Positions 1 to 58,092 of a stretch of 58,092 nt of DNA are shown here, in pieces (positions within the stretch are counted from its first letter, which is position 1; each line of letters begins with the position of its first letter). The notes below the pieces were generated by a model, which was not told where the DNA came from, ran no database searches, and saw only the letters and a list, made by a program, of their open reading frames with translations. A program made the translations under genes and the position numbers. Origin of the DNA: a virus. The stretch is from IMG/VR virus record IMGVR_UViG_3300042290_000649, positions 1 through 58,092 of that record. The stretch is one strand, 5' to 3'.

Positions 1-683
1 CCGTATCGCTCAATGTCAGTGCCACTTGCTTCTGGAGAATTCCACGTCAGATAAACATTCCCATCGGTGTAGACGGTCACCATAAGGCCGGTCGGCGCGT
101 TCAAATACGGGTCAGGTACCGGGGTAGGGGTTGGCTCCGGAGTCGGGGTTGGCGTCGGCTCCGGAGTTGGCGTTGGTGTGGGGGTGGGGGTGGGGGTGGG
201 GGTTGGCTGCGGGGTTGGCGTCCATGTTGCGGATGGAGTGCCTGGCGCAAGTTCCGCATCAAAGTTGCTGATCATGTAGTAGTGGTTTCCGCCAAACCGG
301 TCTGCCGTTGGGTCTCCGCAGCACACGCCCGCGCGCACTCGGTATTCGCCCGCAGGCACAGAAACACGGATTGTTGAGGCAAGGGAGTATCCGCCGGTGT
401 GGTCGGTAAATGAATCGTCGTTGGCTGCAATCAACGTGCCGGCGCTGTCGTACAGCCACAGCATAGAATCTACAGTGCCGGGGCACCAGGGTGCAGTGGT
501 GTCGTCGCACAAGTCGGTCCACAGGTGAAGTTCGCCCTGCTCAGGAACGGTAATCCAGAAATCCTGGGTGCGGTCAACGTAGTTGTTTTGTGCGCCAAAC
601 GCAGGGGACGTCACAAGTCCAAATACAAGCGTAGACAGTATTAGCCAGATAGTTGCCAGTGCTACAATGATTTTAGTGCTCAT
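1..683 (-). CDS. Secreted/surface protein with Pro-Thr linker and fibronectin-III-like domain (C-terminus beyond window)
   Basis: This open frame begins at an ATG at 681-683 after a good ribosome binding site (GGAAGGAGA) and runs off the left edge, so at least 227 residues are visible. The first 30 residues form a hydrophobic signal-type segment (IIVALATIWLILSTLVFGLV) ending in a plausible cleavage site at SPAFGA. Next comes a beta-rich domain of about 115 residues with paired cysteines (DLCDD, APWCPG, GVCCGD), resembling bacterial pre-peptidase-type domains. A (PT)n/EPTPTP linker of about 35 residues follows, then the start of a fibronectin-III-like domain (APTGLMVTVYTDGNVYLTW). The protein is probably exported or displayed on the virion. 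Its place upstream of tail fibre genes and the adhesion-type modules suggest surface binding, but this is inference. The C-terminus is missing. Confidence 0.75.
   Translation of the reverse strand, partial: MSTKIIVALATIWLILSTLVFGLVTSPAFGAQNNYVDRTQDFWITVPEQGELHLWTDLCDDTTAPWCPGTVDSMLWLYDSAGTLIAANDDSFTDHTGGYSLASTIRVSVPAGEYRVRAGVCCGDPTADRFGGNHYYMISNFDAELAPGTPSATWTPTPQPTPTPTPTPTPTPTPEPTPTPTPEPTPTPVPDPYLNAPTGLMVTVYTDGNVYLTWNSPEASGTDIERY
119..240. repeat. G-rich hexamer repeat encoding the Pro-Thr linker
   Basis: This tract is rich in GGGGTG, GGGGTTGG and CTCCGGAGT units on the plus strand, with four consecutive GTGGGG hexamers around 178-202. On the coding (minus) strand it specifies the PTPTPTP/EPTPTP linker of the left-edge protein. 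The plus-strand G runs could form G-quadruplexes and could allow slippage that changes linker length. Confidence 0.75.
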
Positions 684-712
684 GGGTCTCCTTCCCATAA
701 GCATTAAACAAT

Positions 713-749
713 ACGGAGATTACTTACTCAATGAGTAGGTAATCTCCGT
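713..749 (-). terminator. Rho-independent-type terminator between 769..960 and the left-edge gene
   Basis: An 18-base arm (ACGGAGATTACTTACTCA) faces its near-perfect complement with one mismatch and almost no formal loop, so the hairpin must open to a short loop. On the minus strand it is followed by ATTGTTTAAT. It lies just after the stop of the small zinc protein gene and before the ribosome binding site of the left-edge gene. Confidence 0.7.
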
Positions 750-768
750 GTTTTACGCAGGAAATCTA

Positions 769-960
769 CTAAATTTTAGGTAGATGCTTTCGGTGAAATT
801 CCACCCACGTGCTGGAACGCTTTGCGCCAACATAGGAAATGCTCCTTATAAGAGCAACCTCATTGGACATGACGGGCTCTTTGCACTGGTGGCAGACCCG
901 CGCAGTCAGGACCGGCTTTGCTGCTTCGCGCTTAGACTTGTTGTTCTTCACTCCAGCCAT
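769..960 (-). CDS. Small basic protein with CxxC motif
   Basis: This is a 63-residue basic protein whose start is supported by AAGGATAG upstream. The N-terminus is Lys-rich (KNNKSKREAAK). A CHQC pair at about residues 23-26 and later histidines (EFHRKH) give a possible but incomplete zinc-binding set. No family is recognised. It sits at the end of the leftward run after the tail fibres and is followed by the hairpin at 713-749. It could be a small nucleic-acid-binding regulator. Confidence 0.65.
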   Translation of the reverse strand: MAGVKNNKSKREAAKPVLTARVCHQCKEPVMSNEVALIRSISYVGAKRSSTWVEFHRKHLPKI

Positions 961-975
961 TTTCTATCCTTCCAA

Positions 976-1335
976 TCAGATGATTTGATCTGCGCACGCC
1001 GCGCAGTTGTGGAGCGGCGGGCAAACCCCGGGCTCAAATCCAACAACTCCAGCAGGGGCAACTGCAATCTGATGGCAGCACTGGCAGACGTGGTTATCAA
1101 TCTGCTGGTACAGGCTAGAGATGGTTTCGTTCTGGGTAACCCAGTTGTCAGTCTTTGGGCTTGACCAATGCGGCACATGCGCGCCGGGAATTGCCTCTAG
1201 GGCTGCGGCAATAGAGTCAACAGCATCTTTAATGGTTTCAGCAGAGCCCCCGTGGATCGCGGCGATAGCATCGGCAACAGCCGACTCATCTTCGGGCTCA
1301 TAGTTGATGGCGATAGTAATAAGCGTCTGTTCCAT
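976..1335 (-). CDS. Small acidic protein with C-terminal zinc-ribbon-like cysteines
   Basis: This 119-residue protein starts at an ATG preceded by AAGGAGACTTT. The first half is acidic and helical (EPEDESAVADAIAAIHGG, then an Ala/Ile-rich helix). The second half carries VCQCCHQI and later PGVCPPLHNCAAC, enough Cys/His for a small zinc ribbon. No family is recognised. Its position directly downstream of the tail fibres suggests a late gene, perhaps a fibre-assembly accessory protein, but nothing in the sequence proves that. Confidence 0.65.
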   Translation of the reverse strand: MEQTLITIAINYEPEDESAVADAIAAIHGGSAETIKDAVDSIAAALEAIPGAHVPHWSSPKTDNWVTQNETISSLYQQIDNHVCQCCHQIAVAPAGVVGFEPGVCPPLHNCAACADQII

Positions 1336-1344
1336 AAAGTCTCC

Positions 1345-2295
1345 TTATGTCTTGATAATATAATACAACAATTGCTGCTTGGGATCATGTGTTACGTGAG
1401 CATGCCCGCCGGCGCTTGCGAGGGCGCTCATTGTATGGCTGTGGGCGGCATTAATGCCCATAGAGGTGGCGTCATCTGAGGTTCCCGTACCACTGGCGTG
1501 CGTGTGCGCAGCGTGAGAAACCGTCCCCTCGTATGAGGTGGTGGTGGCTACGTGGTTGCTGCTCCCGCTGGCGGAGGCAAGGGAAATAACGTGCGTGTGC
1601 CCATCGCCAGAAACAGATGAGCCGGTGAGTTTAACCGCCGCCAAAGCAGAGTTAGCCCCGCTTGTGATGGAATGCGTATGCGCCGCACCGGCAAATGAAA
1701 ATACACCACTGACGGCGTGCGTTCCCTCCGTGGCAGATCCAGACGCCGCAGCCGTTACGACGTGCGTGTGGTTTGCAGCATGATTGTGTTCGCCCGCAGG
1801 GGTCATGCTTGTTGCGTGAGATGAGTGGGCGCCGTTAGTGGAGTGGCTAAATGAATCGTAGAACTGAACCCCAGAAGCAACTCTCCAACTCCCAGGGAGC
1901 CCGTTGTGGTCTGGTGCGGTTGAAAGAGAAGACGGAGCGCCAATGAGCCAATAGTCATCGTAGTAGGGAAGGTTGAACGTTGTTGTCCCGTTGCCAACAC
2001 CATAATTTGTTCCAATAACCGCAAACAAATCCGCATACGTTGTCCGTGAAACCGCGTCGCCGTTGCAAAGAATCCAACCAGATGGAACATTGCTGTGAGA
2101 CCCAGCCCACGATGTAACCATCCCAGGCTTTCCAGAGGAACCGGATGCCGAGCCGCCAATTTCTGCCCAGCCCGTGCTTTTGTACACCTTAACTTTCTTA
2201 GTAGTTGAGTTGAAATAAATTTGCGCAAGGCTTGGTGCCGACTGGTCATCATCCGCGACTGGGAGCCCAAGTGGCGAAACAAACTTTACAGACAT
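1345..2295 (-). CDS. Tail fibre protein with phage tail-collar domain (paralogue 3 of 3)
   Basis: This 316-residue fibre has three parts. An N-terminal attachment segment of about 50 residues (SVKFVSPLGLP, then YFNSTTKKVKVYKSTGW) is followed by a tail-collar domain at about residues 58-115 with the signature PSGWILCNGDAVSRTTYADLF and GTNYGVGNGTTTFNLP. The rest is a shaft rich in His-x-His motifs (HTH, HSH, HNH, HAH) about every 15-25 residues. HxH repeats of this kind coordinate iron along the T4 gp37 receptor-binding needle. The C-terminus (LLYYIIKT) matches the endings of its two neighbours. The start lies just before the stop of the upstream paralogue. Its role is host receptor binding. 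Confidence 0.85.
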   Translation of the reverse strand: MSVKFVSPLGLPVADDDQSAPSLAQIYFNSTTKKVKVYKSTGWAEIGGSASGSSGKPGMVTSWAGSHSNVPSGWILCNGDAVSRTTYADLFAVIGTNYGVGNGTTTFNLPYYDDYWLIGAPSSLSTAPDHNGLPGSWRVASGVQFYDSFSHSTNGAHSSHATSMTPAGEHNHAANHTHVVTAAASGSATEGTHAVSGVFSFAGAAHTHSITSGANSALAAVKLTGSSVSGDGHTHVISLASASGSSNHVATTTSYEGTVSHAAHTHASGTGTSDDATSMGINAAHSHTMSALASAGGHAHVTHDPKQQLLYYIIKT

Positions 2296-2296
2296 C

Positions 2297-3217
2297 TTAT
2301 GCCGCCTTAATAATATAGTGAACCTGATAGGTTTCGTAAGAGTGGCTAGTGTGCGTGTGCGATCCGTTGCTTGATGGTGTTGCTGTGTGATTGTGGTTTA
2401 CTATGGATGATGAGGTTGTGTTTCCAGAACTCGCAAGGCTGAAAACTGGGCTATGACGATGGGATGAGTGCGCCGACCAAGATGAAGTTGTAACGGAGTG
2501 GCTGTGCGTGTTTGTTGATACCGTTGGAGCAGTATGCGTATGCGCCGTTGATGCCCTTGTCGATCCGGTAATAACGGCGCCAAATCCAGCACCAGACGCA
2601 ACAGACGAGGTGTGGGTGTGGCTCTGCCCGGCATTTGACGTGTCTGAATATGTATGGCCAGTAAAAGTAATTGCCCCATCAGATGCAGTTGCTGAGTGAG
2701 TGTGCGTGTAGTCATGCTCTAGTTCGGTAAATTCTGTGTATGTCAGTGCATGCGAGTGTGTTGCCGCATCTCCAACGTGCGCAGCGATCTCAGTGGCATC
2801 TATGGTGCCCTGGCGAAATGTTGCCGTGTTGTCAATGTTTCCCAGTAGGTCAAGTCCCGCCGCCCCAACAACCTGATACCCCTGAAGGTCCGGGACATTA
2901 AACGTTGTTGATCCATTACCCGTCCCAAACCTTGTAGAAACTATTGAGAAAAGACCAGAGTAAGTTGACCTTGAAACCGCCTGACCTGCGCACACAAGCC
3001 AGCCAGACGGGGTTGAGGCGCCAAGCCATGGCTGAATAGAGCCAATGGGCATATCAATTGACGAAGAGCCACCCAGAGATGACCAAGATGTTCCGTCGTG
3101 GACTCGAATAACAGCATTCACGCTGTCGTAATAAATTAACCCAGCGCCAGAATATGTAGACTCAACATTTGCTTGCGTGGCAACCGGCAACTTAATGCTG
3201 GAAAGAATCTTTGTCAT
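2297..3217 (-). CDS. Tail fibre protein with phage tail-collar domain (paralogue 2 of 3)
   Basis: This 306-residue paralogue of its neighbours has the same architecture: attachment segment (YYDSVNAVIRVHDGTSW), collar domain (PSGWLVCAGQAVSRSTY, FGTGNGSTTFNVPDLQGY) and an HxH-rich shaft ending VHYIIKAA. I chose the ATG at 3215-3217, which overlaps the upstream TGA by four bases (ATGA). A longer frame starts at a TTG at 3233-3235 without better support. Tight coupling suggests co-translation of the three fibres. Confidence 0.85.
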   Translation of the reverse strand: MTKILSSIKLPVATQANVESTYSGAGLIYYDSVNAVIRVHDGTSWSSLGGSSSIDMPIGSIQPWLGASTPSGWLVCAGQAVSRSTYSGLFSIVSTRFGTGNGSTTFNVPDLQGYQVVGAAGLDLLGNIDNTATFRQGTIDATEIAAHVGDAATHSHALTYTEFTELEHDYTHTHSATASDGAITFTGHTYSDTSNAGQSHTHTSSVASGAGFGAVITGSTRASTAHTHTAPTVSTNTHSHSVTTSSWSAHSSHRHSPVFSLASSGNTTSSSIVNHNHTATPSSNGSHTHTSHSYETYQVHYIIKAA

Positions 3218-4149
3218 GTTTTCACCAAATACCAAACTCTTGCCCTATTGGCAGAGTGATTGTCGTGAGTGTGTGCTGCGGTTGCGTCTGCGGCCATTGA
3301 GCCGCCGTGCGTGTGCCCACTCACCGCTCCGGATGTGTTGGTGTACGAAGGCACTGTTCCGGTATAGGTGTGGCTATGGCCGCCGCTAGTGCCTACGGAC
3401 TCTGTGACCGTATGCGAGTGAGCATTGCCTCCAGAGATGTCCCCCACCGTGTGCGTGTGGCCTGTCGCAGCGGCCGATTCGTTGGTTAGGGATGTAGACA
3501 TAGAAATGGTTCCGACAGAGGCCGCAAGATTACCAACCGAGTGGGAATGTCCATCCGAAGATGTGGCGCCAACATACGTATGGGTGTGCCCGCTCGCAGC
3601 AGTCTGGCTTGAATACGTGGCTGTTGTTGTGTGGTTTGTTGCGTGAGTATGCCCGCCCTGCGAGTCGTCAGTAAACGTGTGCGTATGCGCTGCGTTGTCG
3701 GACGAGTGCGTAAGCGCAGTAAAGGGATCAGCAGACCCGTATGTCCAGACTTTTCCGCCAGAAGTGTTGCCAACCGCAACTCCAAGATTTGCGGATACCG
3801 CCCCAACAAGGCTGAGCCCCCTGAAATTGGGAACGTTAAACGTTGTGGTTCCGTCGCCAATGCCAAAGTACGTCCCAATTACTGCAAAAAGATCAGCGTA
3901 CGTTGTTCTGGACACGGCGCCCCCACTGCAATTGAGCCAACCGGCTGGCCTAGACGCTGGCGATCCAGTCCAGGCAATAACGGAGCCCGTTGGCATTTCT
4001 GTGGTTGTTACCCCGCCTAGGGCGCTCCACGTAGAGGCGCCCTTGACCTTTAACTCGTCAGTAAAACTGTTGTAATAAAGGGTACCCTCGTCCGCTGTGG
4101 GGTCCGAGGTAAATTCGGCGCTCTTAAGGGTGTTGACGAATTTAGGCAT
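3214..4149 (-). CDS. Tail fibre protein with phage tail-collar domain (paralogue 1 of 3)
   Basis: This 311-residue member is the first of the three tandem fibres. It has an attachment segment (YYNSFTDELKVKGASTW), a collar domain (RPAGWLNCSGGAVSRTTY, FGIGDGTTTFNVPNFRG), an HxH-rich shaft and the shared ending (VWYLVKT). No Shine-Dalgarno sequence precedes the ATG at 4147-4149. Instead a TATAAT box ends six bases before it, so the mRNA is probably leaderless. The promoter lies inside a terminator hairpin, so this gene starts a new transcription unit. Confidence 0.87.
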   Translation of the reverse strand: MPKFVNTLKSAEFTSDPTADEGTLYYNSFTDELKVKGASTWSALGGVTTTEMPTGSVIAWTGSPASRPAGWLNCSGGAVSRTTYADLFAVIGTYFGIGDGTTTFNVPNFRGLSLVGAVSANLGVAVGNTSGGKVWTYGSADPFTALTHSSDNAAHTHTFTDDSQGGHTHATNHTTTATYSSQTAASGHTHTYVGATSSDGHSHSVGNLAASVGTISMSTSLTNESAAATGHTHTVGDISGGNAHSHTVTESVGTSGGHSHTYTGTVPSYTNTSGAVSGHTHGGSMAADATAAHTHDNHSANRARVWYLVKT

Positions 4150-4155
4150 ATAAAG

Positions 4156-4183
4156 ATTATACCCCCCTCAGCGCTTAAATCAA
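4156..4183 (-). promoter_or_regulatory. Leaderless promoter for the tail-collar fibre genes
   Basis: On the minus strand TTGATT (4178-4183) and TATAAT (4156-4161) are separated by 16 bp, and six bases separate TATAAT from the ATG at 4149. This spacing puts the transcription start at or next to the start codon. No ribosome binding site is present. The promoter lies within the terminator hairpin 4159-4199. Confidence 0.7.
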
Positions 4184-4199
4184 GCGCCTTGGGGGGTAT
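4159..4199 (-). terminator. Terminator after the 500-residue fibre gene
   Basis: The outer arms ATACCCCCC/GGGGGGTAT (9 bp) and inner arms GCGCTT/AAGCGC (6 bp), with a three-base internal loop, form a strong stem. It sits between the stop at 4212 and the next start at 4149. AATCTTTAT follows on the minus strand and CTCTTTATT on the plus strand, so it may work both ways. Confidence 0.75.
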
Positions 4200-4211
4200 G
4201 CTCTTTATTGA

Positions 4212-5714
4212 TTATCCGTTTACAACGACTCGGTAAGTTCCTGCGACGCTGATGGTGACCGTCAACGTGTCGGTTGTTGTGGTAGCAACATCAGCAAACA
4301 CCTGAGCGTCCGAGGAGTCATACAGGGAAACCTGTACGGCCTTGGTGCCGAGGCTGTGGGTGATAGTCTTGGCTTCGCCTGTGGTCCAGGTTGCGCTCGT
4401 GTTGTAGCGAAGCGCCCCACCGTAGGTTGCGCTGATCGCCGTGCCGTTCCATGTACCGGCAGAGATCGTGCCAACGGTCGTGATGCTGTCATCGCCGCTG
4501 TATGTTCCGCCAGCCACTGCGGCGAGGGTTGCGTGGTACGCCTGAACGTCCGTGCCAATCGCAAGGCCAAGCGCCGTGCGGGCATCGCCGGCGCTGGTCG
4601 AACCAGTACCGCCGTTTGCAATGGCGATTGCGGTGCCGTTCCACGTACCAGCAGAGATCGTACCAACGGTCGTGATGCTGTCATCTCCGGAGTACGTTCC
4701 GCCAGCGACTGCGGCCAAGGTCGAGTTGTAGGCCTGAACGTTTGTGCCAATTGCAAGGCCGAGCGCCGTGCGCGCTGCGCCCGCGTCTGTAGCGCCGGTA
4801 CCGCCGTTTGCAATGGCGATCGCCGTGCCGTTCCACACACCGGTGGCGATGGTGCCAACCGAGGTGAGGCTTGAACCGGTGACGCCTGATCCAAGCGTGG
4901 TGCCGCTGAGGACTTCTGTGCCTGCAATGTAGAACTTCTTACCAGTAAGAAGATTCAAATGCTCAGACGAGGTCCATGCGTCGGTCGCGTCGACCCAGTT
5001 AAGAGTCTTATCGGTTGTGCCCTTGAGCGTAATACCGCCGCCATCGGCGCCGGCATCGCTTGGAGTTCCAGTTGATCCAAGTTCAATGTTCTTGTCGTCA
5101 ACCGTCAGGGTCGTCGAGTTAATTGTTGTGGTGGTTCCGTTGACCGTCAGGTCGCCGGAAAGGGTCAGGCTTGTACCAGTTGCTGCGCCAATGTTTGGCG
5201 TAACAAGGGTAGGCGTATTGGCAAAGACGAGTGCGCCAGTGCCAGTCTCATCAGAAATAACACCAGCAAGTTCGGCGGAGGTCGTTGCGGCGAAGTCGCC
5301 TAGTTTGTTGGAAGTGCTTGCCTTACCGTTGGCAAGGTCGTACGCAGCCTTGACTGCAGCGGGCGTTGCGGCCTTGCTGGTCGAGGTGCTGGAATACGAA
5401 TCCTCTAGTTGAACGGCACCCTTCTGTGAGGTTGTGCCATCTTGAATGCTGATTGTCGGGGTGTTTCCGCCAGTCGAAGCCAGCGGGCTAGAAGCAGAGA
5501 CGCTGCTAACCGTGCCGCTGCCGGTGCCGATAACCTGCCATGCTGCTCCGTCGTAGTACTTGATAACGTCGCTGGCGGTGTTGTAGTAAATCTGCCCCTG
5601 AACTGGTGATGCTGGGTCGCTCGCCAAGTTCTGAATAGTTGCGTTAAGCAACTCATTCTTGTTAAGGTCTATACTTCCACGAACATCTAGATTAGCAAGG
5701 AATTTTACTGCCAT
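4212..5714 (-). CDS. Repeat-containing tail fibre / appendage protein
   Basis: This 500-residue structural protein starts at an ATG after AGGAGA. The N-terminus ([20 protein letters not shown], then [17 protein letters not shown]) resembles the attachment segments of the collar fibres. The middle has tandem 64-residue repeats ([19 protein letters not shown] and [18 protein letters not shown]) typical of beta-helical fibre shafts. The C-terminus carries [23 protein letters not shown], a small domain also seen in shorter form in the next gene (ITHNLGRRPSVTVVDSAG). Expected role: side fibre or baseplate appendage contacting the host. The 3' end is marked by the terminator at 4159-4199. Confidence 0.82.
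4438..4821 (-). repeat. Tandem 192-bp intragenic repeat in tail fibre gene
   Basis: Two complete 192-bp units (4438-4629 and 4630-4821) and the start of a third (from 4822) repeat in frame, marked by the recurring GTGCCGTTCCA segment at 4441, 4633 and 4825. Each encodes 64 residues of fibre shaft. Recombination between copies could change fibre length. Confidence 0.8.
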
Positions 5715-5723
5715 GGTGGTCTC

Positions 5724-6047
5724 CTAATTCAAATATGCTTGGCCGCTAAACCCAGCAGAAAACTGGATTGTTAGGGCATTATCGCTTGTATATGTCACTT
5801 CGCCAATAACAACTGTACCTGCAGAGTCAACGACCGTAACGCTTGGTCGGCGACCGAGGTTATGCGTGATATTCCATGTTGCCGATGGGCTGCTCTGAGT
5901 AAATAAGTAGTTTTGGAATGATGTTCCAACGTTAACAACTGTCGCCGCTGGCGCGGTGGCGGTGTTAAATGGTCGTACTTGTGCGGTATTGGTTGAGCGA
6001 ACAATAGAAATCGTGCCGCCTTCATCAACAATCGAGAGTGGGCTCAT
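5724..6047 (-). CDS. Small tail appendage protein
   Basis: This 107-residue protein has a ribosome binding site (GGAGGTAACGCG) inside the end of the previous gene, and its ATG overlaps that gene's TGA by four bases. The C-terminal half (WNITHNLGRRPSVTVVDSAG, then TIQFSAGFSGQAYLN) is a compact beta domain common in phage tail fibre proteins and resembles the C-terminus of the 500-residue fibre. Probably a baseplate or fibre-associated structural component. The exact role is unknown. Confidence 0.7.
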   Translation of the reverse strand: MSPLSIVDEGGTISIVRSTNTAQVRPFNTATAPAATVVNVGTSFQNYLFTQSSPSATWNITHNLGRRPSVTVVDSAGTVVIGEVTYTSDNALTIQFSAGFSGQAYLN

Positions 6048-6391
6048 CGCGTTACCTCCGCTGAGAGGGTGAAATCTCCACCCATGACCTTGTCCACATA
6101 GGCACCGTTCACAACTTCGAGGTCGTACACGTAATTTCCGGCAGGAATTGCTGACGTAACCGAGCCGTCAACCAGGATGGTGATGGTTCCGGTCGTCCCA
6201 CCAAGCGTTAGCCCGCCGGATGGGCTGGTCAACGTGAGGTAGGCATATCCAGACGACGCACGGGGGCGAACCTGCATTCGGGCCGTGTAGCCCGTGAGGT
6301 TTATAGGGCTGCTATTCGCATCGCTATAGGTCACGACGCGAGAAAGACTGCTGCCCTGCTCGGTGGAGATGTCGTACTCAATAATTGCCAT
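6044..6391 (-). CDS. Tail appendage protein with Ig-like beta fold
   Basis: This 115-residue protein (MAIIEYDISTEQGSSL onward) has the composition of small Ig-like appendage proteins: LTGYTARMQVRPRASSG, then GGTTGTITILVDGSVTSAI, then YVYDLEVV. I chose the ATG at 6389-6391 because a TAAAAT -10 box lies seven bases upstream and no Shine-Dalgarno site exists, which fits leaderless initiation. Longer in-frame ATGs at 6400 and 6409 would start inside or upstream of that -10 box. It is the first gene of the leftward fibre operon, and such proteins are usually baseplate or fibre adaptors. Confidence 0.72.
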   Translation of the reverse strand: MAIIEYDISTEQGSSLSRVVTYSDANSSPINLTGYTARMQVRPRASSGYAYLTLTSPSGGLTLGGTTGTITILVDGSVTSAIPAGNYVYDLEVVNGAYVDKVMGGDFTLSAEVTR

Positions 6392-6398
6392 GTATGGC

Positions 6399-6426
6399 AT
6401 TTTACACATAAAAAAAGATCACACAA
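6399..6426 (-). promoter_or_regulatory. Leaderless promoter for the leftward fibre operon
   Basis: On the minus strand TTGTGT (6421-6426) and TAAAAT (6399-6404) are 16 bp apart, and seven bases separate the -10 box from the ATG at 6391. No ribosome binding site is visible. The site is back to back with the rightward terminase promoter. Confidence 0.62.
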
Positions 6427-6448
6427 CATCGAGCGTGACTGCGTGATG

Positions 6449-6480
6449 TATAATAACCCCACGACAACGTCATTTAGGAG
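6449..6480 (+). promoter_or_regulatory. Promoter -10 box and RBS for the terminase island
   Basis: A perfect TATAAT (6449-6454) lies about 32 bp before the TerS start, with TAGGAG (6475-6480) five bases before the ATG. No convincing -35 hexamer is seen, so it may need an activator. Unlike the opposing promoter, this one makes a leadered mRNA. Confidence 0.6.
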
Positions 6481-6485
6481 AACTC

Positions 6486-7037
6486 ATGGGACGACCCGGC
6501 AGACTTCCGCAAGGACAGGTACAGGCAGTCAGAGACAGAATCCGCTCTCTCCTGCTTGCTGGCTTGCACCCCAGCGCCATTGCCAAGCAGGTGGAACTGG
6601 CTGAGGACACCGTCCGCAGGCACCTGACCGTCATCCGGCAAGAGTGGAAAGACCAAGGCGTTGATGTCAGCGGCACCCGTTTGGAGTTGATTGCCAAGGC
6701 AAACTCCATCTCCCAGCAGGCGGCTATTGAGGCGGCGAAGGCTCGCGGCACCAGCGCAGCAGTCGCGGCGCTTAAACTGCAACTAGAAGTTGTTGACCGT
6801 ATTGCCAAGTTGACGGGCGCGTACGCCCCCGAGAAGGCGGAGATTAGCGGCCCGGGCGGCGGTGCCATCCAAGTTGTGCAGACTGAGCACGAAATTGATC
6901 ACCTTCCACCAGCGCAAGTAGCCGCACGGCTCCGGGCGTGGGCGGAAGACATTGAGTCCCAGAAGACTGGAGAGGAGGTGTCGGATGAACAACCAGGAGT
7001 ACCGCGAGTGGTTGAGGCGGAAAGCGCAGACGTCTGA
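6486..7037 (+). CDS. terS: Terminase small subunit (putative)
   Basis: This 183-residue protein opens with a helix-turn-helix segment (LHPSAIAKQVELAEDTVRRHL, about residues 28-48), as expected for a DNA-recognition domain. A helical middle (KARGTSAAVAALKLQLEVVDRIAKL) could drive oligomerisation, and the tail is acidic. It directly precedes the large subunit and overlaps it by 53 bases, with the TerL ribosome binding site inside the TerS end. By analogy it recognises viral DNA and hands it to the packaging motor. Small subunits diverge strongly, so the call rests on the HTH plus position. Confidence 0.8.
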   Translation: MGRPGRLPQGQVQAVRDRIRSLLLAGLHPSAIAKQVELAEDTVRRHLTVIRQEWKDQGVDVSGTRLELIAKANSISQQAAIEAAKARGTSAAVAALKLQLEVVDRIAKLTGAYAPEKAEISGPGGGAIQVVQTEHEIDHLPPAQVAARLRAWAEDIESQKTGEEVSDEQPGVPRVVEAESADV

Positions 7038-8409
7038 CGCAGCGTTTGCCGAGTACATCGGCAACCTTATCTTCCCCAAGCACCTTCGTGAAATGGAGCA
7101 GTTCCTCAACGATAACCCTCGCGCGCTTGTGCTCATGCCACGAGGCCATGCTAAGACAACGCAACTTTTACACCGCGCCGCTCGGCTTATTGGTGTCCAC
7201 AAGGGGCAGATCCGTGTAGGCATCTTAACCGCCGTGCTTTCCGACGCACTCGCGCGATCTAGGGCGGTCAGGACGCTGGTGGAGCATCCAAAGTTTGCCG
7301 AGATCTTTGAGTGGGCACGGGACGGAGTCATTGGCACGAAGTGGACGGACGAAGTGTGGACCATTAAGGGTACCAACCTCGGTAAAGACGCAACCTGCTT
7401 TGCAGACGGTGTGGGCTCGATTAAGCCCGGTGCCCGTCTTGACGTCCTGCTCGCAGACGACATGGTCGGCATCAAGGAAAACGCCACGCCGCTGCAGCGT
7501 CAGAAGTCCAGCGAAACCTATTGGCAGGTGGTTGACCCGATGCTTGTCCCTGGCTCCAAGCGCTGGTACATCGGCACACGCTGGCACGAAGATGACTTCT
7601 ACGCAGAACTCACAAGAAAGGGCGTCCCCACCTACCAGCGCCGATCCCTGGAAGATGCCGGCCCACTTTGGCCGGAGATGTACACCGAAGAGGCGCTGCT
7701 TCAAAAGAAGGAAGAACTGGGCGGACCGATCTTCTCGCTCCAGTACCAGAACGACGTGACCCAGATGGGTGGAAACATTTTCCGGCACGACTTCCTTCAG
7801 TATGTGGACCGCGTGCCCGCCGGTGCCCGCCGCATTGGGGTAGACCTTGCCTCTTCGTCGAGTGAGCGCTCCGACTACACGTCAGCCGTAGAAGTGGTTG
7901 AGGATGCAGACAAGAACCTGTACGTGGTCGGTGCATATCGTGAGCGCCTTGTGCAGGGGCATCAGCAATGGCTTACGGGGCTAGATAAGACTGGCTCAAT
8001 CGTGGACGGTTCTAATGGGCCACGCATGCTTTGGCCAGCACGGTACGTGGGGCTTCGCGGGCAGCAAGATGTAGACATGGATAGCCCGCGCAACTTTGAG
8101 GCGGTCAACATTGAAGCAGTCCAGCACCAAAGCACGTTTGTGCGCGAAATGCTATCTGAGACCCGCCTCCCAGCAAGGCCTATCCGCCCAGACCGCGATA
8201 AGGTCGTCCGCTCCCGCGCCCTTGCTGCCAGGTATGAGGCCGGAAAAGTGTTTCATCTTCGAGGCGGCCCAGGCATTAGCGCGCTGGAGTCTGAGATGCT
8301 AGGATTCCCCAATAGCGAGCACGACGACATGGTCGACGCGCTGGTCTATGCCGCAGATGTGGGTGGAGTCGGCTTTTACTTCACCTCAGCAACGAGGTAT
8401 GCACGATGA
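6985..8409 (+). CDS. terL: Terminase large subunit
   Basis: This 474-residue packaging ATPase/nuclease starts at the ATG at 6985, preceded by AGGAGG. Upstream in-frame extension to 6952 lacks such support. The N-terminal ATPase domain has a Walker A-like PRGHAKTT (residues 52-59) and Walker B LDVLLADD ending near residue 159. The C-terminal nuclease domain has the acidic motifs IGVDLASS (about 287) and HDDMVDAL (about 446), as in RNase H-fold terminases. The motor moves DNA into the prohead through the portal and cuts it. The portal gene lies 36 kb away, which is unusual. Confidence 0.95.
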   Translation: MNNQEYREWLRRKAQTSDAAFAEYIGNLIFPKHLREMEQFLNDNPRALVLMPRGHAKTTQLLHRAARLIGVHKGQIRVGILTAVLSDALARSRAVRTLVEHPKFAEIFEWARDGVIGTKWTDEVWTIKGTNLGKDATCFADGVGSIKPGARLDVLLADDMVGIKENATPLQRQKSSETYWQVVDPMLVPGSKRWYIGTRWHEDDFYAELTRKGVPTYQRRSLEDAGPLWPEMYTEEALLQKKEELGGPIFSLQYQNDVTQMGGNIFRHDFLQYVDRVPAGARRIGVDLASSSSERSDYTSAVEVVEDADKNLYVVGAYRERLVQGHQQWLTGLDKTGSIVDGSNGPRMLWPARYVGLRGQQDVDMDSPRNFEAVNIEAVQHQSTFVREMLSETRLPARPIRPDRDKVVRSRALAARYEAGKVFHLRGGPGISALESEMLGFPNSEHDDMVDALVYAADVGGVGFYFTSATRYAR

Positions 8410-8573
8410 CTGTTGAAGACCTATTTAAGAAGATTGGCGCCCAGACCATGGAGATCGACGCTCTTCGCCTGGAGATTGACCGCCTAACCAAAATCGTTGC
8501 ACAATTTCAGGCAGAGTCCGTCAACGACGCGATTGAGGCCACAAAGGAAAGCGGCGAAAAGAAGACGAAGTAA
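8406..8573 (+). CDS. Small coiled-coil protein downstream of TerL
   Basis: This 55-residue frame starts at an ATG that overlaps the TerL stop by four bases (ATGA) and ends at TAA 8571-8573. The peptide is highly charged with heptad-like spacing (MEIDALRLEIDRLTKIVAQF) and a Lys-rich tail (GEKKTK), so a short coiled coil is likely. Function is unknown. Its coupling to TerL suggests a packaging accessory. Confidence 0.65.
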   Translation: MTVEDLFKKIGAQTMEIDALRLEIDRLTKIVAQFQAESVNDAIEATKESGEKKTK

Positions 8574-9002
8574 GTGATCCGGGATGTCGTTAGCGCCCAC
8601 AGGGCGAAGAACCCGGCACCGTACAGGGAATTCAACGAGGTCTTAGTAAAGGTCTTAGAGAAGTACGGGATGACGTTCAACACCTTTGCAAGAGTTGCCG
8701 CAAGCCTTGGCGTCGAGATGACGTTCAATCGCCTGCGGGACGTCTACTACGAGCGCGTTATTATTATGGACAACGACATCCTGACGCTTAAGAAGGTCTT
8801 GGCTGCGCCCGCGAAGGACGCAACCTCAACTAGGATTATCGCCATGTACCGAAATTCCGTGGACGCAATGTGCCGTTCGTGCGCAAACAACGACAAGAAC
8901 CCAAAGTGCTGGGACTCAACCTGCCCACTCAGGCCGGTTTCCCCGCTCCCCCTTGCAGAGGGCAACGACCTTGAGGAGGACGATGACAATGATTTACTCT
9001 GA
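8574..9002 (+). CDS. Hypothetical protein with Cys-rich C-terminal segment
   Basis: This 142-residue frame starts with GTG directly after the previous stop (TAAGTG). The N-terminal part looks helical (YREFNEVLVKVLEKYGMTF). The later CRSCANNDKNPKCWDSTC spacing could bind zinc or iron. The protein ends in a strongly acidic tail (LEEDDDNDLL). No family is recognised. It continues the terminase operon and overlaps the next gene by 14 bases. The start is moderately supported. Confidence 0.6.
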   Translation: MIRDVVSAHRAKNPAPYREFNEVLVKVLEKYGMTFNTFARVAASLGVEMTFNRLRDVYYERVIIMDNDILTLKKVLAAPAKDATSTRIIAMYRNSVDAMCRSCANNDKNPKCWDSTCPLRPVSPLPLAEGNDLEEDDDNDLL

Positions 9003-9279
9003 TCAGATGAAGCACCCCACGGAAATTGTTATCCGTTACACGGGCAGTTCCGCACACGCCAAATGGCACGTGCTCTATGGTGGCGTGATTCAGGACACTG
9101 CAACCTCCCCAGAGCGCGCCCTTGAGGCTGCTGCTCGGTTCATTATCAGCACAATGACTGACGATGATGAGAGCGGGGAAATGCGCATTCGCTGGGTGGA
9201 TGTTCCCGCTGGCTTTACCCCGCCAGACGCCTCTGCCCTAGCCCCGATTATCGAGGACGACTCCGAGCCGATCCACTGA
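8989..9279 (+). CDS. Small hypothetical protein, end of terminase operon
   Basis: This 96-residue protein has its preferred ATG at 8989, eight bases after AGGAGGA. An in-frame ATG at 8983 is too close to that site. It is a mixed alpha/beta acidic protein (EIVIRYTGSSAHAKWHVLYG, then TDDDESGEMRIRWVDV) with no recognisable motif. It meets the ParB-domain gene tail to tail and overlaps it by 32 bases. Confidence 0.6.
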   Translation: MIYSDQMKHPTEIVIRYTGSSAHAKWHVLYGGVIQDTATSPERALEAAARFIISTMTDDDESGEMRIRWVDVPAGFTPPDASALAPIIEDDSEPIH

Positions 9280-9760
9280 CCGACTTCCCGCAGTGCGGGC
9301 ACTTCTTATCTATCTTCTCTGAGTCTAGCGGGCCAGTATCCATTGATGAGGCAATAAGTGCGTCAACGTCCTCTTGGTCGTAGCCCGTTGCTAGGAGGTC
9401 GCCATCTGCCGCTGCTGCTGATAGGAGCGCCGCAAGGGAATCTTCATTGTAGTCAGCCTTGTCGGAAACCCTGTTGTCTGCAAGCATAATGTTGCGCGCC
9501 CTTCGGTCGTCGACATCCAGGAAGATGACAGGGACTTGCTTCCAGCCAAGTTGTCGGACAGCCATAAGTCGGTGATTCCCGACCAGCACAAAGTTGGTTG
9601 ATTTCTGTGCAATAAGCACACCGTACCAGCCGTTCTGGCTGATGGAAGTAATAATCGCCCCAACGTCTCCGTCCCGAGGGTTATCGGGATGATTGGTAAT
9701 CTGGTCAATTTCTACCCAGGCTACCGAGACATCAGGGCGATCACTAGCGGCTTTCGCCAC
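9248..9760 (-). CDS. ParB/sulfiredoxin-domain protein
   Basis: This 170-residue protein starts with GTG (9758-9760) after AAGGCG. The ParB N-terminal (Srx-like) fold is recognisable: IDQITNHPDNPRDGD, then GVLIAQKSTNFVLVGNHRLMAV with the GNHR nucleotide-binding motif, then VPVIFLDVDDRRAR. The helix-turn-helix and dimerisation domains of chromosomal ParB are absent, so parS binding by this protein is unlikely. The C-terminus has half a zinc ribbon (KKCPHCGKSV) and then a basic tail. Phage homologues may be CTPases, nucleases or regulators. It is co-directional with the lysis genes. Confidence 0.78.
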   Translation of the reverse strand: MAKAASDRPDVSVAWVEIDQITNHPDNPRDGDVGAIITSISQNGWYGVLIAQKSTNFVLVGNHRLMAVRQLGWKQVPVIFLDVDDRRARNIMLADNRVSDKADYNEDSLAALLSAAAADGDLLATGYDQEDVDALIASSMDTGPLDSEKIDKKCPHCGKSVSGSARSRPR

Positions 9761-9762
9761 GA

Positions 9763-10170
9763 TTACGCCTTTGGCTCCTCTTCGAGGTCGTTGATTCCGT
9801 CGCCGTCAACATCGACCCAACCCTGCTCGCCGGCAAGGCTGCCAGCCAACTGGTCGGCAATGCCGTCACCATCGGTATCAATTGCCGAACCGGCAATGTG
9901 TGCGGTGCTTGCCTGCTCTTCGCGGGCAGCCTTTACCTTGCCAACACCAAACTTCGTGTCCTCTGGATTGAGGGCGCGAACGATTACCTGGAGGGTTGCC
10001 GCAATGGCACCCGAGGCAACAGTTCGGAAGTCATCGTTAGTCATGTCAAGAATTGGTGCGCCGGTTGCAAGCATCACGGCAATACCCGTTGCAAGGCCGA
10101 CACGGAACGCTTCGAGAAGCGCTTCGTCTATACCGGTGTTATCAAAAACCCATTTAATCTTTGCAATCAT
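9763..10170 (-). CDS. Holin-like membrane protein with two calcium-type repeats
   Basis: This 135-residue protein follows the endolysin gene. A hydrophobic segment (FRVGLATGIAVMLATGAPIL, about residues 22-41) and possibly a weaker second one (VASGAIAATLQVIVRAL) suggest a membrane protein. The C-terminus has two acidic loops, DTDGDGIADQL and DVDGDGINDLE, of the DxDxDG calcium-binding type seen in thrombospondin type 3 and dockerin repeats. The ribosome binding site (GTAGGAGAACATC) is good. Position next to the endolysin supports a holin. The calcium-type tail is unusual and might face outside. Confidence 0.68.
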   Translation of the reverse strand: MIAKIKWVFDNTGIDEALLEAFRVGLATGIAVMLATGAPILDMTNDDFRTVASGAIAATLQVIVRALNPEDTKFGVGKVKAAREEQASTAHIAGSAIDTDGDGIADQLAGSLAGEQGWVDVDGDGINDLEEEPKA

Positions 10171-10179
10171 GATGTTCTC

Positions 10180-10956
10180 CTACTGATTTACTACGCCCGT
10201 GCCACCACAGCGGGAGCACGGTACGGTTGCTACCGGTGCCGCCGGCTGCGGTGCTGGAGCAACTGGAGCCGCAGCAACGGGTGCTGGAGCAACTGGTGCT
10301 ACTGCCTGAGCCGCTGGTGCTGGTGCGACCCAGCCCTTTGGCGCTGTGATAATGATGATGTGCTTAAACGCTGGGGCAACGTGCTTCTTAGACACGCGCT
10401 TTGAGTCGGCAAGAGTGAGGAGAATCTTCTCGTCAATCTTTACGCCAAACTGCTCAGCACCCTTGCCGGAGCGCGTTGGGCACGCCCACTGCCAGCCGTC
10501 GATTGGATCGTAAACGGCTGAAGTCATGTGGCCATACGTGCGGGTAGGCTGCTTCTGCTTAACCCACCACCAGCGCTGCCACTTTGCATGCCATGCGGAA
10601 ACTTCCAAACCCTTAGGGTAGCCAGCAGGCTGCTCGACCCACACCCCAAGAGCCGCTCCGGCCTTGGCAGAGTTGATGACATCGTTCCAGTCCTTTGCCC
10701 AGCGGGCATCGGCGCCTAGAACCTTGGCTGTCTTTATAAGGTCGGCCAGCGTTGAGCCGTTGTCGCTTACGCCCTGCTTCTCCACAAAACCAGTTGCTTT
10801 TGCCTTAGCGGCAATGCCGTCTGCGGCAGAGAAGTCCTTGCCTGGAGCGTACTTAAACGCCCAGGAAACTGCTGCAGCCACTGACGATGGGCCGCAGTCG
10901 TCAAGAATGCCGCCCTTCTCTTCGTGGTCCAACTGACTCTTAACCTTGTACTTCAT
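10180..10956 (-). CDS. C39-like cysteine peptidase, candidate endolysin
   Basis: This 258-residue protein starts after AGGAAACC. The N-terminal motif DDCGPSSVAAAVSW (Cys near residue 21) is the catalytic-cysteine block of C39/papain-like peptidases, and YGHMTSAVYDPIDG (about residues 141-154) supplies the histidine and aspartate. A Trp-rich strip (KWQRWWWVKQ) may contact the wall. A Pro/Ala linker (APAPAAQAVAPVAPAP) follows, then a C-terminal PCSRCGGTG like half of a DnaJ zinc repeat. Beside a holin-like gene it is the best endolysin candidate, cleaving peptide cross-links. It could instead process virion or host proteins. Confidence 0.72.
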   Translation of the reverse strand: MKYKVKSQLDHEEKGGILDDCGPSSVAAAVSWAFKYAPGKDFSAADGIAAKAKATGFVEKQGVSDNGSTLADLIKTAKVLGADARWAKDWNDVINSAKAGAALGVWVEQPAGYPKGLEVSAWHAKWQRWWWVKQKQPTRTYGHMTSAVYDPIDGWQWACPTRSGKGAEQFGVKIDEKILLTLADSKRVSKKHVAPAFKHIIIITAPKGWVAPAPAAQAVAPVAPAPVAAAPVAPAPQPAAPVATVPCSRCGGTGVVNQ

Positions 10957-10997
10957 GGTTTCCTACCTTTCCGGGTTGTACCCCGCTGATGTGGCAT

Positions 10998-11026
10998 ATC
11001 ATACACCATGTAACAAAGCGCCTCAA
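10998..11026 (-). promoter_or_regulatory. Promoter for the lysis cassette
   Basis: On the minus strand TTGAGG (11021-11026) and TATGAT (10998-11003) are separated by exactly 17 bp. They lie between the stop of the tail-tip gene and the endolysin start about 42 bases further on. This would give the lysis genes their own promoter apart from the late operon. Confidence 0.6.
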
Positions 11027-11030
11027 TGAC

Positions 11031-14000
11031 TTAAGCGTTTTCCAGTTCGGCAACCCTGGCCTTCAGCGCAGTAAACTCGGCATACATCTCTTTAATCGCG
11101 GCAGCAGAGATAGCAAGAGCCCTAATCCCATCAATATCCGGCATTAACAATTTACCGTCAGTAATTTCATCTATTCTTGGATCTGGCGCTAAAATATCTT
11201 GGGTATCAACTAGAGAGGGTTCAATTTCTTGAAGATCTTGAGCGATAAGACCAATTTGCGTCTTACCTTCAGGCACTTCTTTCCAATTAAACGTGACTGG
11301 TCGCATAGATAGGATTTTAGCAAGGCCGCCACTATAGTCGGAAATGTTTTGCTTTAGCCTAATATCAGATGCAGAAGTTAGGTTGACGTAATAAACCCCG
11401 TCGGAAAAGTCATCAGCGTATATTCGTCTTGTTCCTGATTGGTTAAAAATTGCCAAATCACCAGCAGACATGTTTGTAGCGGTTGGCGCCGTTCCGAAAG
11501 AAGGGGTTAGGCTGGTGTCTACCCATGTTTTTGTGAAATATGAGGTTGACCCTATACCAAGAGTGCCATAAACCCTTCCGGTAACTACAAGGCTATCGTT
11601 CATAGTCAGGTTTGTTCCGTCATAGCCAAGATTGCTAGAGCCGTTTCCTCCAGGGAAAAAGGCAGAGGCAACAACGGGGGTAAAGGTCGCCCTAGAACTG
11701 CTGGTGTAGAATCCAATTGAGTTGTTTGAATCAGACGCGCTAAACGGGGCAATGTGTCCGCGATTTTGCTTGAATGAAAGACCTGTTGTTGAAGTAGAAG
11801 CCGATCCAATGTAAAGAGTCTTGTTTGCTGTAATTAAGTCTTTGGTCATCTGAAGCACGTTTGTAAACTGACCAGTTGCGGCCGTACCGGTTGCGCCAAG
11901 CGTGGTGACGCCAAGATTTAGCGTTCCTGTCGCGGTTGTTCCATTTCCTGCCGCTGCAATATCCCCCTGTGTGGTGTTTCCGGCAACAACAACTGCCGGA
12001 CGGAATAGCGTTCCTGTATCAACTGGGTCAAAGTATCCGCCCTTTGCTGCTACTTGCCCATCGCTTGTTACGGAAAATGAGGAACCGACGCCGATGGTAA
12101 TTGATCCGCCAGTTATGCTCACGCTAGATGCAGAAAGCGCTCCAGCATTAGTTACGGCAAACGTTGCGCCTGCCCCGTCGGTACCGGTTGCCCCAGCAAA
12201 GAATGCCAATCCAGTGTCTAGTGCGGTGTCGATAAGCCCGGCATATTTTACTGAACCAGTGCTTGATGCGTTTGTCAGCCTGTCCGAGGCAATCGTGTAT
12301 CCACCAATCAGTCCAGAAGTTGCAGTCATCGCCCCAGCGTTAGTGACGGTAAATTTTGCGCTTGCCCCGTCGGTACCTGTCGCCCCAGCAAAGAAGGCAA
12401 GACCCGTTTCGTCGGCCGTGTCTATCAGGCCAGCGTATTTCACCGAACCGGTAGTTGATGCGTTTGTTAGCCTATCGGAAGCAAGTGTGTACCCGCCAAT
12501 AGTGCCGCTTGTTGCCGTGATTGCCCCATCGTTTGTCACAGAGAATTTTGCACTTGCCCCAACGTTGTTTGTTGCGCCGGCAAAGAAGGCAAGGCCGGTA
12601 GATGGTGTATCAAGAATTCCAGCATACTGACCAGAAGCGCCACCAGAATTTGTCAGGCTTGTTGAATTAAGCGTCCATCCGCCAATGAATCCGCCAGTGG
12701 CCGTGATGTTGCTAGTAGAGATTGTTCCAGTTACGCTTGCACTTGTTGCCGTCATCGCACCAGCGCTTGTTACGCTAAAGGTGCCGCTATTGACGCTAAT
12801 GACGTTTCCTGCCGCTGGACCACCAGTAATGGAAAGGTTATTGGCGACTACGGAACCGTCGTTGAGCACCTCGAAGACTGCGCCGTCTCCTGCGCTGTTG
12901 GTTGCCCCGGCAAAGAATGCCCTACCGAGAAACACTGGGTCGGCAACAACTCCATAGAACTTAGTTGTTGCACCAGAGGTTGCAGAAGAGTAAAGACGCG
13001 AACTTGCCAACGTCCAACCACCGACGGTTCCACCTGTGGCGGTAATGTCGGAGGCGGTCACTGCGCCAGCATTAGTTACGGCAAACGTTGCGCTTGAACC
13101 GGAAGTATTTGTTGCCCCAGCAAAGAATGCCAATCCAGTGTCTAGTGCGGTGTCGATGATCCCTGCGTACTTGCTTGCCCCAAGATTGGTTAATCGATCA
13201 GAAGCAAGAGTAAATCCACCAATTGCGCCGCTTTTTGCTGTGAGTGCTCCTTGCGGGGTGACGCTAAACGGCGCGCTTGATGGCGTCTCGTCGCCGGCGT
13301 AGATTGAGTATCCACCGCTCGTTGCAAGTGCTACGTAGGAAGTGCTTGTGCCAGAGGAAAGTTTTGTTGACGCAAGCGTCCACCCTCCTACCGTTCCGTC
13401 CTGGGCGGTAATGGTCCCTGTGTTGCTGACGGAGAAGTTTGTGCTTTGGATGGCGTTTGCGCCAAGGTTCCCAAGGGTGACTGTTCCCGCCTTAATAAAA
13501 TCGGCATTAATGGTTACATCTGAGGCGGTCGCTGTAATAATGTTCTGGCTGACGTTTGCGGGGTTCTTAAGAACAAACCCGGTATCAACGCTAAACCATG
13601 TACCGCTCGCTGACTCGCCAGAGATTCTCGCGCCGGTATAGACAAAACCAGTTGCGGCAACTTCCGCCACAGCGCTTGATGTTGCGCCCTGATAGGTGAT
13701 GGTGTACGGGGAAGACGCGGTAATTGAAAGGACGTTGAACGCCCCGTTAAAGTCGGCATCTGTTGCCCATGGAGCGCTTGTTACGTCAATTGTGATGTTT
13801 TGCCCAACGGTTGCATTGACCGCTGTGGCTGTTTTTATCGTCACAATTCCTGATGCGCTTCTTGCTAGGTATGAAATTGCTACGGGGGCGTCACCGACGC
13901 TTACCGTTCCGCCAACGACGCTAATGTTTTTAGCAGTTACGCCGCCTGATGTCGACACCCTGAACGGTGCTGTTGCAAAATCGCTGGAACCTGCCCCGGC

Positions 14001-17000
14001 CCAGAACCCATTGCCGCTCATGTGGGCCTGGCTTGGGCTAGAAGATCCCGCAGTAATAATTCCGTTGTTATTTAGGACGACGTTCCCGCTGCTTGAGGAA
14101 ATCGTTGCTGCTCCGACTGTCCAGCCACCGATTGAACCACCAGTCGCCGTGAGGTTGGACGCCGTCACGGCACCGCTTGTTGCAAGGGTGAATGCAGCGG
14201 AAGTTGGGTTTGCAGCGCCGCCCCAGATCCCCTGGAAGGTTGGGGTAATTGAATCTGGGTAATTACCAACACGCACAACGCTTCCGCCGGAACCAACGGT
14301 AATCTCTGTTGCCTCAATGCCCGTAACATTCAAGAAGTCAGCATTGAGGTTTGCGGTTGAGCCGTTAACTTCAAGAACCACATTTCCAGCATCATCGCGG
14401 ATCGTTACGCCGTCCTTGTCCACCTCAAACTGCGGAAGTGTTGCCGTTCCGTCGGAGATAACAGACATTCCAGTAGAGATGTTGAGTGTTCCTGCAGTAA
14501 TCAAGTCTGCGGTCAGCGAGGAAATCTGCGCGCTGCCGATTGTTGCATCCTCAATGTCAACCGTGCCAGTAATCTTGTTGGGGGATCTAAATGTTGGAGT
14601 TGTTTCCTGAACTGCTGCGCTTTCGTTTCCGGTTCGATCTACGGCTGAAACCTTGTACTGATACAGGTTGGTGTAGTTCGAGAACGATGTATCGATATAG
14701 ACGTTTGTTGAGGTTTCGGCAATCTTTACCCATGGCTCGTTAGGGGTTGTTCCGGCGTCGTACTGCTTTCGATAAATCTTGAACCTGCTGAAGTCGGTAT
14801 TGTTAGTGTTTTGATCTGGAAGTGCCGGATCGTAGAATCCAAAGCCCCATGCAATCGCTATTGACTTAAGGCTTGCTGTCACCGTAACGCCCGTAGGGGC
14901 ATCTGTTGGAGTTGTGTCTGCTGGCAGGATTACCGAGTCGTCAACAAAGTCGGACCTGTTGCCAGTCCTATCCTGGGCAGCAACGCGGAAGAACAACTTC
15001 TTCCCTGGTTCCGCCTGGAAAGAGTGGGTGACTTGCGCTGCTATTCCCGTCGATACGGAACGAACTTCTGGGGTTTGCGCAACGTTAATGACCTGCGCAT
15101 TGGCGAAGTTAGCGTCATACCCATACTGAACAACGTAGTTGGAGAAGTCGTCTTCCTGACTTGGCGTCCACTTAGCAATAACTGTTGCGCGCGTTACCCC
15201 GTCAACCGTCTGGATGAGAGATCCTGAAGGGGCTGTGAGGGCAAGGTTGGATGGCCTTGCTGGCGGAAGAACGTCGTTGAGCCGAAGTGTTGCCTGCTTA
15301 ATGTCGGCAAAGATTTGCGTGACGCCCTTCTTAATAAGCGACGGATCGCTACCAAGGGTTGTTGTCCAATAAATTCTGTCGCCTAGGAACTTGCCTTTGG
15401 TTCCCTTGACAACAAGCGGCTCTGCAATGTCGTCAGCGGCCCAGATGAACGGGATAACTGTGCCGACCTCTGGCGCCTCCTCAAGGTGGTCAAACTCCCA
15501 CGTGCGCATTGCAACGCCTTTCTCTTCCCAGAAGGCGAGCGCGCGAACCTCTGCCTTGGCCTCGGAGTCAACCAACTGATCGTTCAGGCTGGCCTCGACC
15601 ACCTTGCCGCCGCTCTCCCAAAGCCCAGGAGCAAAGTCAAACGTCTTGTAGTAGTACACATCTGGCTCTCCAGAAAGCGCGGCGCCACCGGCCGGAAGGC
15701 TTGTAATAGTAATGGACGTTCCAACTTGGGTTGCCTTTAGCCGCATGGTCATTCGGCCTGCGCCAATATAGATCTTGTATCCAGTTGCGGTCGGAACAGC
15801 AGACCAGTTTGCAGAGAGAGTCCTAACTGGAGTTGGCGCGACTACGTCGGCGTCAGTAATAATCTGCGTAGCGTATTTTACATAGACATCGCCAGTCGGT
15901 GTTGTTGCAACAACTCGAACAAAATAGGTATTTGCAGCAAGCGATCCACCCTGCGCTTTTGTGAGCGCCAGCCCAGCGTTGTATTCCACCGACTCCAACT
16001 CGTTTGTGTTAGTTGGGTCCTTGTAGACACCGTACACAAGGAGCCTATTCGCAATGCTGCTTGCTTCACGCGGGGCTTTTGGCGTTTCAAATCCACGAAG
16101 CGGAACTGGGTATTGTGACTCAGAGGGGCGATCAGAGAATCCGTATGTGCCAGTCACCTCAATTAGAGAGAAGTCTGTCCAGGCACATGCTCCAGTTGCG
16201 CCAGACTTGCGCTTGGCTATAAACCGAGCGGAGACTGCGGTGGCGTGTGACTTTGCAATAGCCCAGGCCTTACACCAGCGCTGCTCATCGGTTCCGTCAA
16301 AAGAAACAGAGCGGCTAAGCGTGTTCGATGAACCTACCTGAGTCAGGCCGGCTGCATCGCTATAGAATCTCAGTTCGCAATCCCAACTTGATGAGAAGTT
16401 TGCATCCGCCCAGCCGCGAACGCGTGGCATGTAGGTAGTGTTGCTCGAAACGGTGATCGGATCGGATTTGGTTTCGTTCGTTGAGGATGAGCCAGAGGCG
16501 ACAAGCGCGTTGCCGAATCCAAATGGACCACGGGAAGGCTGGATAGTGTGGTTTGTTCCAAGTGTCCAGTTAGTTGACGAGGAGTCAAACCGTGGGTTCT
16601 GGACGAGTTCCTGCGCCTTCTTATTGGCATAGTGAAGATTCTTTGCCGCGTCTACCCAGAAGATTGAGCCAGTCTTGTCGCTGATTGTCTTCATTGCCTG
16701 CTTCAGGGTCTTGCCGCCAAACGGGCTTGTAAGGATTACGCCTGTCTCCAGAACGGGACTGAATCTAAAAGAAGCATCCGGGTCTGGTGTCCCATCGGCA
16801 AGAACCTTTGCTGGCTTTACATAGTCAAAGTTGTTAATTCCGGGATCGAGTTCTGGGTCAATGGCGTTAAAAATACCCTTGTAGTTGGCGTTCTCTGGGT
16901 CAGATGAGCCAGAGATAATGTCGACGTCGATGCTCCCCTTCTGAACGTACTTTTCTGGGCTTGTAACGGTGTTGGTTACGGGTATTGTTGAGAGTGAGTA

Positions 17001-17804
17001 CGTTTCTGTTCCTGCGGCAATCGTTGACTGAAGATAAAGCCCCGTAGTGCCGATACCCTGCTTGGCATACACCAAGTATTCATCTACCCCGGCAACCTCG
17101 TCCCAAGTCAGTTCAATGGTTCGAAGCGGTGTGTCCGTATTGTCCGCTGGGGCCACGTCGCTTGGTGTGATGTATTGCGTAATGTGCGTAAAGATTGTTA
17201 GCGGATCGCCCACGCCATCCACGGCAATGACGCGGAATGTATACGGCCCAGCAATCAGTTGGTTTCCGCCAGTAATAACCTGGCTAGTAAGCCCAGCCGT
17301 AGTTGGCAACTCACCAATAGCCTCAGAGACGTTTGGGGCGTTGTAGTCGCGCACGACAATCTCATCAAGGAGCGCCGTGTAGTCAAATGCCTCAACCTGC
17401 TGGACAACAAACGAAGCCCCCGAGCGTTCGGTGTTCACGTTGCCAATGACGCCGCCCCAGACCACTACATCGTTATCAAGAAGTTTAACCTCTGCCCTGT
17501 TGGTTAGGTCAATGAAGAACGACGTGTCATGAATTGCGTCCGATAGCCGTGTATCAATATCCTCTGGGCTTGCGGGAGCGCTTCCCGATATCCAGGACGC
17601 GTACTCGTCGTACCTTGTGGTTGAGAGTGGGAAGAACGTGAATATATCAAAACGCAGAGAGGTGTTCTTGTCGGTTGCTTGCTGCTCCCACTGCAGGTTT
17701 TGGAAGTCAATGCGCGAAGTTATATCAATCCACATCGGCGCCTGGACGGCGGATGATGATTGTGGATATCCTGGCCTAAACTGTGCAATAACCTTAACTG
17801 CCAT
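11031..17804 (-). CDS. Tail-tip / host-specificity protein with FnIII domains, repeats and S74 chaperone
   Basis: This 2257-residue protein directly follows the tape measure gene. The N-terminal ~800 residues form the tail-tip platform and carbohydrate-binding-like region (starting QFRPGYPQSSSAVQAPMW). Two fibronectin-III domains follow at about residues 847-1070 (PPARPSNLALTAPSG; DAPTGVTVTASLKSIAIAW). A repeat region at about 1225-1925 has seven copies of GG[WFY]T(L/I/V).S.RL. The C-terminal ~115 residues are a peptidase S74 intramolecular chaperone (SDIRLKQNI near residue 2145, then IGLIAQDLQ and a final coiled coil), which is normally cut off after trimerisation. It likely binds the host surface. 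Confidence 0.9.
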   Translation of the reverse strand: MAVKVIAQFRPGYPQSSSAVQAPMWIDITSRIDFQNLQWEQQATDKNTSLRFDIFTFFPLSTTRYDEYASWISGSAPASPEDIDTRLSDAIHDTSFFIDLTNRAEVKLLDNDVVVWGGVIGNVNTERSGASFVVQQVEAFDYTALLDEIVVRDYNAPNVSEAIGELPTTAGLTSQVITGGNQLIAGPYTFRVIAVDGVGDPLTIFTHITQYITPSDVAPADNTDTPLRTIELTWDEVAGVDEYLVYAKQGIGTTGLYLQSTIAAGTETYSLSTIPVTNTVTSPEKYVQKGSIDVDIISGSSDPENANYKGIFNAIDPELDPGINNFDYVKPAKVLADGTPDPDASFRFSPVLETGVILTSPFGGKTLKQAMKTISDKTGSIFWVDAAKNLHYANKKAQELVQNPRFDSSSTNWTLGTNHTIQPSRGPFGFGNALVASGSSSTNETKSDPITVSSNTTYMPRVRGWADANFSSSWDCELRFYSDAAGLTQVGSSNTLSRSVSFDGTDEQRWCKAWAIAKSHATAVSARFIAKRKSGATGACAWTDFSLIEVTGTYGFSDRPSESQYPVPLRGFETPKAPREASSIANRLLVYGVYKDPTNTNELESVEYNAGLALTKAQGGSLAANTYFVRVVATTPTGDVYVKYATQIITDADVVAPTPVRTLSANWSAVPTATGYKIYIGAGRMTMRLKATQVGTSITITSLPAGGAALSGEPDVYYYKTFDFAPGLWESGGKVVEASLNDQLVDSEAKAEVRALAFWEEKGVAMRTWEFDHLEEAPEVGTVIPFIWAADDIAEPLVVKGTKGKFLGDRIYWTTTLGSDPSLIKKGVTQIFADIKQATLRLNDVLPPARPSNLALTAPSGSLIQTVDGVTRATVIAKWTPSQEDDFSNYVVQYGYDANFANAQVINVAQTPEVRSVSTGIAAQVTHSFQAEPGKKLFFRVAAQDRTGNRSDFVDDSVILPADTTPTDAPTGVTVTASLKSIAIAWGFGFYDPALPDQNTNNTDFSRFKIYRKQYDAGTTPNEPWVKIAETSTNVYIDTSFSNYTNLYQYKVSAVDRTGNESAAVQETTPTFRSPNKITGTVDIEDATIGSAQISSLTADLITAGTLNISTGMSVISDGTATLPQFEVDKDGVTIRDDAGNVVLEVNGSTANLNADFLNVTGIEATEITVGSGGSVVRVGNYPDSITPTFQGIWGGAANPTSAAFTLATSGAVTASNLTATGGSIGGWTVGAATISSSSGNVVLNNNGIITAGSSSPSQAHMSGNGFWAGAGSSDFATAPFRVSTSGGVTAKNISVVGGTVSVGDAPVAISYLARSASGIVTIKTATAVNATVGQNITIDVTSAPWATDADFNGAFNVLSITASSPYTITYQGATSSAVAEVAATGFVYTGARISGESASGTWFSVDTGFVLKNPANVSQNIITATASDVTINADFIKAGTVTLGNLGANAIQSTNFSVSNTGTITAQDGTVGGWTLASTKLSSGTSTSYVALATSGGYSIYAGDETPSSAPFSVTPQGALTAKSGAIGGFTLASDRLTNLGASKYAGIIDTALDTGLAFFAGATNTSGSSATFAVTNAGAVTASDITATGGTVGGWTLASSRLYSSATSGATTKFYGVVADPVFLGRAFFAGATNSAGDGAVFEVLNDGSVVANNLSITGGPAAGNVISVNSGTFSVTSAGAMTATSASVTGTISTSNITATGGFIGGWTLNSTSLTNSGGASGQYAGILDTPSTGLAFFAGATNNVGASAKFSVTNDGAITATSGTIGGYTLASDRLTNASTTGSVKYAGLIDTADETGLAFFAGATGTDGASAKFTVTNAGAMTATSGLIGGYTIASDRLTNASSTGSVKYAGLIDTALDTGLAFFAGATGTDGAGATFAVTNAGALSASSVSITGGSITIGVGSSFSVTSDGQVAAKGGYFDPVDTGTLFRPAVVVAGNTTQGDIAAAGNGTTATGTLNLGVTTLGATGTAATGQFTNVLQMTKDLITANKTLYIGSASTSTTGLSFKQNRGHIAPFSASDSNNSIGFYTSSSRATFTPVVASAFFPGGNGSSNLGYDGTNLTMNDSLVVTGRVYGTLGIGSTSYFTKTWVDTSLTPSFGTAPTATNMSAGDLAIFNQSGTRRIYADDFSDGVYYVNLTSASDIRLKQNISDYSGGLAKILSMRPVTFNWKEVPEGKTQIGLIAQDLQEIEPSLVDTQDILAPDPRIDEITDGKLLMPDIDGIRALAISAAAIKEMYAEFTALKARVAELENA
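12187..13157 (-). repeat. Exact 47-bp direct repeats within the tail-tip gene
   Basis: A 47-bp segment beginning GTTGCCCCAGCAAAG occurs identically at 12187-12233 and 13111-13157, with further near-identity upstream (GTTACGGCAAACGTTGCGC). They belong to the seven-copy GG[WFY]T protein repeat. Identity at DNA level implies recent duplication or gene conversion and would permit in-frame deletion between copies. Confidence 0.8.
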
Positions 17805-17812
17805 GACTCATC

Positions 17813-20800
17813 CTAACCTGAAATTGACCCTGTTGGGGACGAGATATACGAACCGCCTGATGCCCTGATGGCCCTACCGACAGCCTCTTCAACCTGCTCC
17901 GCAAGGTCTGCGGTATTCATATCCTGGGCATCGTTGATTGTAATGGTTATCGGAATCTGATTATACATTGTGACGGTTGTCTGTGCCCCGTTAATCCCCA
18001 CTGTCTGGATAGATGAGGCGAAGGCTGCGGCGTATTCTGCAAGTCTGGCCTTGAGTTCGGCGTTGAACTCCGTGATCGGCGGAACTGGCATGGCGGTAAC
18101 TTGCCTGTACTCATCCTCTGGCTCTTCAGAACCCAAGAAGCGAATTGCCTCGAGTTCTTTAAGTCTAGCCTTGAGACGATCAGACATTTCATCTTCTTCT
18201 CTAATCACCCTGTCCAGCACGGCGTCGTAAACCCCCAGGAGCATTGCGTGACCAACCATTCCAGGTGGCAGATTAGTATGACCGCTAACACCCTGACCAT
18301 CGTAATAGCCCCGAGGGTTATATTTTTCCGACACCGGCCGTTGCATGCGCTCCTCGAGCCCATCTGGAGTTTGTAGCAGCGACCGCATTGGGATTGTTGG
18401 GGCTACTGTTCCTGTGGTTGGAAGCGTGATTCCAGCAACAAGTGCCATTGCCTCTGCCAACTGATGGAATGCACCAATTGGACCCTGGAGGGAGTCTGCG
18501 TACGCCTCAAGGTTGGTCATTGTCGACTCAAACGCTGACCTGGTTGCCTCGATTGCGTCGGTCACGCTCTGCAATTGCTCGGTAGCCGCGTCGATTCCTG
18601 GAATTGGAGCAGTGTTGTCGTAGGTTGTCCCAAACAGAATCTTGTCGAGGGTGGTCAGATCCTTCTGTGCCGATCCAAGCGTTCCCGCAAGGTGACTCAT
18701 GGCGTCGTCAAGCGAGTCAACTGTATTAGAGAGTTCTCCAATCCTTGAGTCTGTGCTGTCGGCAAACTTTACATATTCCTCAAGATCAAACCTTGCAAGA
18801 ACGTCTGCATAGGTATCTCGGACCATATCCCGCAACTTCTTTACAGACTCTGCCGTTGGGGTTTCCCCAGAGGCCGCAATAAACTTGTTGATTACCTCAT
18901 CGCTAAGGTCTGCCTCAAGGATGCTTGCCATATTAATGTTGGTCTTTGTGGCAGTTTCAAAGTCTGTAAGGCCCTGTTCAAGGGTTCTCTGGGCAAGGAT
19001 GGCCATCTTTGCTGTGGTTCCAAAGGTGTTCTTGCCGCTCAGGAGCGCCTCTGCGTACTCAAGAACTGCGTACTTCTCTTTATCTTTTTCCGCTGTTCCG
19101 AAACCGCCTGCCGGCTTAATGCTCTTTAGATAGTCCCTAATTGCAGTAGCGCCAGTAAACACCTTGTCTAGGCCAGTCTTTGAATCCTTTACCCCAACGT
19201 CCGTATACTTTAGCCCGGCAGAGACTGCCTCGTTCATAAATGTTGCAAGCAAGCCGCTCTCTTCATTGTCTCCCCGGAATACGTTGAAGCCGCTGGCGCT
19301 GGTGAACTTGTTGAATGCAGAAAGACCGTTACTCAAACTTGCAGGGATACTGTACGTTCCGCCTTCTGCCGCAAATTGGCCAAACTCCAAGTTGCCCATC
19401 GTTTCACCAAGGGCGAGCGTTTGCTTGCCCATTGTTGCAACGTCTTCGGCATTAGCCAGAATGCTCTTAAAGATGTCTGTAGTAGACATCCTCTTCATTG
19501 CTTCGCTCATCCCAGGAAGGGTGCCCGTCATGGTCAGGCGCAGCATGTCGTTAAGTGTCTCGCCAGGAATTGAGTCCATGCCGAGGACCTTGCTTACTGC
19601 CTCAAACCTATTCTGCATTCTGGTGATCGAGGCGCTGTAAATCTGCTCCTGGGCATCTGTATTTTCCTGGAACTGCTTGCTGTATCGCTCCTTCTCATCC
19701 TCAATGGCCTTGAGTTCGTCATCCTTCTGCTTCTCAATGTAGAACTCGGCAAGGTTGTTCTTCGCATCGTAGAATGCCTTTGCTGCCTCAATCGGATCGG
19801 CGCTGTCCGATCGCATCTGCAATCCGGAAAGTTGGAGTTGCTCAAGAAGGCCCTTCTCTGTCTGCTCTTGCGTGCGCTTTCGATAGCGCTCATCGATAGC
19901 CTTTCCTTGCTCGTCAAGTTGCTTGATGTACTCATCGTGCGTGGTTTGCTGCGCCTTCTTGACTCGATCGTATGCCTTCTGCGCGACGCTTGCCATTGTG
20001 CTGAGCAGTGATGTGTTCCTTTGAATTGCCGCAGCCGTCGTTGTCCCCTGGTCTCCGCCGACAAGAGCGCCCTGCGCCTGTGCAACCAACTCCCTAATCT
20101 TGGTAAGTTCTTCTGCGGAATATCCGTATGGGTTGTCCTTCAACTTAGCGTTCAGTGAGTTTAGGTTTGTTTCCATTAACCTGATTGTTTTTCTTAGGGT
20201 TTCCGTCCTGGCCATAAAGGCTTCATATGCCCTCTGCTGGGCCTGACTTGTCTCGGACCACCATGCGTCACGCGAGGCGGCAACGGCGGCATCACCGAAG
20301 GACGTAACGTTCTGTTTTTCCATTTCTTCTAGTCTTGCCATAGAGAGGTCGTTTTGCTTTTCTGCAAGTTGCATTCCCTGCACCTTTGCCTGGGCCTCGA
20401 GTTGCGCCCAATGCACTGCAGACTGGCTAGACTTGTTTGCAATAGCCTGCAAATCGGCTTTACGTGCAAGGATTTGTAGGAGTGCCTGGTTATTGAGCAG
20501 TTCCTTGTTGCTAATGCTGATTCCCTGACCCTCAAGGATGGCCAGGCTTTGCCCAAGGTCAACCTCTCGTTCCGTTAGGTTAAAGATTTTATCCCTGAGT
20601 GCAGCCTCTCTCTCCATAAGATCAATTTCGTCTCTCGTGAGTGATTTATTTTGAGTGATCTTGGTTGTAATTATTGAAAGTTGGGCAGAGTAATCTGACT
20701 TAAATCGCGCCAGTGCAGCCTCGTCTTGTATCGCCTTATTCCTGATGGCCTCAGACGCAGATTGTCGCTTATCCTCAAGAACGCCAATCTTGAATACTTG

Positions 20801-23800
20801 ATATCTGGTTGCAAGGATTTCTTTATCAATTGCCCTAATTCTTGCTAGTTTCGCCGCCTCTGCCGTAGTGAGGATTGATGGCATTGCCTGCCTGTCTGTC
20901 GAACTACCAACGATTGCTCCGCCCTCATAGGTTCTAGTTGTGGTGGTCTTAAACTTGTCTTTAGTGGCGTCCTCAAGCATCTGAAGTCGGGACAATTCAG
21001 AGTCTCCGCCAAGTTTCTTTCTCTCGGCCTCAAGGGCGCTTAGTTTCTGTCGCTGCTCAAAGAATTGATCAAAGAGTTTGTAGCCAAGTTCTGAACCAAA
21101 CTCATCCATGAGTTCTCGTCTGCTTGACTTCAAGTCAACCTTTGGCGTCAGTTCTTTTGCTCGCTTATTAAACGCATCAAAGTATTCGACGGTCTTAGCA
21201 AGGGCATCTTTCAGTTGCTGGGCGGACCAGCCAACCATTTCGTCGATGCTCTTAATGACGCCAGCCTCAAGCATTGCATCAATCGGGTCAATTCGGCCAA
21301 TCTGGGTTAGCGTTTGCATGACGAGGGAGTTGTACTTTGTATCCCCTCCGCCAATTCCCGTTCCCATCTCCACTGCCTTGTATCCAAGCAGATCGGTAAA
21401 ACTCTTGCCCGGTTCGACGATAGTCTTTCCGTCTTCGCCCACTTTCTGGGTCGCCGTAACCTGCGCGGCGTCATACGAAACCAGTCGCGCAATACCGCCC
21501 TTGTACATCTCTCTAATATTTCCAAACTCGTCGGTGTAACTGTTGGCAGTTTCAACCTTGAGGAGAGTCGCATAATCAAGAAGTTTTTGTGAAGCCGCAG
21601 AAAGAAGAGCCCCGCCGTCTTTTGCTTCTTGCAGTTGCTTAATAACACCCTCAAAGTTTTTTCCAGATTGCAGGTACTGACGCAACTGCGCATCGTCAAA
21701 CGCTGTACTTGCATTTTGCTCTTTGTTAAACGCAAATCCTGCCAACTGAAGAACCTGGTTCATCCCTAGGCCCTTATCGCTTTTATTGGTTGGGTTTGTA
21801 ATTTCTGTAAGGTTGAGTGTTCTCAATTCGTTTGCAGTTTGTGGGAGATCTGGGAACATTGCCGCAAAAGCGTTTGGATCTACGCTGCCTGCGGCAATAG
21901 CGGCTTTTTGCGCAATGAGTTTGTCATATGCGGCATATTGCTCTGGGGTGGCACCGATGCCGCTTGAAGCCGTGGTTGGAACATCTACGTATCCCATGCC
22001 CGTTGCCTTTGATCGGTTTGCAACGTCGTCTTCACCGGTATAGATGTAATTTCCTGCAGAGTCTTTCTCAAAGATATTCTTTGTCATCCTCAGGTTCATC
22101 ATTATTTCGCTATTAATGGCAGCAATTGCGTTCGTCATTTCGGTGCCGCCATCGATGCTCCCGCTCTTGTCGTAGTCGTAGAGGGTCAAGATATCTTTGC
22201 GGGAAAGTTGGTTTGTCAATTTTTCTGTATTAACATCCTTTGGAAGCGACTGAACACCGTTAACAATGAAAGGAATTCCCCCAGCACCTTCGCCAGTCAG
22301 GCCAAGCGACTTGTCAATCTTTGACTGGAGTTCTGCTGCGGCCTTTGCATCTTCTTCGCTTAGGCCAAGTTTCTTATTGGCTTCAATTCGCGCTTTCTGC
22401 TGCTCAACGGCCGCCTCAGACCCGCGAATAATCGAGTCGGCCATGCTGCCCGCAAGTTCCCCGATCATGCTGCCGATTGCTGGCCCAATAATTGGTCCGA
22501 TAATTGGAATCATTCCACCAACGCCCATCCCAATCATTGATCCAATGCCGTTTCCGAGTGACTGGAATAGTCCGGACTTTTGAGACAACGTCTGCTTCAA
22601 GTCTGGTCCAAGGATGTTTCCCATGCCAAACATTTCTAGACCAGCAAGCACTGCATTTGGCATTCCTGCTGCGCGCGAAGATGCAGATCCGATACCGAGG
22701 AGTGCGCCGCCCTGGCTTAGCATCCCGCCAAGTCCTGCTAGTTTTCCAAACGCGCCACCACGCATCGTTCGGCGTGAGGCGACAACGTTCTCTGAAACTC
22801 TTCGCTTGGTAATATTGCCATCCTTGCCAGTGTAGTAGTACCCGCCATCTTCTCCCTGCTGAATTTGCGAAAGACCAGTTCCAGCCCCGCCAAGTTTCAC
22901 CGTTTGCAACTTATTAAGAAGGGGAACATTCTTGATGAGTTGCGCAGTCTTCTTGTTAATAACGTCATAGAAGTTTGACATTGCCGCAGCCATCTTCTGG
23001 ATCATGCCTACGCTTCCTCCCTTTAGCGCGGCCGATGAAATACCACGAGCACGTACTTTCTCAAGTTCTTCGCTTTCGCTCTTTGTAAGTTTTGAGTCAC
23101 CAGATGCGACTCGCTTTCCGACCTCTCCATAAATAAGTTTCTGAACTTCCGGCGGAAGGGTCTCAATTCTTCGCATGTCTCGCTTAGAGAGTTTTAGGCC
23201 ACCGGAGTGGAATTCCCCAAGCAGCGTGCCAATTTCGTCATCGCTGACCTTCCCAAGTTTCCGCTTATCCCCCTTTGCCCGCATAAGCATTGGGAGAATC
23301 ATGCGGCCTTCCTTGCTCTTCTTAAATTCTGCAATTACCGCATTTGCCTCACCTGTTTTTCCGGAATCCATCAGGCTCTTGTAGCGGGCCGCCATTGCCT
23401 CAACTTTTTCGAAGGCCTTGGTCATGACATAACTTGCTTCTCGCTCAATTAGGACAAGCGTTTCAAAGTTCTTACCCCATGCCGTTGTGTACTTGTTTGC
23501 ACTGGCATCAAGTTTCCCGTCCTTCATTCCTGGAATTTCAAGAATTCCGGCGTTGGATAGTTGCATGCCGAGGTCTTGCAGGACGCCGCCCTTCTGGAAC
23601 GACTCAAAGCGACTCTGCAATTTCTGACCAGTAAACACAGGGGACATGTGTCCTGGGCCGCTATCTTGATGCCTTAGCGTAAAGCCATCACCAAAGTCCG
23701 GGGCCATTGCACCAAAGATTTTCTCCCTAGGCTGTGTAAGGATTCCCTTGAGGAACCCAAGCGGACCACGGAATACTGTGTCCTCTACATTCCCAAGGAA

Positions 23801-26800
23801 GCCCTTAACCTTACCCCCTGCGGCAACCATGCTAGTTGCTCGTTCGCCGGTCTCCGGATCAGGGTACCCCTGGCTGTTGATCTTTTCTGTTGCGCGATTG
23901 TAGTTAATTATTGGCTTCCCATTTTTGTCCATTAGAACTTCGCCGTTGTCCCCCTTGACGTAATCCCTTGCCGAAATCTTTTCGGCCCTTAGGTCCGCGT
24001 GTCGGTCGGCGGTGAGTCTTACAGCGCTACCATATTTTGTAACGGCATCTGACGCGGAGTTCCACGCAGTCACAATCCCCGCAATTGGCTTTGCAAGCGT
24101 TGCGGTTGCCACCTGCCAAAGCATGGTTGCTGTCTTAAATGCAATAAATATACCGAGCAGCAAGCCAAGTATTGGGGCAAACGGGGTAAGAACCTTGAGC
24201 AGCAATGAGAATGTTCCAAGCAAGACAGTAAGGAACGGCATGAGTGCGCCAATTGCAACGGCCATGCTGGCAATAAAGGATGATATTGCAGAAGTTGCAA
24301 GTTCTTTTGCAATAGTTGCCAATGCGTCAGCAATGATAGTGATAAAGCCCTTGATTGAGTCGACAAATACCGAAAGGTATGTGCCAAAGCCAAATGTATT
24401 CTTTCTAATTGCGTCCGCGAGCCCAGAAATTGCCACAATGATTAATGTAATTGTTGCAATCATTGGGTTTGCCATAATGGCCTTTGCGAATATTGTTCCT
24501 AGCGTTGCGGCGGTTGCAAGCCCCCTGCCGACCTTGTCGCTAAGGATGTCGCCAATCAAAGCAAGGCCAGAGCCAACCTTGTCTACAATGTCCGTAAAGA
24601 CGGCGCCAAACTGGCTTCCGCGCTCAAGTGCAGCGCCAAAACCGCCAACGAAAACGTTAATGAATATCTGTGCAACCTTCTCCAGCGCTGGGCCAAACCC
24701 CTTGAGGCTATTAACAAAGTTGGCCACATTCTTTGCAAAACTTTCTATGAATATAGTGATCTGCTGGGACTTGAGCATGAACTGTCCAAGTTCAACAATG
24801 GTGTCTCGGACGGAGTCATAGAGCGGCTTGAATGCCATCGCCATGAAGTTTTGTGAAAGGTCGGCAATTGTTGAGAGGGCACCCGTCATTGTCCTTGATA
24901 GTCGGTCTGCAGATCCCTGGTATTGCCTGTCCATCCCCTCGGTGATTGCGCGAGCAGCAACAGAACCCATAAGGAATCCGCGCTTCGCCATGTTTCTGAT
25001 AAGTCCCTCTGCTCGCTTTGGATCTTTTAGCGTCTCGATCATTTGATCCATAGTGCCGAACGACTTTACAAAGTTTGCGCTCCCGATCACGCTTTGCAGA
25101 CGCTTCATTTCATCAATAACGTAATCCGGAAGGCCAGAAAGTTCTCCCATTGCGTACTTCTTGAGGGCAATAAGGTCGGTAAGCATCTTCTCGGATAGCA
25201 TTCGGTATCCCGCGACACCGGCGTTTGCCAACTGCATCATGTCGTTCTGGTAGACGCGACCAGCAGAGTTCATCTGCCCAAGGGCGTACGCAATTCTGTC
25301 GATCTTCTCGTCGTTTCCACCGAGCGCCGCGACAGCGTTGGAGATAGCGTTGACCATGTCTGGAATTTCTCGCGCTTCGAATCCGAACGCCTTCATCTTG
25401 AGCGAGGCCTCTACAAGCGGCTGGAACCTGAACGGCGTTACGTTAGCGATATCCCTGATTCGCGCCACCATGTTGTCGGCAGCCTTTGATGTAAGAAGCA
25501 GGGCCTCATTGAAGGTAAGGGCTTGCTCCTTCATGAATCCAATCTGAACCCCAACCGAGTTATATGCGGGGACCAGATCGTTTTCTGCGCTAGTTGCCGC
25601 TTGTAGCGTGTTTGCAAACAGCGTGTTGAAACCTACTGTCGTATTTTCAAGAACTTGGTTGAACTTAAATACGCCGGACTGCAGGTGCTCAACAACCGTA
25701 GCGATCTCTCGACCAATTTGCTGAACGAACAAGAATGTCGCAGCCCTTCCGACTTGTGTCTTTAGGGACCTGATAATTCCCGTGTTTACATTCATGTAGG
25801 TGCCGAGCGCCTTGGTTACGTTCTCTGCTGCCTGCTGTTGTTTCTGCATCATCAATGACGACTGGTCGATGTTCCCAGTTAGATGTAGAACCTGCGGTCG
25901 AAGTTCTCTATAAATATTCGAAAGTTGCTTGAGGTGCTCCATCCCCTTATAAACATTTTCAAGGTTTGGCGCCTTGTATCCCTCGTCACCCCAGCCACTG
26001 CCCCCACCGCCCGGTGCGCTTCCGTCACCTGCATCATCGCCGCCTGCGCCCTTACCGGCGGCGGTCGATTGAATCTCTTGCTGGATCTTGAGTTTTCCTT
26101 GACGCGACATTGCAATAAGAAGAGCAACTTCTTCTCCAAGTTTGTCAAAGTCTTCGGCTATCTTGATAAGTTCCTGACGCTTAAGACCATCTGGGAGCCA
26201 CGTAGCATTACCAATTCTCTGCGCAACAGCGGCCGGGGTCCCGGCATTTTCCTTCTCGCCCATGATTGGCATTGCTTTTTGCGACCTAAGTTTTTCGCTC
26301 TGCTCGGCGATTCCGTCTAGGTATGTCAGGAGGTCCTTAAATCCACCAACATTAGATTCAATAATTTGTGACTTAAGCGCATCCCTGTCGTAGGAGATTC
26401 CTACTTTTGCACCCTCATCCACTTTTGCGTTAACCATCTTTTCAACTTCTTCAGCAATTCTGGCGACAATTGCCTCAAGGGCCGGTAGTTTGCTGCCAAG
26501 ACCGATACGCGCAATGGCCTCGTTTACTTCGGCATCAACCCTAGAAGTATCATCGGGCTGCTGCCCATCTCCGGCTGGTGGCGTTGGCGGCGCTGGTGGC
26601 CTGCTTGGTGGCGCTGGAGGGCCTGCGGGGGCCGCTGGCCTTGCTGGCGCTGCTCCTTGCGCTGGAACCTGTTGCTGACTTTCTGCAACCGTAGCCCTCT
26701 CAACTGCAGCAACTCGATCCGACTCCACGGCGGACGACTCAATTGCGGCAGCCTCTTGCTCCGCTGCGACTGCCGCCTTCTTAGCGGCTGCGCGTGCTCG

Positions 26801-29800
26801 GCGCTGGGCGGCAACACGTTCTTTTCTTGCAGCGTTATCTGCAACAACCTGCGCGTCATACTCTTCCTTGGTTGGCTCTGCTGCTGTTTTGGGTGCCTCT
26901 GCAGCCTTTGTCGCAGCCTCTTCAGCCTTCTTTGCCTCTTCTTCTTTTGCTTTTGCTTTCGCTGCATCAGCCGCGTTCTTCCTGTCGGACGCTGCTTTTT
27001 CCCTTGCCGCTGCGGCAGCGGAGCGGGCCTGCTGATCATCGTGAATCTTTTTCAATCGAGCGGCATCAGCGGCGTTTAGTTCTGCAATCTTGGCCTCGTC
27101 TGCATCCCTCTTTCTCTTTGCAACGACCGAGGGGTCAACACGTGCCGCCTCGTCGGGGCTAAGGCCAACTTCTGCACCCTCATCAATCTGTGCCTCCATC
27201 GGTGTTTCCAGGCGCGCCCTTGGGTCTTGCTTCCTGGCCCTCTTGCGCGCCGCTTCAGCCCGAGTCCCAGCGGTCTTGAGTCGCTCCTCGTCCCGCTTAG
27301 CGTTTCTGGCCATGTCCCTTTCTTGCCTTTCACGAATGAGTCCCTCGGTCTGCGCTGGCGTTAGCGTGGCAAGTTCATCGGTGCTAACGCCAAGTTCTTC
27401 TGCCTGATCAATCTCTGCCTCTCGTGGAGTAATGAGGCCGGAAAGCATATCCGCTCCGGCCGGAGTCTTCTTCTTTCTTGGCTTCTTTTCTTTCTTCGGC
27501 TTGGGCTTCTCTTCTTCGACTGGGGCGTAGGTGTCTGATGAGTCCTCTTCGAAAGATCCATCATCATCTGGCACGTCATCTTCGGAAGTCTCCGCCGCCT
27601 GCTTGCTTTTCTCTTCATTTGCCGCAATGATGTTTTTCAGTTTGGCAATCAGGCTGGCAACGACGCGCTGCTCTCCCGCCGGTACCGGCTCGCCAGCCTG
27701 GCGTCGATCCTTTTGCACGTCCTCCTCGTTGAGCACCATGTCGAGCAACTCTTTGGCGTCTTCGTTGTCCACGTCTAGCGTGCTGCGTCCCGCAACAATC
27801 TGAGCCATGATGTTATTCCAGGTTCTAGGTTTGTCCGACTGCTCCATGCCGCGCTGCTCTATCAGGTCCTTCTGCGCAGAGGTCAGCGCCAACTTCGAAC
27901 CGCCCTCGCGCGGCTCGATGGACGCCCATTCAGGAGGTAGCGTTGCTACTGGCGGTGGGAGGCGGGGACCTGCCTCTACTGTTGTGCTATCGGGAATCCT
28001 ACGCTCCAATTCCGCCGCTGCTTCCCCGGGCGGCAACATCTGAGTCGTATCAACCTGAATCTCATCTGCCTGCTTGGCCCTCTCTTCATCGCGCTTCTTT
28101 TTCATCGCGGCAAAATCGAACGTAAGCGGAATTTCTTCCTCACCGCCTGCGCCGAGAGGAACTACTCCCCCTTCTCTCTTGATCTTTCCAAGTTGTTCCG
28201 GCCCACCCTCTGTCTCCATCTTCCCAAGTTGTACTGCGTCGTCTTCTTCCTCACCGAATCCGTAAATCTGTCCGCGCTGCGCCTTAAGGCGTGCCTGCAT
28301 TAGGAGAATGTTTCGCCTTATTCTTTCTATCGGGAAAAGTTTTATTGTTTTGTTGCCGTTGCCCTTATCCTCTTCCTCCGTTGGCATCTCACCGCTTTCC
28401 AGTTCAGGCATAACATTCGCCAGGGCCGTCAGCAAGATTTGCTCCGCGATGCGGTCATCTATAACTTTTCCGTCGGACTTAAGGCCGCCCATTTGATTTT
28501 GAATCGATAGGGCGTAGTCTATGATTTCTTGCGGTATTCCTGCAGATAGGACATCGTCAGTCCTGGATATACCCCCGCCCAGTCTTGTGAGCCCGGCAAT
28601 GCCCGCCGCGCTGGGCGGCATGCCGCCAACAAAACCTGCGATATCAGGTCCCTTGTTGATAATTGCGTTTTCCAGGGACTCTCTTACTAGTGCGTACTGC
28701 CGCTCATCGGCCTTTCTTTCCTCTACCTCTTTCTTATTTAGCAATCCTATTCTTGCTTCATCAAGTTTCGACTCTGACGCGATAAGGTCGTCAATTTGCT
28801 TATCAAGACCTTGTGCGGTTTCCCTTAGGGTTGCCCTATCTTCCTCTGATCCATTGTCGTATTCGTCGGAGTCGTATATTGCGTCAATCTGTTCTTGCAG
28901 AGATTGAATTTTTGCGCTTGACGCCTTCAAGGCTTTGTCTATTTCGGCCAACTTGTCTTGGTCCTCGCCCGTAAAGGCCCCTACAGACTCCTGACGAGAA
29001 ATCTTCTTGAATGACTCATCGTAATCATCGCTAAACTCATAAGTTCTACTAAGGGGGACAAACCCGCGACCACGCACTCGGTCATGCGTAATCTGCTGCG
29101 ATTGCATCTTTGCCCGCTGCTCTTCTGAATATTGCGGTAGAAGGTTAATTTGATCCGCTCCAGAATACTCACCTCCGCGATACGCTCCGAGGCCACGCTG
29201 CTCTCGTGCGACCCCCAGTTTTACTGCTCGCTCTCTTTGGTCAAAAGGAATTACCTCGGTCAAATCAAATGCAGTTCCCAGCACCTCCTCACCCGGCTTG
29301 CGCGGATCAGTGAAACTCTGATCCCACATGCCAATCCAGGTGTCGACACCTGCCATAATTCTTGCGCGGATTTGCGCTTCGTTATCCTTAATAAATTTAT
29401 TAAGCGCCTCGCCAAGCCCCTTTGTGGTTGCAACAGAAGTTTTTGGAACGTTCTGGTCTACTCCGCCCGCCTCTTGCTGCGTTCCGCCAACAAGGTATCC
29501 CTCTTCCGGCTCAACGTTTTCAACAATAATTTGACCTTGCTTATCAATAGCAAGTTTTCTTGTTAGGCCGTCAGTAACAGCGGCGAGGATCTCCTCTGTT
29601 TTCATTGCCTCACGTGGCGCTTCGGCTTCTTCTCCGTATCCGTATGTTCTACTAATGCCTCCCCTGACGGACCCGATTGATGACCTTCTTGCATCGGACT
29701 CTAGATATGCCTCCCTTCCTGGGGCGGAGAGTCCACCAAACTTCTCAGCAACAACGTCTAGTGTTTCCTGCGTGAAGGTTCCGGTCCTTGGCGCAACTCC

Positions 29801-32800
29801 TCGATGATGCCCTTGGGTGTGACCATTCAATTGTGCCATAACGTTTGCAAGGTACTCGCCCGTAAATTTGTTGATATGCGCTATCCATTGTTCATACGGA
29901 GCGTCTTCGCTAATCGCCGGAACGTTCATGACATAGTCAGAAAGGATTCTCCGTAGTTTTGCACTGACTTCGCTGGGCAAATTATTGCCTGAGTTCTCAA
30001 GCGTCTCTTGGATTTTCATCATGTAGTCATAGATCGCCTCGTGAATTGGCTCGATGTCGCGGCTCAGGCCAACCGACCCCCTGCCGCCAATTGCGGCCAT
30101 GTGCCCACCTTCGTGTGAGGCGATAGCGCCAAAGCCCATCATTGGAACCAGTTCGCCGTCCTTCTTTGTGCGCATTTTTTCTGCTACTTGGAGCGATGCG
30201 TATGTTTGGTATCCGCCGTCAGGCTGCTCAACGCCCCTTGTGACATGAGAGTACCCAGGAGCATTTTGATACGTATCGTCTGTGCTATCCACCGTCGTAA
30301 CGCTTATGCCACGATTGACCGTTGGAATCTTCGCAAGCAAAGCAAGCAGTTCATTTGCCGCAGCAAAGGCCGCCGAATCCGCCGATACTTCATCTCCCTT
30401 GTGGACAACGGTAACTATTGCCTTGTCCGGTAGCGGTGGCAGATCTCCCCTATCCGCCGTAGTTGCGTGCGACTGGTCTACTTCTACCTGGGAGACTTGC
30501 AATCCCATTGATGCAAGGTAGTCAAGAACTGTCTGCGCAATAATTTTTGCCTCTGCCAATGAAACATTTTCGTTGTCTTTTGGATCTTTAACCCCCTTAC
30601 GGGCTGCATCGTCTTGCAGGTCATACGGGATCATGCCCATCCCGATAGATTGAATCTGCTCCGGTGTCAGCCCTTCAAGCGACGTAATCCTATTGAATTG
30701 AGACATTGCTGGGGTAAGCGGCGCTGTTTCCATGTTCCGTTGCATGACTGGGGCTGGGCGACCGACGCCTTGAGATGTTCTTACCGGGTCAAATACGTCA
30801 TATCCGTAAACTCTTGAGGAGCCATCGCCAAGTTGTGGGGCATCCGAAGCAAGGTCAGGGATGTATTCCTTAAACGCCGCTATTCGTTGCTTAAGCAACT
30901 CAAGATCTATTTTTGCCTGTCGCTCTTCTTCTGCAAGTTGCGAAAGAATCTCTGGGTCTTGTCCTACCAACTCAGCAAGCAGGGGGAAATTGCCAAGAAC
31001 TTCCATAATCTTTGGAACTCCCTGGATAATCTCGGCAAACTTTGTTCGGGTCTCAGCATTTCCAAGGTCGAACTTCCCTGGCTCAGCAGAAAGTGCCTTC
31101 AGATCTGCACGCTTCGCCTTGCCACCAACGGTTCCCTCTCCCGGTATCATTGCCCGCAGGGCATCCGGGTCCAGTAGATTCCTTGCCATCGCCTCTGCAA
31201 GAATCTTAGTAATTTCTTCTGGATCACCAGCGGTAACTGTTTCCGCTATTGCGCGGAGTTGCGATTCCTCTGCTGCCGCACCGTAATCGCCAAAGGGAAC
31301 ACCTGGTACATCTGCGCGACCGGTACCCGCGCCCCTTGTCTGCTTTACCGAGTAGGCATTTTTTGATGCCTGGGTCAAGGCATCTAGATTTGTTATAAGC
31401 GGCGTTAGAATATCCCTTGCAACAACTGCGGCAAGCGCGGGGCGATCGGATTCTGAAACCGCACCAGAAGTCGCAGCGCCGCTTTTAACGAAATCTAGTG
31501 CGCCAAGAACGCCGCCGCCTCCCTGGCCAAGAGCACCAACAACATCCTTGATTCTCTGCATCGCCGCCGCCGATTCTCTATTCATCTCACTTGGGTCAAT
31601 CTTCATCTTCTGCACTGCAGCCATGATGCTCATTAACCCAACAAGGTGATCACGAAGTTCTGATGCAATTTCTGGCTTTACCGTCTTACCAGACGAAAGC
31701 GTTGCTGTAATTTCAGCAAAAAGTGCTTCAATATTCACCACCGTGCGATCGACAGTATCTACAAACTCGGCGAGATCTTTTCCAGTTGCGGTAACTGTTT
31801 GAAGTTCAATTCCTCTCTTGCCTGTTTTTTCGATTCTTGTCGAAAGCATGGCGGCAACAGGATTGCCGATTTCCTCGTTTCTAACTGCCCCATCTTCTTC
31901 TCGGCTGTATGATGGATACGGCGAAAAGAGTTGGCTTACCCTTGCCAGTGCCAGGGGGTTTTGAACCCCGGCAATTGGGCTTCTTGATGGCCTCAGGACG
32001 CCCGTTTCCTCATCCTCAATAACCCCAAGTTGCCGGTCTTCTTCTATACCAATAGCGGCAAGAAGACCGGAAATTCCACCAGATGCTTTTACTCCACCCT
32101 TTGAAATTTCCCTAAGTTCTGCGCGAATAGTTGCAAGGCGCTCCGCTTCTACCTCTGTCCTGTTTTCAATTGCAGCAAGTTCTGTTTCTTCTATCTCTAG
32201 AAGTTGCACTCGCGCTCTGGCAATTCCCTTCGAAACACCGGTTGTTCCAATTTCCCTAAGATCGCCAGACGGCAGTACATCGCTAACGCTTCTGCCGCCG
32301 CTGCGGAGCCTGCGCATCCGCTCTTCAACTCCTCGGTCTTCATCTTCACGGCTAGAGACCATTGATATTGCCCTAAGGGCGGGGCTGCTCTGAATTGCCC
32401 TGCCGATGGCGGCCTCGGCGGCGATCCTTGCGGCGCCCTCCGGTACCGGCTCTGGGGGCAACGCGCCGCCTCGCAGGACTTCCACATCGGACTTCTTCCT
32501 GCGCCCAGTTGCTCTACCCGGCGTGTACGCCTTAGAAAGGATTTGATTACGGAATTCAGCGACCTCTTCATCAGTTCTTGGGGCTGCCGCCTTGAACTCC
32601 TCAATCATAGTGGCGGCAATTTCCTTCATGAACGTCTTGATCAACTTGTCAAAATCGATCTCTCCGATCACATCTTGAACCGCCTCTTGTATCCTTCTTT
32701 GGGCATCGATAACTGCAGAGGAGTACGCAACTTTCGCTTCTGCAATTTTTCTATCAAGTTCTTCCAATAGGGGAGTTGAAGATCGCAGGCTCGGCGTCCC

Positions 32801-34441
32801 TGCTTTTTCTAGCCTATCCAACTGTTCACGGAGTTGAGCATCTGATCGACCTTCCGGGTCCCTGATTGGCGCGCCAGAAGTTTTGACGCGGCCGTCCATA
32901 AATATCGGCTTTTCATATTCGCCAATTTGCCCCCGGGCTTTTGCCAGTTCTGTTTCTAGTCTTGCAAGACGATTACGCAATGCAGCAACTTCTGGAGATC
33001 TAAGTACTGACTCCGCAGCGCGTGCATCTGCTTCAATTTTTTCCTCTGGTACCCACTGTGTTGGGGTTTTGCTTACTATTTCTGGCCTGTTATCCAGCCT
33101 TTTTATTAAATCAAGAAGTTTTGCTGACTCGGCCGCGCCGAATACCGCAGCAGCACCTCGGCCGCCACGAAGAGCAATTGTCTCTTCCTGGAAATCAATG
33201 CTACTTCGGGCTTCAAATTCTTGCTCTCTTGCAGCAGCAAGTCTCTCACCATAAGGGCGCGCAGCAGACTGGTCTTTCTTTTGTCGAAAACTTTTTGTCC
33301 CGTCTGGCTCCTCAACCACATCGTAAGCGCGCTTGTTGTATTCAGGTTGAACTTTTGCAATTTCTTCTCTTGCAGCAGCAAGTCTTGCCGAATCGGCTCG
33401 AACCTGCTCTTCTATTTTTGCTATTTCACCAGAGATTTGAGCAATGTGCCTAAGATTGCGCGTTAATTCAGAAATGTCGTCGGAAGCGCTTGCGGTGCGC
33501 AGTTTTTCGTATTGAGCCCTTGCCCCACCCTCAAGTTTTTCCGGCTTATCAACTCTGTTCTTCTTGAGGATCGCCTCCATTCCGGCCTTTGCCGCATCTT
33601 GCAAGGCCTTTATGGAGGAGTCGATTTCTTTCTGAACCTCTGGCGCACGAGTGCCAGTCTCAACAAGTATTTCTTTCTTTCCAGAACTTCCAACCCTTGT
33701 GGGTGCTTCCCCCCTGGTAGCATCTATTATCCTTTTGTTTTCAATCGTAAATTCAGCCTGGGGAACAATGGCACCCAATTCTTTTTTAAGTCGAGCAACC
33801 TCATCCTCGGCCTCTTTTAACGACTTTGGGTCGATAAGCGGTCCGGTGTACGGCTTTAGTCTTGTGGACTCCTGCAATGCAAGGGTGATGTCGAGTCTCG
33901 ATTGCTCTGCTCGCGCTGATGCGGCCGTCTCATTTTCCCTTGCAAGGGCGGCCGCTGCCTCGTTCCGTAGGCGGACTAATTCACCAAGCGCAGCGCGCTG
34001 GGAATCAATGGCCGACGAACTCTCCTCCTCAATCTTCTTAACGCGCGCGGAAGCGGCCTCCAACTCCGGCATAGAGTCAAGCCTGGCCTTTACCGCCCTG
34101 GCAACATGCGCGGCGGCAAGGGCCTCCTGCCTACCCTGTGCCTCTATCGCAGCAGCGCGAGCCGCATCGAGTTGAGCGCGCCTCTTTGCTGCTGCCTCTG
34201 CAAACGAAGCCGTTTCTTCCGGCGTTGCCATTTTGAGTTTTGAGGCAGCGTCTACGGCCTTTTTTGCCGTCTCCGCAGCGCCGAGCGCCGTCTCTGCTGC
34301 CTTAGTTAGCCCATCAATAGAATCGGCAACGCTCTCAATGGATTCGGCAACTGCGTCAATCTCGGTTGCTGACTGACTTGCGCCGACGACATCAATATTT
34401 ATCTTTATGTCTTGATCGTCGTTACCGCCGAAGTCATCCAT
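17813..34441 (-). CDS. Giant tail tape measure protein with embedded metallopeptidase motif
   Basis: At 5542 residues this is one of the largest tape measure proteins known. The start (ATG 34439-34441) follows AAGGGA. The first ~700 residues are Ala/Glu/Arg coiled coil. Around residue 1443 is HEGGH, an HExxH zinc-peptidase motif. A domain near 1700-1760 (DTWIGMWDQSF, GTAFDLTEVIPFDQRERAVK) resembles modules of phage polyvalent/MuF-type proteins. A long charged helix and Pro-rich linker span about 2380-2640. The tape-measure core lies at about 2930-3210 (NTTVGFNTLFANTLQA; AFGFEAREIPDMVNAISNAV). Hydrophobic segments follow at about 3320-3450 and near 3980. It sets tail length and probably enters the cell envelope during ejection. 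Confidence 0.93.
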   Translation of the reverse strand: MDDFGGNDDQDIKINIDVVGASQSATEIDAVAESIESVADSIDGLTKAAETALGAAETAKKAVDAASKLKMATPEETASFAEAAAKRRAQLDAARAAAIEAQGRQEALAAAHVARAVKARLDSMPELEAASARVKKIEEESSSAIDSQRAALGELVRLRNEAAAALARENETAASARAEQSRLDITLALQESTRLKPYTGPLIDPKSLKEAEDEVARLKKELGAIVPQAEFTIENKRIIDATRGEAPTRVGSSGKKEILVETGTRAPEVQKEIDSSIKALQDAAKAGMEAILKKNRVDKPEKLEGGARAQYEKLRTASASDDISELTRNLRHIAQISGEIAKIEEQVRADSARLAAAREEIAKVQPEYNKRAYDVVEEPDGTKSFRQKKDQSAARPYGERLAAAREQEFEARSSIDFQEETIALRGGRGAAAVFGAAESAKLLDLIKRLDNRPEIVSKTPTQWVPEEKIEADARAAESVLRSPEVAALRNRLARLETELAKARGQIGEYEKPIFMDGRVKTSGAPIRDPEGRSDAQLREQLDRLEKAGTPSLRSSTPLLEELDRKIAEAKVAYSSAVIDAQRRIQEAVQDVIGEIDFDKLIKTFMKEIAATMIEEFKAAAPRTDEEVAEFRNQILSKAYTPGRATGRRKKSDVEVLRGGALPPEPVPEGAARIAAEAAIGRAIQSSPALRAISMVSSREDEDRGVEERMRRLRSGGRSVSDVLPSGDLREIGTTGVSKGIARARVQLLEIEETELAAIENRTEVEAERLATIRAELREISKGGVKASGGISGLLAAIGIEEDRQLGVIEDEETGVLRPSRSPIAGVQNPLALARVSQLFSPYPSYSREEDGAVRNEEIGNPVAAMLSTRIEKTGKRGIELQTVTATGKDLAEFVDTVDRTVVNIEALFAEITATLSSGKTVKPEIASELRDHLVGLMSIMAAVQKMKIDPSEMNRESAAAMQRIKDVVGALGQGGGGVLGALDFVKSGAATSGAVSESDRPALAAVVARDILTPLITNLDALTQASKNAYSVKQTRGAGTGRADVPGVPFGDYGAAAEESQLRAIAETVTAGDPEEITKILAEAMARNLLDPDALRAMIPGEGTVGGKAKRADLKALSAEPGKFDLGNAETRTKFAEIIQGVPKIMEVLGNFPLLAELVGQDPEILSQLAEEERQAKIDLELLKQRIAAFKEYIPDLASDAPQLGDGSSRVYGYDVFDPVRTSQGVGRPAPVMQRNMETAPLTPAMSQFNRITSLEGLTPEQIQSIGMGMIPYDLQDDAARKGVKDPKDNENVSLAEAKIIAQTVLDYLASMGLQVSQVEVDQSHATTADRGDLPPLPDKAIVTVVHKGDEVSADSAAFAAANELLALLAKIPTVNRGISVTTVDSTDDTYQNAPGYSHVTRGVEQPDGGYQTYASLQVAEKMRTKKDGELVPMMGFGAIASHEGGHMAAIGGRGSVGLSRDIEPIHEAIYDYMMKIQETLENSGNNLPSEVSAKLRRILSDYVMNVPAISEDAPYEQWIAHINKFTGEYLANVMAQLNGHTQGHHRGVAPRTGTFTQETLDVVAEKFGGLSAPGREAYLESDARRSSIGSVRGGISRTYGYGEEAEAPREAMKTEEILAAVTDGLTRKLAIDKQGQIIVENVEPEEGYLVGGTQQEAGGVDQNVPKTSVATTKGLGEALNKFIKDNEAQIRARIMAGVDTWIGMWDQSFTDPRKPGEEVLGTAFDLTEVIPFDQRERAVKLGVAREQRGLGAYRGGEYSGADQINLLPQYSEEQRAKMQSQQITHDRVRGRGFVPLSRTYEFSDDYDESFKKISRQESVGAFTGEDQDKLAEIDKALKASSAKIQSLQEQIDAIYDSDEYDNGSEEDRATLRETAQGLDKQIDDLIASESKLDEARIGLLNKKEVEERKADERQYALVRESLENAIINKGPDIAGFVGGMPPSAAGIAGLTRLGGGISRTDDVLSAGIPQEIIDYALSIQNQMGGLKSDGKVIDDRIAEQILLTALANVMPELESGEMPTEEEDKGNGNKTIKLFPIERIRRNILLMQARLKAQRGQIYGFGEEEDDAVQLGKMETEGGPEQLGKIKREGGVVPLGAGGEEEIPLTFDFAAMKKKRDEERAKQADEIQVDTTQMLPPGEAAAELERRIPDSTTVEAGPRLPPPVATLPPEWASIEPREGGSKLALTSAQKDLIEQRGMEQSDKPRTWNNIMAQIVAGRSTLDVDNEDAKELLDMVLNEEDVQKDRRQAGEPVPAGEQRVVASLIAKLKNIIAANEEKSKQAAETSEDDVPDDDGSFEEDSSDTYAPVEEEKPKPKKEKKPRKKKTPAGADMLSGLITPREAEIDQAEELGVSTDELATLTPAQTEGLIRERQERDMARNAKRDEERLKTAGTRAEAARKRARKQDPRARLETPMEAQIDEGAEVGLSPDEAARVDPSVVAKRKRDADEAKIAELNAADAARLKKIHDDQQARSAAAAAREKAASDRKNAADAAKAKAKEEEAKKAEEAATKAAEAPKTAAEPTKEEYDAQVVADNAARKERVAAQRRARAAAKKAAVAAEQEAAAIESSAVESDRVAAVERATVAESQQQVPAQGAAPARPAAPAGPPAPPSRPPAPPTPPAGDGQQPDDTSRVDAEVNEAIARIGLGSKLPALEAIVARIAEEVEKMVNAKVDEGAKVGISYDRDALKSQIIESNVGGFKDLLTYLDGIAEQSEKLRSQKAMPIMGEKENAGTPAAVAQRIGNATWLPDGLKRQELIKIAEDFDKLGEEVALLIAMSRQGKLKIQQEIQSTAAGKGAGGDDAGDGSAPGGGGSGWGDEGYKAPNLENVYKGMEHLKQLSNIYRELRPQVLHLTGNIDQSSLMMQKQQQAAENVTKALGTYMNVNTGIIRSLKTQVGRAATFLFVQQIGREIATVVEHLQSGVFKFNQVLENTTVGFNTLFANTLQAATSAENDLVPAYNSVGVQIGFMKEQALTFNEALLLTSKAADNMVARIRDIANVTPFRFQPLVEASLKMKAFGFEAREIPDMVNAISNAVAALGGNDEKIDRIAYALGQMNSAGRVYQNDMMQLANAGVAGYRMLSEKMLTDLIALKKYAMGELSGLPDYVIDEMKRLQSVIGSANFVKSFGTMDQMIETLKDPKRAEGLIRNMAKRGFLMGSVAARAITEGMDRQYQGSADRLSRTMTGALSTIADLSQNFMAMAFKPLYDSVRDTIVELGQFMLKSQQITIFIESFAKNVANFVNSLKGFGPALEKVAQIFINVFVGGFGAALERGSQFGAVFTDIVDKVGSGLALIGDILSDKVGRGLATAATLGTIFAKAIMANPMIATITLIIVAISGLADAIRKNTFGFGTYLSVFVDSIKGFITIIADALATIAKELATSAISSFIASMAVAIGALMPFLTVLLGTFSLLLKVLTPFAPILGLLLGIFIAFKTATMLWQVATATLAKPIAGIVTAWNSASDAVTKYGSAVRLTADRHADLRAEKISARDYVKGDNGEVLMDKNGKPIINYNRATEKINSQGYPDPETGERATSMVAAGGKVKGFLGNVEDTVFRGPLGFLKGILTQPREKIFGAMAPDFGDGFTLRHQDSGPGHMSPVFTGQKLQSRFESFQKGGVLQDLGMQLSNAGILEIPGMKDGKLDASANKYTTAWGKNFETLVLIEREASYVMTKAFEKVEAMAARYKSLMDSGKTGEANAVIAEFKKSKEGRMILPMLMRAKGDKRKLGKVSDDEIGTLLGEFHSGGLKLSKRDMRRIETLPPEVQKLIYGEVGKRVASGDSKLTKSESEELEKVRARGISSAALKGGSVGMIQKMAAAMSNFYDVINKKTAQLIKNVPLLNKLQTVKLGGAGTGLSQIQQGEDGGYYYTGKDGNITKRRVSENVVASRRTMRGGAFGKLAGLGGMLSQGGALLGIGSASSRAAGMPNAVLAGLEMFGMGNILGPDLKQTLSQKSGLFQSLGNGIGSMIGMGVGGMIPIIGPIIGPAIGSMIGELAGSMADSIIRGSEAAVEQQKARIEANKKLGLSEEDAKAAAELQSKIDKSLGLTGEGAGGIPFIVNGVQSLPKDVNTEKLTNQLSRKDILTLYDYDKSGSIDGGTEMTNAIAAINSEIMMNLRMTKNIFEKDSAGNYIYTGEDDVANRSKATGMGYVDVPTTASSGIGATPEQYAAYDKLIAQKAAIAAGSVDPNAFAAMFPDLPQTANELRTLNLTEITNPTNKSDKGLGMNQVLQLAGFAFNKEQNASTAFDDAQLRQYLQSGKNFEGVIKQLQEAKDGGALLSAASQKLLDYATLLKVETANSYTDEFGNIREMYKGGIARLVSYDAAQVTATQKVGEDGKTIVEPGKSFTDLLGYKAVEMGTGIGGGDTKYNSLVMQTLTQIGRIDPIDAMLEAGVIKSIDEMVGWSAQQLKDALAKTVEYFDAFNKRAKELTPKVDLKSSRRELMDEFGSELGYKLFDQFFEQRQKLSALEAERKKLGGDSELSRLQMLEDATKDKFKTTTTRTYEGGAIVGSSTDRQAMPSILTTAEAAKLARIRAIDKEILATRYQVFKIGVLEDKRQSASEAIRNKAIQDEAALARFKSDYSAQLSIITTKITQNKSLTRDEIDLMEREAALRDKIFNLTEREVDLGQSLAILEGQGISISNKELLNNQALLQILARKADLQAIANKSSQSAVHWAQLEAQAKVQGMQLAEKQNDLSMARLEEMEKQNVTSFGDAAVAASRDAWWSETSQAQQRAYEAFMARTETLRKTIRLMETNLNSLNAKLKDNPYGYSAEELTKIRELVAQAQGALVGGDQGTTTAAAIQRNTSLLSTMASVAQKAYDRVKKAQQTTHDEYIKQLDEQGKAIDERYRKRTQEQTEKGLLEQLQLSGLQMRSDSADPIEAAKAFYDAKNNLAEFYIEKQKDDELKAIEDEKERYSKQFQENTDAQEQIYSASITRMQNRFEAVSKVLGMDSIPGETLNDMLRLTMTGTLPGMSEAMKRMSTTDIFKSILANAEDVATMGKQTLALGETMGNLEFGQFAAEGGTYSIPASLSNGLSAFNKFTSASGFNVFRGDNEESGLLATFMNEAVSAGLKYTDVGVKDSKTGLDKVFTGATAIRDYLKSIKPAGGFGTAEKDKEKYAVLEYAEALLSGKNTFGTTAKMAILAQRTLEQGLTDFETATKTNINMASILEADLSDEVINKFIAASGETPTAESVKKLRDMVRDTYADVLARFDLEEYVKFADSTDSRIGELSNTVDSLDDAMSHLAGTLGSAQKDLTTLDKILFGTTYDNTAPIPGIDAATEQLQSVTDAIEATRSAFESTMTNLEAYADSLQGPIGAFHQLAEAMALVAGITLPTTGTVAPTIPMRSLLQTPDGLEERMQRPVSEKYNPRGYYDGQGVSGHTNLPPGMVGHAMLLGVYDAVLDRVIREEDEMSDRLKARLKELEAIRFLGSEEPEDEYRQVTAMPVPPITEFNAELKARLAEYAAAFASSIQTVGINGAQTTVTMYNQIPITITINDAQDMNTADLAEQVEEAVGRAIRASGGSYISSPTGSISG

Positions 34442-34456
34442 GTGAATCCCTTAATG

Positions 34457-35118
34457 CTATTCCTTGTTTTCTTTGGGGGGTTGTCCAAGCGCTTCGCTCA
34501 TGATGTTCTTCTTGGATGCAGAGTCGCCATACATTCCGATGAGGGACTCAATGGAGGTTCCGCTCTTCCACTTTCCTTGCTTGTTATTATGACCGTTTTT
34601 CCCAATAGATCCAGTGTTAGAGGAACTGAAGCCTGAGTTTCCCTTGGATGAGCGCTCCATCTCTTCTGACTGGCGCCGTGCATGATCACCAAAGTGCGTA
34701 AGGTTCGGGAGTGTCAAAGACATAAATTGATCTGGGGTGTACCCATACGCATCTGCGTACGAAGCCATAATCCCACCCCAGTCAATGTCTTCCCAGGCTA
34801 CTCCCTGGGCGCTTTTCCCTCTTTGAGCGCCTCAACTGGGTCCGCTGGGCCGCCCTCCTCTTCCGCCGGGAGAAGACCGCTGCGGCGAAGCACAGCAAGT
34901 GCCTCAACCTGAAGCGTCTGAAGGTCGAATCGCTCGCCTACAAGATGCTCAGTTACGCCCGGCTCTTCACGTCGAATGACGAGCCACATGATGTAGCGAA
35001 GAACAGTAAATCGTGTGGTGTCCAACTGGTCTAGTCGGCTATTAAACTTCTCTTCCAGGTCCGCAAGATCATTCAGGGTGAGTGCACCCTTGTTGCGGAC
35101 TACGCTAAGGTCTGCCAT
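34457..35118 (-). CDS. Tail assembly chaperone, frameshift fusion product (GT-type)
   Basis: A -1 shift at the slippery site 34813-34819 joins the first 102 codons of the upstream chaperone to a second frame ending at 34457, giving about 220 residues. The second frame is open right through the shift. After slipping it reads GKSAQGVAWEDIDWGGIMAS, then YGYTPDQFMSLTLPNL, which is the usual signature of these extensions. Its tail is Ser/Gly/Lys-rich. Such fusions bind the tape measure protein and recruit tail tube subunits. The start (GAGGAGATTAACC ATG) is shared with the short form. Confidence 0.88.
34798..35118 (-). CDS. Tail assembly chaperone, short form (G-type)
   Basis: The unshifted product is 106 residues: a helical protein (LNDLADLEEKFNSRLDQLD, then FTVLRYIMWLVIRR) with an acidic tail (PAEEEGGPADPVEALKEG). 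It lies between the tail tube and tape measure genes, the canonical chaperone position. It should coat the tape measure with the longer form during tail assembly, with the ratio set by frameshift efficiency. It is absent from the finished virion in known phages. Confidence 0.88.
   Translation of the reverse strand: MADLSVVRNKGALTLNDLADLEEKFNSRLDQLDTTRFTVLRYIMWLVIRREEPGVTEHLVGERFDLQTLQVEALAVLRRSGLLPAEEEGGPADPVEALKEGKAPRE
34813..34819 (-). other. Programmed -1 ribosomal frameshift site GGGAAAA
   Basis: The zero frame reads GAG GGA AAA GCG, so GGGAAAA is in the X XXY YYZ register. Slipping by -1 gives GGG AAA AGC and enters the downstream frame, which stays open to 34457. The zero-frame stop TAG follows six codons after the heptamer's AAA. 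Position and products match the conserved tail-chaperone frameshift of long-tailed phages. Confidence 0.87.
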
Positions 35119-35158
35119 GGTTAATCTCCTCTATAACTTCCTGCCAAACGGCTTATTC

Positions 35159-35164
35159 ATTGTA
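35159..35164 (-). promoter_or_regulatory. Possible -10 box upstream of tail chaperone gene
   Basis: TACAAT on the minus strand lies about 41 bases before the chaperone ATG, after the hairpins at 35229-35279. No good -35 hexamer is present, so this is tentative. It would restart transcription of chaperones and tape measure after attenuation. Confidence 0.35.
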
Positions 35165-35228
35165 CAACAAAGTAGGGGGTTTGAGTGGGGGTGGAGCAGG
35201 AGGGGGAGGTTGTATCTGGGGAGTCGCT

Positions 35229-35279
35229 CCCCCGCCCAGCAAGCCGGGCGGGGGTTTGATTGCGGCTTACGCCGCAATC
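35229..35279 (-). terminator. Paired hairpins after the tail tube gene (attenuator)
   Basis: Two perfect stems lie just after the tail tube stop: GATTGCGGC/GCCGCAATC (35258-35279) and CCCCCGCCC/GGGCGGGGG (35229-35254). Neither has a strong T run on the minus strand, so partial termination or 3'-end protection is more likely than full termination. The 35171-35225 stretch beyond is unusually G-rich on the plus strand. Confidence 0.55.
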
Positions 35280-35281
35280 AA

Positions 35282-35842
35282 TTAGGAAGCCTCGACAAGA
35301 AGAATCTTGTCGGCGGCGCCAGCCACGTCGCGGTCCGTCACACCCATGAACCCGATGTCCATGGTGGTGATGTCTTCACGCGTGAACGGGAAGGTCAACT
35401 TTGGGCTAAACGCCTTGTAAAGGTGAACAGTCACCGTCTTCGTCGGATCGTCCGAACGGGTGTGAACAAACTTGACGTACAACGGGCGTGGGAGGCCTGA
35501 GGCCGTCACGTCGTGGTCGTACGAGGTCAAGGTGTCACGAGCGATAAGGCTTGAACTCGTCCAGAAGTTCTGGAGGTTCGCAAGGTTCAACTCGACCTTC
35601 TTGGCGTTAAGTTCGCACTTACCACCGTAGTAGGCCTTCTGAATTGCGAAGTTCGACTGACCGTAGAACTCCTTCTCCTGGAACTCAAGCGTGAAGTCGA
35701 CGTCGCCGGCGATTTCGCCGATCTCGTACAACTTCGACTGAGTCGTCGTTGGCGTACCACTTACGTAAGTGGCGCTTGGAACCGTCGAGGCTCCCTCGTA
35801 CCAATCGGCCACATAAATGCGACCAGATCCTAGTGTAAGCAT
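35282..35842 (-). CDS. Major tail tube protein
   Basis: This 186-residue protein starts after GTAGGAGAAATACT. Its beta-rich sequence (TLEFQEKEFYGQSNFAIQKA, then VHLYKAFSPKLTFPFTREDI, then IGFMGVTDRD) matches the tail tube/Hcp-type fold. The place between tail terminator and chaperones is the standard tail tube locus. Hundreds of copies would stack as hexamers along the very long tape measure. The paired hairpins after it fit a need for more of this transcript than of the tape measure. Confidence 0.85.
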   Translation of the reverse strand: MLTLGSGRIYVADWYEGASTVPSATYVSGTPTTTQSKLYEIGEIAGDVDFTLEFQEKEFYGQSNFAIQKAYYGGKCELNAKKVELNLANLQNFWTSSSLIARDTLTSYDHDVTASGLPRPLYVKFVHTRSDDPTKTVTVHLYKAFSPKLTFPFTREDITTMDIGFMGVTDRDVAGAADKILLVEAS

Positions 35843-35857
35843 AGTATTTCTCCTACT

Positions 35858-36253
35858 CTATTTCATTATTACGCCATATCGGATTATTCTCCGATATTCT
35901 AAAGACTTTGCGTTATAGGCATCGCGCTCAAGCATCTTGATGCACAAGTGCACTACTACATCTGGGCCAGACAACCGTTGTCGGTTAACCAGTTCGTCGA
36001 TCCGCTTCGAGATACTGTTGAGTTCGGTTGTGCCGCTCGCCGACGCAATAAGCACATCCACTACAACTCTCTCGACCGACCTGCCGACTTCACTGTTACC
36101 ATTTAGGACGGCAATCCTGACCGCCGGGGGTCTACTAGCCCCGACATGATGAATTGGATAGACCTTCTTGTCGACCGAAGTCCCAGACAACAGGCTTTGC
36201 AGCGAGTTATCTGCGCTCAGAACCGAAAAGAACGTCTCATACAATCCCTTCAT
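35858..36253 (-). CDS. Tail terminator / completion protein
   Basis: This is a 131-residue protein from the chosen ATG at 36251-36253 (MKGLYETFFSVLSADNSL). A longer start at 36272-36274 adds seven residues but has no ribosome binding site, and the -10 box TATAAT would fall within it. The motifs VYPIHHVGASRPPAVRIAV and VVVDVLIASASG fit tail-completion proteins of the DUF3168/gpU-like group, which cap the tail tube and join it to the head. It directly precedes the tail tube gene. TATAAT nine bases before the ATG suggests an almost leaderless mRNA. Confidence 0.72.
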   Translation of the reverse strand: MKGLYETFFSVLSADNSLQSLLSGTSVDKKVYPIHHVGASRPPAVRIAVLNGNSEVGRSVERVVVDVLIASASGTTELNSISKRIDELVNRQRLSGPDVVVHLCIKMLERDAYNAKSLEYRRIIRYGVIMK

Positions 36254-36262
36254 ACAAGAGAT

Positions 36263-36289
36263 ATTATACGACATCTCAAAGGGGGTCTA
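36263..36289 (-). promoter_or_regulatory. Near-leaderless promoter for tail terminator gene
   Basis: TATAAT (36263-36268, minus strand) lies nine bases before the ATG at 36253. The best -35-like hexamer, TAGACC (36284-36289), is only 15 bp upstream, shorter than ideal. A promoter here makes sense because the plus-strand insertion at 36357-37988 cuts the late operon. Confidence 0.45.
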
Positions 36290-36356
36290 GGGCTGCGGGC
36301 CCTGCGCAGCAAGTATTTAACTTTATTCTTATTGTGTAATGAGAGAGAATACCCAC

Positions 36357-36629
36357 ATGGCAGACATTGACTACCTTACCGAATGGGCCCACTGGAGGGG
36401 TGAAATGACGACTAAACTTGGCGACGTATCTCGCCGCATTGACAACCTTGAAGAGAGCATGGAGAAGATCCACAAGACCCTGACCGAGATGCGCGAGGAG
36501 CAGATTCGGCGGGAAGCCCAGGAAACCCAGCAGAAATCTCTTATTAAATGGGCGTTCCCTGAGGGGGGTTCTGTTTTGGCCTTGTTGCTGGCCCTATATG
36601 CTGTTATCATGCAGGTGTTCGGCAAGTAG
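36357..36629 (+). CDS. Membrane-anchored coiled-coil protein
   Basis: This 90-residue protein has its ATG at 36357, supported by GAGAGAG upstream (an earlier ATG at 36339 lacks one). A charged coiled coil (RRIDNLEESMEKIHKTLTEM) occupies residues 25-60, and a C-terminal membrane helix (GSVLALLLALYAVIMQVF) residues 69-87. The layout resembles small phage membrane proteins and some holin-associated or superinfection-exclusion proteins. It opens a three-gene plus-strand insertion inside the late operon. Function unknown. Confidence 0.65.
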   Translation: MADIDYLTEWAHWRGEMTTKLGDVSRRIDNLEESMEKIHKTLTEMREEQIRREAQETQQKSLIKWAFPEGGSVLALLLALYAVIMQVFGK

Positions 36630-36654
36630 CCCGAACCTAGTATGGAGTGTGTAT

Positions 36655-36828
36655 ATGTCGATTTTGAATAAGATCTTTGGTAGCAAGAAAACCGCTAAGA
36701 AGGCTGTTAAGCCAGCCGCCAAGAAGGCAGTAAAGGCCAAGGTTGCAAAGCCTGCCGCTAAGAAGGCTGTTAAGCCTGCTGCCAAGCCTGCCGCCAAGGC
36801 AGTTGCTAAGAAGACTAAGAAGGCGTAA
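36655..36828 (+). CDS. Histone H1-like Lys/Ala-rich DNA-binding protein
   Basis: This 57-residue very basic protein has its ATG at 36655 after GGAG. After a short head (MSILNKIFGSKK) it is made of repeats of AAKKAVKP/PAAKPAAK, the low-complexity pattern of eukaryotic H1 tails and bacterial H1-like nucleoid proteins. It should bind DNA without sequence preference. Possible roles are compaction of phage DNA, protection of it, or remodelling of the host nucleoid. Basic low-complexity proteins arise easily, so common ancestry with H1 is not implied. Confidence 0.75.
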   Translation: MSILNKIFGSKKTAKKAVKPAAKKAVKAKVAKPAAKKAVKPAAKPAAKAVAKKTKKA

Positions 36829-36866
36829 TCCGCCCCTAATAAATCCAAAACGCACGGGAGGTTTCT

Positions 36867-37988
36867 ATGCCCACGCGCTACTGGACTGACGCAGAGCGTA
36901 AAGATGCTTTGCACCTCGAATGGAAAGAATTCCACAAAAAGTACCCAGAGCGAGAGTTTGATTCCTACCGTATAAAGCGTGACCGTCTTCGCCGTGGCGA
37001 AACGGATCTCCAAGATGGCAGAAGATTTAATGGGGGTAACAACAAGATGCCCACACCTTCGTCAATGCAGGAATTGAAACAGATGTCCGATATTGGAGTG
37101 GTGGAGTTTAGAAAGATTGACTACGTTGCCCGCATGGGAACCGTAGAGCGCAATCGTGGCGAACTCATTGTTGCTGCGGGGGATTTCCAGTTCCCCTTTG
37201 AGGACGGCGACGTGTTCGCGTCGTTCCTTACCTTCCTGGCCTCAGAGCGGCCCGATCAGGTTGTTTTGACTGGAGACATTCTTGACCTGACTGCCGCGAG
37301 CGCATTCGACCGAGACCCTCGTCTGGGGATGTCCATCCAGGACGAGTTGCAACATTCGCACAACCGCCTTGCGGAGATCAGGGCCGCCGTCGGGAAGAAT
37401 GCAAAGATTGTATTCATCTATGGGAATCATGAGGCGCGCATGAGCAAGTGGCTTGCGCGCAAGGCCCCAGAACTAGTTGGCATTACTGATACCAACGGGG
37501 TTGAAATGCTTTCGCTTTCCTCCCTGCTCAGGCTCGAGCGATTAGGGATTGAGCCAGCCGTTTACGAAGGAACGGCATTCTCTGGCCCAGAGAATTTGCG
37601 CTCGTACTATCAAATCGCTCCAGACCTCATCGCCACGCACGGAACGTACTCCAAGAACACGGGCGGTGGCGCCAGCATTATGCCGATTGTGGACGCTGCT
37701 GGCGTCTCTGTTGTTGGCGGCCACGATCACTCACAGGGCCTTGCCTTTAAGACCGTAGGCGGCTTTGCGGGAGTCGACGAGCGCAGGCTTGCTGCTATTT
37801 CTACGGGCATGATGTGCCGCAGAACCGAACTTGGCTATCTTGCTCAGCATCAGGTCAGCCGCTGGGCTGCTGGCTTTGCTGTTATCGAGCGCTTTGGCCA
37901 GGGTGCCGGAGAGTGGCAGCCAGACTTTGCATCATGGACTGGGTCGGCGCTGGTTTGGCGCGGAAGAACCTATAGGCCTAAGCCTTAG
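36867..37988 (+). CDS. Calcineurin-like metallophosphoesterase
   Basis: This 373-residue enzyme starts after GGGAGG. Metal-binding motifs appear in order: AAGDFQF (D106), LTGDILD (D137, D140), YGNHE (186-189), ATHG and GGHDHSQG. The usual first motif DxH is DFQ here, so one histidine ligand is replaced by glutamine. A basic N-terminal region of about 60 residues (WTDAERKDALHLEWKEF, YRIKRDRLRRGE) may bind DNA. The reaction is likely hydrolysis of a phosphodiester or nucleotide, with the substrate unknown. It is third in the plus-strand insertion and converges with the connector gene. Confidence 0.85.
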   Translation: MPTRYWTDAERKDALHLEWKEFHKKYPEREFDSYRIKRDRLRRGETDLQDGRRFNGGNNKMPTPSSMQELKQMSDIGVVEFRKIDYVARMGTVERNRGELIVAAGDFQFPFEDGDVFASFLTFLASERPDQVVLTGDILDLTAASAFDRDPRLGMSIQDELQHSHNRLAEIRAAVGKNAKIVFIYGNHEARMSKWLARKAPELVGITDTNGVEMLSLSSLLRLERLGIEPAVYEGTAFSGPENLRSYYQIAPDLIATHGTYSKNTGGGASIMPIVDAAGVSVVGGHDHSQGLAFKTVGGFAGVDERRLAAISTGMMCRRTELGYLAQHQVSRWAAGFAVIERFGQGAGEWQPDFASWTGSALVWRGRTYRPKP

Positions 37989-37993
37989 CCTAT
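37972..37993. terminator. Convergent terminator between phosphoesterase and connector genes
   Basis: ATAGG-C-CTAA/TTAG-CCTAT forms a nine-pair stem with one bulge and a GCC loop, followed on the plus strand by TTTAGATTTTT. It overlaps both stop codons of the convergent pair, so it probably ends rightward transcription of the insertion. Confidence 0.5.
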
Positions 37994-38679
37994 TTAGATT
38001 TTTCCTTGATAAAAGCCCTGGCGGCAGAGTTCATAATGTTTCCTATCTCAAGCCAGCACTCCCTTAACCTTTCGCTTCGACCCATTTCCTCAAGACCTAT
38101 CTCAAAGAATCCCGTTCCTCCCTCGCCGTAAAATTCATTAATCTCATCAAGGTATGTTGAGTCTTTATCAAACGGCATCGACGCTTGCTGCTCCTTGGTT
38201 GAGTTGGGAGCGAATGGCGCGTACTGCCGCTGCGGCGCGGCTCCGTACCTGAAGGTAATCCTGCCGTCCCTAGAAATAAGCACGTCGCTGATTGCCCCTT
38301 CTGCCCCATCGATAGTAAGGGAGTCCTGGAGGGCGCCACTGTCGACCGGCACGCCAGCCTCTGGATATCCCTCAATGCCTTTTAGAGCCTCGTCGCGCGT
38401 AGTCTCAGCAAACCACTGGGTCATTGCGCCAGGGCCGTAGAGTGCGGTCCTCCAGGCCCTCGTCATGGCCTCTACATACTCGGGGTGATCCGCAATGTAT
38501 CGGACTAGCGCCTGCCTATTTGCCCCAAGTTCCCGGACGGCGCTTGCTTTCCTGCGGATGGCCTCGGCGTATTCTTTGAGGTCTTCTGCTTGCTGGCGCA
38601 TTTTAACAAGAGAGCCAAGAGATGTTTGGCGCCTACCGCGACGAAAAGATGGGGGGAGACGACGCTCCGTGCCGCTCAT
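37990..38679 (-). CDS. HK97 gp10-like head-tail/tail-completion protein
   Basis: This 229-residue protein has VPVDSGALQDSLTI (about residues 110-124), the signature of the HK97 gp10-like family, preceded by a helical region. The start overlaps the previous stop (ATGA at 38676-38679). It lies in the connector block between the head-closure protein and the tail terminator. It likely helps join the tail to the head. The plus-strand insertion begins just beyond its 3' end. Confidence 0.78.
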   Translation of the reverse strand: MSGTERRLPPSFRRGRRQTSLGSLVKMRQQAEDLKEYAEAIRRKASAVRELGANRQALVRYIADHPEYVEAMTRAWRTALYGPGAMTQWFAETTRDEALKGIEGYPEAGVPVDSGALQDSLTIDGAEGAISDVLISRDGRITFRYGAAPQRQYAPFAPNSTKEQQASMPFDKDSTYLDEINEFYGEGGTGFFEIGLEEMGRSERLRECWLEIGNIMNSAARAFIKEKSK

Positions 38680-39014
38680 CTGTCGACCCTCTTTGCCCCC
38701 AAGATAAGGTGGTGGCGAAGCCCTTCCCTAATTACTTCATCAACCTGGAACTGAAGGTTGTCAGCCTCAACTAGGTCTGCAATCGTTGGTTGATTTGTTC
38801 CGGTCAAATAGGGGATAAAGAAAAGATACCTCGCCTCTGCTGCCTGGCCTGTGGACGTATAGAGTTGCGATACTGATTCTTTGCTTTCTGGCTGGTAGTG
38901 GCACTTTCCTGACCAGACAGTCGTCAACTCAACTGTAGGCGTGCCGTCTGCCGCGTGGCCTGTTTGCCCAACGCGCTTGATTGTGACCGAAGTGGTGAAC
39001 CCCGGCAGGCTCAT
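38676..39014 (-). CDS. Head closure / head-tail joining protein
   Basis: This 112-residue beta-rich protein (VTIKRVGQTGHAADGTPTVE, then WSGKCHYQPESKESVSQLY, ending HHLILGAKRVDR) resembles the head-tail joining proteins that seal the portal ring (SPP1 gp16/HK97 gp7 type). It is coupled on both sides by four-base ATGA overlaps. Size and order support the call more than any single motif. Confidence 0.68.
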   Translation of the reverse strand: MSLPGFTTSVTIKRVGQTGHAADGTPTVELTTVWSGKCHYQPESKESVSQLYTSTGQAAEARYLFFIPYLTGTNQPTIADLVEADNLQFQVDEVIREGLRHHLILGAKRVDR

Positions 39015-39925
39015 CGGACATTTACCACGACATAGTCGTCCAGTATGGCGGCCGCAGTCCCCGGGATACCACCAAATCGCACCCCAGGCTCCGGCATGTG
39101 ACGCTTCATGCTCATTGATCCGACAGTTAGTTCGCTTAGCGCCCCAAGGCCCTGCTTGTCCAGTGAGTCTTCAGCAATCAGGTGAGCGGTGATAATCGCC
39201 GTTGCGTCCTTGACGTCCTCTGGAACCTCCGAATAGCCGCTGACGTAGGTCAAAACTGCCACCGGCTCAATAAGCCCAAGGTTCACAAGCACGGGGAATA
39301 GTGAGTATGTAACGGTCGCAAGGCTGGTAACCTCAAAGTAGTTCCTGTCCTTGTTTACAAAGATGTCGTTTACGGTGAATGCCGCACTCTGCTGCGCGCT
39401 AACGTTTACGGTCAGCGAAACAATTGAAACGATAGGTCGACGATACGGGTAGACCCTTCTCGTTGCTTGGCTCCACTTGTGCTTCTCTGTGTCTTGTCGC
39501 AACTGAAAAGATTGCTGAGTGTAGGAATCAACAAGGCTACTGGCAACCTTTATGAAGCGCTCCAACTTTCGGTCGCCCATGTCTGAGCCATCGGCATTAG
39601 TGAGGACGCCCATCTCGTATTCCCGGAACTGATCAACGGTGATGTAGCCCTGCTCCTGCCCACGGAATGGAGTGGACCAGGAGCCCCCGCTGCTCCCCGT
39701 GGAGTTGGATGGTCGCCAGGTGTGCCATTGCCCCACGGCAGCGGTGCTGTCAAAATAGTCATAGGCAGAAACAAGCGAAGACAGGGTAATCACAGCACCA
39801 AGGTCAACAAAAGAGCCGGTCCGGCTTGTCGCCTCGGCTGAGGTTGCCGCGCGTCCCAACTGAATGTGGGAATACGAAGCAATAGTTGTTGCGATGCTTG
39901 GAACGGGTACTGTTACTTTAATCAT
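39011..39925 (-). CDS. Head-tail adaptor protein
   Basis: This 304-residue protein has a central helical segment (RKLERFIKVASSLVDSYTQQ) followed by YPYRRPIVSIVSLTVNV and VPEDVKDATAIITAHLIA, the pattern of gp6-like connector proteins that bind beneath the portal. An extra N-terminal ~110 residues (Ser/Gly/Trp-rich) are longer than usual. No ribosome binding site precedes the ATG at 39923-39925. TAGTAT lies six bases upstream, so leaderless initiation is likely. Confidence 0.72.
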   Translation of the reverse strand: MIKVTVPVPSIATTIASYSHIQLGRAATSAEATSRTGSFVDLGAVITLSSLVSAYDYFDSTAAVGQWHTWRPSNSTGSSGGSWSTPFRGQEQGYITVDQFREYEMGVLTNADGSDMGDRKLERFIKVASSLVDSYTQQSFQLRQDTEKHKWSQATRRVYPYRRPIVSIVSLTVNVSAQQSAAFTVNDIFVNKDRNYFEVTSLATVTYSLFPVLVNLGLIEPVAVLTYVSGYSEVPEDVKDATAIITAHLIAEDSLDKQGLGALSELTVGSMSMKRHMPEPGVRFGGIPGTAAAILDDYVVVNVR

Positions 39926-39931
39926 GGGTAA

Positions 39932-39960
39932 ATACTATGCCAAATAGGACACCACGTCCA
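39932..39960 (-). promoter_or_regulatory. Leaderless promoter for the connector genes
   Basis: On the minus strand TGGACG (39955-39960) and TAGTAT (39932-39937) are 17 bp apart, and six bases separate TAGTAT from the ATG. The -35 box overlaps one arm of the inverted repeat 39949-39990, the same overlap of terminator and promoter as at 4156-4199. Confidence 0.62.
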
Positions 39961-39990
39961 TCCGGCTAGTGCCTGCGATGAACGTGGTGT
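39949..39990 (-). terminator. Inverted repeat / terminator after the 109-residue gene
   Basis: ACACCACGT (39949-39957) and ACGTGGTGT (39982-39990) pair perfectly across 24 bases, with CCTATTT following on the minus strand. The long loop makes a classical terminator uncertain, and a protein-binding operator is an alternative. Confidence 0.45.
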
Positions 39991-40008
39991 GGCTAGTTTT
40001 GAGGCTGT

Positions 40009-40338
40009 TTAGCGGTTCTCGTCTGAGAACACGCGATCGATATCCCCACGGTCCTGCTTGACTTCGCGTGCGCCCATGGCAATAAGTTCCTCAAGGTGCT
40101 TGCCAAGAACATTGCACTCGTCGTTAACAAACTGGTACGTTCGGCCGTCCGAAAGCGCCACCGATGCGTCGCCGATCGGCATGTAGATTCGGTAAATCTT
40201 CTTCGGGAGGATCTGCTCCTTCGCAGCCTTTGCAATCACGCGGGAAGCAAGTGCGGCACCGGCCTCTTCAGGCTGCTGCTCCGGCCTTCGTGTCGGGTCA
40301 ATGTACCGACCATTTTCGTCAATCAACTTGTCACTCAT
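40009..40338 (-). CDS. Small conserved late protein
   Basis: This 109-residue soluble protein lies directly after the major capsid gene. It has a charged start (LIDENGRYIDPTRRPEQQPEE), a central beta segment (KKIYRIYMPIGDASVALSDG, then TYQFVNDECNVL) and a charged helix. The ribosome binding site is AAGGAG. Its location suggests a head accessory, decoration or connector component. No family is recognised. Confidence 0.62.
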   Translation of the reverse strand: MSDKLIDENGRYIDPTRRPEQQPEEAGAALASRVIAKAAKEQILPKKIYRIYMPIGDASVALSDGRTYQFVNDECNVLGKHLEELIAMGAREVKQDRGDIDRVFSDENR

Positions 40339-40357
40339 AAATACTCCTTACAAATCA

Positions 40358-40387
40358 AAAGGGGCCGGGCCTAAGCCCGGCCCCTTT
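40358..40387 (-). terminator. Terminator after the major capsid gene
   Basis: GGGGCCGGGC and GCCCGGCCCC pair perfectly around a CTAA loop (40361-40384). They are flanked by AAA and TTT, and on the minus strand TTTTGATTTG follows. This is the clearest terminator in the late region and would limit expression of genes downstream of the capsid protein. Confidence 0.85.
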
Positions 40388-40411
40388 CATTAGGACTACG
40401 CTACGACGCTA

Positions 40412-41662
40412 TTAGGCGATCGTGACGCGGACCTTGCCGTTGAACTGTGGTCCCTTGTTGGCCAAGCCGTACATGCAGAACTGAATGTACAAGCGGGTCA
40501 GGGCACCAGCAACACCGACTGGAATCTCAAGGGTGGTAATCGCGTCGTTCCCCAGGAACGGCATCGACCAAACATCCTCGTCGATTACGTACATGTCGCG
40601 GTAGTTCGTCGTTGTACCGCTAACGGTAACAGCGTACGAACCAATTCCGTCGCCAGGGATCGCAAGCAATGGGAGCGCGCCGGCTGGCGTGGCAACGCTG
40701 CCAAGACCAAGGCCAGGGTTCGCGTTCTCACCACCGGTGAATCGCACCTGGTTGAGCAACTCGTTCGTGTAGGCAGCGTAATCCGTTGGGCTCAAAACGA
40801 TGGCCGAAGGATTACCGCCGTTGTTCAGGATGCCAGCAACGGTGTCGTTGATAGCAGCCGTGTACGACGACGAGCCCTTGCTGGTGATCACGTTGCCTGC
40901 GGAGGCAGCGGATCCCAACAACTTGCGCAGACCGTCGAAGCCGTTCACGTCCCACGCGCCCAACTCCGTCGATGCACCGGCAGCCGATGAAGTCGAGGCG
41001 TTTCCCTGAAGGATCTGCTTCTGCAACTTCTTGGCAATTGCCGTTACTCCGCCTGACAACTCGGTTGCGAGGCCGTGATTACCGGCCGCGCCGCCCTGCT
41101 GAATGGCGAACTGTGACTTGAGAGAAATACCACGGCGGGTAGCAAGTACCGCGACGTTGGTGGTCTGGCGAGCGTAGACGTTCACGTCATCCGTCACCGT
41201 TCCCAACTCCGTCTGGAACACTGCATCACCGAACGAGGTCTGCTGATTGTAGGCGTGCACCAAGCCGTTTGCAGGCTCCTTGCGCATGCGCTCAAACAGC
41301 GGGAATCGCTTTACGAACAGGGCGTAGAGCATTGGCTCCAAGTCCTGGCGAATAAGTGCAGCACCGCCGCTGGCATCAAGCAACTTAGCGATCTGTGGGT
41401 TGGCAACTGCCAAGGTGTTAAGCACCTCGGACGAAGCCTGCTTACCATTCTCGCGGGAAGCCTGAATGTCGAGCATCTCGGTGATCTCGGCGGTGCCCAT
41501 CTGCTTGAATCGCTTGCGCAACTCGCGCTGAAGAGCAGCACCCTCTGCTGCGTCGTATGTCTTTACAGTCGAATCGGTATCCTTACCGATTACCGCAGGG
41601 GTGTGGGAAAGAGCCTCAAGGCCCTTCTCCAGATCCTGCAACTTTTCCTTAATCTCACTCAT
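40412..41662 (-). CDS. Major capsid protein (HK97 fold)
   Basis: This 416-residue protein starts after AAGGAAATAAATC and follows the prohead protease. The first ~100 residues are helical and charged (IKEKLQDLEKGLEALSHTP), like an HK97 delta domain cleaved during maturation. The rest shows HK97-type elements: FPLFERMRKEPANG (N-arm/E-loop side), then NPSAIVLSPTDYAAYTNELL, RDMYVIDEDVW and a beta-rich end. Hundreds of copies form the capsid shell. It is followed by a strong terminator. Confidence 0.9.
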   Translation of the reverse strand: MSEIKEKLQDLEKGLEALSHTPAVIGKDTDSTVKTYDAAEGAALQRELRKRFKQMGTAEITEMLDIQASRENGKQASSEVLNTLAVANPQIAKLLDASGGAALIRQDLEPMLYALFVKRFPLFERMRKEPANGLVHAYNQQTSFGDAVFQTELGTVTDDVNVYARQTTNVAVLATRRGISLKSQFAIQQGGAAGNHGLATELSGGVTAIAKKLQKQILQGNASTSSAAGASTELGAWDVNGFDGLRKLLGSAASAGNVITSKGSSSYTAAINDTVAGILNNGGNPSAIVLSPTDYAAYTNELLNQVRFTGGENANPGLGLGSVATPAGALPLLAIPGDGIGSYAVTVSGTTTNYRDMYVIDEDVWSMPFLGNDAITTLEIPVGVAGALTRLYIQFCMYGLANKGPQFNGKVRVTIA

Positions 41663-41678
41663 GATTTATTTCCTTCTT

Positions 41679-43355
41679 TCAGTCCTGCGCTTCGAGAACG
41701 CGCTGGATATATGGATGCAGCCATGTAGCGTCGCTATGTCGCTGCTCCGTAGCCTTGCTAATCAATTTGCGCCCAACCGGTTCGGCCGACAAGCGGTCGA
41801 TCACGTTCATGGCGCTCTCCAAATCCTTCTCAACCTTGGCCTTCGCGGCAGCGAGTTCGGTGATCTCCTTGCGGAGAGTCTCCACCTCCTGCTGAGCCGT
41901 CTTGGCTGCATCGAGTGCTGACTTGGCGACCTCAACGATCTTACCGATATCGTCCACGTCGGAAGACTTCTCGGCATCGTTCAGGTCTACAATGGGCTCA
42001 ACGCCCTGGTCTTCGGAAGCCGGTTCGGCGACAGGCTCCTCGATAACCGCATCAATAGGCGCAGCCTCCGCAGGGGCAGCCTCAACGGCAACCTCTTCTG
42101 CAACTGGCTCCGCAGCAACTGGCTCTGCAACTGGAGCCTCGGCCTCACCCTGGAGGGGCGCACCGGTCTCTAGTGCAAGGCGGTTGCTAGTTGCCGAAGC
42201 AAGAACTTCTGCAAGAACCTCGGCAACATCAGCCTCTGAGACCTCTCGGTACTCATCAACTGCCGCGTGGGCTTCTGCGTGGATCTCTTCGGCTACTGGC
42301 TCAACGGCTGGCTCAACAGCCTCCGCTGGCTCGGCCTCAGGGGCGACCTCTGGGGTCTCCTCTGCGACCTGTGGGGCAATCTCTTCAGTCATGTTTTTCT
42401 CCAATTCAGCAGAGGTTGAATCCTCTGTCTTATTCTCTTCGTCGGCCTGCTGGCCTTCGACTTCAGCAACCTTTGCAACCACATCGTCAAAAGACTTTGT
42501 TGCGCGCAATGTCGACATCTTGTGACCAACGATTCGGTCGGTTGGCTTTTCCCCATCATAAATCCTGATCAATACTGCTGGGTCATTTTCCTCAGCATTG
42601 ATAGAGATTGAAGAATCTGGAACATTGACGCTTCCCTCGCGGACGATCTTCGTGATCTTTCCACGGGCTGCGCCGCCACTCGAACCCCAAGTGACCATAT
42701 CGCCAACATGGAATTCGCCGTGCGCCTTTACTGCGTTGTCAAGGTCGTGGATTATGGCGTGCTCTACTTCACTCTCTCCTGGCTTTGAGCGCAGGCTCTT
42801 AACTGCGTTGTGCAGATACGAGCGCTGATTTGCCGGGATGCCAACAACACTCGCCTCGAGAAGGCGAACCTTGTTGATGACGTAGGTATCAATGCCGCTC
42901 TTCTCGTCGCGCTTCTTGTCGGCATTCTCAACGCGGGCGCCAATAGAGAGGCCCAACTTGACGCCGCGCTTTATTGCGCGATAGGCCTGCATTGCCTGGG
43001 GATTCTCGTCCTCTGGGCAAACCTTTACGTCGATATCGAGGTCATAGACCTCTTCGCCGGTCTCTTCGTCCATGCGCTTAACGATGCGAGCATCGGTCGC
43101 AGAGCCAAAAAGGTCCTCGGGGACGTTGTAGTTGTGGTTGAGGAAGACGGTCATATTCTGCTTGGCGGTGTCCTCCATGCTCTTCAGCGCGGACATTGCC
43201 ATCGCGTCACCGTGAAGGTCGCGGATGGTCGAAGAGGTGGTTCCGGATACGTAGCGGTCGCCGCTCTCGGTTTCGTAAGCCTTAAGAGTTCCGGTAAAAA
43301 GTTTAAAATCCACAGTAATCCCCCCGGGCTGCTTTGGCGACTCTAAGGGTCGCAT
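41679..43355 (-). CDS. Prohead protease fused to a Tudor-like domain and an acidic scaffold region
   Basis: This 558-residue protein has three parts. Residues 16-185 are a U35/S78 prohead protease with catalytic-type FLNHNY (H74) and GLSIGARV (S137) and the block LLEASVVGIPANQR. Residues ~215-290 (FHVGDMVTWGSSGGAARGKI, then DRIVGHKMSTLRA) look like a small DUF2945/Tudor-like beta barrel. Residues ~320-520 are an acidic Ala/Glu/Pro scaffold followed by a coiled coil. It cleaves capsid and scaffold during head maturation. The start is uncertain: ATG 43355 has GATACT seven bases upstream, and GTG at codon 15 follows a GGGGGG run. Confidence 0.86.
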   Translation of the reverse strand: MRPLESPKQPGGITVDFKLFTGTLKAYETESGDRYVSGTTSSTIRDLHGDAMAMSALKSMEDTAKQNMTVFLNHNYNVPEDLFGSATDARIVKRMDEETGEEVYDLDIDVKVCPEDENPQAMQAYRAIKRGVKLGLSIGARVENADKKRDEKSGIDTYVINKVRLLEASVVGIPANQRSYLHNAVKSLRSKPGESEVEHAIIHDLDNAVKAHGEFHVGDMVTWGSSGGAARGKITKIVREGSVNVPDSSISINAEENDPAVLIRIYDGEKPTDRIVGHKMSTLRATKSFDDVVAKVAEVEGQQADEENKTEDSTSAELEKNMTEEIAPQVAEETPEVAPEAEPAEAVEPAVEPVAEEIHAEAHAAVDEYREVSEADVAEVLAEVLASATSNRLALETGAPLQGEAEAPVAEPVAAEPVAEEVAVEAAPAEAAPIDAVIEEPVAEPASEDQGVEPIVDLNDAEKSSDVDDIGKIVEVAKSALDAAKTAQQEVETLRKEITELAAAKAKVEKDLESAMNVIDRLSAEPVGRKLISKATEQRHSDATWLHPYIQRVLEAQD

Positions 43356-43479
43356 CTACGTAAGTATCATCATCCCGTCAACCCGTAGTTGACTTGGCGG
43401 TTCGCCAACAAGGCGTCCCTGCGAAGATCATACACTCATATTGGGGCATATTACAACATCTTTCAAATATGCGGGGCTG

Positions 43480-43495
43480 TGTTCCACGTGAAACA
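43480..43495. promoter_or_regulatory. parS: Perfect 16-bp parS site
   Basis: TGTTCCACGTGAAACA is identical to the consensus chromosomal parS bound by ParB in Bacillus and many other bacteria. It lies in the divergent control region between the leftward capsid operon and the rightward portal/replication operon, 34 bases before the -10 box of the 43541 gene. No second copy was noticed in the window. The phage ParB-domain protein lacks a DNA-binding domain, so host ParB is the likelier ligand. Confidence 0.8.
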
Positions 43496-43528
43496 TCTCT
43501 AGAAGATCCCATAATCTTGCAATACTGC

Positions 43529-43534
43529 TACAAT
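43529..43534 (+). promoter_or_regulatory. -10 box of a leaderless rightward promoter
   Basis: TACAAT ends six bases before the ATG at 43541, with no ribosome binding site. No good -35 box is visible. The promoter would drive the rightward block starting with the zinc-binding protein and portal. The nearby parS makes ParB-dependent control conceivable. Confidence 0.5.
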
Positions 43535-43540
43535 ATGCCC

Positions 43541-43936
43541 ATGAACGAGCCTGTATGTCCACTGTGCACAGAGATTAACCATACTGAAAACGAACTGCGT
43601 GAGATAACGCTGGCTATTAAGCGACTCCAGAAGCAGGCTGCCCCCATCTTCAAGGAGTACATGGCGAATCGCTCCGCCCACCCCAAGTGTGCAAATTGCA
43701 CGATCTTGACCGGCAAGCATCACCTGGAGAAGAACGTTGTCCCAGAGCCTATGGTGCCCCGGGCGAAGGGGCAGCGGCGCTATTTAGTCTGCGACGCCTG
43801 CTATATTGACCTGCACAAGGCAAAAATGAGCGTTCCCCAGCGGAAGAAGTACAGCCTTGAAGTCAGCGCAATGATCGACCAGGAGATTGCCGACGAGGAG
43901 AGCGAATCAATCGAGGGGTCGACAGAAGAGGAGTAG
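43541..43936 (+). CDS. Zinc-binding HNH-like protein
   Basis: This 131-residue protein has MNEPVCPLCTEINH at the N-terminus and CANCTILTGKHHLEKNV followed by YLVCDACYIDLHK, giving CxxC-HH-CxxC-H spacing typical of treble-clef/HNH proteins. It lies next to the portal gene, where HNH proteins often assist packaging in other phages. I chose the ATG at 43541 because TACAAT is six bases upstream. An ATG at 43535 and a long extension to 43394 are less likely. Nuclease activity is unproven. Confidence 0.62.
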   Translation: MNEPVCPLCTEINHTENELREITLAIKRLQKQAAPIFKEYMANRSAHPKCANCTILTGKHHLEKNVVPEPMVPRAKGQRRYLVCDACYIDLHKAKMSVPQRKKYSLEVSAMIDQEIADEESESIEGSTEEE

Positions 43937-43938
43937 CC

Positions 43939-44163
43939 ATGGGCTACGATATTCAGGGGACGGTTGAGGTAAAGTTCACAGACGGAAACTTTGTTGTGCC
44001 ACAGTGGTGGACAAGGTACCCTTGCATGCGTGCGGTAACATACGAAGATGGCAAACCAGTCGTTATGCGAACACTTGCCGAAACAAGAGATTTGATTAAT
44101 CAGGACATGCTGAATGGTGTCTGGCAAGACGCTTTACGGCGACACCGAAGGGGAACTAGATAG
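43939..44163 (+). CDS. Small hypothetical protein before the portal gene
   Basis: This 74-residue protein starts after GAGGAGTAGCC and ends one base before the portal ATG. Composition: beta-like start (IQGTVEVKFTDGNFVVPQWW), then a helical basic tail (WQDALRRHRRGTR). No family is recognised. Tight linkage suggests a packaging or portal accessory. Confidence 0.65.
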   Translation: MGYDIQGTVEVKFTDGNFVVPQWWTRYPCMRAVTYEDGKPVVMRTLAETRDLINQDMLNGVWQDALRRHRRGTR

Positions 44164-46368
44164 ATGGCAGACGAACGCCCCAGCCTTCTGGATCGACTAC
44201 TTGGTCGAACCGAGCAGGTGGTTACTGCGCCCAAATCCGAAATCGGAATAATCCCGGACTGGGAGAACAGCCCCTACGCCCGTGCCGCAGTCGGGCAGGG
44301 CGGCGTAATGAAGCGCAGCGTTGCACAGTTGCGACGCTGGTCCAGAAACAACCCGTGGCTGCGCGCGGCAATTAACCTGCGCCGCCAGCAGGTGAGCCGT
44401 GCCCGTTGGGACATTGTGGATCTTGACGGCAACTCAAAGCCAAATCAAAAGATTGTTGACGAGTTGCGCTACATGTTCCGCCACCCAAACTCACGAGGCG
44501 ATTCATTCCGTTCGTTTATTGAGCCGGTGGTTGAAGACTTGCTCGTCCTCGATCAGGGCTGTATTGAAGTTGAGTTGACGCGTGGTTCGCGCGTGGGCAC
44601 AACTGGCTCGAAGAAGATTGCCAACCTGTGGCCAAAAGACGCAGGATTTATTGCGTTCGACCAAGATTGGGACGGGACGAGGAAGAACGACCCTCGCTAT
44701 TTCGAACTAGATGCGACTGGCAAGATCGTTGCCGAGTACCGCAATGACGAAATGGTTGTCTTGATTCACAACCCGGTAACGTATTCGCCGCTTGGTCTTT
44801 CGCCGCTAGAAGTTCTTGCTGAGACTATTGAGGCCGACCTCGCCGCCGCTGCCTATAACTCAAAGTCCGTCATGCAGGCCGCGCCTCCGGGAATCATTGA
44901 CCTCGGCGAGGGCATTCGCCCCGACCAGGTTGATCAGTTCAAGGCGTATTGGGAAGCAGAAATCGGCGGCAAGAGCATGGTTGCAATTGTTGGCGGCGGT
45001 AAGGGCGTTAAGTGGACGCCACTTGGTGCGTCAAACCGCGATATGCAATTTATGGAGTGGCAGATTTATCTGGCGCGAAAGATTTGTGCGGTGTTTGGCG
45101 TTCAGCCACAAGACATTGGTATTTCTTTTGACGTCAATCAGAGCACCGCAGAGGTTGGCGCAGCGTTTACTGCCGACAACGGCATCGCGCCACTGCTCGA
45201 CCTTATCGCTGAGTACCTAACCCGCGAAATCATTTGGCGCTTTGACGAGACCCTGCGCTTTGCCTACACCGATGTTGGTCGCGCAAGTCAGTCCGCAATT
45301 GCCGAGTACTACAAGGCTGCACTTGGCGGCCTTCCGTGGCTTCGCATCAATGACGCGCTTAAGGAGCGTGGTCAGGACGGCATTGGCGAGTACGGTGACG
45401 AGATTTGGGTAATGTCGCCAAAGGGCTACATGCCAATGTCTCTCTATATTGAATATCTTGAGCAAACATTGCTTGGCGAGAAGCCAGACGAAGAGCCCGA
45501 AGGCGAAGGCCCAGATGAAGATGGCCCAGATGAAAATGGCGGCGGCGAGGGGGAACCATCCCCCGAGGACGCAACAGACCCAGAGACAATGCGTCCGGAA
45601 AACCCACAGATGGGACCGAACCAGCAACCAGCAGACCAGAAGGCCGCTGGTAGGCCTGTAATCACGTGCGACATTGATGGAACGCTAACAACGCCAAGCG
45701 GCCCAATCGAAAACACTGTTGATTTCCTGCTCGACCAGGCGGATGAGTTCGCAATCTACATTCTTACCGCACGAAGCGAAAGCAAGCGCAGTGAAACAGA
45801 GGCAATGCTAAGCAAGTTTGATGTTCCATACGATCGACTCATCATGAACGACACGGGCGAGCCGCAACCCGTGTTCAAGAAGCGCGTGATGAAAGAGTTG
45901 ATGGCGAATAACGACATTGCTTTTGCGATTGAGAACGACGAGGCAGTTCTTGCCGAGTATCGAAAACTTGGCGTGAAGACAATGACTCCGGCCCAGGTTC
46001 CTGATGATCCAGAGGATGCAGAGAAGGGATTGCTTAAGTCGGTTAACCTCACCGTTCCAAATGGCGTCAAGGTTGAGGCCGCGCGTGGTCTTCTTTGGCG
46101 CAAGCAGTTTGGTCGCGGCGGTATTGGCCCAGGTCAGCGCACCGCGCGCATGCTGATTGGCAACAGGATGACAATTGCTCGCGTGAAGAAGATGAGCGCT
46201 TATCTCGCTCGCCATGAAGTAGACAAGAAGGGCGAAGGATTTAGCCCAGGAGAGCCAGGATATCCATCAGCGGGCAGGATCGCATGGGCCCTGTGGGGTG
46301 GCGATGCTGGTCAGTCTTGGACTGCCAAGGTAATGCGATCATTAGAGGCGCAAGAGCGAAAGGACTAA
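44164..46368 (+). CDS. Portal protein fused to a HAD-type phosphatase domain and a C-terminal DNA/assembly domain
   Basis: This 734-residue protein has a portal domain at residues 1-430 (NNPWLRAAINLRRQQVSRA; YSPLGLSPLEVLAETIEADL; FGVQPQDIGISFD). An acidic linker (EEPEGEGPDEDGPDENGGG) follows. Residues ~498-610 are a HAD-type domain with D503-I-D505-G-T (CDIDGTLTTPSGP) and IYILTARSESKRSE, like the 3'-phosphatase half of polynucleotide kinase. The last ~105 residues (EAARGLLWRKQFGRGG; ARHEVDKKGEGFSPGE) form a domain often found in phage head-maturation proteins. The portal ring conducts DNA. The HAD domain could act on DNA ends or nucleotides, which is inference. Confidence 0.88.
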   Translation: MADERPSLLDRLLGRTEQVVTAPKSEIGIIPDWENSPYARAAVGQGGVMKRSVAQLRRWSRNNPWLRAAINLRRQQVSRARWDIVDLDGNSKPNQKIVDELRYMFRHPNSRGDSFRSFIEPVVEDLLVLDQGCIEVELTRGSRVGTTGSKKIANLWPKDAGFIAFDQDWDGTRKNDPRYFELDATGKIVAEYRNDEMVVLIHNPVTYSPLGLSPLEVLAETIEADLAAAAYNSKSVMQAAPPGIIDLGEGIRPDQVDQFKAYWEAEIGGKSMVAIVGGGKGVKWTPLGASNRDMQFMEWQIYLARKICAVFGVQPQDIGISFDVNQSTAEVGAAFTADNGIAPLLDLIAEYLTREIIWRFDETLRFAYTDVGRASQSAIAEYYKAALGGLPWLRINDALKERGQDGIGEYGDEIWVMSPKGYMPMSLYIEYLEQTLLGEKPDEEPEGEGPDEDGPDENGGGEGEPSPEDATDPETMRPENPQMGPNQQPADQKAAGRPVITCDIDGTLTTPSGPIENTVDFLLDQADEFAIYILTARSESKRSETEAMLSKFDVPYDRLIMNDTGEPQPVFKKRVMKELMANNDIAFAIENDEAVLAEYRKLGVKTMTPAQVPDDPEDAEKGLLKSVNLTVPNGVKVEAARGLLWRKQFGRGGIGPGQRTARMLIGNRMTIARVKKMSAYLARHEVDKKGEGFSPGEPGYPSAGRIAWALWGGDAGQSWTAKVMRSLEAQERKD

Positions 46369-46371
46369 TCA

Positions 46372-46653
46372 ATGTCCATGGATATTGTCGTGCCGGATCG
46401 CATTAGTGATTGGGCCGAAACTTACGGTAGCGGCGCAGCCGCTGTCTGGCAGAAATATGTTGATGCAGGCATTATTTTTTCCGAACAGGTTGGTTTCACG
46501 ATTGTTGTTCGCTGGGAAAAGCCGGCGGTAGGCGATGCTAATAAAACAATCATTGATGGACTTATTGCCAGTGGTCAACTTACGGCTGATCTTTGCCCAG
46601 TAACAAAGGATGGGGCTGTCTTGCGATGGTTCCCAGAAGACAGCAATGGATAA
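46372..46653 (+). CDS. Hypothetical protein after the portal gene
   Basis: This 93-residue protein starts after AAGGACTAATCA (a second ATG two codons later is possible). It is alpha/beta with several Trp (DRISDWAETYGSGAAAVWQK, then IVVRWEKP). No motif is recognised. It is co-directional and close to the portal gene. Confidence 0.6.
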   Translation: MSMDIVVPDRISDWAETYGSGAAAVWQKYVDAGIIFSEQVGFTIVVRWEKPAVGDANKTIIDGLIASGQLTADLCPVTKDGAVLRWFPEDSNG

Positions 46654-46748
46654 GTTGTATCATCAGCAGCCATGCTTTTGTATGCCCTGCAAAGTGCTAA
46701 ACTCCTCACCATCGCCGAAGAAGGCATCTGTTAGTAAGGTGAATGATC

Positions 46749-47021
46749 ATGCTAAGAAAACTGTTTCAAAAAAGAAAAGAAGTGCCGCAGGAAGTACCAA
46801 AACCAAGTCCTCCTGAAATTTCTGATTTGCTTGCAGGGACCGCAAAAGAATTGCACGACTTGGGGGTCAGGTACGCAGTCGTCAGCATCGCTGCGACCGA
46901 GGACAACCAAGATGTCATTGCACTAAGAACGGCATCTTTGCGCCTAGAGCGGATGTCTCGACAGTTTTCTATGAGCGCAAACCTCCTTAAGTCACGGCGC
47001 ATTGACGAAGAGACGGAGTAA
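46749..47021 (+). CDS. Small hypothetical protein with basic N-terminus
   Basis: This 90-residue protein has its ATG at 46749, nine bases after AAGG. An in-frame ATG at 46743 is closer. The head is basic (MLRKLFQKRKEVPQEVPK) and the body helical (LLAGTAKELHDLGVRYAVV, then LRLERMSRQFSMSANLLKSR). It ends TAATG, overlapping the HNH gene by one base. Function unknown. Confidence 0.6.
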   Translation: MLRKLFQKRKEVPQEVPKPSPPEISDLLAGTAKELHDLGVRYAVVSIAATEDNQDVIALRTASLRLERMSRQFSMSANLLKSRRIDEETE

Positions 47022-47314
47022 TGTCCAGGAAGGACCCCGTAACACAAGACCTCCGCTACGCGCTCATGTCCCGAGACCGGGGGTGCGTTGGGCCTCGAAT
47101 CGGGATGCCAGGGCTTTGCGGCAGCCAATTCGGCTCCGGTGGGCGTATTATTCTGGAAGTAGATCATGTAAACTCTGCTGGCTTCGGTAAGCGGGGTCCC
47201 AGCACAGAGGGAAACTGCGTTATTCTCTGTGGGTACCACCATCGGCTTAAGACGGAAGCCTCAAGAACGTGGCGGCCGTTATTAAACAATTATTTGGAGA
47301 ATCAGAATGGCTAG
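47021..47314 (+). CDS. HNH endonuclease-like protein
   Basis: This 97-residue protein carries the core of an HNH nuclease: EVDHVNSAG, then GNCVILCGYHHRLKTE, with DH, N and HxxxH-type residues. The start overlaps the previous stop by one base. Small HNH proteins next to terminase or portal genes support packaging cleavage in some phages, while others are homing nucleases. No intron or split gene is nearby, so a packaging or recombination role is more likely. Confidence 0.75.
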   Translation: MSRKDPVTQDLRYALMSRDRGCVGPRIGMPGLCGSQFGSGGRIILEVDHVNSAGFGKRGPSTEGNCVILCGYHHRLKTEASRTWRPLLNNYLENQNG

Positions 47315-47501
47315 GTTTGCGGAAGAGTTGTCGAGACTGAATTCTATATGTCAGTGGGCACAATGCCCTAATCGCGTGCGCATCAACGACAAGACTGCCG
47401 CCATCAAGAACCTTGGCCCGGTCCTCCAGTTGGGCGCCATGCAGTTGCATGTTTCGTGCGCAGAAGCGCGAAATCGCACGGGTGAACCATATCGCTCTTG
47501 A
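47307..47501 (+). CDS. Small Cys-containing hypothetical protein
   Basis: This 64-residue protein starts after TTGGAGAATCAGA, eight bases inside the end of the HNH gene. Cysteines in ICQWAQCPNRV and HVSCAEAR could bind a metal. It is basic overall. Its stop codon overlaps the -35 box of the next promoter. Confidence 0.58.
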   Translation: MARFAEELSRLNSICQWAQCPNRVRINDKTAAIKNLGPVLQLGAMQLHVSCAEARNRTGEPYRS

Positions 47502-47526
47502 CGATACGGTCGTGATACCTCATACT
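47498..47526 (+). promoter_or_regulatory. Internal rightward promoter before the zinc-ribbon/HTH gene
   Basis: TTGACG (47498-47503) and CATACT (47521-47526) are separated by exactly 17 bp. The ATG at 47535 follows eight bases after the -10 box, so the mRNA would be leaderless or nearly so. The gene has no Shine-Dalgarno site. This is the best -35 match in the window. Confidence 0.68.
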
Positions 47527-47534
47527 CATCGCCT

Positions 47535-47831
47535 ATGGAGAACAATGAGGTCAAGCAATCGGTATTTCGGTGCATCGATTGTGGCGGCCCAAAGTCAACC
47601 GAAGTTTCTGTTCGCTGCTGGGATTGCGCCCTTATTGAGAAGAGGGGCCGGTGGCATTTATCAAGCGTAGAGCGCGCTGGGAAAATTCTTGACGCTCGCG
47701 CAGGGGGGATGACCATGTCTGAAATTGCTCGCAAGTTTGGCGTCTCCAGACAGCGTGTGTATCAAATTGTGGACGCCTCTGGGCTTCCGCTAACAAACAA
47801 AGACCGAAGGGGTGGTAAGCATGACCGATGA
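47535..47831 (+). CDS. Zinc-ribbon plus helix-turn-helix regulator
   Basis: This 98-residue protein begins with a zinc ribbon (FRCIDCGGPK, then VRCWDCALI) and has a C-terminal HTH (MTMSEIARKFGVSRQRVYQI, about residues 59-78) like sigma region 4 or resolvase-type domains. It has its own promoter and probable leaderless start, as expected for a regulator. A role as transcription factor for phage genes is inferred. Confidence 0.72.
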   Translation: MENNEVKQSVFRCIDCGGPKSTEVSVRCWDCALIEKRGRWHLSSVERAGKILDARAGGMTMSEIARKFGVSRQRVYQIVDASGLPLTNKDRRGGKHDR

Positions 47832-48126
47832 AATTGAGAAGACTACCGAGGAATACAAGAAAGAAGAGCAGTTCAATATTGTTGGGTTTAATTTGACGAG
47901 AGATGCCCTTGAGGGAATCGAGCCGCCCACAATTTCAGAGCCGGGAAAAAATCAAACGCTCGGGCGAGTCGTAATGGATGCTGCCCTCGCTCGGTACTTT
48001 GACGCTAATGAGGGTGACTACCTTGATCCAGTTAACCGTAAGTACATTTTTGCCGGGGCATCTATGGCGTATGTATTCTGGGCAAACCAACTGATTCCGG
48101 AAATGGGCGGGGGTATTGATGAGTAA
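47821..48126 (+). CDS. Hypothetical acidic protein
   Basis: This 101-residue protein has its ATG at 47821 after GAAGGGGTGG (a GTG at 47812 is possible). The acidic, helical N-terminus (TDEIEKTTEEYKKEEQFN) precedes a mixed C-terminal part (YIFAGASMAYVFWANQLIP). No family is recognised. It overlaps the genes on both sides, so it is translationally coupled. Confidence 0.6.
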   Translation: MTDEIEKTTEEYKKEEQFNIVGFNLTRDALEGIEPPTISEPGKNQTLGRVVMDAALARYFDANEGDYLDPVNRKYIFAGASMAYVFWANQLIPEMGGGIDE

Positions 48127-48379
48127 GCAAAGCGGTTTAGACAACGTCAAGAAGCGCCAAGTTCAGCGAGAGACTACCCAAAAGGTGTGGGCTATCATTG
48201 CCGCTTCTGGCGTAAAGCGCAGATGGGTTGCGAAGCATCTGGGCATTTCATACGGGTATTTGAATCAGGTTCAGTACGGGCAGAGCCCAATGACTGATTC
48301 GCTTCGCAAGAAGTTGAGTACCTACTTGGGGCGACCCGAGTCGGAATTGTTTGTAGAGATTGAAGAGGAGGCAGAGTAA
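48119..48379 (+). CDS. Small helix-turn-helix DNA-binding protein
   Basis: This 86-residue protein has an HTH of the Cro/CI or excisionase type (VKRRWVAKHLGISYGYLNQV, about residues 31-51) and an acidic tail. It overlaps the previous gene by eight bases, and its stop overlaps the next start by one base (TAATG). It could be a repressor, antirepressor or replication regulator. Confidence 0.68.
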   Translation: MSKQSGLDNVKKRQVQRETTQKVWAIIAASGVKRRWVAKHLGISYGYLNQVQYGQSPMTDSLRKKLSTYLGRPESELFVEIEEEAE

Positions 48380-48996
48380 TGGCATTCGATAAGAGCGCAC
48401 TAAAGGATTACGTTGATGTCGCGGAGCGTATTCGCGCATGGTATGACGCATACCCAAACGGTCGCATTGAGACTCGCATCGTTGAGCACAACGAGAAGCG
48501 CGTGGTTATTGAGGCCCGCGCCTACCGTGGCGTGAAGGGTGATAACGCCCCAGACGATGAACTTGGCTTTATGGACGACCGACCCGCTGGTGTTGGCCAC
48601 AGCGCCATGCAGATCCCAGGGGCAACGCCATACACCCGTGGTTCAGAGATTGAAAACTGCGAGACGTCGGCTGTCGGGCGCGCGCTCGTGATGGCAGGGC
48701 TTCCGTCTAAGCGCGTTGCGTCAGACGACGAGATTCGCGCGAAGCGAGAAGACTCCCCACGAGAGACCGACTCTGATGGCGTGATCAAGGAAACGAAGAC
48801 CAAGAAGGTTGCAGCAAAGCCAACTGAGCAGGAGCAGGTTGCCGCTGACGAGTGGTCGTCAACGATTGCAAGCGCGACTTCGGTTGATGAACTGAGCAAG
48901 ATTGGTCTCGACATTAGCAAGACGTCGCTTGGCGTTGATGCGCGCAAGTATCTTGCGGATGTCTACAAAGCAAAGCGTGAGGCGCTTGGCCAGTGA
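48379..48996 (+). CDS. Putative single-strand annealing protein (Erf/Sak-like)
   Basis: This 205-residue protein has RIRAWYDAYPNGRIETRIVE near the N-terminus and the block NCETSAVGRALVMAGLPSKR (about residues 93-112), which resembles the conserved ETSAxGRALAxLG motif of Erf/Sak-type annealing proteins. A Lys/Glu-rich linker and a small helical domain follow. It directly precedes a RecB-like nuclease, and such pairs act as exonuclease plus annealing protein in phage recombination. The family call is by motif and context only. Confidence 0.65.
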   Translation: MAFDKSALKDYVDVAERIRAWYDAYPNGRIETRIVEHNEKRVVIEARAYRGVKGDNAPDDELGFMDDRPAGVGHSAMQIPGATPYTRGSEIENCETSAVGRALVMAGLPSKRVASDDEIRAKREDSPRETDSDGVIKETKTKKVAAKPTEQEQVAADEWSSTIASATSVDELSKIGLDISKTSLGVDARKYLADVYKAKREALGQ

Positions 48997-49928
48997 GTAG
49001 CACGCCGTTTCCAGACCTTGGCGGTCACGGAATCATTGAGCGCAACCCTACCTATATCAGCGTGAGTGAGTTGCGAGAGTATCTCTCGTGCCCACTTCGC
49101 TGGTGGTACAAGTACAAGATGGGTCTGTGGACTGAGCGAACGACACCGTTCTTTGCGCTTGGGACTGCAGTGCATTCCGGCTTGGCACTTTGGTATAGCA
49201 ACAAGTCCAATAAGTTTACCAGCGGCAAGGCAAAGGAATTTGCGTTGCTTGGGTTTTCCGACACCTATCAGAAAGAGGCGGAGAAGGTGGACTGGTCGCT
49301 AGAGACCACGCGCAACATCTTGACGGACAGCGCGACGGGACAGGAGATGCTGGAGGCAGCAATTACTGCAGGTGATAACTGGACCCCGCACCAGGATGGC
49401 GGTATCGAGAAGACATTCATGGCCGATATCAAGCACAGCAAGTTGGGCACGCTTCCTATCCAACTAAAAGCAACGGTCGACATGTTGCTCGATAACAAGA
49501 ATGTTGTTGAGCACAAGACGGCAGAGCGAAAGTGGGAGCAGGGTCGAGAGCATGGAGACATTCAGGCAACAGCCTACGCTTTGGCAGTACGCGACAACTT
49601 TGGGCATGACCCAGAAGTAACGTTCAACATCATCAGCAAGTCCGCCAAGGGCCCAAACGTTGACCGTCGCGTCACACGAAGGAGCCAAGACCAGATCGAT
49701 CGCCTGTACATTCAGGTTCGATCGTTCCTTGATGCGCGCGAGAAGGGTGCGGTCTATCCGAACCCAACAGCGTTCATCCATGAGAAGTGCGAATTCCGTG
49801 CGCTATGCGACAAGTGGGAGAGCCACCCGCAGCAGTTGCCAGACTCGCGTCGCGCGCTGAAGGTTCTTCTCCCAACCCTTGCCGACAATGCGGTAAAAAC
49901 GCTACAAGACCCACCGAGGATTCGATAA
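48993..49928 (+). CDS. RecB/Cas4-like PD-(D/E)XK exonuclease
   Basis: This 311-residue protein starts with GTG in a four-base overlap (GTGA). It has the RecB-family signature YISVSELREYLSCPLRWWYK at the N-terminus, the nuclease core VDMLLDNKNVVEHKTAE (D, then EHK, about residues 160-178), a following Gln-Tyr helix (DIQATAYALAV) and C-terminal CEFRALC. The cysteines could bind an iron-sulfur cluster as in Cas4/AddB. It should degrade DNA ends to give single strands for the annealing protein upstream. Confidence 0.82.
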   Translation: MSSTPFPDLGGHGIIERNPTYISVSELREYLSCPLRWWYKYKMGLWTERTTPFFALGTAVHSGLALWYSNKSNKFTSGKAKEFALLGFSDTYQKEAEKVDWSLETTRNILTDSATGQEMLEAAITAGDNWTPHQDGGIEKTFMADIKHSKLGTLPIQLKATVDMLLDNKNVVEHKTAERKWEQGREHGDIQATAYALAVRDNFGHDPEVTFNIISKSAKGPNVDRRVTRRSQDQIDRLYIQVRSFLDAREKGAVYPNPTAFIHEKCEFRALCDKWESHPQQLPDSRRALKVLLPTLADNAVKTLQDPPRIR

Positions 49929-50224
49929 TGTCGTCGGCGGGGTATGTTGAATTTTACGACATTGCTCCGCCAAAGTGCGAGCATGACCCATATCAAAAAG
50001 ATTGCGTCTCCTGCGCGGTTCGTGTCTTAAAGATGTACTTGCCGGCAACGATGGTGCTTTCGGTTGAGTCAAAGCCCGACTTCTACCAAGCGCAGGCTTC
50101 TGATCGTGATGGATTCTTCCGAGTCGTTGCCAGCGGTTTGACACCAGCCGACGCATTGGTTAACCTCCGAAATCCATTGGCACTGATTGCATTCATGAGC
50201 AAGTCGGATGGAGGTCAAGAATAA
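49928..50224 (+). CDS. Hypothetical protein with Cys/His motif
   Basis: This 98-residue protein starts at 49928 within TAATG at the end of the nuclease gene. CEHDPYQKDCVSC near residues 17-29 may bind zinc. The remainder (RDGFFRVVASGLTPADALVN) is alpha/beta. No family is recognised. It is part of the recombination/replication operon. Confidence 0.6.
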   Translation: MSSAGYVEFYDIAPPKCEHDPYQKDCVSCAVRVLKMYLPATMVLSVESKPDFYQAQASDRDGFFRVVASGLTPADALVNLRNPLALIAFMSKSDGGQE

Positions 50225-50385
50225 TGATGCCCGATGAGTATGGCTACCAGCCGTGCGAAGACTGCGGCGACGAAACAAGCGAGACGCTAAAGTCGGGCAC
50301 GGGACTTGGGGTGTGGCGGTGCGAGAAGTGCCACAACATTGCAACATGCGGATGTGAACTTTGCATTGCGGAGGGAGGCCACTAA
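50224..50385 (+). CDS. Small zinc-ribbon protein
   Basis: This 53-residue frame starts at ATG 50224 (or 50227), overlapping the previous stop, and ends at TAA 50383-50385. It has CEDCGDE, CEKCHN and CGCELC, eight cysteines in total (with PDEYGYQP before them), enough for one or two zinc sites. Probably a nucleic-acid-binding accessory of the replication operon. Function unknown. Confidence 0.6.
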   Translation: MMPDEYGYQPCEDCGDETSETLKSGTGLGVWRCEKCHNIATCGCELCIAEGGH

Positions 50386-50386
50386 A

Positions 50387-51112
50387 TTGACCGACTACAA
50401 GGACATTCCGTTCTTCCCTGAGGATCTTGTCGCAAAGGAGACTGTCCGACGTGTGTGGTGGCGCTGCTACAGCGACCTGCCGAAGCACAAGAAGTTGTGG
50501 CGACTCCCAGACAACAATGCACGCTGGGCGTGGATTACGCTTCTTTGCGCCGCATCGGAAACACACGGCGTATTTGAATCTGATCAGCACATCGAAGCCG
50601 TCGTCGGAACGCAGAACGCCAAGTGGCTTGCCGTATTCCGAAGGGTTGGACTGCTCGATGGACTTGTCGTTCACGATTGGGACGAGTGGCAGGAGACCCC
50701 ACAGGACGCATCTCGTGCAGAACGACTGAAGAAGTCCGCCGCAGCGCGAGAGCGATACGATCGCCTAGAGATCAATCATGTTGACGATAGCCCCGTTCCA
50801 GTCCGAACCATGAAGGAATGGCTGGAGTACGTGGTCGGTGGGCCAAATCCGCAGGGCAGGTTGACCGAATTCATCGCGGCGCAGTTCGGCATCATTCCCG
50901 ACAAGAATGATTACGGTCGCGTGGCACGACTTATCAAGTCTTATCCGGGCGGAATCCCCGCGCTCATGTCTGCGGTATGCGAGGCTGCACTACGTGATGT
51001 GAAGGGGGACTACATTGCGTACATCACCAAACTCGGTCAGGGTCGAGCCAAGTTCGGCGCCACGGTCACAACAAACACGCGAAGCGAAAGCCGGGATTCT
51101 TTCGTCGAATAA
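50387..51112 (+). CDS. DnaD-like replisome organiser / replication initiator
   Basis: This 241-residue protein uses a TTG start at 50387, eight bases after GGGAGG. A longer frame from 50306 lacks support. The N-terminal part (VWWRCYSDLPKHKKLWRLPD, then RWAWITLLCAASETHGVF, then FRRVGLLDGLVVHDWDEWQE) matches the winged-helix domain of phage replisome organisers. A charged helix and a C-terminal domain follow. It directly precedes a DnaC-like ATPase. The pair would load the replicative helicase at the phage origin. Confidence 0.75.
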   Translation: MTDYKDIPFFPEDLVAKETVRRVWWRCYSDLPKHKKLWRLPDNNARWAWITLLCAASETHGVFESDQHIEAVVGTQNAKWLAVFRRVGLLDGLVVHDWDEWQETPQDASRAERLKKSAAARERYDRLEINHVDDSPVPVRTMKEWLEYVVGGPNPQGRLTEFIAAQFGIIPDKNDYGRVARLIKSYPGGIPALMSAVCEAALRDVKGDYIAYITKLGQGRAKFGATVTTNTRSESRDSFVE

Positions 51113-51126
51113 CAAACACATGCAAA

Positions 51127-51153
51127 CAATCGTCCGTCGCGGACGGACGATTG
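51127..51153 (+). other. Perfect 12-bp hairpin before the DnaC-like gene
   Basis: CAATCGTCCGTC and GACGGACGATTG pair fully around a three-base GCG loop, between the replisome organiser stop and the ribosome binding site (GGAGGTGAGGC) of the loader gene. There is no T run, so it is more likely an RNA-processing or translation-control element, or a protein-binding palindrome, than a terminator. Confidence 0.6.
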
Positions 51154-51169
51154 AGAATGGAGGTGAGGC

Positions 51170-51856
51170 ATGCATGCCGAAACGACTCCGCCGCAGGCGG
51201 AAAGACGCGGAAAAATTTTAGAAAAAGTAGGGATTCCGCAGCGTCACGCTGCCTCATCCCTTTCTACCTGGATTGATCGTCCTGGCACGGAGAAAGGGCT
51301 CAATGCTGCACAGGAATGGATTACCAGCCCCCTGTCAGATCAGGGCTTCATGCTGCTGGGAACCCCAGGCACAGGCAAGACACACCTAGCGGTCGCAGCA
51401 CTACGGGGTAAGACAGAGGCATGGCTTGCGGAGCAGGATGCGGAAGCGAAACGCGACATCTACTACCAGCCCTCAGCACAACCAGTCCATAAGATGCGCT
51501 TCCTCAACGTGCCGCTGTTCCTGGAGCGTCTGCGCTCACAAATGCGCTACTCGGAGGGTGAGGCATCGCAACTCTTCGAATACTGCCTCGACAAGGCATC
51601 TGTGGTCGTTCTCGACGACTTGGGGAAGGAGCGAGCGACCGATTGGGCCTCCGAAAAACTGTACGTGCTGATCGAGAGCAGGTATAGTGCCTGTAAGCCT
51701 ACGATTGCTACCAGTAATCGCACGCTTGATGAATTGGATGATCTTGGCTATGGCCCAGCAATCTCTCGGCTCCAACACACATGCAGAGTCGTCCGTATGG
51801 ACGCCCCCGACTATCGCCCTCGTGCGCGAGCCGCTGAGGATACGGCTGCTCGGTAG
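51170..51856 (+). CDS. DnaC-like AAA+ helicase loader
   Basis: This 228-residue protein starts after GGAGGTGAGGC. Walker A GTPGTGKT (residues 64-71) and Walker B VVVLDD (145-150) are followed by DLGKERATDWASEKLYVLIE and sensor-like PTIATSNRTLDEL, the DnaC/IstB pattern. A segment between the Walker motifs (about 85-110) is longer than usual. It should load the host or phage helicase with the upstream organiser. Its 3' end overlaps the RusA-like gene by about 107 bases. Confidence 0.85.
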   Translation: MHAETTPPQAERRGKILEKVGIPQRHAASSLSTWIDRPGTEKGLNAAQEWITSPLSDQGFMLLGTPGTGKTHLAVAALRGKTEAWLAEQDAEAKRDIYYQPSAQPVHKMRFLNVPLFLERLRSQMRYSEGEASQLFEYCLDKASVVVLDDLGKERATDWASEKLYVLIESRYSACKPTIATSNRTLDELDDLGYGPAISRLQHTCRVVRMDAPDYRPRARAAEDTAAR

Positions 51857-52193
51857 GCCCCCCTCCTGGAATGCGGCATACCGTGCGCATGGCAGCATCG
51901 TCTACAAGACACGGATTGCAAAAGACTGGAAAACCCTGATAGAATCGCTAGTGCGGGCCAGGGCGCTCGAGACACTCTGGTCCGCAAAAGAAGAGAGGAC
52001 AATCGTCGACATTAGTATCAGCCTGAAGAGGCCGATGGATGCCGACAATATCCTGAAACTCACGCTTGATGCCGTTGCATCAGGTTTGGGTATTAATGAT
52101 CGGTGGTTCTTGCCAAGGGTCTGGTCTCTCCAGACGCAGCAAGACACCGAATATGTAGACCTGTCGATATGGCAGGAAGGAGATCTAGGATGA
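51750..52193 (+). CDS. RusA-like Holliday junction resolvase
   Basis: This 147-residue protein from ATG 51750 is shorter if GTG 51822 is used, and neither start has a clear ribosome binding site. The RusA core is visible: RPPSWNAAYRAHG, then KRPMDADNILKLTLDAVASG with DxDN-type acidic residues, then GINDRWFLP. It should cut four-way junctions formed during replication or recombination before packaging. It overlaps the loader gene and ends in ATGA with the SSB gene. Confidence 0.8.
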   Translation: MAQQSLGSNTHAESSVWTPPTIALVREPLRIRLLGRPPSWNAAYRAHGSIVYKTRIAKDWKTLIESLVRARALETLWSAKEERTIVDISISLKRPMDADNILKLTLDAVASGLGINDRWFLPRVWSLQTQQDTEYVDLSIWQEGDLG

Positions 52194-52573
52194 TTAAGGT
52201 CACACTCCTTGGGCGCGTCGGGAGCGACCCAGTACTCCGCGCAACGAAGACTGGCAAGACCGTTGCCAACTTCAGTGTTGCAGACAACCAGAAAGAGGCA
52301 GGAGAGCAGAAGACCACGTGGTACAGCGTCTCATGCTGGGATGCAAAGGCAGAAATTGCCGAGAAAATCGTCCGTAAGGGCGACTTGGTCTATGTCGAAG
52401 GCGTCCCTACGGTCTCATCGTGGACCGACAAGCAGGGCGCAGCACGCAACGAAATTTCGATTTCGTGCCGCTTCCTCCAGGTAGAGAAGCAGAAGAAGGA
52501 CGGCCCTTCGCAGGAACCTGTTGGGTCGACCCAGTCTGCTAATATCAACGACGACATCGACATTCCGTTCTAG
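52190..52573 (+). CDS. ssb: Single-stranded DNA-binding protein
   Basis: This 127-residue protein starts in a four-base overlap with the resolvase. The OB-fold is typical of bacterial SSB (IKVTLLGRVGSDPVLRAT, then TTWYSVSCWDAKAEIAEKIV, then GDLVYVEGVPTV), a short linker follows, and the protein ends DDIDIPF, the acidic tip that binds partner proteins. It coats single-stranded DNA in replication and recombination. A strong terminator follows. Confidence 0.92.
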   Translation: MIKVTLLGRVGSDPVLRATKTGKTVANFSVADNQKEAGEQKTTWYSVSCWDAKAEIAEKIVRKGDLVYVEGVPTVSSWTDKQGAARNEISISCRFLQVEKQKKDGPSQEPVGSTQSANINDDIDIPF

Positions 52574-52631
52574 GGTCATCACGCCCTGGTCACGCTTCTG
52601 AAGTCATCACAACTTCGGAGGGAGATGTACT

Positions 52632-52664
52632 CAACCCCCAGGGGAAACCTTGGGGGTTGTTTTT
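52632..52664 (+). terminator. Rho-independent terminator after SSB
   Basis: CAACCCCCAGGG and CCTTGGGGGTTG form a 12-pair stem (one G-T wobble) with a GAAA tetraloop, followed by TTTTT. It ends the replication/recombination transcript, with partial read-through needed for the thioredoxin gene unless that has its own promoter. Confidence 0.9.
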
Positions 52665-52692
52665 CCCCCAAAACAGCCACAAGGAGCGCCCC

Positions 52693-52995
52693 ATGCACCA
52701 AGACAGCCCTTCCACCCAAATCGCCGCTCTCCGTGGCTCTAAGGACCTTCTCCTGGAGTTCTGGGCCCCTTGGTGCGAGCCGTGTAAGCGCACGATGCCA
52801 GAAGTAGACCGTTTCGCAGCCCTTAACCCTCAGGTAGAGGTCGTCAAAATCAACGTGGATGTCGAGCGAGCCCTCACAAACGAGTGGGAAGTCCGCACCA
52901 TTCCGATGATGGTGTACGTACCAGTAGATGGAGCCCCACGCCAGATCATTGGCTTTATCCGCGCCGAGGAAATTGCGCGAAAGATTGCCGGCTGA
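52693..52995 (+). CDS. Thioredoxin-like protein
   Basis: This 100-residue protein starts after AAGGAGCGCCCC. It has WAPWCEPCK with the redox pair C28/C31 and the cis-proline block TIPMMVYVP, so it is a complete thioredoxin fold. It could reduce a phage or host enzyme such as ribonucleotide reductase (none seen here), or act as a polymerase processivity factor as host thioredoxin does in T7. It overlaps the next gene by one base. Confidence 0.9.
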   Translation: MHQDSPSTQIAALRGSKDLLLEFWAPWCEPCKRTMPEVDRFAALNPQVEVVKINVDVERALTNEWEVRTIPMMVYVPVDGAPRQIIGFIRAEEIARKIAG

Positions 52996-53612
52996 TGCAT
53001 ACGGCCGTGATCGTTGCCGGCGGTGAGGCGCGTCGGTGGAAAAATTACGGTGGGGTGGCAAAGCATTTTGTAGAAATTGATGGCGAACGCCTCATTGACC
53101 GCACCATTTGCCAATCTTCCGCACTGTTTGAACGCACGGTCGCTGTTGTGCCCGAATCTAACTACGTTTCAGGGGTTGACCTGGAAATCATCGCCCCAGA
53201 AGAGACGAGAGCGCTCGAACCATGGAAGTTCCTCTCCTCAAAAGACGAGTGGAGCAGCGTTCGAACCACCCTGCTGTACGGAGACGTCTACTTCACCGAT
53301 TCGGCAATAAAAAAAATTGCAGCAGCAGAAGCGAAATTAGCATTTTTGATGCGCTGGACAAAGTCAGATCGCACAGGAAAGCGATATGGCGAGATCTACG
53401 CCATCAGTTTTACTGGATCTATGCATGGGCAGATCATTGCAGCCATGGAGGACTTCACCCCAGACCTAAGTATCCCTGCACGTGCTGGGTGGCACTTGCT
53501 ACATCGACTGTGGTCCGCCGCAACGATGGTTGAGATTGATGACGAGACGGAAGATTTTGATAACCCCGAGGATTACGAACGCTGGATGGTGGCTACGGGA
53601 AGAAGGGGTTGA
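52995..53612 (+). CDS. Nucleotidyltransferase / GT-A fold-like protein
   Basis: This 205-residue protein starts at the ATG overlapping the thioredoxin stop (TGATG). The N-terminus (AVIVAGGEARRWKNYGGVAK, then HFVEIDGERLIDRTI) follows the pattern of NTP-transferase/GT-A enzymes that bind nucleotide sugars, with a later acidic LLYGDVYFTDSAI as a possible metal site. It may make or transfer an activated sugar or cofactor, for example for DNA or surface modification. The family call is moderate and the substrate unknown. The tail is acidic. Confidence 0.62.
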   Translation: MHTAVIVAGGEARRWKNYGGVAKHFVEIDGERLIDRTICQSSALFERTVAVVPESNYVSGVDLEIIAPEETRALEPWKFLSSKDEWSSVRTTLLYGDVYFTDSAIKKIAAAEAKLAFLMRWTKSDRTGKRYGEIYAISFTGSMHGQIIAAMEDFTPDLSIPARAGWHLLHRLWSAATMVEIDDETEDFDNPEDYERWMVATGRRG

Positions 53613-53664
53613 CACTCAACCCCTGCGGATTGGAGAAAAAATTTAGGTGCAGCCTTTGAAAACG

Positions 53665-53698
53665 CCAACCCCCCCGCCTGACTCGGCGAGGGGGTTGG
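53665..53698. terminator. Bidirectional terminator between rightward operon and leftward early array
   Basis: CCAACCCCC/GGGGGTTGG plus inner CGCC/GGCG with one mismatch form a long stem with a six-base loop. On the minus strand CGTTTTC follows, so it should end leftward cassette 1. It also lies just after the end of the rightward operon. Confidence 0.75.
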
Positions 53699-53717
53699 GA
53701 TAGTCCAGAGCCGATAA

Positions 53718-53798
53718 CTAGCCGCGCCGCATCACGGCGAGGATGACGATCCAAGTAGCCGCGATGTAGGCGAGGGTGAGCAGTCCCTCGCCGCTCAC
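53718..53798 (-). CDS. Membrane microprotein (26 residues), cassette 1
   Basis: The GTG start (53796-53798) overlaps the TGA of the 73-residue gene by four bases (GTGA), and the frame ends at TAG 53718-53720. The peptide is a short polar head and one hydrophobic helix with a conserved tryptophan (LLTLAYIAATWIVILAV) and a basic end (MRRG). It resembles the two 21-residue peptides at 54432 and 57293 in start codon, overlap, helix and position before a terminator. Function unknown. Possible roles are membrane targeting of host factors or a small toxin. Confidence 0.62.
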   Translation of the reverse strand: MSGEGLLTLAYIAATWIVILAVMRRG

Positions 53799-54016
53799 GC
53801 CTCCACCTCGCGGAGTGCCTCGCGTACGGCTGCCGTATGAGCCGCGCACGCTGGGACTACGAGGGCTGCCGTGCGGCGCGCGCCGTAGAGTCCGTGCGTT
53901 GGCGGGTACTGCTCGGCGACGCTGACGCTGACGAGGGCGACCGCGCCCTCGCCGCACGCCGTTGCGCCGCACGAGCGAACCTGATCCGATCCGAGCCGTG
54001 TGATTGTTGCGCTCAT
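53795..54016 (-). CDS. Small early protein, cassette 1
   Basis: This 73-residue protein starts at an ATG with GGGAGGCACT upstream. It contains scattered cysteines (RSCGATACGEG, VPACAAH) and an Ala/Val-rich middle (AVALVSVSVAEQ), ending in a helical acidic segment. No family is recognised. Its mRNA leader of about 180 nt contains the pseudoknot and tandem repeats. It is translationally coupled to the membrane microprotein. Confidence 0.62.
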   Translation of the reverse strand: MSATITRLGSDQVRSCGATACGEGAVALVSVSVAEQYPPTHGLYGARRTAALVVPACAAHTAAVREALREVEA

Positions 54017-54032
54017 AGTGCCTCCCGATTGT

Positions 54033-54080
54033 GTGCCGTAGTGAGTAGAGGGGGCGACGCGCTACGGCACGCCGCCCCCT
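54033..54080 (-). ncRNA. Predicted H-type pseudoknot in the leader of cassette 1
   Basis: In minus-strand order the leader reads AGGGGGCG (54073-54080), two bases, GTGCCGTAG (54062-54070), five bases, CGCCCCCT (54049-54056), seven bases, CTACGGCAC (54033-54041). The first pairs perfectly with the third (8 bp) and the second with the fourth (9 bp), in interleaved order. Loop lengths of 2, 5 and 7 suit an H-type pseudoknot. The last stem ends about six bases before the GGGAGG ribosome binding site, so folding could control translation. The two stems could also be alternative hairpins. Confidence 0.6.
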
Positions 54081-54091
54081 TGCCAGAGTGA

Positions 54092-54127
54092 GACTGACCG
54101 CCCGACTGACCGCCCGACTGACTGCCA
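54092..54127 (-). repeat. 12-bp tandem repeat, leader of cassette 1 (GACTGACCGCCC, three units)
   Basis: Three 12-bp units (plus strand GACTGACCGCCC twice, then GACTGACTGCCA) lie between the predicted transcription start near 54197 and the pseudoknot, so they are in the leader RNA. They share the GACTGAC core with the second array at 54152-54187. Confidence 0.75.
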
Positions 54128-54151
54128 CCATTGCGCCGTAGCGAAGAGGAT

Positions 54152-54187
54152 GGACTGACTGCGGGACTGACTGCGGGACTGACTGCT
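54152..54187 (-). repeat. 12-bp tandem repeat, leader of cassette 1 (GGACTGACTGCG, three units)
   Basis: Three 12-bp units GGACTGACTGC(G/G/T) begin about 10 bases after the predicted transcription start. Both arrays are 12 bp in period and share GACTGAC. They could bind a regulator as DNA or RNA. Confidence 0.75.
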
Positions 54188-54202
54188 CCCCCTGACTGCT
54201 TC

Positions 54203-54235
54203 ACTATCTCACCCCGCCGCCCTGAATCCACCGAA
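54203..54235 (-). promoter_or_regulatory. Early cassette promoter p1 (divergent copy)
   Basis: The shared TTCGGTGGATT (54225-54235, minus strand) stands 16 bp before GATAGT (54203-54208), the same geometry as the five other copies, which have CATTGT. It drives the 73-residue gene and its microprotein. There is no GTGTGG before the -10 box, and the usual 5' hairpin is replaced by tandem repeats. Just upstream, 54245-54292 is a 12-bp (A/G)CGCCGAAGGGC-like tandem array. Confidence 0.55.
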
Positions 54236-54344
54236 GGGCGACGCACGCCGTAGGGCACGCCGAAGGGCGCGCCGAAGGCGACCCGAAGGGTGAAGAATAG
54301 GAAGATGGAAACCACGGGAAGGCGGGCATAGGTTATGCGTAAGA

Positions 54345-54379
54345 CATAACACATAACACATAACACATAACCCATAACC
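54345..54379. repeat. 7-bp repeat array R1 (CATAACA/C, five units)
   Basis: Five units in direct tandem: CATAACA three times, then CATAACC twice, followed by CGCCAGAAAC and the cassette 2 terminator. It lies between terminator and next promoter like R2-R4. Confidence 0.85.
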
Positions 54380-54395
54380 CGCCAGAAACAAAAAA

Positions 54396-54425
54396 GGGGC
54401 GACGACCCCGAAGGATCGCCGCCCC
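54396..54425 (-). terminator. Terminator of cassette 2 (UUCG loop)
   Basis: On the minus strand GGGGCGGCGATCC and GGGTCGTCGCCCC pair over 13 positions (two wobbles) around a TTCG loop, followed by TTTTTTG. It lies just after the 21-residue microprotein stop. This is the strongest of the array terminators. Confidence 0.92.
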
Positions 54426-54431
54426 TTGTGC

Positions 54432-54497
54432 TCACCGCCGACCGACGATCCACGCCATTACGACGACGACCGCGACCAGATACAACACCTCACCCAC
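54432..54497 (-). CDS. Membrane microprotein (21 residues), cassette 2
   Basis: GTG start at 54495-54497, overlapping the previous gene by eight bases, with TGA at 54432-54434. The peptide is almost only a membrane helix (VLYLVAVVVVMAWIV) ending GRR. It aligns over its whole length with the 57293 peptide (LYLVAVIAVMAWLM), which is paralogy too close for chance given shared start codon, overlap and length. It is followed by the terminator at once. Function unknown. Confidence 0.65.
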   Translation of the reverse strand: MGEVLYLVAVVVVMAWIVGRR

Positions 54498-54645
54498 GCG
54501 CCACCGCGTAGACGAGATGCGCCGCGAAGTACGCCGCCGCCGCGACGATGCCGTACCACGCGATACGCCCGACGAGGGCGCGATTCTTGCGCTCCTGCTC
54601 CATCTCCGCATAGGTGCGAAGGCTGACGATTGTTCTCCGATTCAT
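54490..54645 (-). CDS. Small membrane protein, cassette 2
   Basis: This 51-residue frame has an ATG at 54643-54645 after GAGAGGGCACT. A charged N-terminal half (TYAEMEQERKNR) is followed by a hydrophobic helix (IAWYGIVAAAAYFAAHLVYAV). Its first four residues (MNRR) match those of the 58-residue gene at 57351, which sits in the same position before a microprotein. A membrane-acting early protein is likely, role unknown. Confidence 0.62.
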   Translation of the reverse strand: MNRRTIVSLRTYAEMEQERKNRALVGRIAWYGIVAAAAYFAAHLVYAVARG

Positions 54646-54702
54646 AGTGCCCTCTCTTTCTGCGACGACGCGCCGCCCCGAAGGGCGACGCGCCGCCGCG
54701 CT

Positions 54703-55155
54703 CTACTTTACAAACTCCTCGCCGTTCACAACGACCGACGAGATGCGCTCCAAGCCATAGGCGCGGTGTGAGTGCCGCTCACCCTTGCCGTAGCACGACG
54801 ACCCCTCACGGGAAGCGTACGGGCAAGCCGTTGCCTCGCCGTACTCGTTCATCGCGTAGACGAGGAAGCCGAGCGACTGCGTGCCTTTCTTGGAGAGGCG
54901 TACGGGATCGCCGCCGCCCCAAGCAGGATCGGGGCGACCGCTGACGCGTACCACCGAGATCGTGCCGCCGTCTACCTCGTGCGTGCTGATTGTCTGCTGC
55001 GCGGCGAAGGTGTGCCCTTCCACCGCTTTATTCTCCGCATCGGCGGCGCGCTTGGCGAGAACCTTCTCGCTCGTTGGAAGCGTGCTCGCCACGAGGGTGA
55101 ACACGCGCCCCTTCGCCGCTGCGATTGCGGCGTGGATCTGCTCTGCCGTTGCCAT
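54703..55155 (-). CDS. Early protein of unknown function, cassette 2
   Basis: This 150-residue protein has its ATG at 55153-55155 after AAAGGAGAGCGCACT. The longer frame to 55377 is produced by reading through the promoter and 7-bp repeats and is rejected. The N-terminus is helical (AEQIHAAIAAAKGRVFTLVA), the middle beta (HEVDGGTISVVRVSGR), and the C-terminal part has Cys/His (ATACPYASREGSSCYGKGER, HSHRAYG) that could bind metal. No family is recognised. Confidence 0.65.
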   Translation of the reverse strand: MATAEQIHAAIAAAKGRVFTLVASTLPTSEKVLAKRAADAENKAVEGHTFAAQQTISTHEVDGGTISVVRVSGRPDPAWGGGDPVRLSKKGTQSLGFLVYAMNEYGEATACPYASREGSSCYGKGERHSHRAYGLERISSVVVNGEEFVK

Positions 55156-55177
55156 AGTGCGCTCTCCTTTCATACTG

Positions 55178-55233
55178 CGGGGAAGCCCCCCGACTCCTAT
55201 ACAATGCCACGCCCCTACGCTGAATCCACCGAA
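55178..55233 (-). promoter_or_regulatory. Early cassette promoter p2 with 5' hairpin
   Basis: TTCGGTGGATT (55223-55233) lies 16 bp before CATTGT (55201-55206), preceded by CGTGG. Eight bases further a hairpin CGGGGG-GCT-TCCCCG (55178-55192) starts almost at the expected mRNA 5' end, followed by the ribosome binding site. It drives the 150-residue gene and the two small genes after it. Confidence 0.68.
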
Positions 55234-55331
55234 GCCGCCGAGGTGCTCCCCGAAGGGTGAAGCGCACGCCGAAGCGCGGCGGATTCTTTCGGATTGGATT
55301 ATGGGGATACGGGTACGGGTAAGCGTATACA

Positions 55332-55366
55332 CATAACACATAACCCATAACCCATAACACATAGCC
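55332..55366. repeat. 7-bp repeat array R2 (CATAACA/C, five units)
   Basis: Five tandem units: CATAACA, CATAACC, CATAACC, CATAACA, CATAGCC, followed by the shared CAGAAAC box and the cassette 3 terminator. TACGGGTACGGGTAA precedes it, as before R3 and R4. Confidence 0.85.
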
Positions 55367-55376
55367 CAGAAACACA

Positions 55377-55410
55377 AAGAGGCGACACCCCCGAAGGGAT
55401 GCCGCCTCTT
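55377..55410 (-). terminator. Terminator of cassette 3 (UUCG loop)
   Basis: On the minus strand AAGAGGCGGCATCCC and GGGGTGTCGCCTCTT pair over 15 positions with two wobbles around a TTCG loop, followed by TGTGTTTC. It lies 20 bases after the stop of the 129-residue gene. Confidence 0.85.
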
Positions 55411-55429
55411 GCCGTTGCCCCTGTGTGCG

Positions 55430-55819
55430 CTACCTGCTCTGTGGCTCGTAGGTGTCCATCCACTCGCCGCAGAGTCGCGTGCGCTCTACTGCCTCTGCGC
55501 CCTTCGCAGTCCTGCTGCTCGTTTCTGGATCGTTAGTCCACGCGCGAACCTGCGCGATGGTGAGTCCATCGGCGACTGTTTCGCTTGGATACCGACCACC
55601 CGCAAACACGCGAACGATTCGGAAAAGCGTTTCCGTTTCGTCTAGCGATGCCCCGCAAGCGAAGCACGCGGGGGTGTCCTCGTTCACATCGGGGCTATAC
55701 ACGGTGTCCATCGCCTCTGTTGCGCCCTGTGTGCCATCGGCACAATCGCGGCACATCACGACCCCTGCCGTTGTGTCCACATAGCCGACCAGAACGATGC
55801 CGCTTCCTGTGTTCGTCAT
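55430..55819 (-). CDS. Early zinc-ribbon protein, cassette 3
   Basis: This 129-residue protein has its ATG at 55817-55819 after GGAAGGAGCGCACT. Two CxxC pairs (VVMCRDCADG and PACFACGASL) about 30 residues apart form a probable zinc ribbon. A C-terminal helix (TAKGAEAVERTRLCGEWMD) follows. No enzyme motif is seen. It could bind host RNA polymerase or nucleic acid, as small early zinc proteins often do. Confidence 0.66.
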   Translation of the reverse strand: MTNTGSGIVLVGYVDTTAGVVMCRDCADGTQGATEAMDTVYSPDVNEDTPACFACGASLDETETLFRIVRVFAGGRYPSETVADGLTIAQVRAWTNDPETSSRTAKGAEAVERTRLCGEWMDTYEPQSR

Positions 55820-55839
55820 AGTGCGCTCCTTCCATACTG

Positions 55840-55895
55840 CGGAGAATCTCTCCGACTACTAAACAATGCCACACGGCAACCCCGAATCCACCGAA
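55840..55895 (-). promoter_or_regulatory. Early cassette promoter p3 with 5' hairpin
   Basis: TTCGGTGGATT (55885-55895) lies 16 bp before CATTGT (55863-55868), preceded by GTGTGG. Eight bases later comes the hairpin CGGAGA-GAT-TCTCCG (55840-55854). Compared with p2 one G-C pair is changed to A-T on both arms and a G-T wobble to A-T, so pairing is kept. Confidence 0.7.
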
Positions 55896-55933
55896 CGACC
55901 CGAAGGGCAAGGGGAAGGGTGAAGCGTGCGACT

Positions 55934-55958
55934 GATTGGATTGGATTGGATTGGATTG
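55934..55958. repeat. 5-bp tandem repeat GATTG, five units
   Basis: Five perfect GATTG units upstream of promoter p3, between it and the 7-bp array R3. A single GGATTGGATT occurs at the equivalent place before p2. This could be slippage-prone spacer or a protein-binding array. Confidence 0.8.
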
Positions 55959-55986
55959 GGTGAACGGGTACGGGTAATGGGTAATA

Positions 55987-56021
55987 CATAACGCATAACG
56001 CATAACGCATAACCAATAACC
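55987..56021. repeat. 7-bp repeat array R3 (CATAACG/C, five units)
   Basis: Five tandem units: CATAACG three times, CATAACC, AATAACC, then CCCCAGAAAC and the cassette 4 terminator. The last base of the unit differs between arrays while CATAAC is kept. Confidence 0.85.
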
Positions 56022-56036
56022 CCCAGAAACGCAGAA

Positions 56037-56063
56037 GGGGCGAGCCGCCCCGCGACCCGCCCC
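56037..56063 (-). terminator. Terminator of cassette 4
   Basis: On the minus strand GGGGCGGGTCGC and GCGGCTCGCCCC pair over 12 positions (with wobbles) around a GGG loop, followed by TTCTGCGTTTC. The T run is weaker than in cassettes 2 and 5, and the UUCG loop is absent. It follows the DUF3846-like gene. Confidence 0.7.
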
Positions 56064-56080
56064 CTCGTTGTGTGTGTGTC

Positions 56081-56482
56081 CTAGATCGTGCGCCCGTCGT
56101 ACATCGGGAAGCCGCCATCGTTGAGCACGCGCTCAATCTTGACGATCTCCGCATCCGTGAAGCCGCGCAACTCGTCATCGTGTACCAGTACCGCATCGCC
56201 AGCCAAGCCGCCACCTGCTAGGTAGAGCGGCGCGCTCTTCGTTGCCACCGCGAACACATCGCACGCGGTGAGGTTGATACGCGGATTCTGTACGAGAAGC
56301 CCCTCCTCGTCTACCAGAAGCGCAACGGGTACGCCGCCGAGATTGCCGCGCCCGACCATCTCCACATACTGGCAACCGATCGCGTCATACATTGGCTGTA
56401 AGCCGTTCACGCCGCGCTCCGTCTTCACGATGCGATGCGTGCCATCTTCTAGCGCGCGGATTACATACATTGACCCTGCCAT
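56081..56482 (-). CDS. DUF3846-like early protein, cassette 4
   Basis: This 133-residue protein has its ATG at 56480-56482 after GGAGGCACACAA. The longer frame to 56578 runs through the promoter. The sequence (QPMYDAIGCQYVEMVGRG, then VALLVDEEGLLVQNPRINL, then GGGLAGDAVLVHDDEL) follows the pattern of DUF3846, a small phage/plasmid domain of unknown function found in early regions. It ends with an acidic helix. Confidence 0.7.
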   Translation of the reverse strand: MAGSMYVIRALEDGTHRIVKTERGVNGLQPMYDAIGCQYVEMVGRGNLGGVPVALLVDEEGLLVQNPRINLTACDVFAVATKSAPLYLAGGGLAGDAVLVHDDELRGFTDAEIVKIERVLNDGGFPMYDGRTI

Positions 56483-56507
56483 TTGTGTGCCTCCTTCTTT
56501 CTTCTTA

Positions 56508-56563
56508 CGGGGAAGCCCCCCGATGAGTAGACAATGCCACACATCGGGGAGCAATCCACCGAA
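56508..56563 (-). promoter_or_regulatory. Early cassette promoter p4 with 5' hairpin
   Basis: TTCGGTGGATT (56553-56563) lies 16 bp before CATTGT (56531-56536), preceded by GTGTGG. Eight bases later comes the hairpin CGGGGG-GCT-TCCCCG (56508-56522), identical to p2. No terminator separates it from the 52-residue gene, which ends three bases before it. Confidence 0.7.
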
Positions 56564-56565
56564 AC

Positions 56566-56724
56566 CTACTTTGCCCATCGCCTACGCTTCATCTCCTCGC
56601 GGAAGCGTGCGATTGCCTCGCGCTTTGTGTATCCGTAGTAGGAGATGGATTCCAAATAACCATCAACCACGGCGGAGATAACCCACGAGCCGTTGTGCCA
56701 TTGGCGCGTTGCGCTAATCGTCAT
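56566..56724 (-). CDS. Small basic early protein, cassette 5
   Basis: This 52-residue frame has an ATG at 56722-56724 after GGAGGGGTT and a TAG at 56566-56568. It is beta then helix: TRQWHNGSWVISAVVDGYLE, then TKREAIARFREEMKRRRW. The C-terminal basic helix resembles short phage proteins with a DNA- or RNA-binding helix. Function unknown. It is the last gene of its cassette and runs directly into promoter p4. Confidence 0.62.
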   Translation of the reverse strand: MTISATRQWHNGSWVISAVVDGYLESISYYGYTKREAIARFREEMKRRRWAK

Positions 56725-56738
56725 AACCCCTCCTAGCG

Positions 56739-56764
56739 TTGGCGGCGGAGCCGAAGCCCCGCCG
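56739..56764 (-). other. Intercistronic hairpin with UUCG loop, cassette 5
   Basis: On the minus strand GGCGGCGGGGC-TTCG-GCTCCGCCGCC folds with an 11-pair stem between the 81- and 52-residue genes. A near copy lies at 57549-57577. No T run follows, so it may slow decay or processing of the mRNA rather than terminate. Confidence 0.6.
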
Positions 56765-56787
56765 CCGTTGTGAGGCGAAGCCGTCGC

Positions 56788-57033
56788 CTAGCGGTAGTAC
56801 TTCTCGCGTACTTCTTCCGCCGCGATTGCGGCGAGAGAGTCTACGAGGTAGAGGCGAATCTGCTCAACCGCGAGCAAACGGCGCTCTACGCAATGGCGTG
56901 AATCGCACGCCGCGAGAGAAGCGCAAGAGCCTTGCTCTTCGTTCTCGGTAATGTTCTTGGCGATGGCGAGAATCTGATTCTCAACCTGCGCCTCGGTGAG
57001 TACCTGCTCACCGATGAGATGGCGGTATGGCAT
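56788..57033 (-). CDS. Small early protein, cassette 5
   Basis: This 81-residue protein has its ATG at 57031-57033 after GAGGAGGTCTGGT. The longer frame to 57255 is the promoter and repeats read in frame. It is mostly helical (TEAQVENQILAIAKNITEN, LLAVEQIRLYLVDSLAAIAA) with three cysteines in the middle (GSCASLAACDSRHC). No family is recognised. Confidence 0.62.
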   Translation of the reverse strand: MPYRHLIGEQVLTEAQVENQILAIAKNITENEEQGSCASLAACDSRHCVERRLLAVEQIRLYLVDSLAAIAAEEVREKYYR

Positions 57034-57053
57034 ACCAGACCTCCTCAATGTTT

Positions 57054-57114
57054 GAGCGGTATCGCCGCTCCCGATGAATACACAATGCCACACCCCGCGC
57101 CGCAATCCACCGAA
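57054..57114 (-). promoter_or_regulatory. Early cassette promoter p5 with 5' hairpin
   Basis: TTCGGTGGATT (57104-57114) lies 16 bp before CATTGT (57082-57087), preceded by GTGTGG. The leader hairpin here is GAGCGG-CGATA-CCGCTC (57054-57070), unrelated in sequence to p2-p4 but in nearly the same place (11 bases after the -10 box). Confidence 0.68.
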
Positions 57115-57202
57115 ACCCGCAACGGCACGCGGAGCCGAGCAGCAACGGCGAGGGCAGGGCGGATACGGAGCAATGGGGATACGGGTACGGATACGGGTAA
57201 TG

Positions 57203-57244
57203 GATAACTCGTAACACATAACGCATAACCCGTAACTCATAACC
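57203..57244. repeat. 7-bp repeat array R4 (six units, degenerate)
   Basis: Six units: GATAACT, CGTAACA, CATAACG, CATAACC, CGTAACT, CATAACC, then CGCCAGAAAC and the next terminator. It is more diverged than R1-R3, with TAAC invariant. TACGGGTACGGATACGGGTAATG precedes it. Confidence 0.8.
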
Positions 57245-57253
57245 GCCAGAAAC

Positions 57254-57291
57254 AAAGAAGGGCGAGCCGCCGAAGCGACCCGCCCTTCTTT
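57254..57291 (-). terminator. Terminator of cassette 6 (UUCG loop)
   Basis: On the minus strand AAAGAAGGGCG and CGCCCTTCTTT enclose an inner stem capped by C-TTCG-G, 17 pairs in all with wobbles. The T-rich arm ends in CTTCTTTGTTTC. It begins two bases after the stop of the 57293 microprotein. Confidence 0.85.
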
Positions 57292-57292
57292 G

Positions 57293-57358
57293 CTACCTAC
57301 TGCGCATCAACCACGCCATCACCGCAATAACGGCGACGAGGTACAGCGCCTCACTCAC
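57293..57358 (-). CDS. Membrane microprotein (21 residues), cassette 6
   Basis: GTG start at 57356-57358, overlapping the 58-residue gene by eight bases, with TAG at 57293-57295. The peptide is one membrane helix (ALYLVAVIAVMAWLM) ending RSR. It aligns without gaps with the cassette 2 peptide (VLYLVAVVVVMAWIV, ending GRR), although flanking DNA differs. No separate ribosome binding site is seen, so it depends on translation of the gene before it. Confidence 0.65.
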   Translation of the reverse strand: MSEALYLVAVIAVMAWLMRSR

Positions 57359-57527
57359 TTGGCTCCGCGTACTTCACGCGGCGAGCCTCAGCGATAGCGC
57401 GCTTGCGATCATCACCGCGCTTCTCGCGGCGATGCTTCTCACAACAATCACCATCAGCAGCAGGACGCTTCGTCCAACGGACGGAGTGCTCTGGGATGGC
57501 GATCTTCTCAACACCACGACGATTCAT
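57351..57527 (-). CDS. Small basic early protein, cassette 6
   Basis: This 58-residue frame has an ATG at 57525-57527 after AGGAGG and a TGA at 57351-57353. It is highly basic (KHRREKRGDDRKRAIAEARR) with a Cys pair (DGDCCEKH). The MNRR start matches the 51-residue membrane protein gene at 54490, and both precede a microprotein. A nucleic-acid-binding role is plausible but not shown. Confidence 0.62.
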   Translation of the reverse strand: MNRRGVEKIAIPEHSVRWTKRPAADGDCCEKHRREKRGDDRKRAIAEARRVKYAEPSE

Positions 57528-57548
57528 ACACCCTCCTCTGTGGCTCGC

Positions 57549-57577
57549 GGCGACGGAGCCGAAGCCCCGCCGCCGTC
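57549..57577 (-). other. Intercistronic hairpin with UUCG loop, cassette 6
   Basis: A GGCGGCGGGGC-TTCG-GCTCCGTCGCC stem, almost identical to 56739-56764, separates the 109- and 58-residue genes. The repeated sequence between unrelated genes points to a mobile or selected RNA element, possibly a decay barrier. Confidence 0.55.
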
Positions 57578-57587
57578 CGCCGATTGT

Positions 57588-57917
57588 TTAGGCGACGACT
57601 TCTGTCGCCGACTCTGCGAGTTCCAGAACATCGCTCTGGTCTGCGTTGCCCTCCAACGCGGTGCGAATCTTGGCGATGATTGCGGTCAGTCGCTCGTTCT
57701 CAGCGACCACCTCAGCGACCATCTCCTCTACTGAGTCCAGAGCCTCCTGAACCTCATCAGCGTGCGACTCAGCGGAGTTCGCTGAGTCCGTTGCCGAACT
57801 GGCGTAGTCCTGAGCATCAGAAGCCTCTGATGCTGCGTCCTGCGCCGCTGACGATGCGCGCTCCGCGCTGCGGCGTGCCTCCGCTAGGATGTCCGTGAGT
57901 TTCTGTGTATCGGTCAT
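57588..57917 (-). CDS. Alanine-rich coiled-coil early protein, cassette 6
   Basis: This 109-residue protein starts after GAGGAGGTCTT. It is nearly all acidic Ala/Ser/Glu helix (RRSAERASSAAQDAASEASD, DEVQEALDSVEEMVAEVV) with hydrophobic heptads, so a long coiled coil is expected. There is no Cys, and a Leu/Ile-rich end (RLTAIIAKIRTALEGN). Its role is unknown. Oligomeric scaffold or inhibitor functions are possible. Confidence 0.65.
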   Translation of the reverse strand: MTDTQKLTDILAEARRSAERASSAAQDAASEASDAQDYASSATDSANSAESHADEVQEALDSVEEMVAEVVAENERLTAIIAKIRTALEGNADQSDVLELAESATEVVA

Positions 57918-57933
57918 AAGACCTCCTCACTTG

Positions 57934-57996
57934 GGAAGCGATCACAGCGCCTCCTCTACTTCTACAATGCCACACCCCTGTGGTGAATCCACCGAA
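57934..57996 (-). promoter_or_regulatory. Early cassette promoter p6 with 5' hairpin
   Basis: TTCGGTGGATT (57986-57996) lies 16 bp before CATTGT (57964-57969), preceded by GTGTGG. The leader hairpin GGAGGCG-CTGTGAT-CGCTTCC (57934-57954) starts nine bases after the -10 box and pairs with one wobble. Confidence 0.68.
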
Positions 57997-58071
57997 CTTC
58001 CCGACGAGGTGCGCGACGGCACGAGGTCAGGGTCAGCAGGATTGTGGAGCGGTGATACGGGAGTTCGGATA

Positions 58072-58092
58072 CGGGTAATGGGTAATGGGTAA
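58072..58092. repeat. Start of a further 7-bp repeat array at the right edge
   Basis: GGGTAAT units (7 bp) run off the window after TACGGGTAATG, the same sequence that precedes CATAAC arrays R3 and R4. Another array and terminator probably follow beyond the edge. No gene is seen in 57997-58092. Confidence 0.6.

Follow-up and report, generated by a model that had tools for sequence, protein, structure and literature searches.

The window, that is, the whole stretch of DNA analysed here, comprises 58,092 nt of the IMG/VR virus record IMGVR_UViG_3300042290_000649 (positions 1 to 58,092). A single open frame of 5,542 aa is located on its minus strand (17813..34441), and the region of about aa 2980-3100 matches both the TMP_3 family of Pfam (PF20155, E=1e-10) and the tape-measure families of PHROGs (down to 1.4e-14). 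Based on these matches and on a cluster of hydrophobic segments, the frame is identified as a tape measure protein (TMP). The TMP_3 domain occupies aa 2984-3086 (25184..25492, minus strand), and the hydrophobic segments are clustered at aa 3317-3445 (24107..24493, minus strand), within the TMP core. The C-terminal half of the frame constitutes the TMP part, for which 197 records of cultured phages give distant TMP matches, each below 60% identity. Ahead of the conserved core lies an N-terminal extension (aa 1-2880; 25802..34441, minus strand; boundary approximate), and these roughly 2,900 residues diverge rapidly among relatives. A TMP of 5,542 aa is very long, and would measure about 830 nm if it were wholly one helix at 1.5 Å per residue; frames of 5,597 and 5,545 residues are present in the related loci L004 and L009, respectively.

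Some other genes of the window could also be recognised. The portal protein (734 aa, PF04860) is encoded at 44164-46368 on the plus strand, opposite to the capsid gene, and its C-terminal part shows a weak HAD_PNKP match below the cut-off. On the minus strand, three adjacent genes (1345-4149) each contain a phage tail collar domain, and a tail fibre-like protein of 2,257 aa (11031-17804) carries a C-terminal S74 chaperone domain. Neither a tRNA gene nor an Rfam match exceeding the gathering scores is present in the window as a whole. The capsid protein has no relative in cultured phages, and no host was found for the virus.

Within the extension, the original prediction noticed an HEGGH motif at 30101-30115 and proposed a zinc peptidase around it. 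The motif is exactly there, on the minus strand, at aa 1443-1447, and is predicted to be both zinc-binding and catalytic. It is the sole HExxH of the 5,542-aa protein, in which 0.012 would be expected from composition. Based on an alignment with related domains (A6, see below), the motif is placed in a zincin-like metallopeptidase domain of about 250 residues (aa 1291-1543; 29813..30571, minus strand; boundaries approximate). Searches of Pfam, PHROGs and PDB sequences with the window's own domain returned no match; in particular, none of the wall-hydrolase families in Pfam (M23, lysozyme, transglycosylase) was matched. Similarly, no relative of the domain was found among cultured phages or bacterial genomes.

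The first close relative of the domain region in viral contigs is L001/L004 (78-79% identity), with a TMP frame of 5,597 residues. A search with the TMP core then gave 77 loci, among which the nearest clade, L004-L010, shares 69-98% core identity with the window's TMP. By profile comparison, the HExxH domains of these TMPs are sorted into groups A (the window's), B, C/F, D and E. In the nearest clade, an HExGH domain is present in the TMPs of L004, L005, L006, L009 (with its near-copy L008) and L010, while the contig of L007 does not include the N-terminal half of its TMP. The five other group-A domains share 81, 36, 26, 22 and 22% identity with the window's in A6. Loss of HExxH among close homologues was looked for, and HExGH was found to be kept in all six group-A domains. 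The invariant columns of A6 include H57 (=H1347), H153, E154, G156, H157, E239 (=E1529) and A242 in the numbering of the first sequence, as read from six sequences only, two of which are 81% alike, with large gaps between HExxH and E1529. The invariant H1347 (30401..30403, minus strand) lies where the second predicted strand ends (VVHKG).

Which residue could complete the zinc site? The decapeptide PIHEAIYDYM (aa 1465-1474; 30020..30049, minus strand) had been offered as the source of the third ligand. It does lie about 20 residues past HEGGH, but it is not conserved: E1468 is replaced by Arg in L005, and L006, L009 and L010 lack the decapeptide, so that E1468 was rejected. The conserved candidate is predicted to be E1529, an invariant Glu 86 residues past H1443, which opens a shared motif, E-x-[ILMVF]-A-[NDE]-x4-[ILMA]-x-G-[HY] (EYLANVMAQLNGH in the window, aa 1529-1541; 29819..29857, minus strand). 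In the six domains, this motif starts +86, +86, +89, +90, +50 and +47 residues from the first His of HExxH, with +47 in L010. It should be noted that the Glu of L009 and L010 falls under E1529 only in an alignment of sequences cut off directly past the motif, as in A6; with longer sequences, none of three MAFFT modes aligned the two. Among 67 distinct large ORFs of the retrieved loci (158,000 residues), the deduplicated set from which L010 is absent, the motif occurs eight times, five times in group-A TMPs and three times in another ORF family. The five copies in TMPs are all located 50-90 residues past HExxH.

Between the window and L006, the N-terminal extension could be aligned in islands only, including aa 904-1104 and 1305-1455, at 27-28% identity; the HExxH region is therefore a conserved island in a fast-changing part of the protein. 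The dN/dS ratios between the window and L004 are 0.30 for the domain, 0.24 for aa 1-1224 and 0.02 for the TMP_3 region. That is, the domain is under purifying selection, with no unusual constraint of its own.

The motif also recurs well beyond group A. The 67 ORFs contain 21 HExxH (0.46 expected) and 11 HExGH (0.04 expected), while control patterns in the same ORFs range from 0 to 2 occurrences (e.g., H..EH 2, HE.H 2, HE...H 1). Its occurrence follows the size of the protein: HExxH is present in 10/10 distinct complete TMPs of at least 4,000 aa, in 7/14 of 2,500-4,000 aa, and in 0/11 shorter ones. Profile comparison of group A with group B gives P 0.00024 across 25 columns, and the matches of A to the other groups are weaker; reversed controls of the group-A comparisons gave 0.06 to 0.65. 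The group D profile matches mostly zincins in the PDB, with the catalytic domain of ATLF type as the best match (E 0.004), which is also the best, though weak, match for a profile of L009 and L010 (E 0.19). Group A resembles ATLF-type enzymes (peptidase family M34) in having HExGH and a downstream E..A motif, a resemblance only: the A6 profile led by the window gave no ATLF match in PDB sequences, nor did a Pfam scan of its members.

The structure models are poor, with a mean pLDDT of 34.2 and 47.8 for AF2 with two-sequence and six-sequence inputs, respectively. In the second model (pLDDT 47.8), a helix (5-21) is followed by strands 24-32 and 50-58, with H1347 near the end of the latter, by a helix (147-161) that holds HEGGH, and by a helix (226-248) that holds E1529. 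This order of elements is that expected of a zincin and, at low confidence, is only consistent with one. Accordingly, the mixed alpha/beta surroundings originally proposed for the motif are plausible, in the order of helix, strands, HExxH helix and helices, but in models of low confidence. Fold searches by Foldseek and VIA-align 2 with these poor models as queries yielded no zincin above noise; a hit to lethal factor involves a different part of that protein and was taken as chance.

The closest parallel may be found in the polyvalent proteins of phages, in which zincin metallopeptidases (MPTases) are described as the commonest domain, with autoprocessing or an attack on host proteins proposed as their function (Iyer et al. 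2017, PMC5512222). These MPTases, such as those of the N4 virion RNA polymerase and P1 DdrB, have HEXXH and a Glu located in a second C-terminal helix; one clade also has a His that ends strand 2 (PMC5512222). The window's domain likewise has HEXXH and a later Glu, in a helix that is predicted, and the invariant H1347 is comparable to the His of that clade, the strand being predicted too. In contrast, the Asp described for a polyvalent MPTase clade, three residues past HEXXH, is absent from the window's domain, and the comparison of the window-group profile with N4 MPTases by hhalign is weak (P 0.005; reversed control 0.06). Both kinds of domain are situated inside a giant phage protein, and in related proteins both are accompanied by ddrB-ParB. 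The carrier here is a tail tape measure, whereas the term 'tape measure' occurs nowhere in the main text of PMC5512222.

Further domains of the polyvalent type are found in TMPs related to the window's, not in the window's own. The ddrB-ParB domain (PF18763) exceeds the curated cut-off in four records with TMP-length frames (L063, L064, L072 and L075), and is matched below the cut-off in TMP-size frames of five more (L067, L071, L073, L074 and L076). PF00454 (PI3/PI4 kinase) is above the cut-off in the TMP of L034 in one scan (29.4 vs 27.1 bits); a genome search with different scoring gave matches below the cut-off, in L034 and in six other records. Neither domain was seen in the TMPs of the window, L004, L005, L009 and L010, and no second effector-type domain was recognised in the window's TMP by Pfam or alignment. 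In the record of L006, ddrB-ParB is matched once, weakly, in a frame of 120 aa away from the TMP. Considering that zincin-like domains are present in related giant TMPs, some with DdrB-ParB-like or kinase-like domains, these TMPs may also deliver enzymes into the host. Such a context fits host-targeted and TMP-processing functions alike within a polyvalent protein. We tentatively suggest, at somewhat less than an even chance, that the giant TMPs of this uncultured group are polyvalent: their extensions would carry zincins, and in some cases DdrB-ParB or kinase-like domains, into the host, where the zincin would release them or attack host proteins.

As separate observations, the kinase-like match of L034 is located at about aa 686-731 of its TMP, with a DRHxxN...IDNEHAF stretch, and similar TMP matches are present in L040, L041, L044, L045, L047 and L051, at two places in L040 and L047. 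Three HExxH are present in the single TMP of each of L034, L040, L041 and L045, with one motif in the C-terminal part.

Then, what could a metallopeptidase do in a tape measure? Several features can be read from sequence: HEGGH is conserved together with a downstream Glu, it is embedded in a TMP, HExxH recurs in related TMPs, and some of these match DdrB-ParB or kinase families. It is therefore probable that this giant tape measure contains a zincin metallopeptidase domain, and the earlier suggestion of a zinc-peptidase-like TMP domain unlike M23 or lysozyme is supported. The domain would be of the gluzincin type: H1443, H1447 and, from a later helix, E1529 would hold the zinc ion, with E1444 as the general base. 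The TMP is taken to pass through the tail and to exit before the DNA, and would thereby bring the domain into the envelope or cytoplasm of the host, as has been proposed for polyvalent zincins. In T5-like phages, the TMP is described as spanning the tail lumen, about 40 Å wide, and leaving on ejection (PMC5717097, PMC10713586), and as being processed proteolytically near its C terminus (PMC10713586). Ejection and processing of this kind leave cleavage of the TMP itself and cleavage of a host protein as the two main options. We consider it about an even chance that the domain is a zincin ejected with the TMP, most likely cutting the TMP itself so as to detach the extension from the core during tail maturation or after ejection; host-protein cleavage would be nearly as likely. 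Self-cleavage is put ahead because HExxH tracks TMP size, which is a matter of judgement rather than a result. In addition, several folded copies of a domain of 250 residues would hardly fit into such a lumen; consequently, folding may not take place until after ejection, or the extension may be removed or located somewhere else.

As for the alternatives, an active zinc peptidase whose main target is a host protein, that is, an effector carried in by the TMP, is a possible but less favoured explanation. The extension diverges fast (34% identity) compared to the conserved core (about 70-98%), several zincin groups occur in related TMPs with up to three HExxH per protein, and other possible effector domains are found nearby in these TMPs, all of which would suit an effector. 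The strict dependence of HExxH on TMP size, on the other hand, is also compatible with self-processing. It is quite unlikely that the domain cuts peptidoglycan cross-links at entry, like the M23 or lysozyme domains of other TMPs. HExxH gluzincins usually cut protein, which argues against such a substrate, as does the lack of a wall-hydrolase family match for the window's domain. The position of the domain in the N-terminal half also speaks against it, as the distant C-terminal end is the one reported at the T5 tail tip (PMC5717097), even though muralytic domains are known in the TMPs of T5, TM4 and phiIPLA35 (cited in PMC6116005) and reported for enterococcal TMPs (PMC10194240). Slightly more doubtful still is a zincin fold that lacks activity (a pseudo-peptidase) and is kept for structure or binding; the absence of special constraint on the domain between the window and L004 would agree with it, but all six diverged domains keep HExGH and the downstream Glu unchanged. 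Finally, HExxH might have arisen by chance in disordered or coiled-coil sequence, to which the missing family match and the poor models might point, but this is highly improbable and is contradicted by the low expectation in the window's TMP, the enrichment across TMPs and the conservation of the motif in relatives at 22-36% identity in A6.

If the favoured reading is correct, the tape measure would serve both as a ruler and as a vehicle for early-infection enzymes, and TMP proteolysis, for which the cited account of T5-like phages names no enzyme, would gain an in-cis candidate for this group. Both ideas can be tested with the alignment of six domains and the residues named here. Enzyme-like domains within tape measures are already known from the wall-cutting TMPs of T5 (pb2), TM4 and phiIPLA35, but the domain here is in the N-terminal half and matches no M23, lysozyme or transglycosylase family. 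A virion protein with a fused effector-like domain is likewise reported for the MuF-toxin head proteins (phage AXL1, PMC9206674), in which an ADP-ribosyltransferase-like domain is joined to a head protein rather than a zincin to a tape measure. No zincin in a TMP was found by full-text searches of an open-licence library; as far as these can show, the giant TMP is a novel carrier of zincins.

A short motif, YG[FY], was also observed in these proteins. It is almost missing from the TMPs of L006, L009 and L010 (0, 0 and 1 copies, respectively). In the window's TMP it is located at aa 1212, 1600, 2060 and 4772, with two copies flanking the zincin, and the four copies there and the six each in L004 and L005 compare with about 0.45 in shuffles.

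Follow-up and report, generated by a model that had tools for sequence, protein, structure and literature searches.

The last of a series of short minus-strand genes at the right end of an uncultivated tailed-phage contig is preceded by a leader of about 180 nucleotides, built around a 14-bp hairpin that, judged by compensatory changes, is selected as RNA. Bases of the hairpin could alternatively take part in an H-type pseudoknot ending just before the Shine-Dalgarno sequence. We put at about one in two the probability that this leader is a cis-acting element controlling the translation and/or stability of the mRNA for a 73-aa protein, acting through the hairpin or the pseudoknot. The window analysed, a contig of 58,092 nucleotides (58 kb), carries terminase, portal and capsid genes and an SSB-type ORF. 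The element and the genes it precedes are laid out as follows.

54080-54073, minus strand: 5' strand of the 8-bp stem, AGGGGGCG (sequence and folding)
54070-54062, minus strand: 5' strand of the 9-bp stem, GTGCCGTAG, after a 2-nt loop
54056-54049, minus strand: 3' strand of the 8-bp stem, CGCCCCCT, after a 5-nt loop
54041-54033, minus strand: 3' strand of the 9-bp stem, CTACGGCAC, after a 7-nt loop; the 18 bases that contain it, CTACTCACTACGGCACAC, are unchanged in the homologue
54049..54080, minus strand: nested 14-bp hairpin with a CGUA loop (minimum free energy and covariation)
54021..54026, minus strand: Shine-Dalgarno sequence GGGAGG of the 73-aa gene (sequence)
53795..54016, minus strand: 73-aa gene, a small protein with Cys16/Cys21 and Cys57-x2-His60
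53718..53798, minus strand: 26-aa membrane-type ORF with a GTG start, overlapping the 73-aa stop and conserved in the homologue L005

The initial annotation had described two perfect, interleaved stems of 8 and 9 bp with loops of 2, 5 and 7, ending just before the ribosome-binding site of the 73-residue gene. Its coordinates proved exact, with the element reading on the minus strand from 54080 to 54033. Continuing 3' of 54033, the sequence runs ACAATC, GGGAGG (54026-54021), CACT and ATG (54016), six bases separating the end of the 9-bp stem from GGGAGG. Two perfect, interleaved stems with short loops amount to H-type topology, in the sense of topology alone and without three-dimensional loop geometry.

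Nowhere else in the window, on either strand, do perfect stems of 9 and 8 bp or more interleave with short loops. Shuffling gave no such pair in the whole window (294 dinucleotide shuffles, 200-base blocks) or in the leader alone (2000 shuffles); the early region averaged 0.0017 over 1154 shuffles. The low probability of chance occurrence claimed at first holds to that extent, but neither stem is independent of the other: the 9-bp stem draws on the inner arm and loop of the 14-bp hairpin. With the hairpin taken as given, shuffles of the 32 bases downstream of it contain by chance a 9-bp complement that takes in the loop in 1.5% (window) or 0.65% (homologue) of cases. Among real 32-base stretches of the early region, 2% would complement the hairpin tip equally well, because GCCGTAG is a common word here (13 copies observed against 5.4 expected). 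With the limit lowered to 7 bp for both stems, the window has one further interleaved pair (9 and 7), at 52632-52668, between the SSB-type and thioredoxin-like genes.

The initial annotation overlooked the nested hairpin, AGGGGGCGGCGTGC-CGTA-GCGCGTCGCCCCCT, which competes for the same bases as the interleaved stems. It is the minimum-free-energy fold of the element (-29.8 kcal/mol, ViennaRNA) and holds that rank in the window and the homologue alike. The 8-bp stem is its outer part, and formation of the 9-bp stem requires opening its inner four pairs. The hairpin tip, GUGCCGUAG, is perfectly complementary to CUACGGCAC, a conserved sequence between the hairpin and the Shine-Dalgarno sequence.

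A single independent homologue turned up, on two near-identical contigs (L005 and L006) whose protein is 62% identical, and its leader can be aligned with that of the window. Over the 28 positions of the hairpin arms, 7 bases differ from L005, and 14 of 14 pairs are kept. Three changes are double and compensatory (A-U to G-C, G-C to A-U, and C-G to U-A), and a fourth converts G-U in the window to G-C in L005. Seven randomly placed substitutions would keep all pairs with probability 0.0003, and sliding the pairing by 1-3 columns destroys the agreement; a column-shuffle control (59/500) is weak, as the covariation sample consists of two independent sequences only. Read on the plus strand, two G-U pairs of the minus strand (one conserved, one G-C in L005) would turn into A-C mismatches, which identifies the mRNA strand as the one that folds. 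By these comparisons the hairpin is real and under selection on the mRNA strand. They also largely refute a reading that we consider scarcely credible, in which a GC-rich, word-repetitive spacer without function took this form by chance. The low complexity of the local vocabulary and a whole-leader fold stability that is unremarkable against shuffles (z -1.0 and -1.6) are in keeping with such a spacer, whereas the shuffle controls and the survival of pairing through seven of seven substitutions are not.

The three compensatory pairs all fall within the 8-bp stem common to hairpin and pseudoknot and fit both equally. The G-U/G-C pair 140-155, which varies consistently, is present solely in the nested hairpin. 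The 9-bp stem does not vary on either strand between the window and L005, so covariation neither supports nor refutes that stem. Of the two stems, only the 8-bp one shows the covariation put forward as a check at the outset, in a form that the nested hairpin fits as well. Homologues breaking both stems without compensation had been named as the finding that would speak against the fold; both stems are perfect in the sole independent homologue, so the fold survives this check. The stretch CTACTCACTACGGCACAC, between hairpin and Shine-Dalgarno sequence, is identical over 18 bases, compared with 78% identity in the hairpin and 50% in the Shine-Dalgarno region. The upstream repeat arm is also 93% identical between the window and L005, so the invariance of these 18 bases is suggestive only.

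Searches for further homologues through the 73-aa protein (alone or together with L005), the neighbouring 150-aa protein and the thioredoxin-like protein returned the same two contigs. So did the repeat array, the promoter pattern (run against viral and genome contigs) and a gapped pattern of paired 9-mers, for which 16 stretches came up and only L018 and L026 had the element. No homologue came from a loose repeat pattern, a DNA search of phage records or a protein search with the neighbour protein. A covariance model of the element gave high scores for the window and L005/L006 only.

Pseudoknot energies were estimated from stacking energies plus a Dirks-Pierce-type penalty, which is crude. 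The best pseudoknots score -30.7 against -29.7 for the hairpin in the window, and -31.6 against -30.6 in L005; the best variants have 11 + 7, 9 + 9 or 10 + 8 bp and a first loop of one base. A gap of about 1 kcal/mol in both sequences is equality within the error of the model, and with so crude a penalty both folds stay admissible on energy. Against the pseudoknot, the hairpin is complete before its complement downstream has been made, so that its inner pairs would have to be opened; and a first loop of 1-2 nt spanning a 7-9-bp stem is tight. Formation of a pseudoknot in the leader is plausible. What had been predicted as an H-type pseudoknot stands as a selected RNA structure before the ribosome-binding site, with a nested 14-bp hairpin of equal energy, within error, competing for its bases. 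An intrinsic terminator or attenuator was rejected, the bases 3' of the hairpin being CTCTACTC-like with no U run and the site absent from the terminator scan. An HDV-type ribozyme was also rejected, the 5-nt loop being too small for a P3 hairpin.

Each short minus-strand gene at the right end of the window belongs to its own unit, built from an intrinsic terminator, TTATG-type repeats, a pair of promoter-like elements, a short hairpin, a Shine-Dalgarno sequence and ATG. The last of these units comprises the 73-aa gene and the overlapping 26-aa ORF, and the element is part of its leader. The remaining features of that leader and its surroundings are these.

54082..54196, minus strand: long imperfect leader arm with 3 + 3 GTCAGTC copies at 12-base spacing (folding, repeats)
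54143-54134, minus strand: C(UACG)G tetraloop hairpin capping the arm (folding)
54203..54211, minus strand: -10-like element TGAGATAGT, which is TGGCATAGT in L005 and TGGCATTGT in sister units
54225..54235, minus strand: upstream promoter element TTCGGTGGATT, common to the window's other leftward units and L005
54394..54427, minus strand: intrinsic terminator of the preceding unit (terminator scan)

The upstream terminator suggests a separate transcript for the 73-aa gene. About 30 leftward units in these phages carry the -10-like TGGCATTGT, at 57972, 57090, 56539, 55871, 55209 and 54211 on the minus strand of the window and also in L005, L032, L035 and L036. The element about 13-16 bases upstream of it is lineage-specific. 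The window and L005 have TTCGGTGGATT there, L032 has CTGCTCCATAGTAGGTTT, L035 a CTTAGCGGTGGGATCG-like sequence and L036 one containing CATAG. Being phage-specific, present in many copies and embedded in promoters, this site brings to mind the operator/stoperator sets of cluster A mycobacteriophages (PMC6550527); it might alternatively serve a phage-specific activator or sigma factor.

In nearly every sister unit a single short hairpin of varied sequence follows the -10-like element by about 8 bases and precedes the Shine-Dalgarno sequence, with 42-58 bases from -10-like element to ATG. Many of the 3' arms of these hairpins are pyrimidine-rich and could pair with the Shine-Dalgarno sequence. 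The leader of the 73-aa gene, of exceptional length, replaces the short 5' hairpin and is a special elaboration. The phage group has a well-ordered set of some 30 small independent units, this one with a complex leader, so leader-RNA control lends itself to direct comparison against plain sister leaders.

This setting also lends weight to a simpler account, to which we give somewhat worse than even odds: that only the nested hairpin forms, as an enlarged sister-type 5' hairpin serving mRNA stability or an open Shine-Dalgarno sequence, and that the 9-nt complement arose by chance. The hairpin is the minimum-free-energy fold in both sequences, the consistent pair 140-155 belongs to it alone, the sister leaders have their hairpin soon after the -10-like element, and the over-represented GCCGTAG allows a 9-bp complement in 2% of real early-region stretches. 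Stabilising 5'-terminal stem-loops of bacterial mRNAs are known for ompA, papA and aprE, from work cited in PMC3997798. Those resemble the present leader and its sisters in placing a stem-loop near the 5' end, or within the leader, of a short mRNA, but here the hairpin lies about 115 nt downstream of the likely transcript start, next to the Shine-Dalgarno sequence, and its tip has a downstream complement. That complement counts against accident, being perfect over 9 bp, taking in the whole loop and lying directly before the Shine-Dalgarno sequence; it is also unchanged in both sequences, within the 18-base identical stretch between variable flanks.

Upstream of the hairpin the leader adds an AGUC-repeat arm with periodic mismatches. 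Its six copies of GTCAGTC, grouped three and three within 54092-54183 on the minus strand, are nearly unchanged in L005, and the arm shows one double and two single changes against L005 that are consistent with pairing. An upstream copy, CGCTACGGCGC, could pair over 11 bp with the hairpin tip; it is better read as the UACG tetraloop hairpin that caps the arm. The regular spacing of the repeats and the conservation of the untranscribed spacer upstream, which matches that of the leader (134/142), are what would be expected if the direct repeats and palindromes bound a phage regulator as DNA, the RNA fold being incidental. We regard this as decidedly unlikely, given that compensatory changes and strand-specific G-U pairs require a single strand and that the repeats lie outside the 48 bases.

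Under the preferred reading, that of a cis-acting leader, we infer the transcription start, the formation of the pseudoknot, any effect on translation and any trigger. The structured 5' leader would head a short transcript encoding the 73-aa protein and the 26-aa ORF, and its ribosome-proximal core, the hairpin selected on the mRNA strand, would sit either as the nested hairpin or as the H-type pseudoknot at about equal energy. In the pseudoknot state the bases adjoining the ribosome-binding site would be packed, with the second stem ending six bases before the Shine-Dalgarno sequence, and the ribosome would be hindered; in the nested state those bases would be free. The state of the leader would then set the translation and/or stability of the 73-aa mRNA. 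Counting against this reading are the small sample of two independent sequences, the unremarkable stability of the leader as a whole and the lack of the element in L031, L032 and L036. That the leader responds to a ligand or a protein is speculation.

The leader looks like known 5' leader control elements in the way it would work, while lying outside every Rfam family. Rfam covariance models gave no match in the window at gathering score, and the preQ1 and SAM-II families gave none even at a relaxed threshold. The best sub-threshold hit in the leader, a RAGATH-16 match at 54188-54259 on the minus strand, across the promoter region, was rejected: it scores 27.1 against a gathering score of 65.6 bits, lies outside the 48 bases and is absent in L005. 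The preQ1 and SAM-II riboswitches are H-type pseudoknots placed before the ribosome-binding site. They share with the present element the classical H-type topology next to a Shine-Dalgarno sequence, but here Rfam gives no match and the 73-aa gene is no known metabolic gene.

The gp32 protein of phage T4 is a zinc protein. Its gene resembles the present one in having, on a phage mRNA, interleaved stems or pseudoknot potential upstream of the ribosome-binding site, short repeats in the leader, and a product with possible zinc-binding residues. The gene 32 operator of T4 and RB69 has a pseudoknot of about 28 nt at the 5' end, followed by more than 40 nt of less structured UUAAA/UAAA repeats before the start codon, and gp32 binds its own leader pseudoknot, making this an autogenous translational operator with repeat sequences (PMC535899). 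In contrast, the possible pseudoknot here abuts the Shine-Dalgarno sequence and competes with a nested hairpin of 14 bp, the GC-rich repeats lie upstream, and the A+U-rich spacer is lacking, only 16 bases (ACAATCGGGAGGCACT) running from 54033 to ATG. The 73-aa protein is also no SSB, the phage having a separate SSB-type gene. By analogy with gp32, the phage's own Cys/His protein is a candidate driver of a change in fold. The full version of this idea, a two-state switch bound by that protein, which would repress its own translation as a second viral autogenous pseudoknot independent of T4 gene 32, seems to us unlikely.

No Pfam, PHROGs or PDB family matches the 73-aa protein, whose predicted structure is poor (pLDDT 46.6) and was left unused. 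Differences from L005 by codon position (18/13/32) show a third-position excess. C21, C57 and H60, in window numbering, are invariant in five syntenic relatives, and the protein possibly binds zinc. An overlapping 137-aa ORF (54131-53718) was rejected, because conservation of its protein does not extend across the body of the 73-aa gene. The label of early gene in the initial annotation is read from layout only.

Four more relatives (L031, L032, L035 and L036) have the neighbouring 150-aa gene, and their next unit encodes a distant homologue of the 73-aa protein with Cys21, Cys57 and His60. The element is absent from L031, L032 and L036, which have an ordinary short leader with one small hairpin. 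In L035 the leader of the homologous gene (8931-9056) is different, with about 125 nt to ATG, so the leader of the 73-aa gene has been elaborated in two lineages. The L035 leader can form interleaved stems of 8 bp (GCCCTGCT/AGCAGGGC) and 6 bp (GGCGGG/CCCGCC), as can 27 of 2000 shuffles; a pseudoknot of these was set aside and differs from the predicted fold of that leader.

Elsewhere in the window, TTATG-type tandem repeats (gttatgtgttatgt) occur at 54330-54380, 55325-55365, 55985-56020 and 57195-57245, after terminators and before promoter-like elements. A 5542-aa ORF at 17813-34441 is probably a tape measure protein. The portal protein (44164-46368) is an unusual fusion, its C-terminal residues 490-617 matching polynucleotide kinase families (phrog_415).
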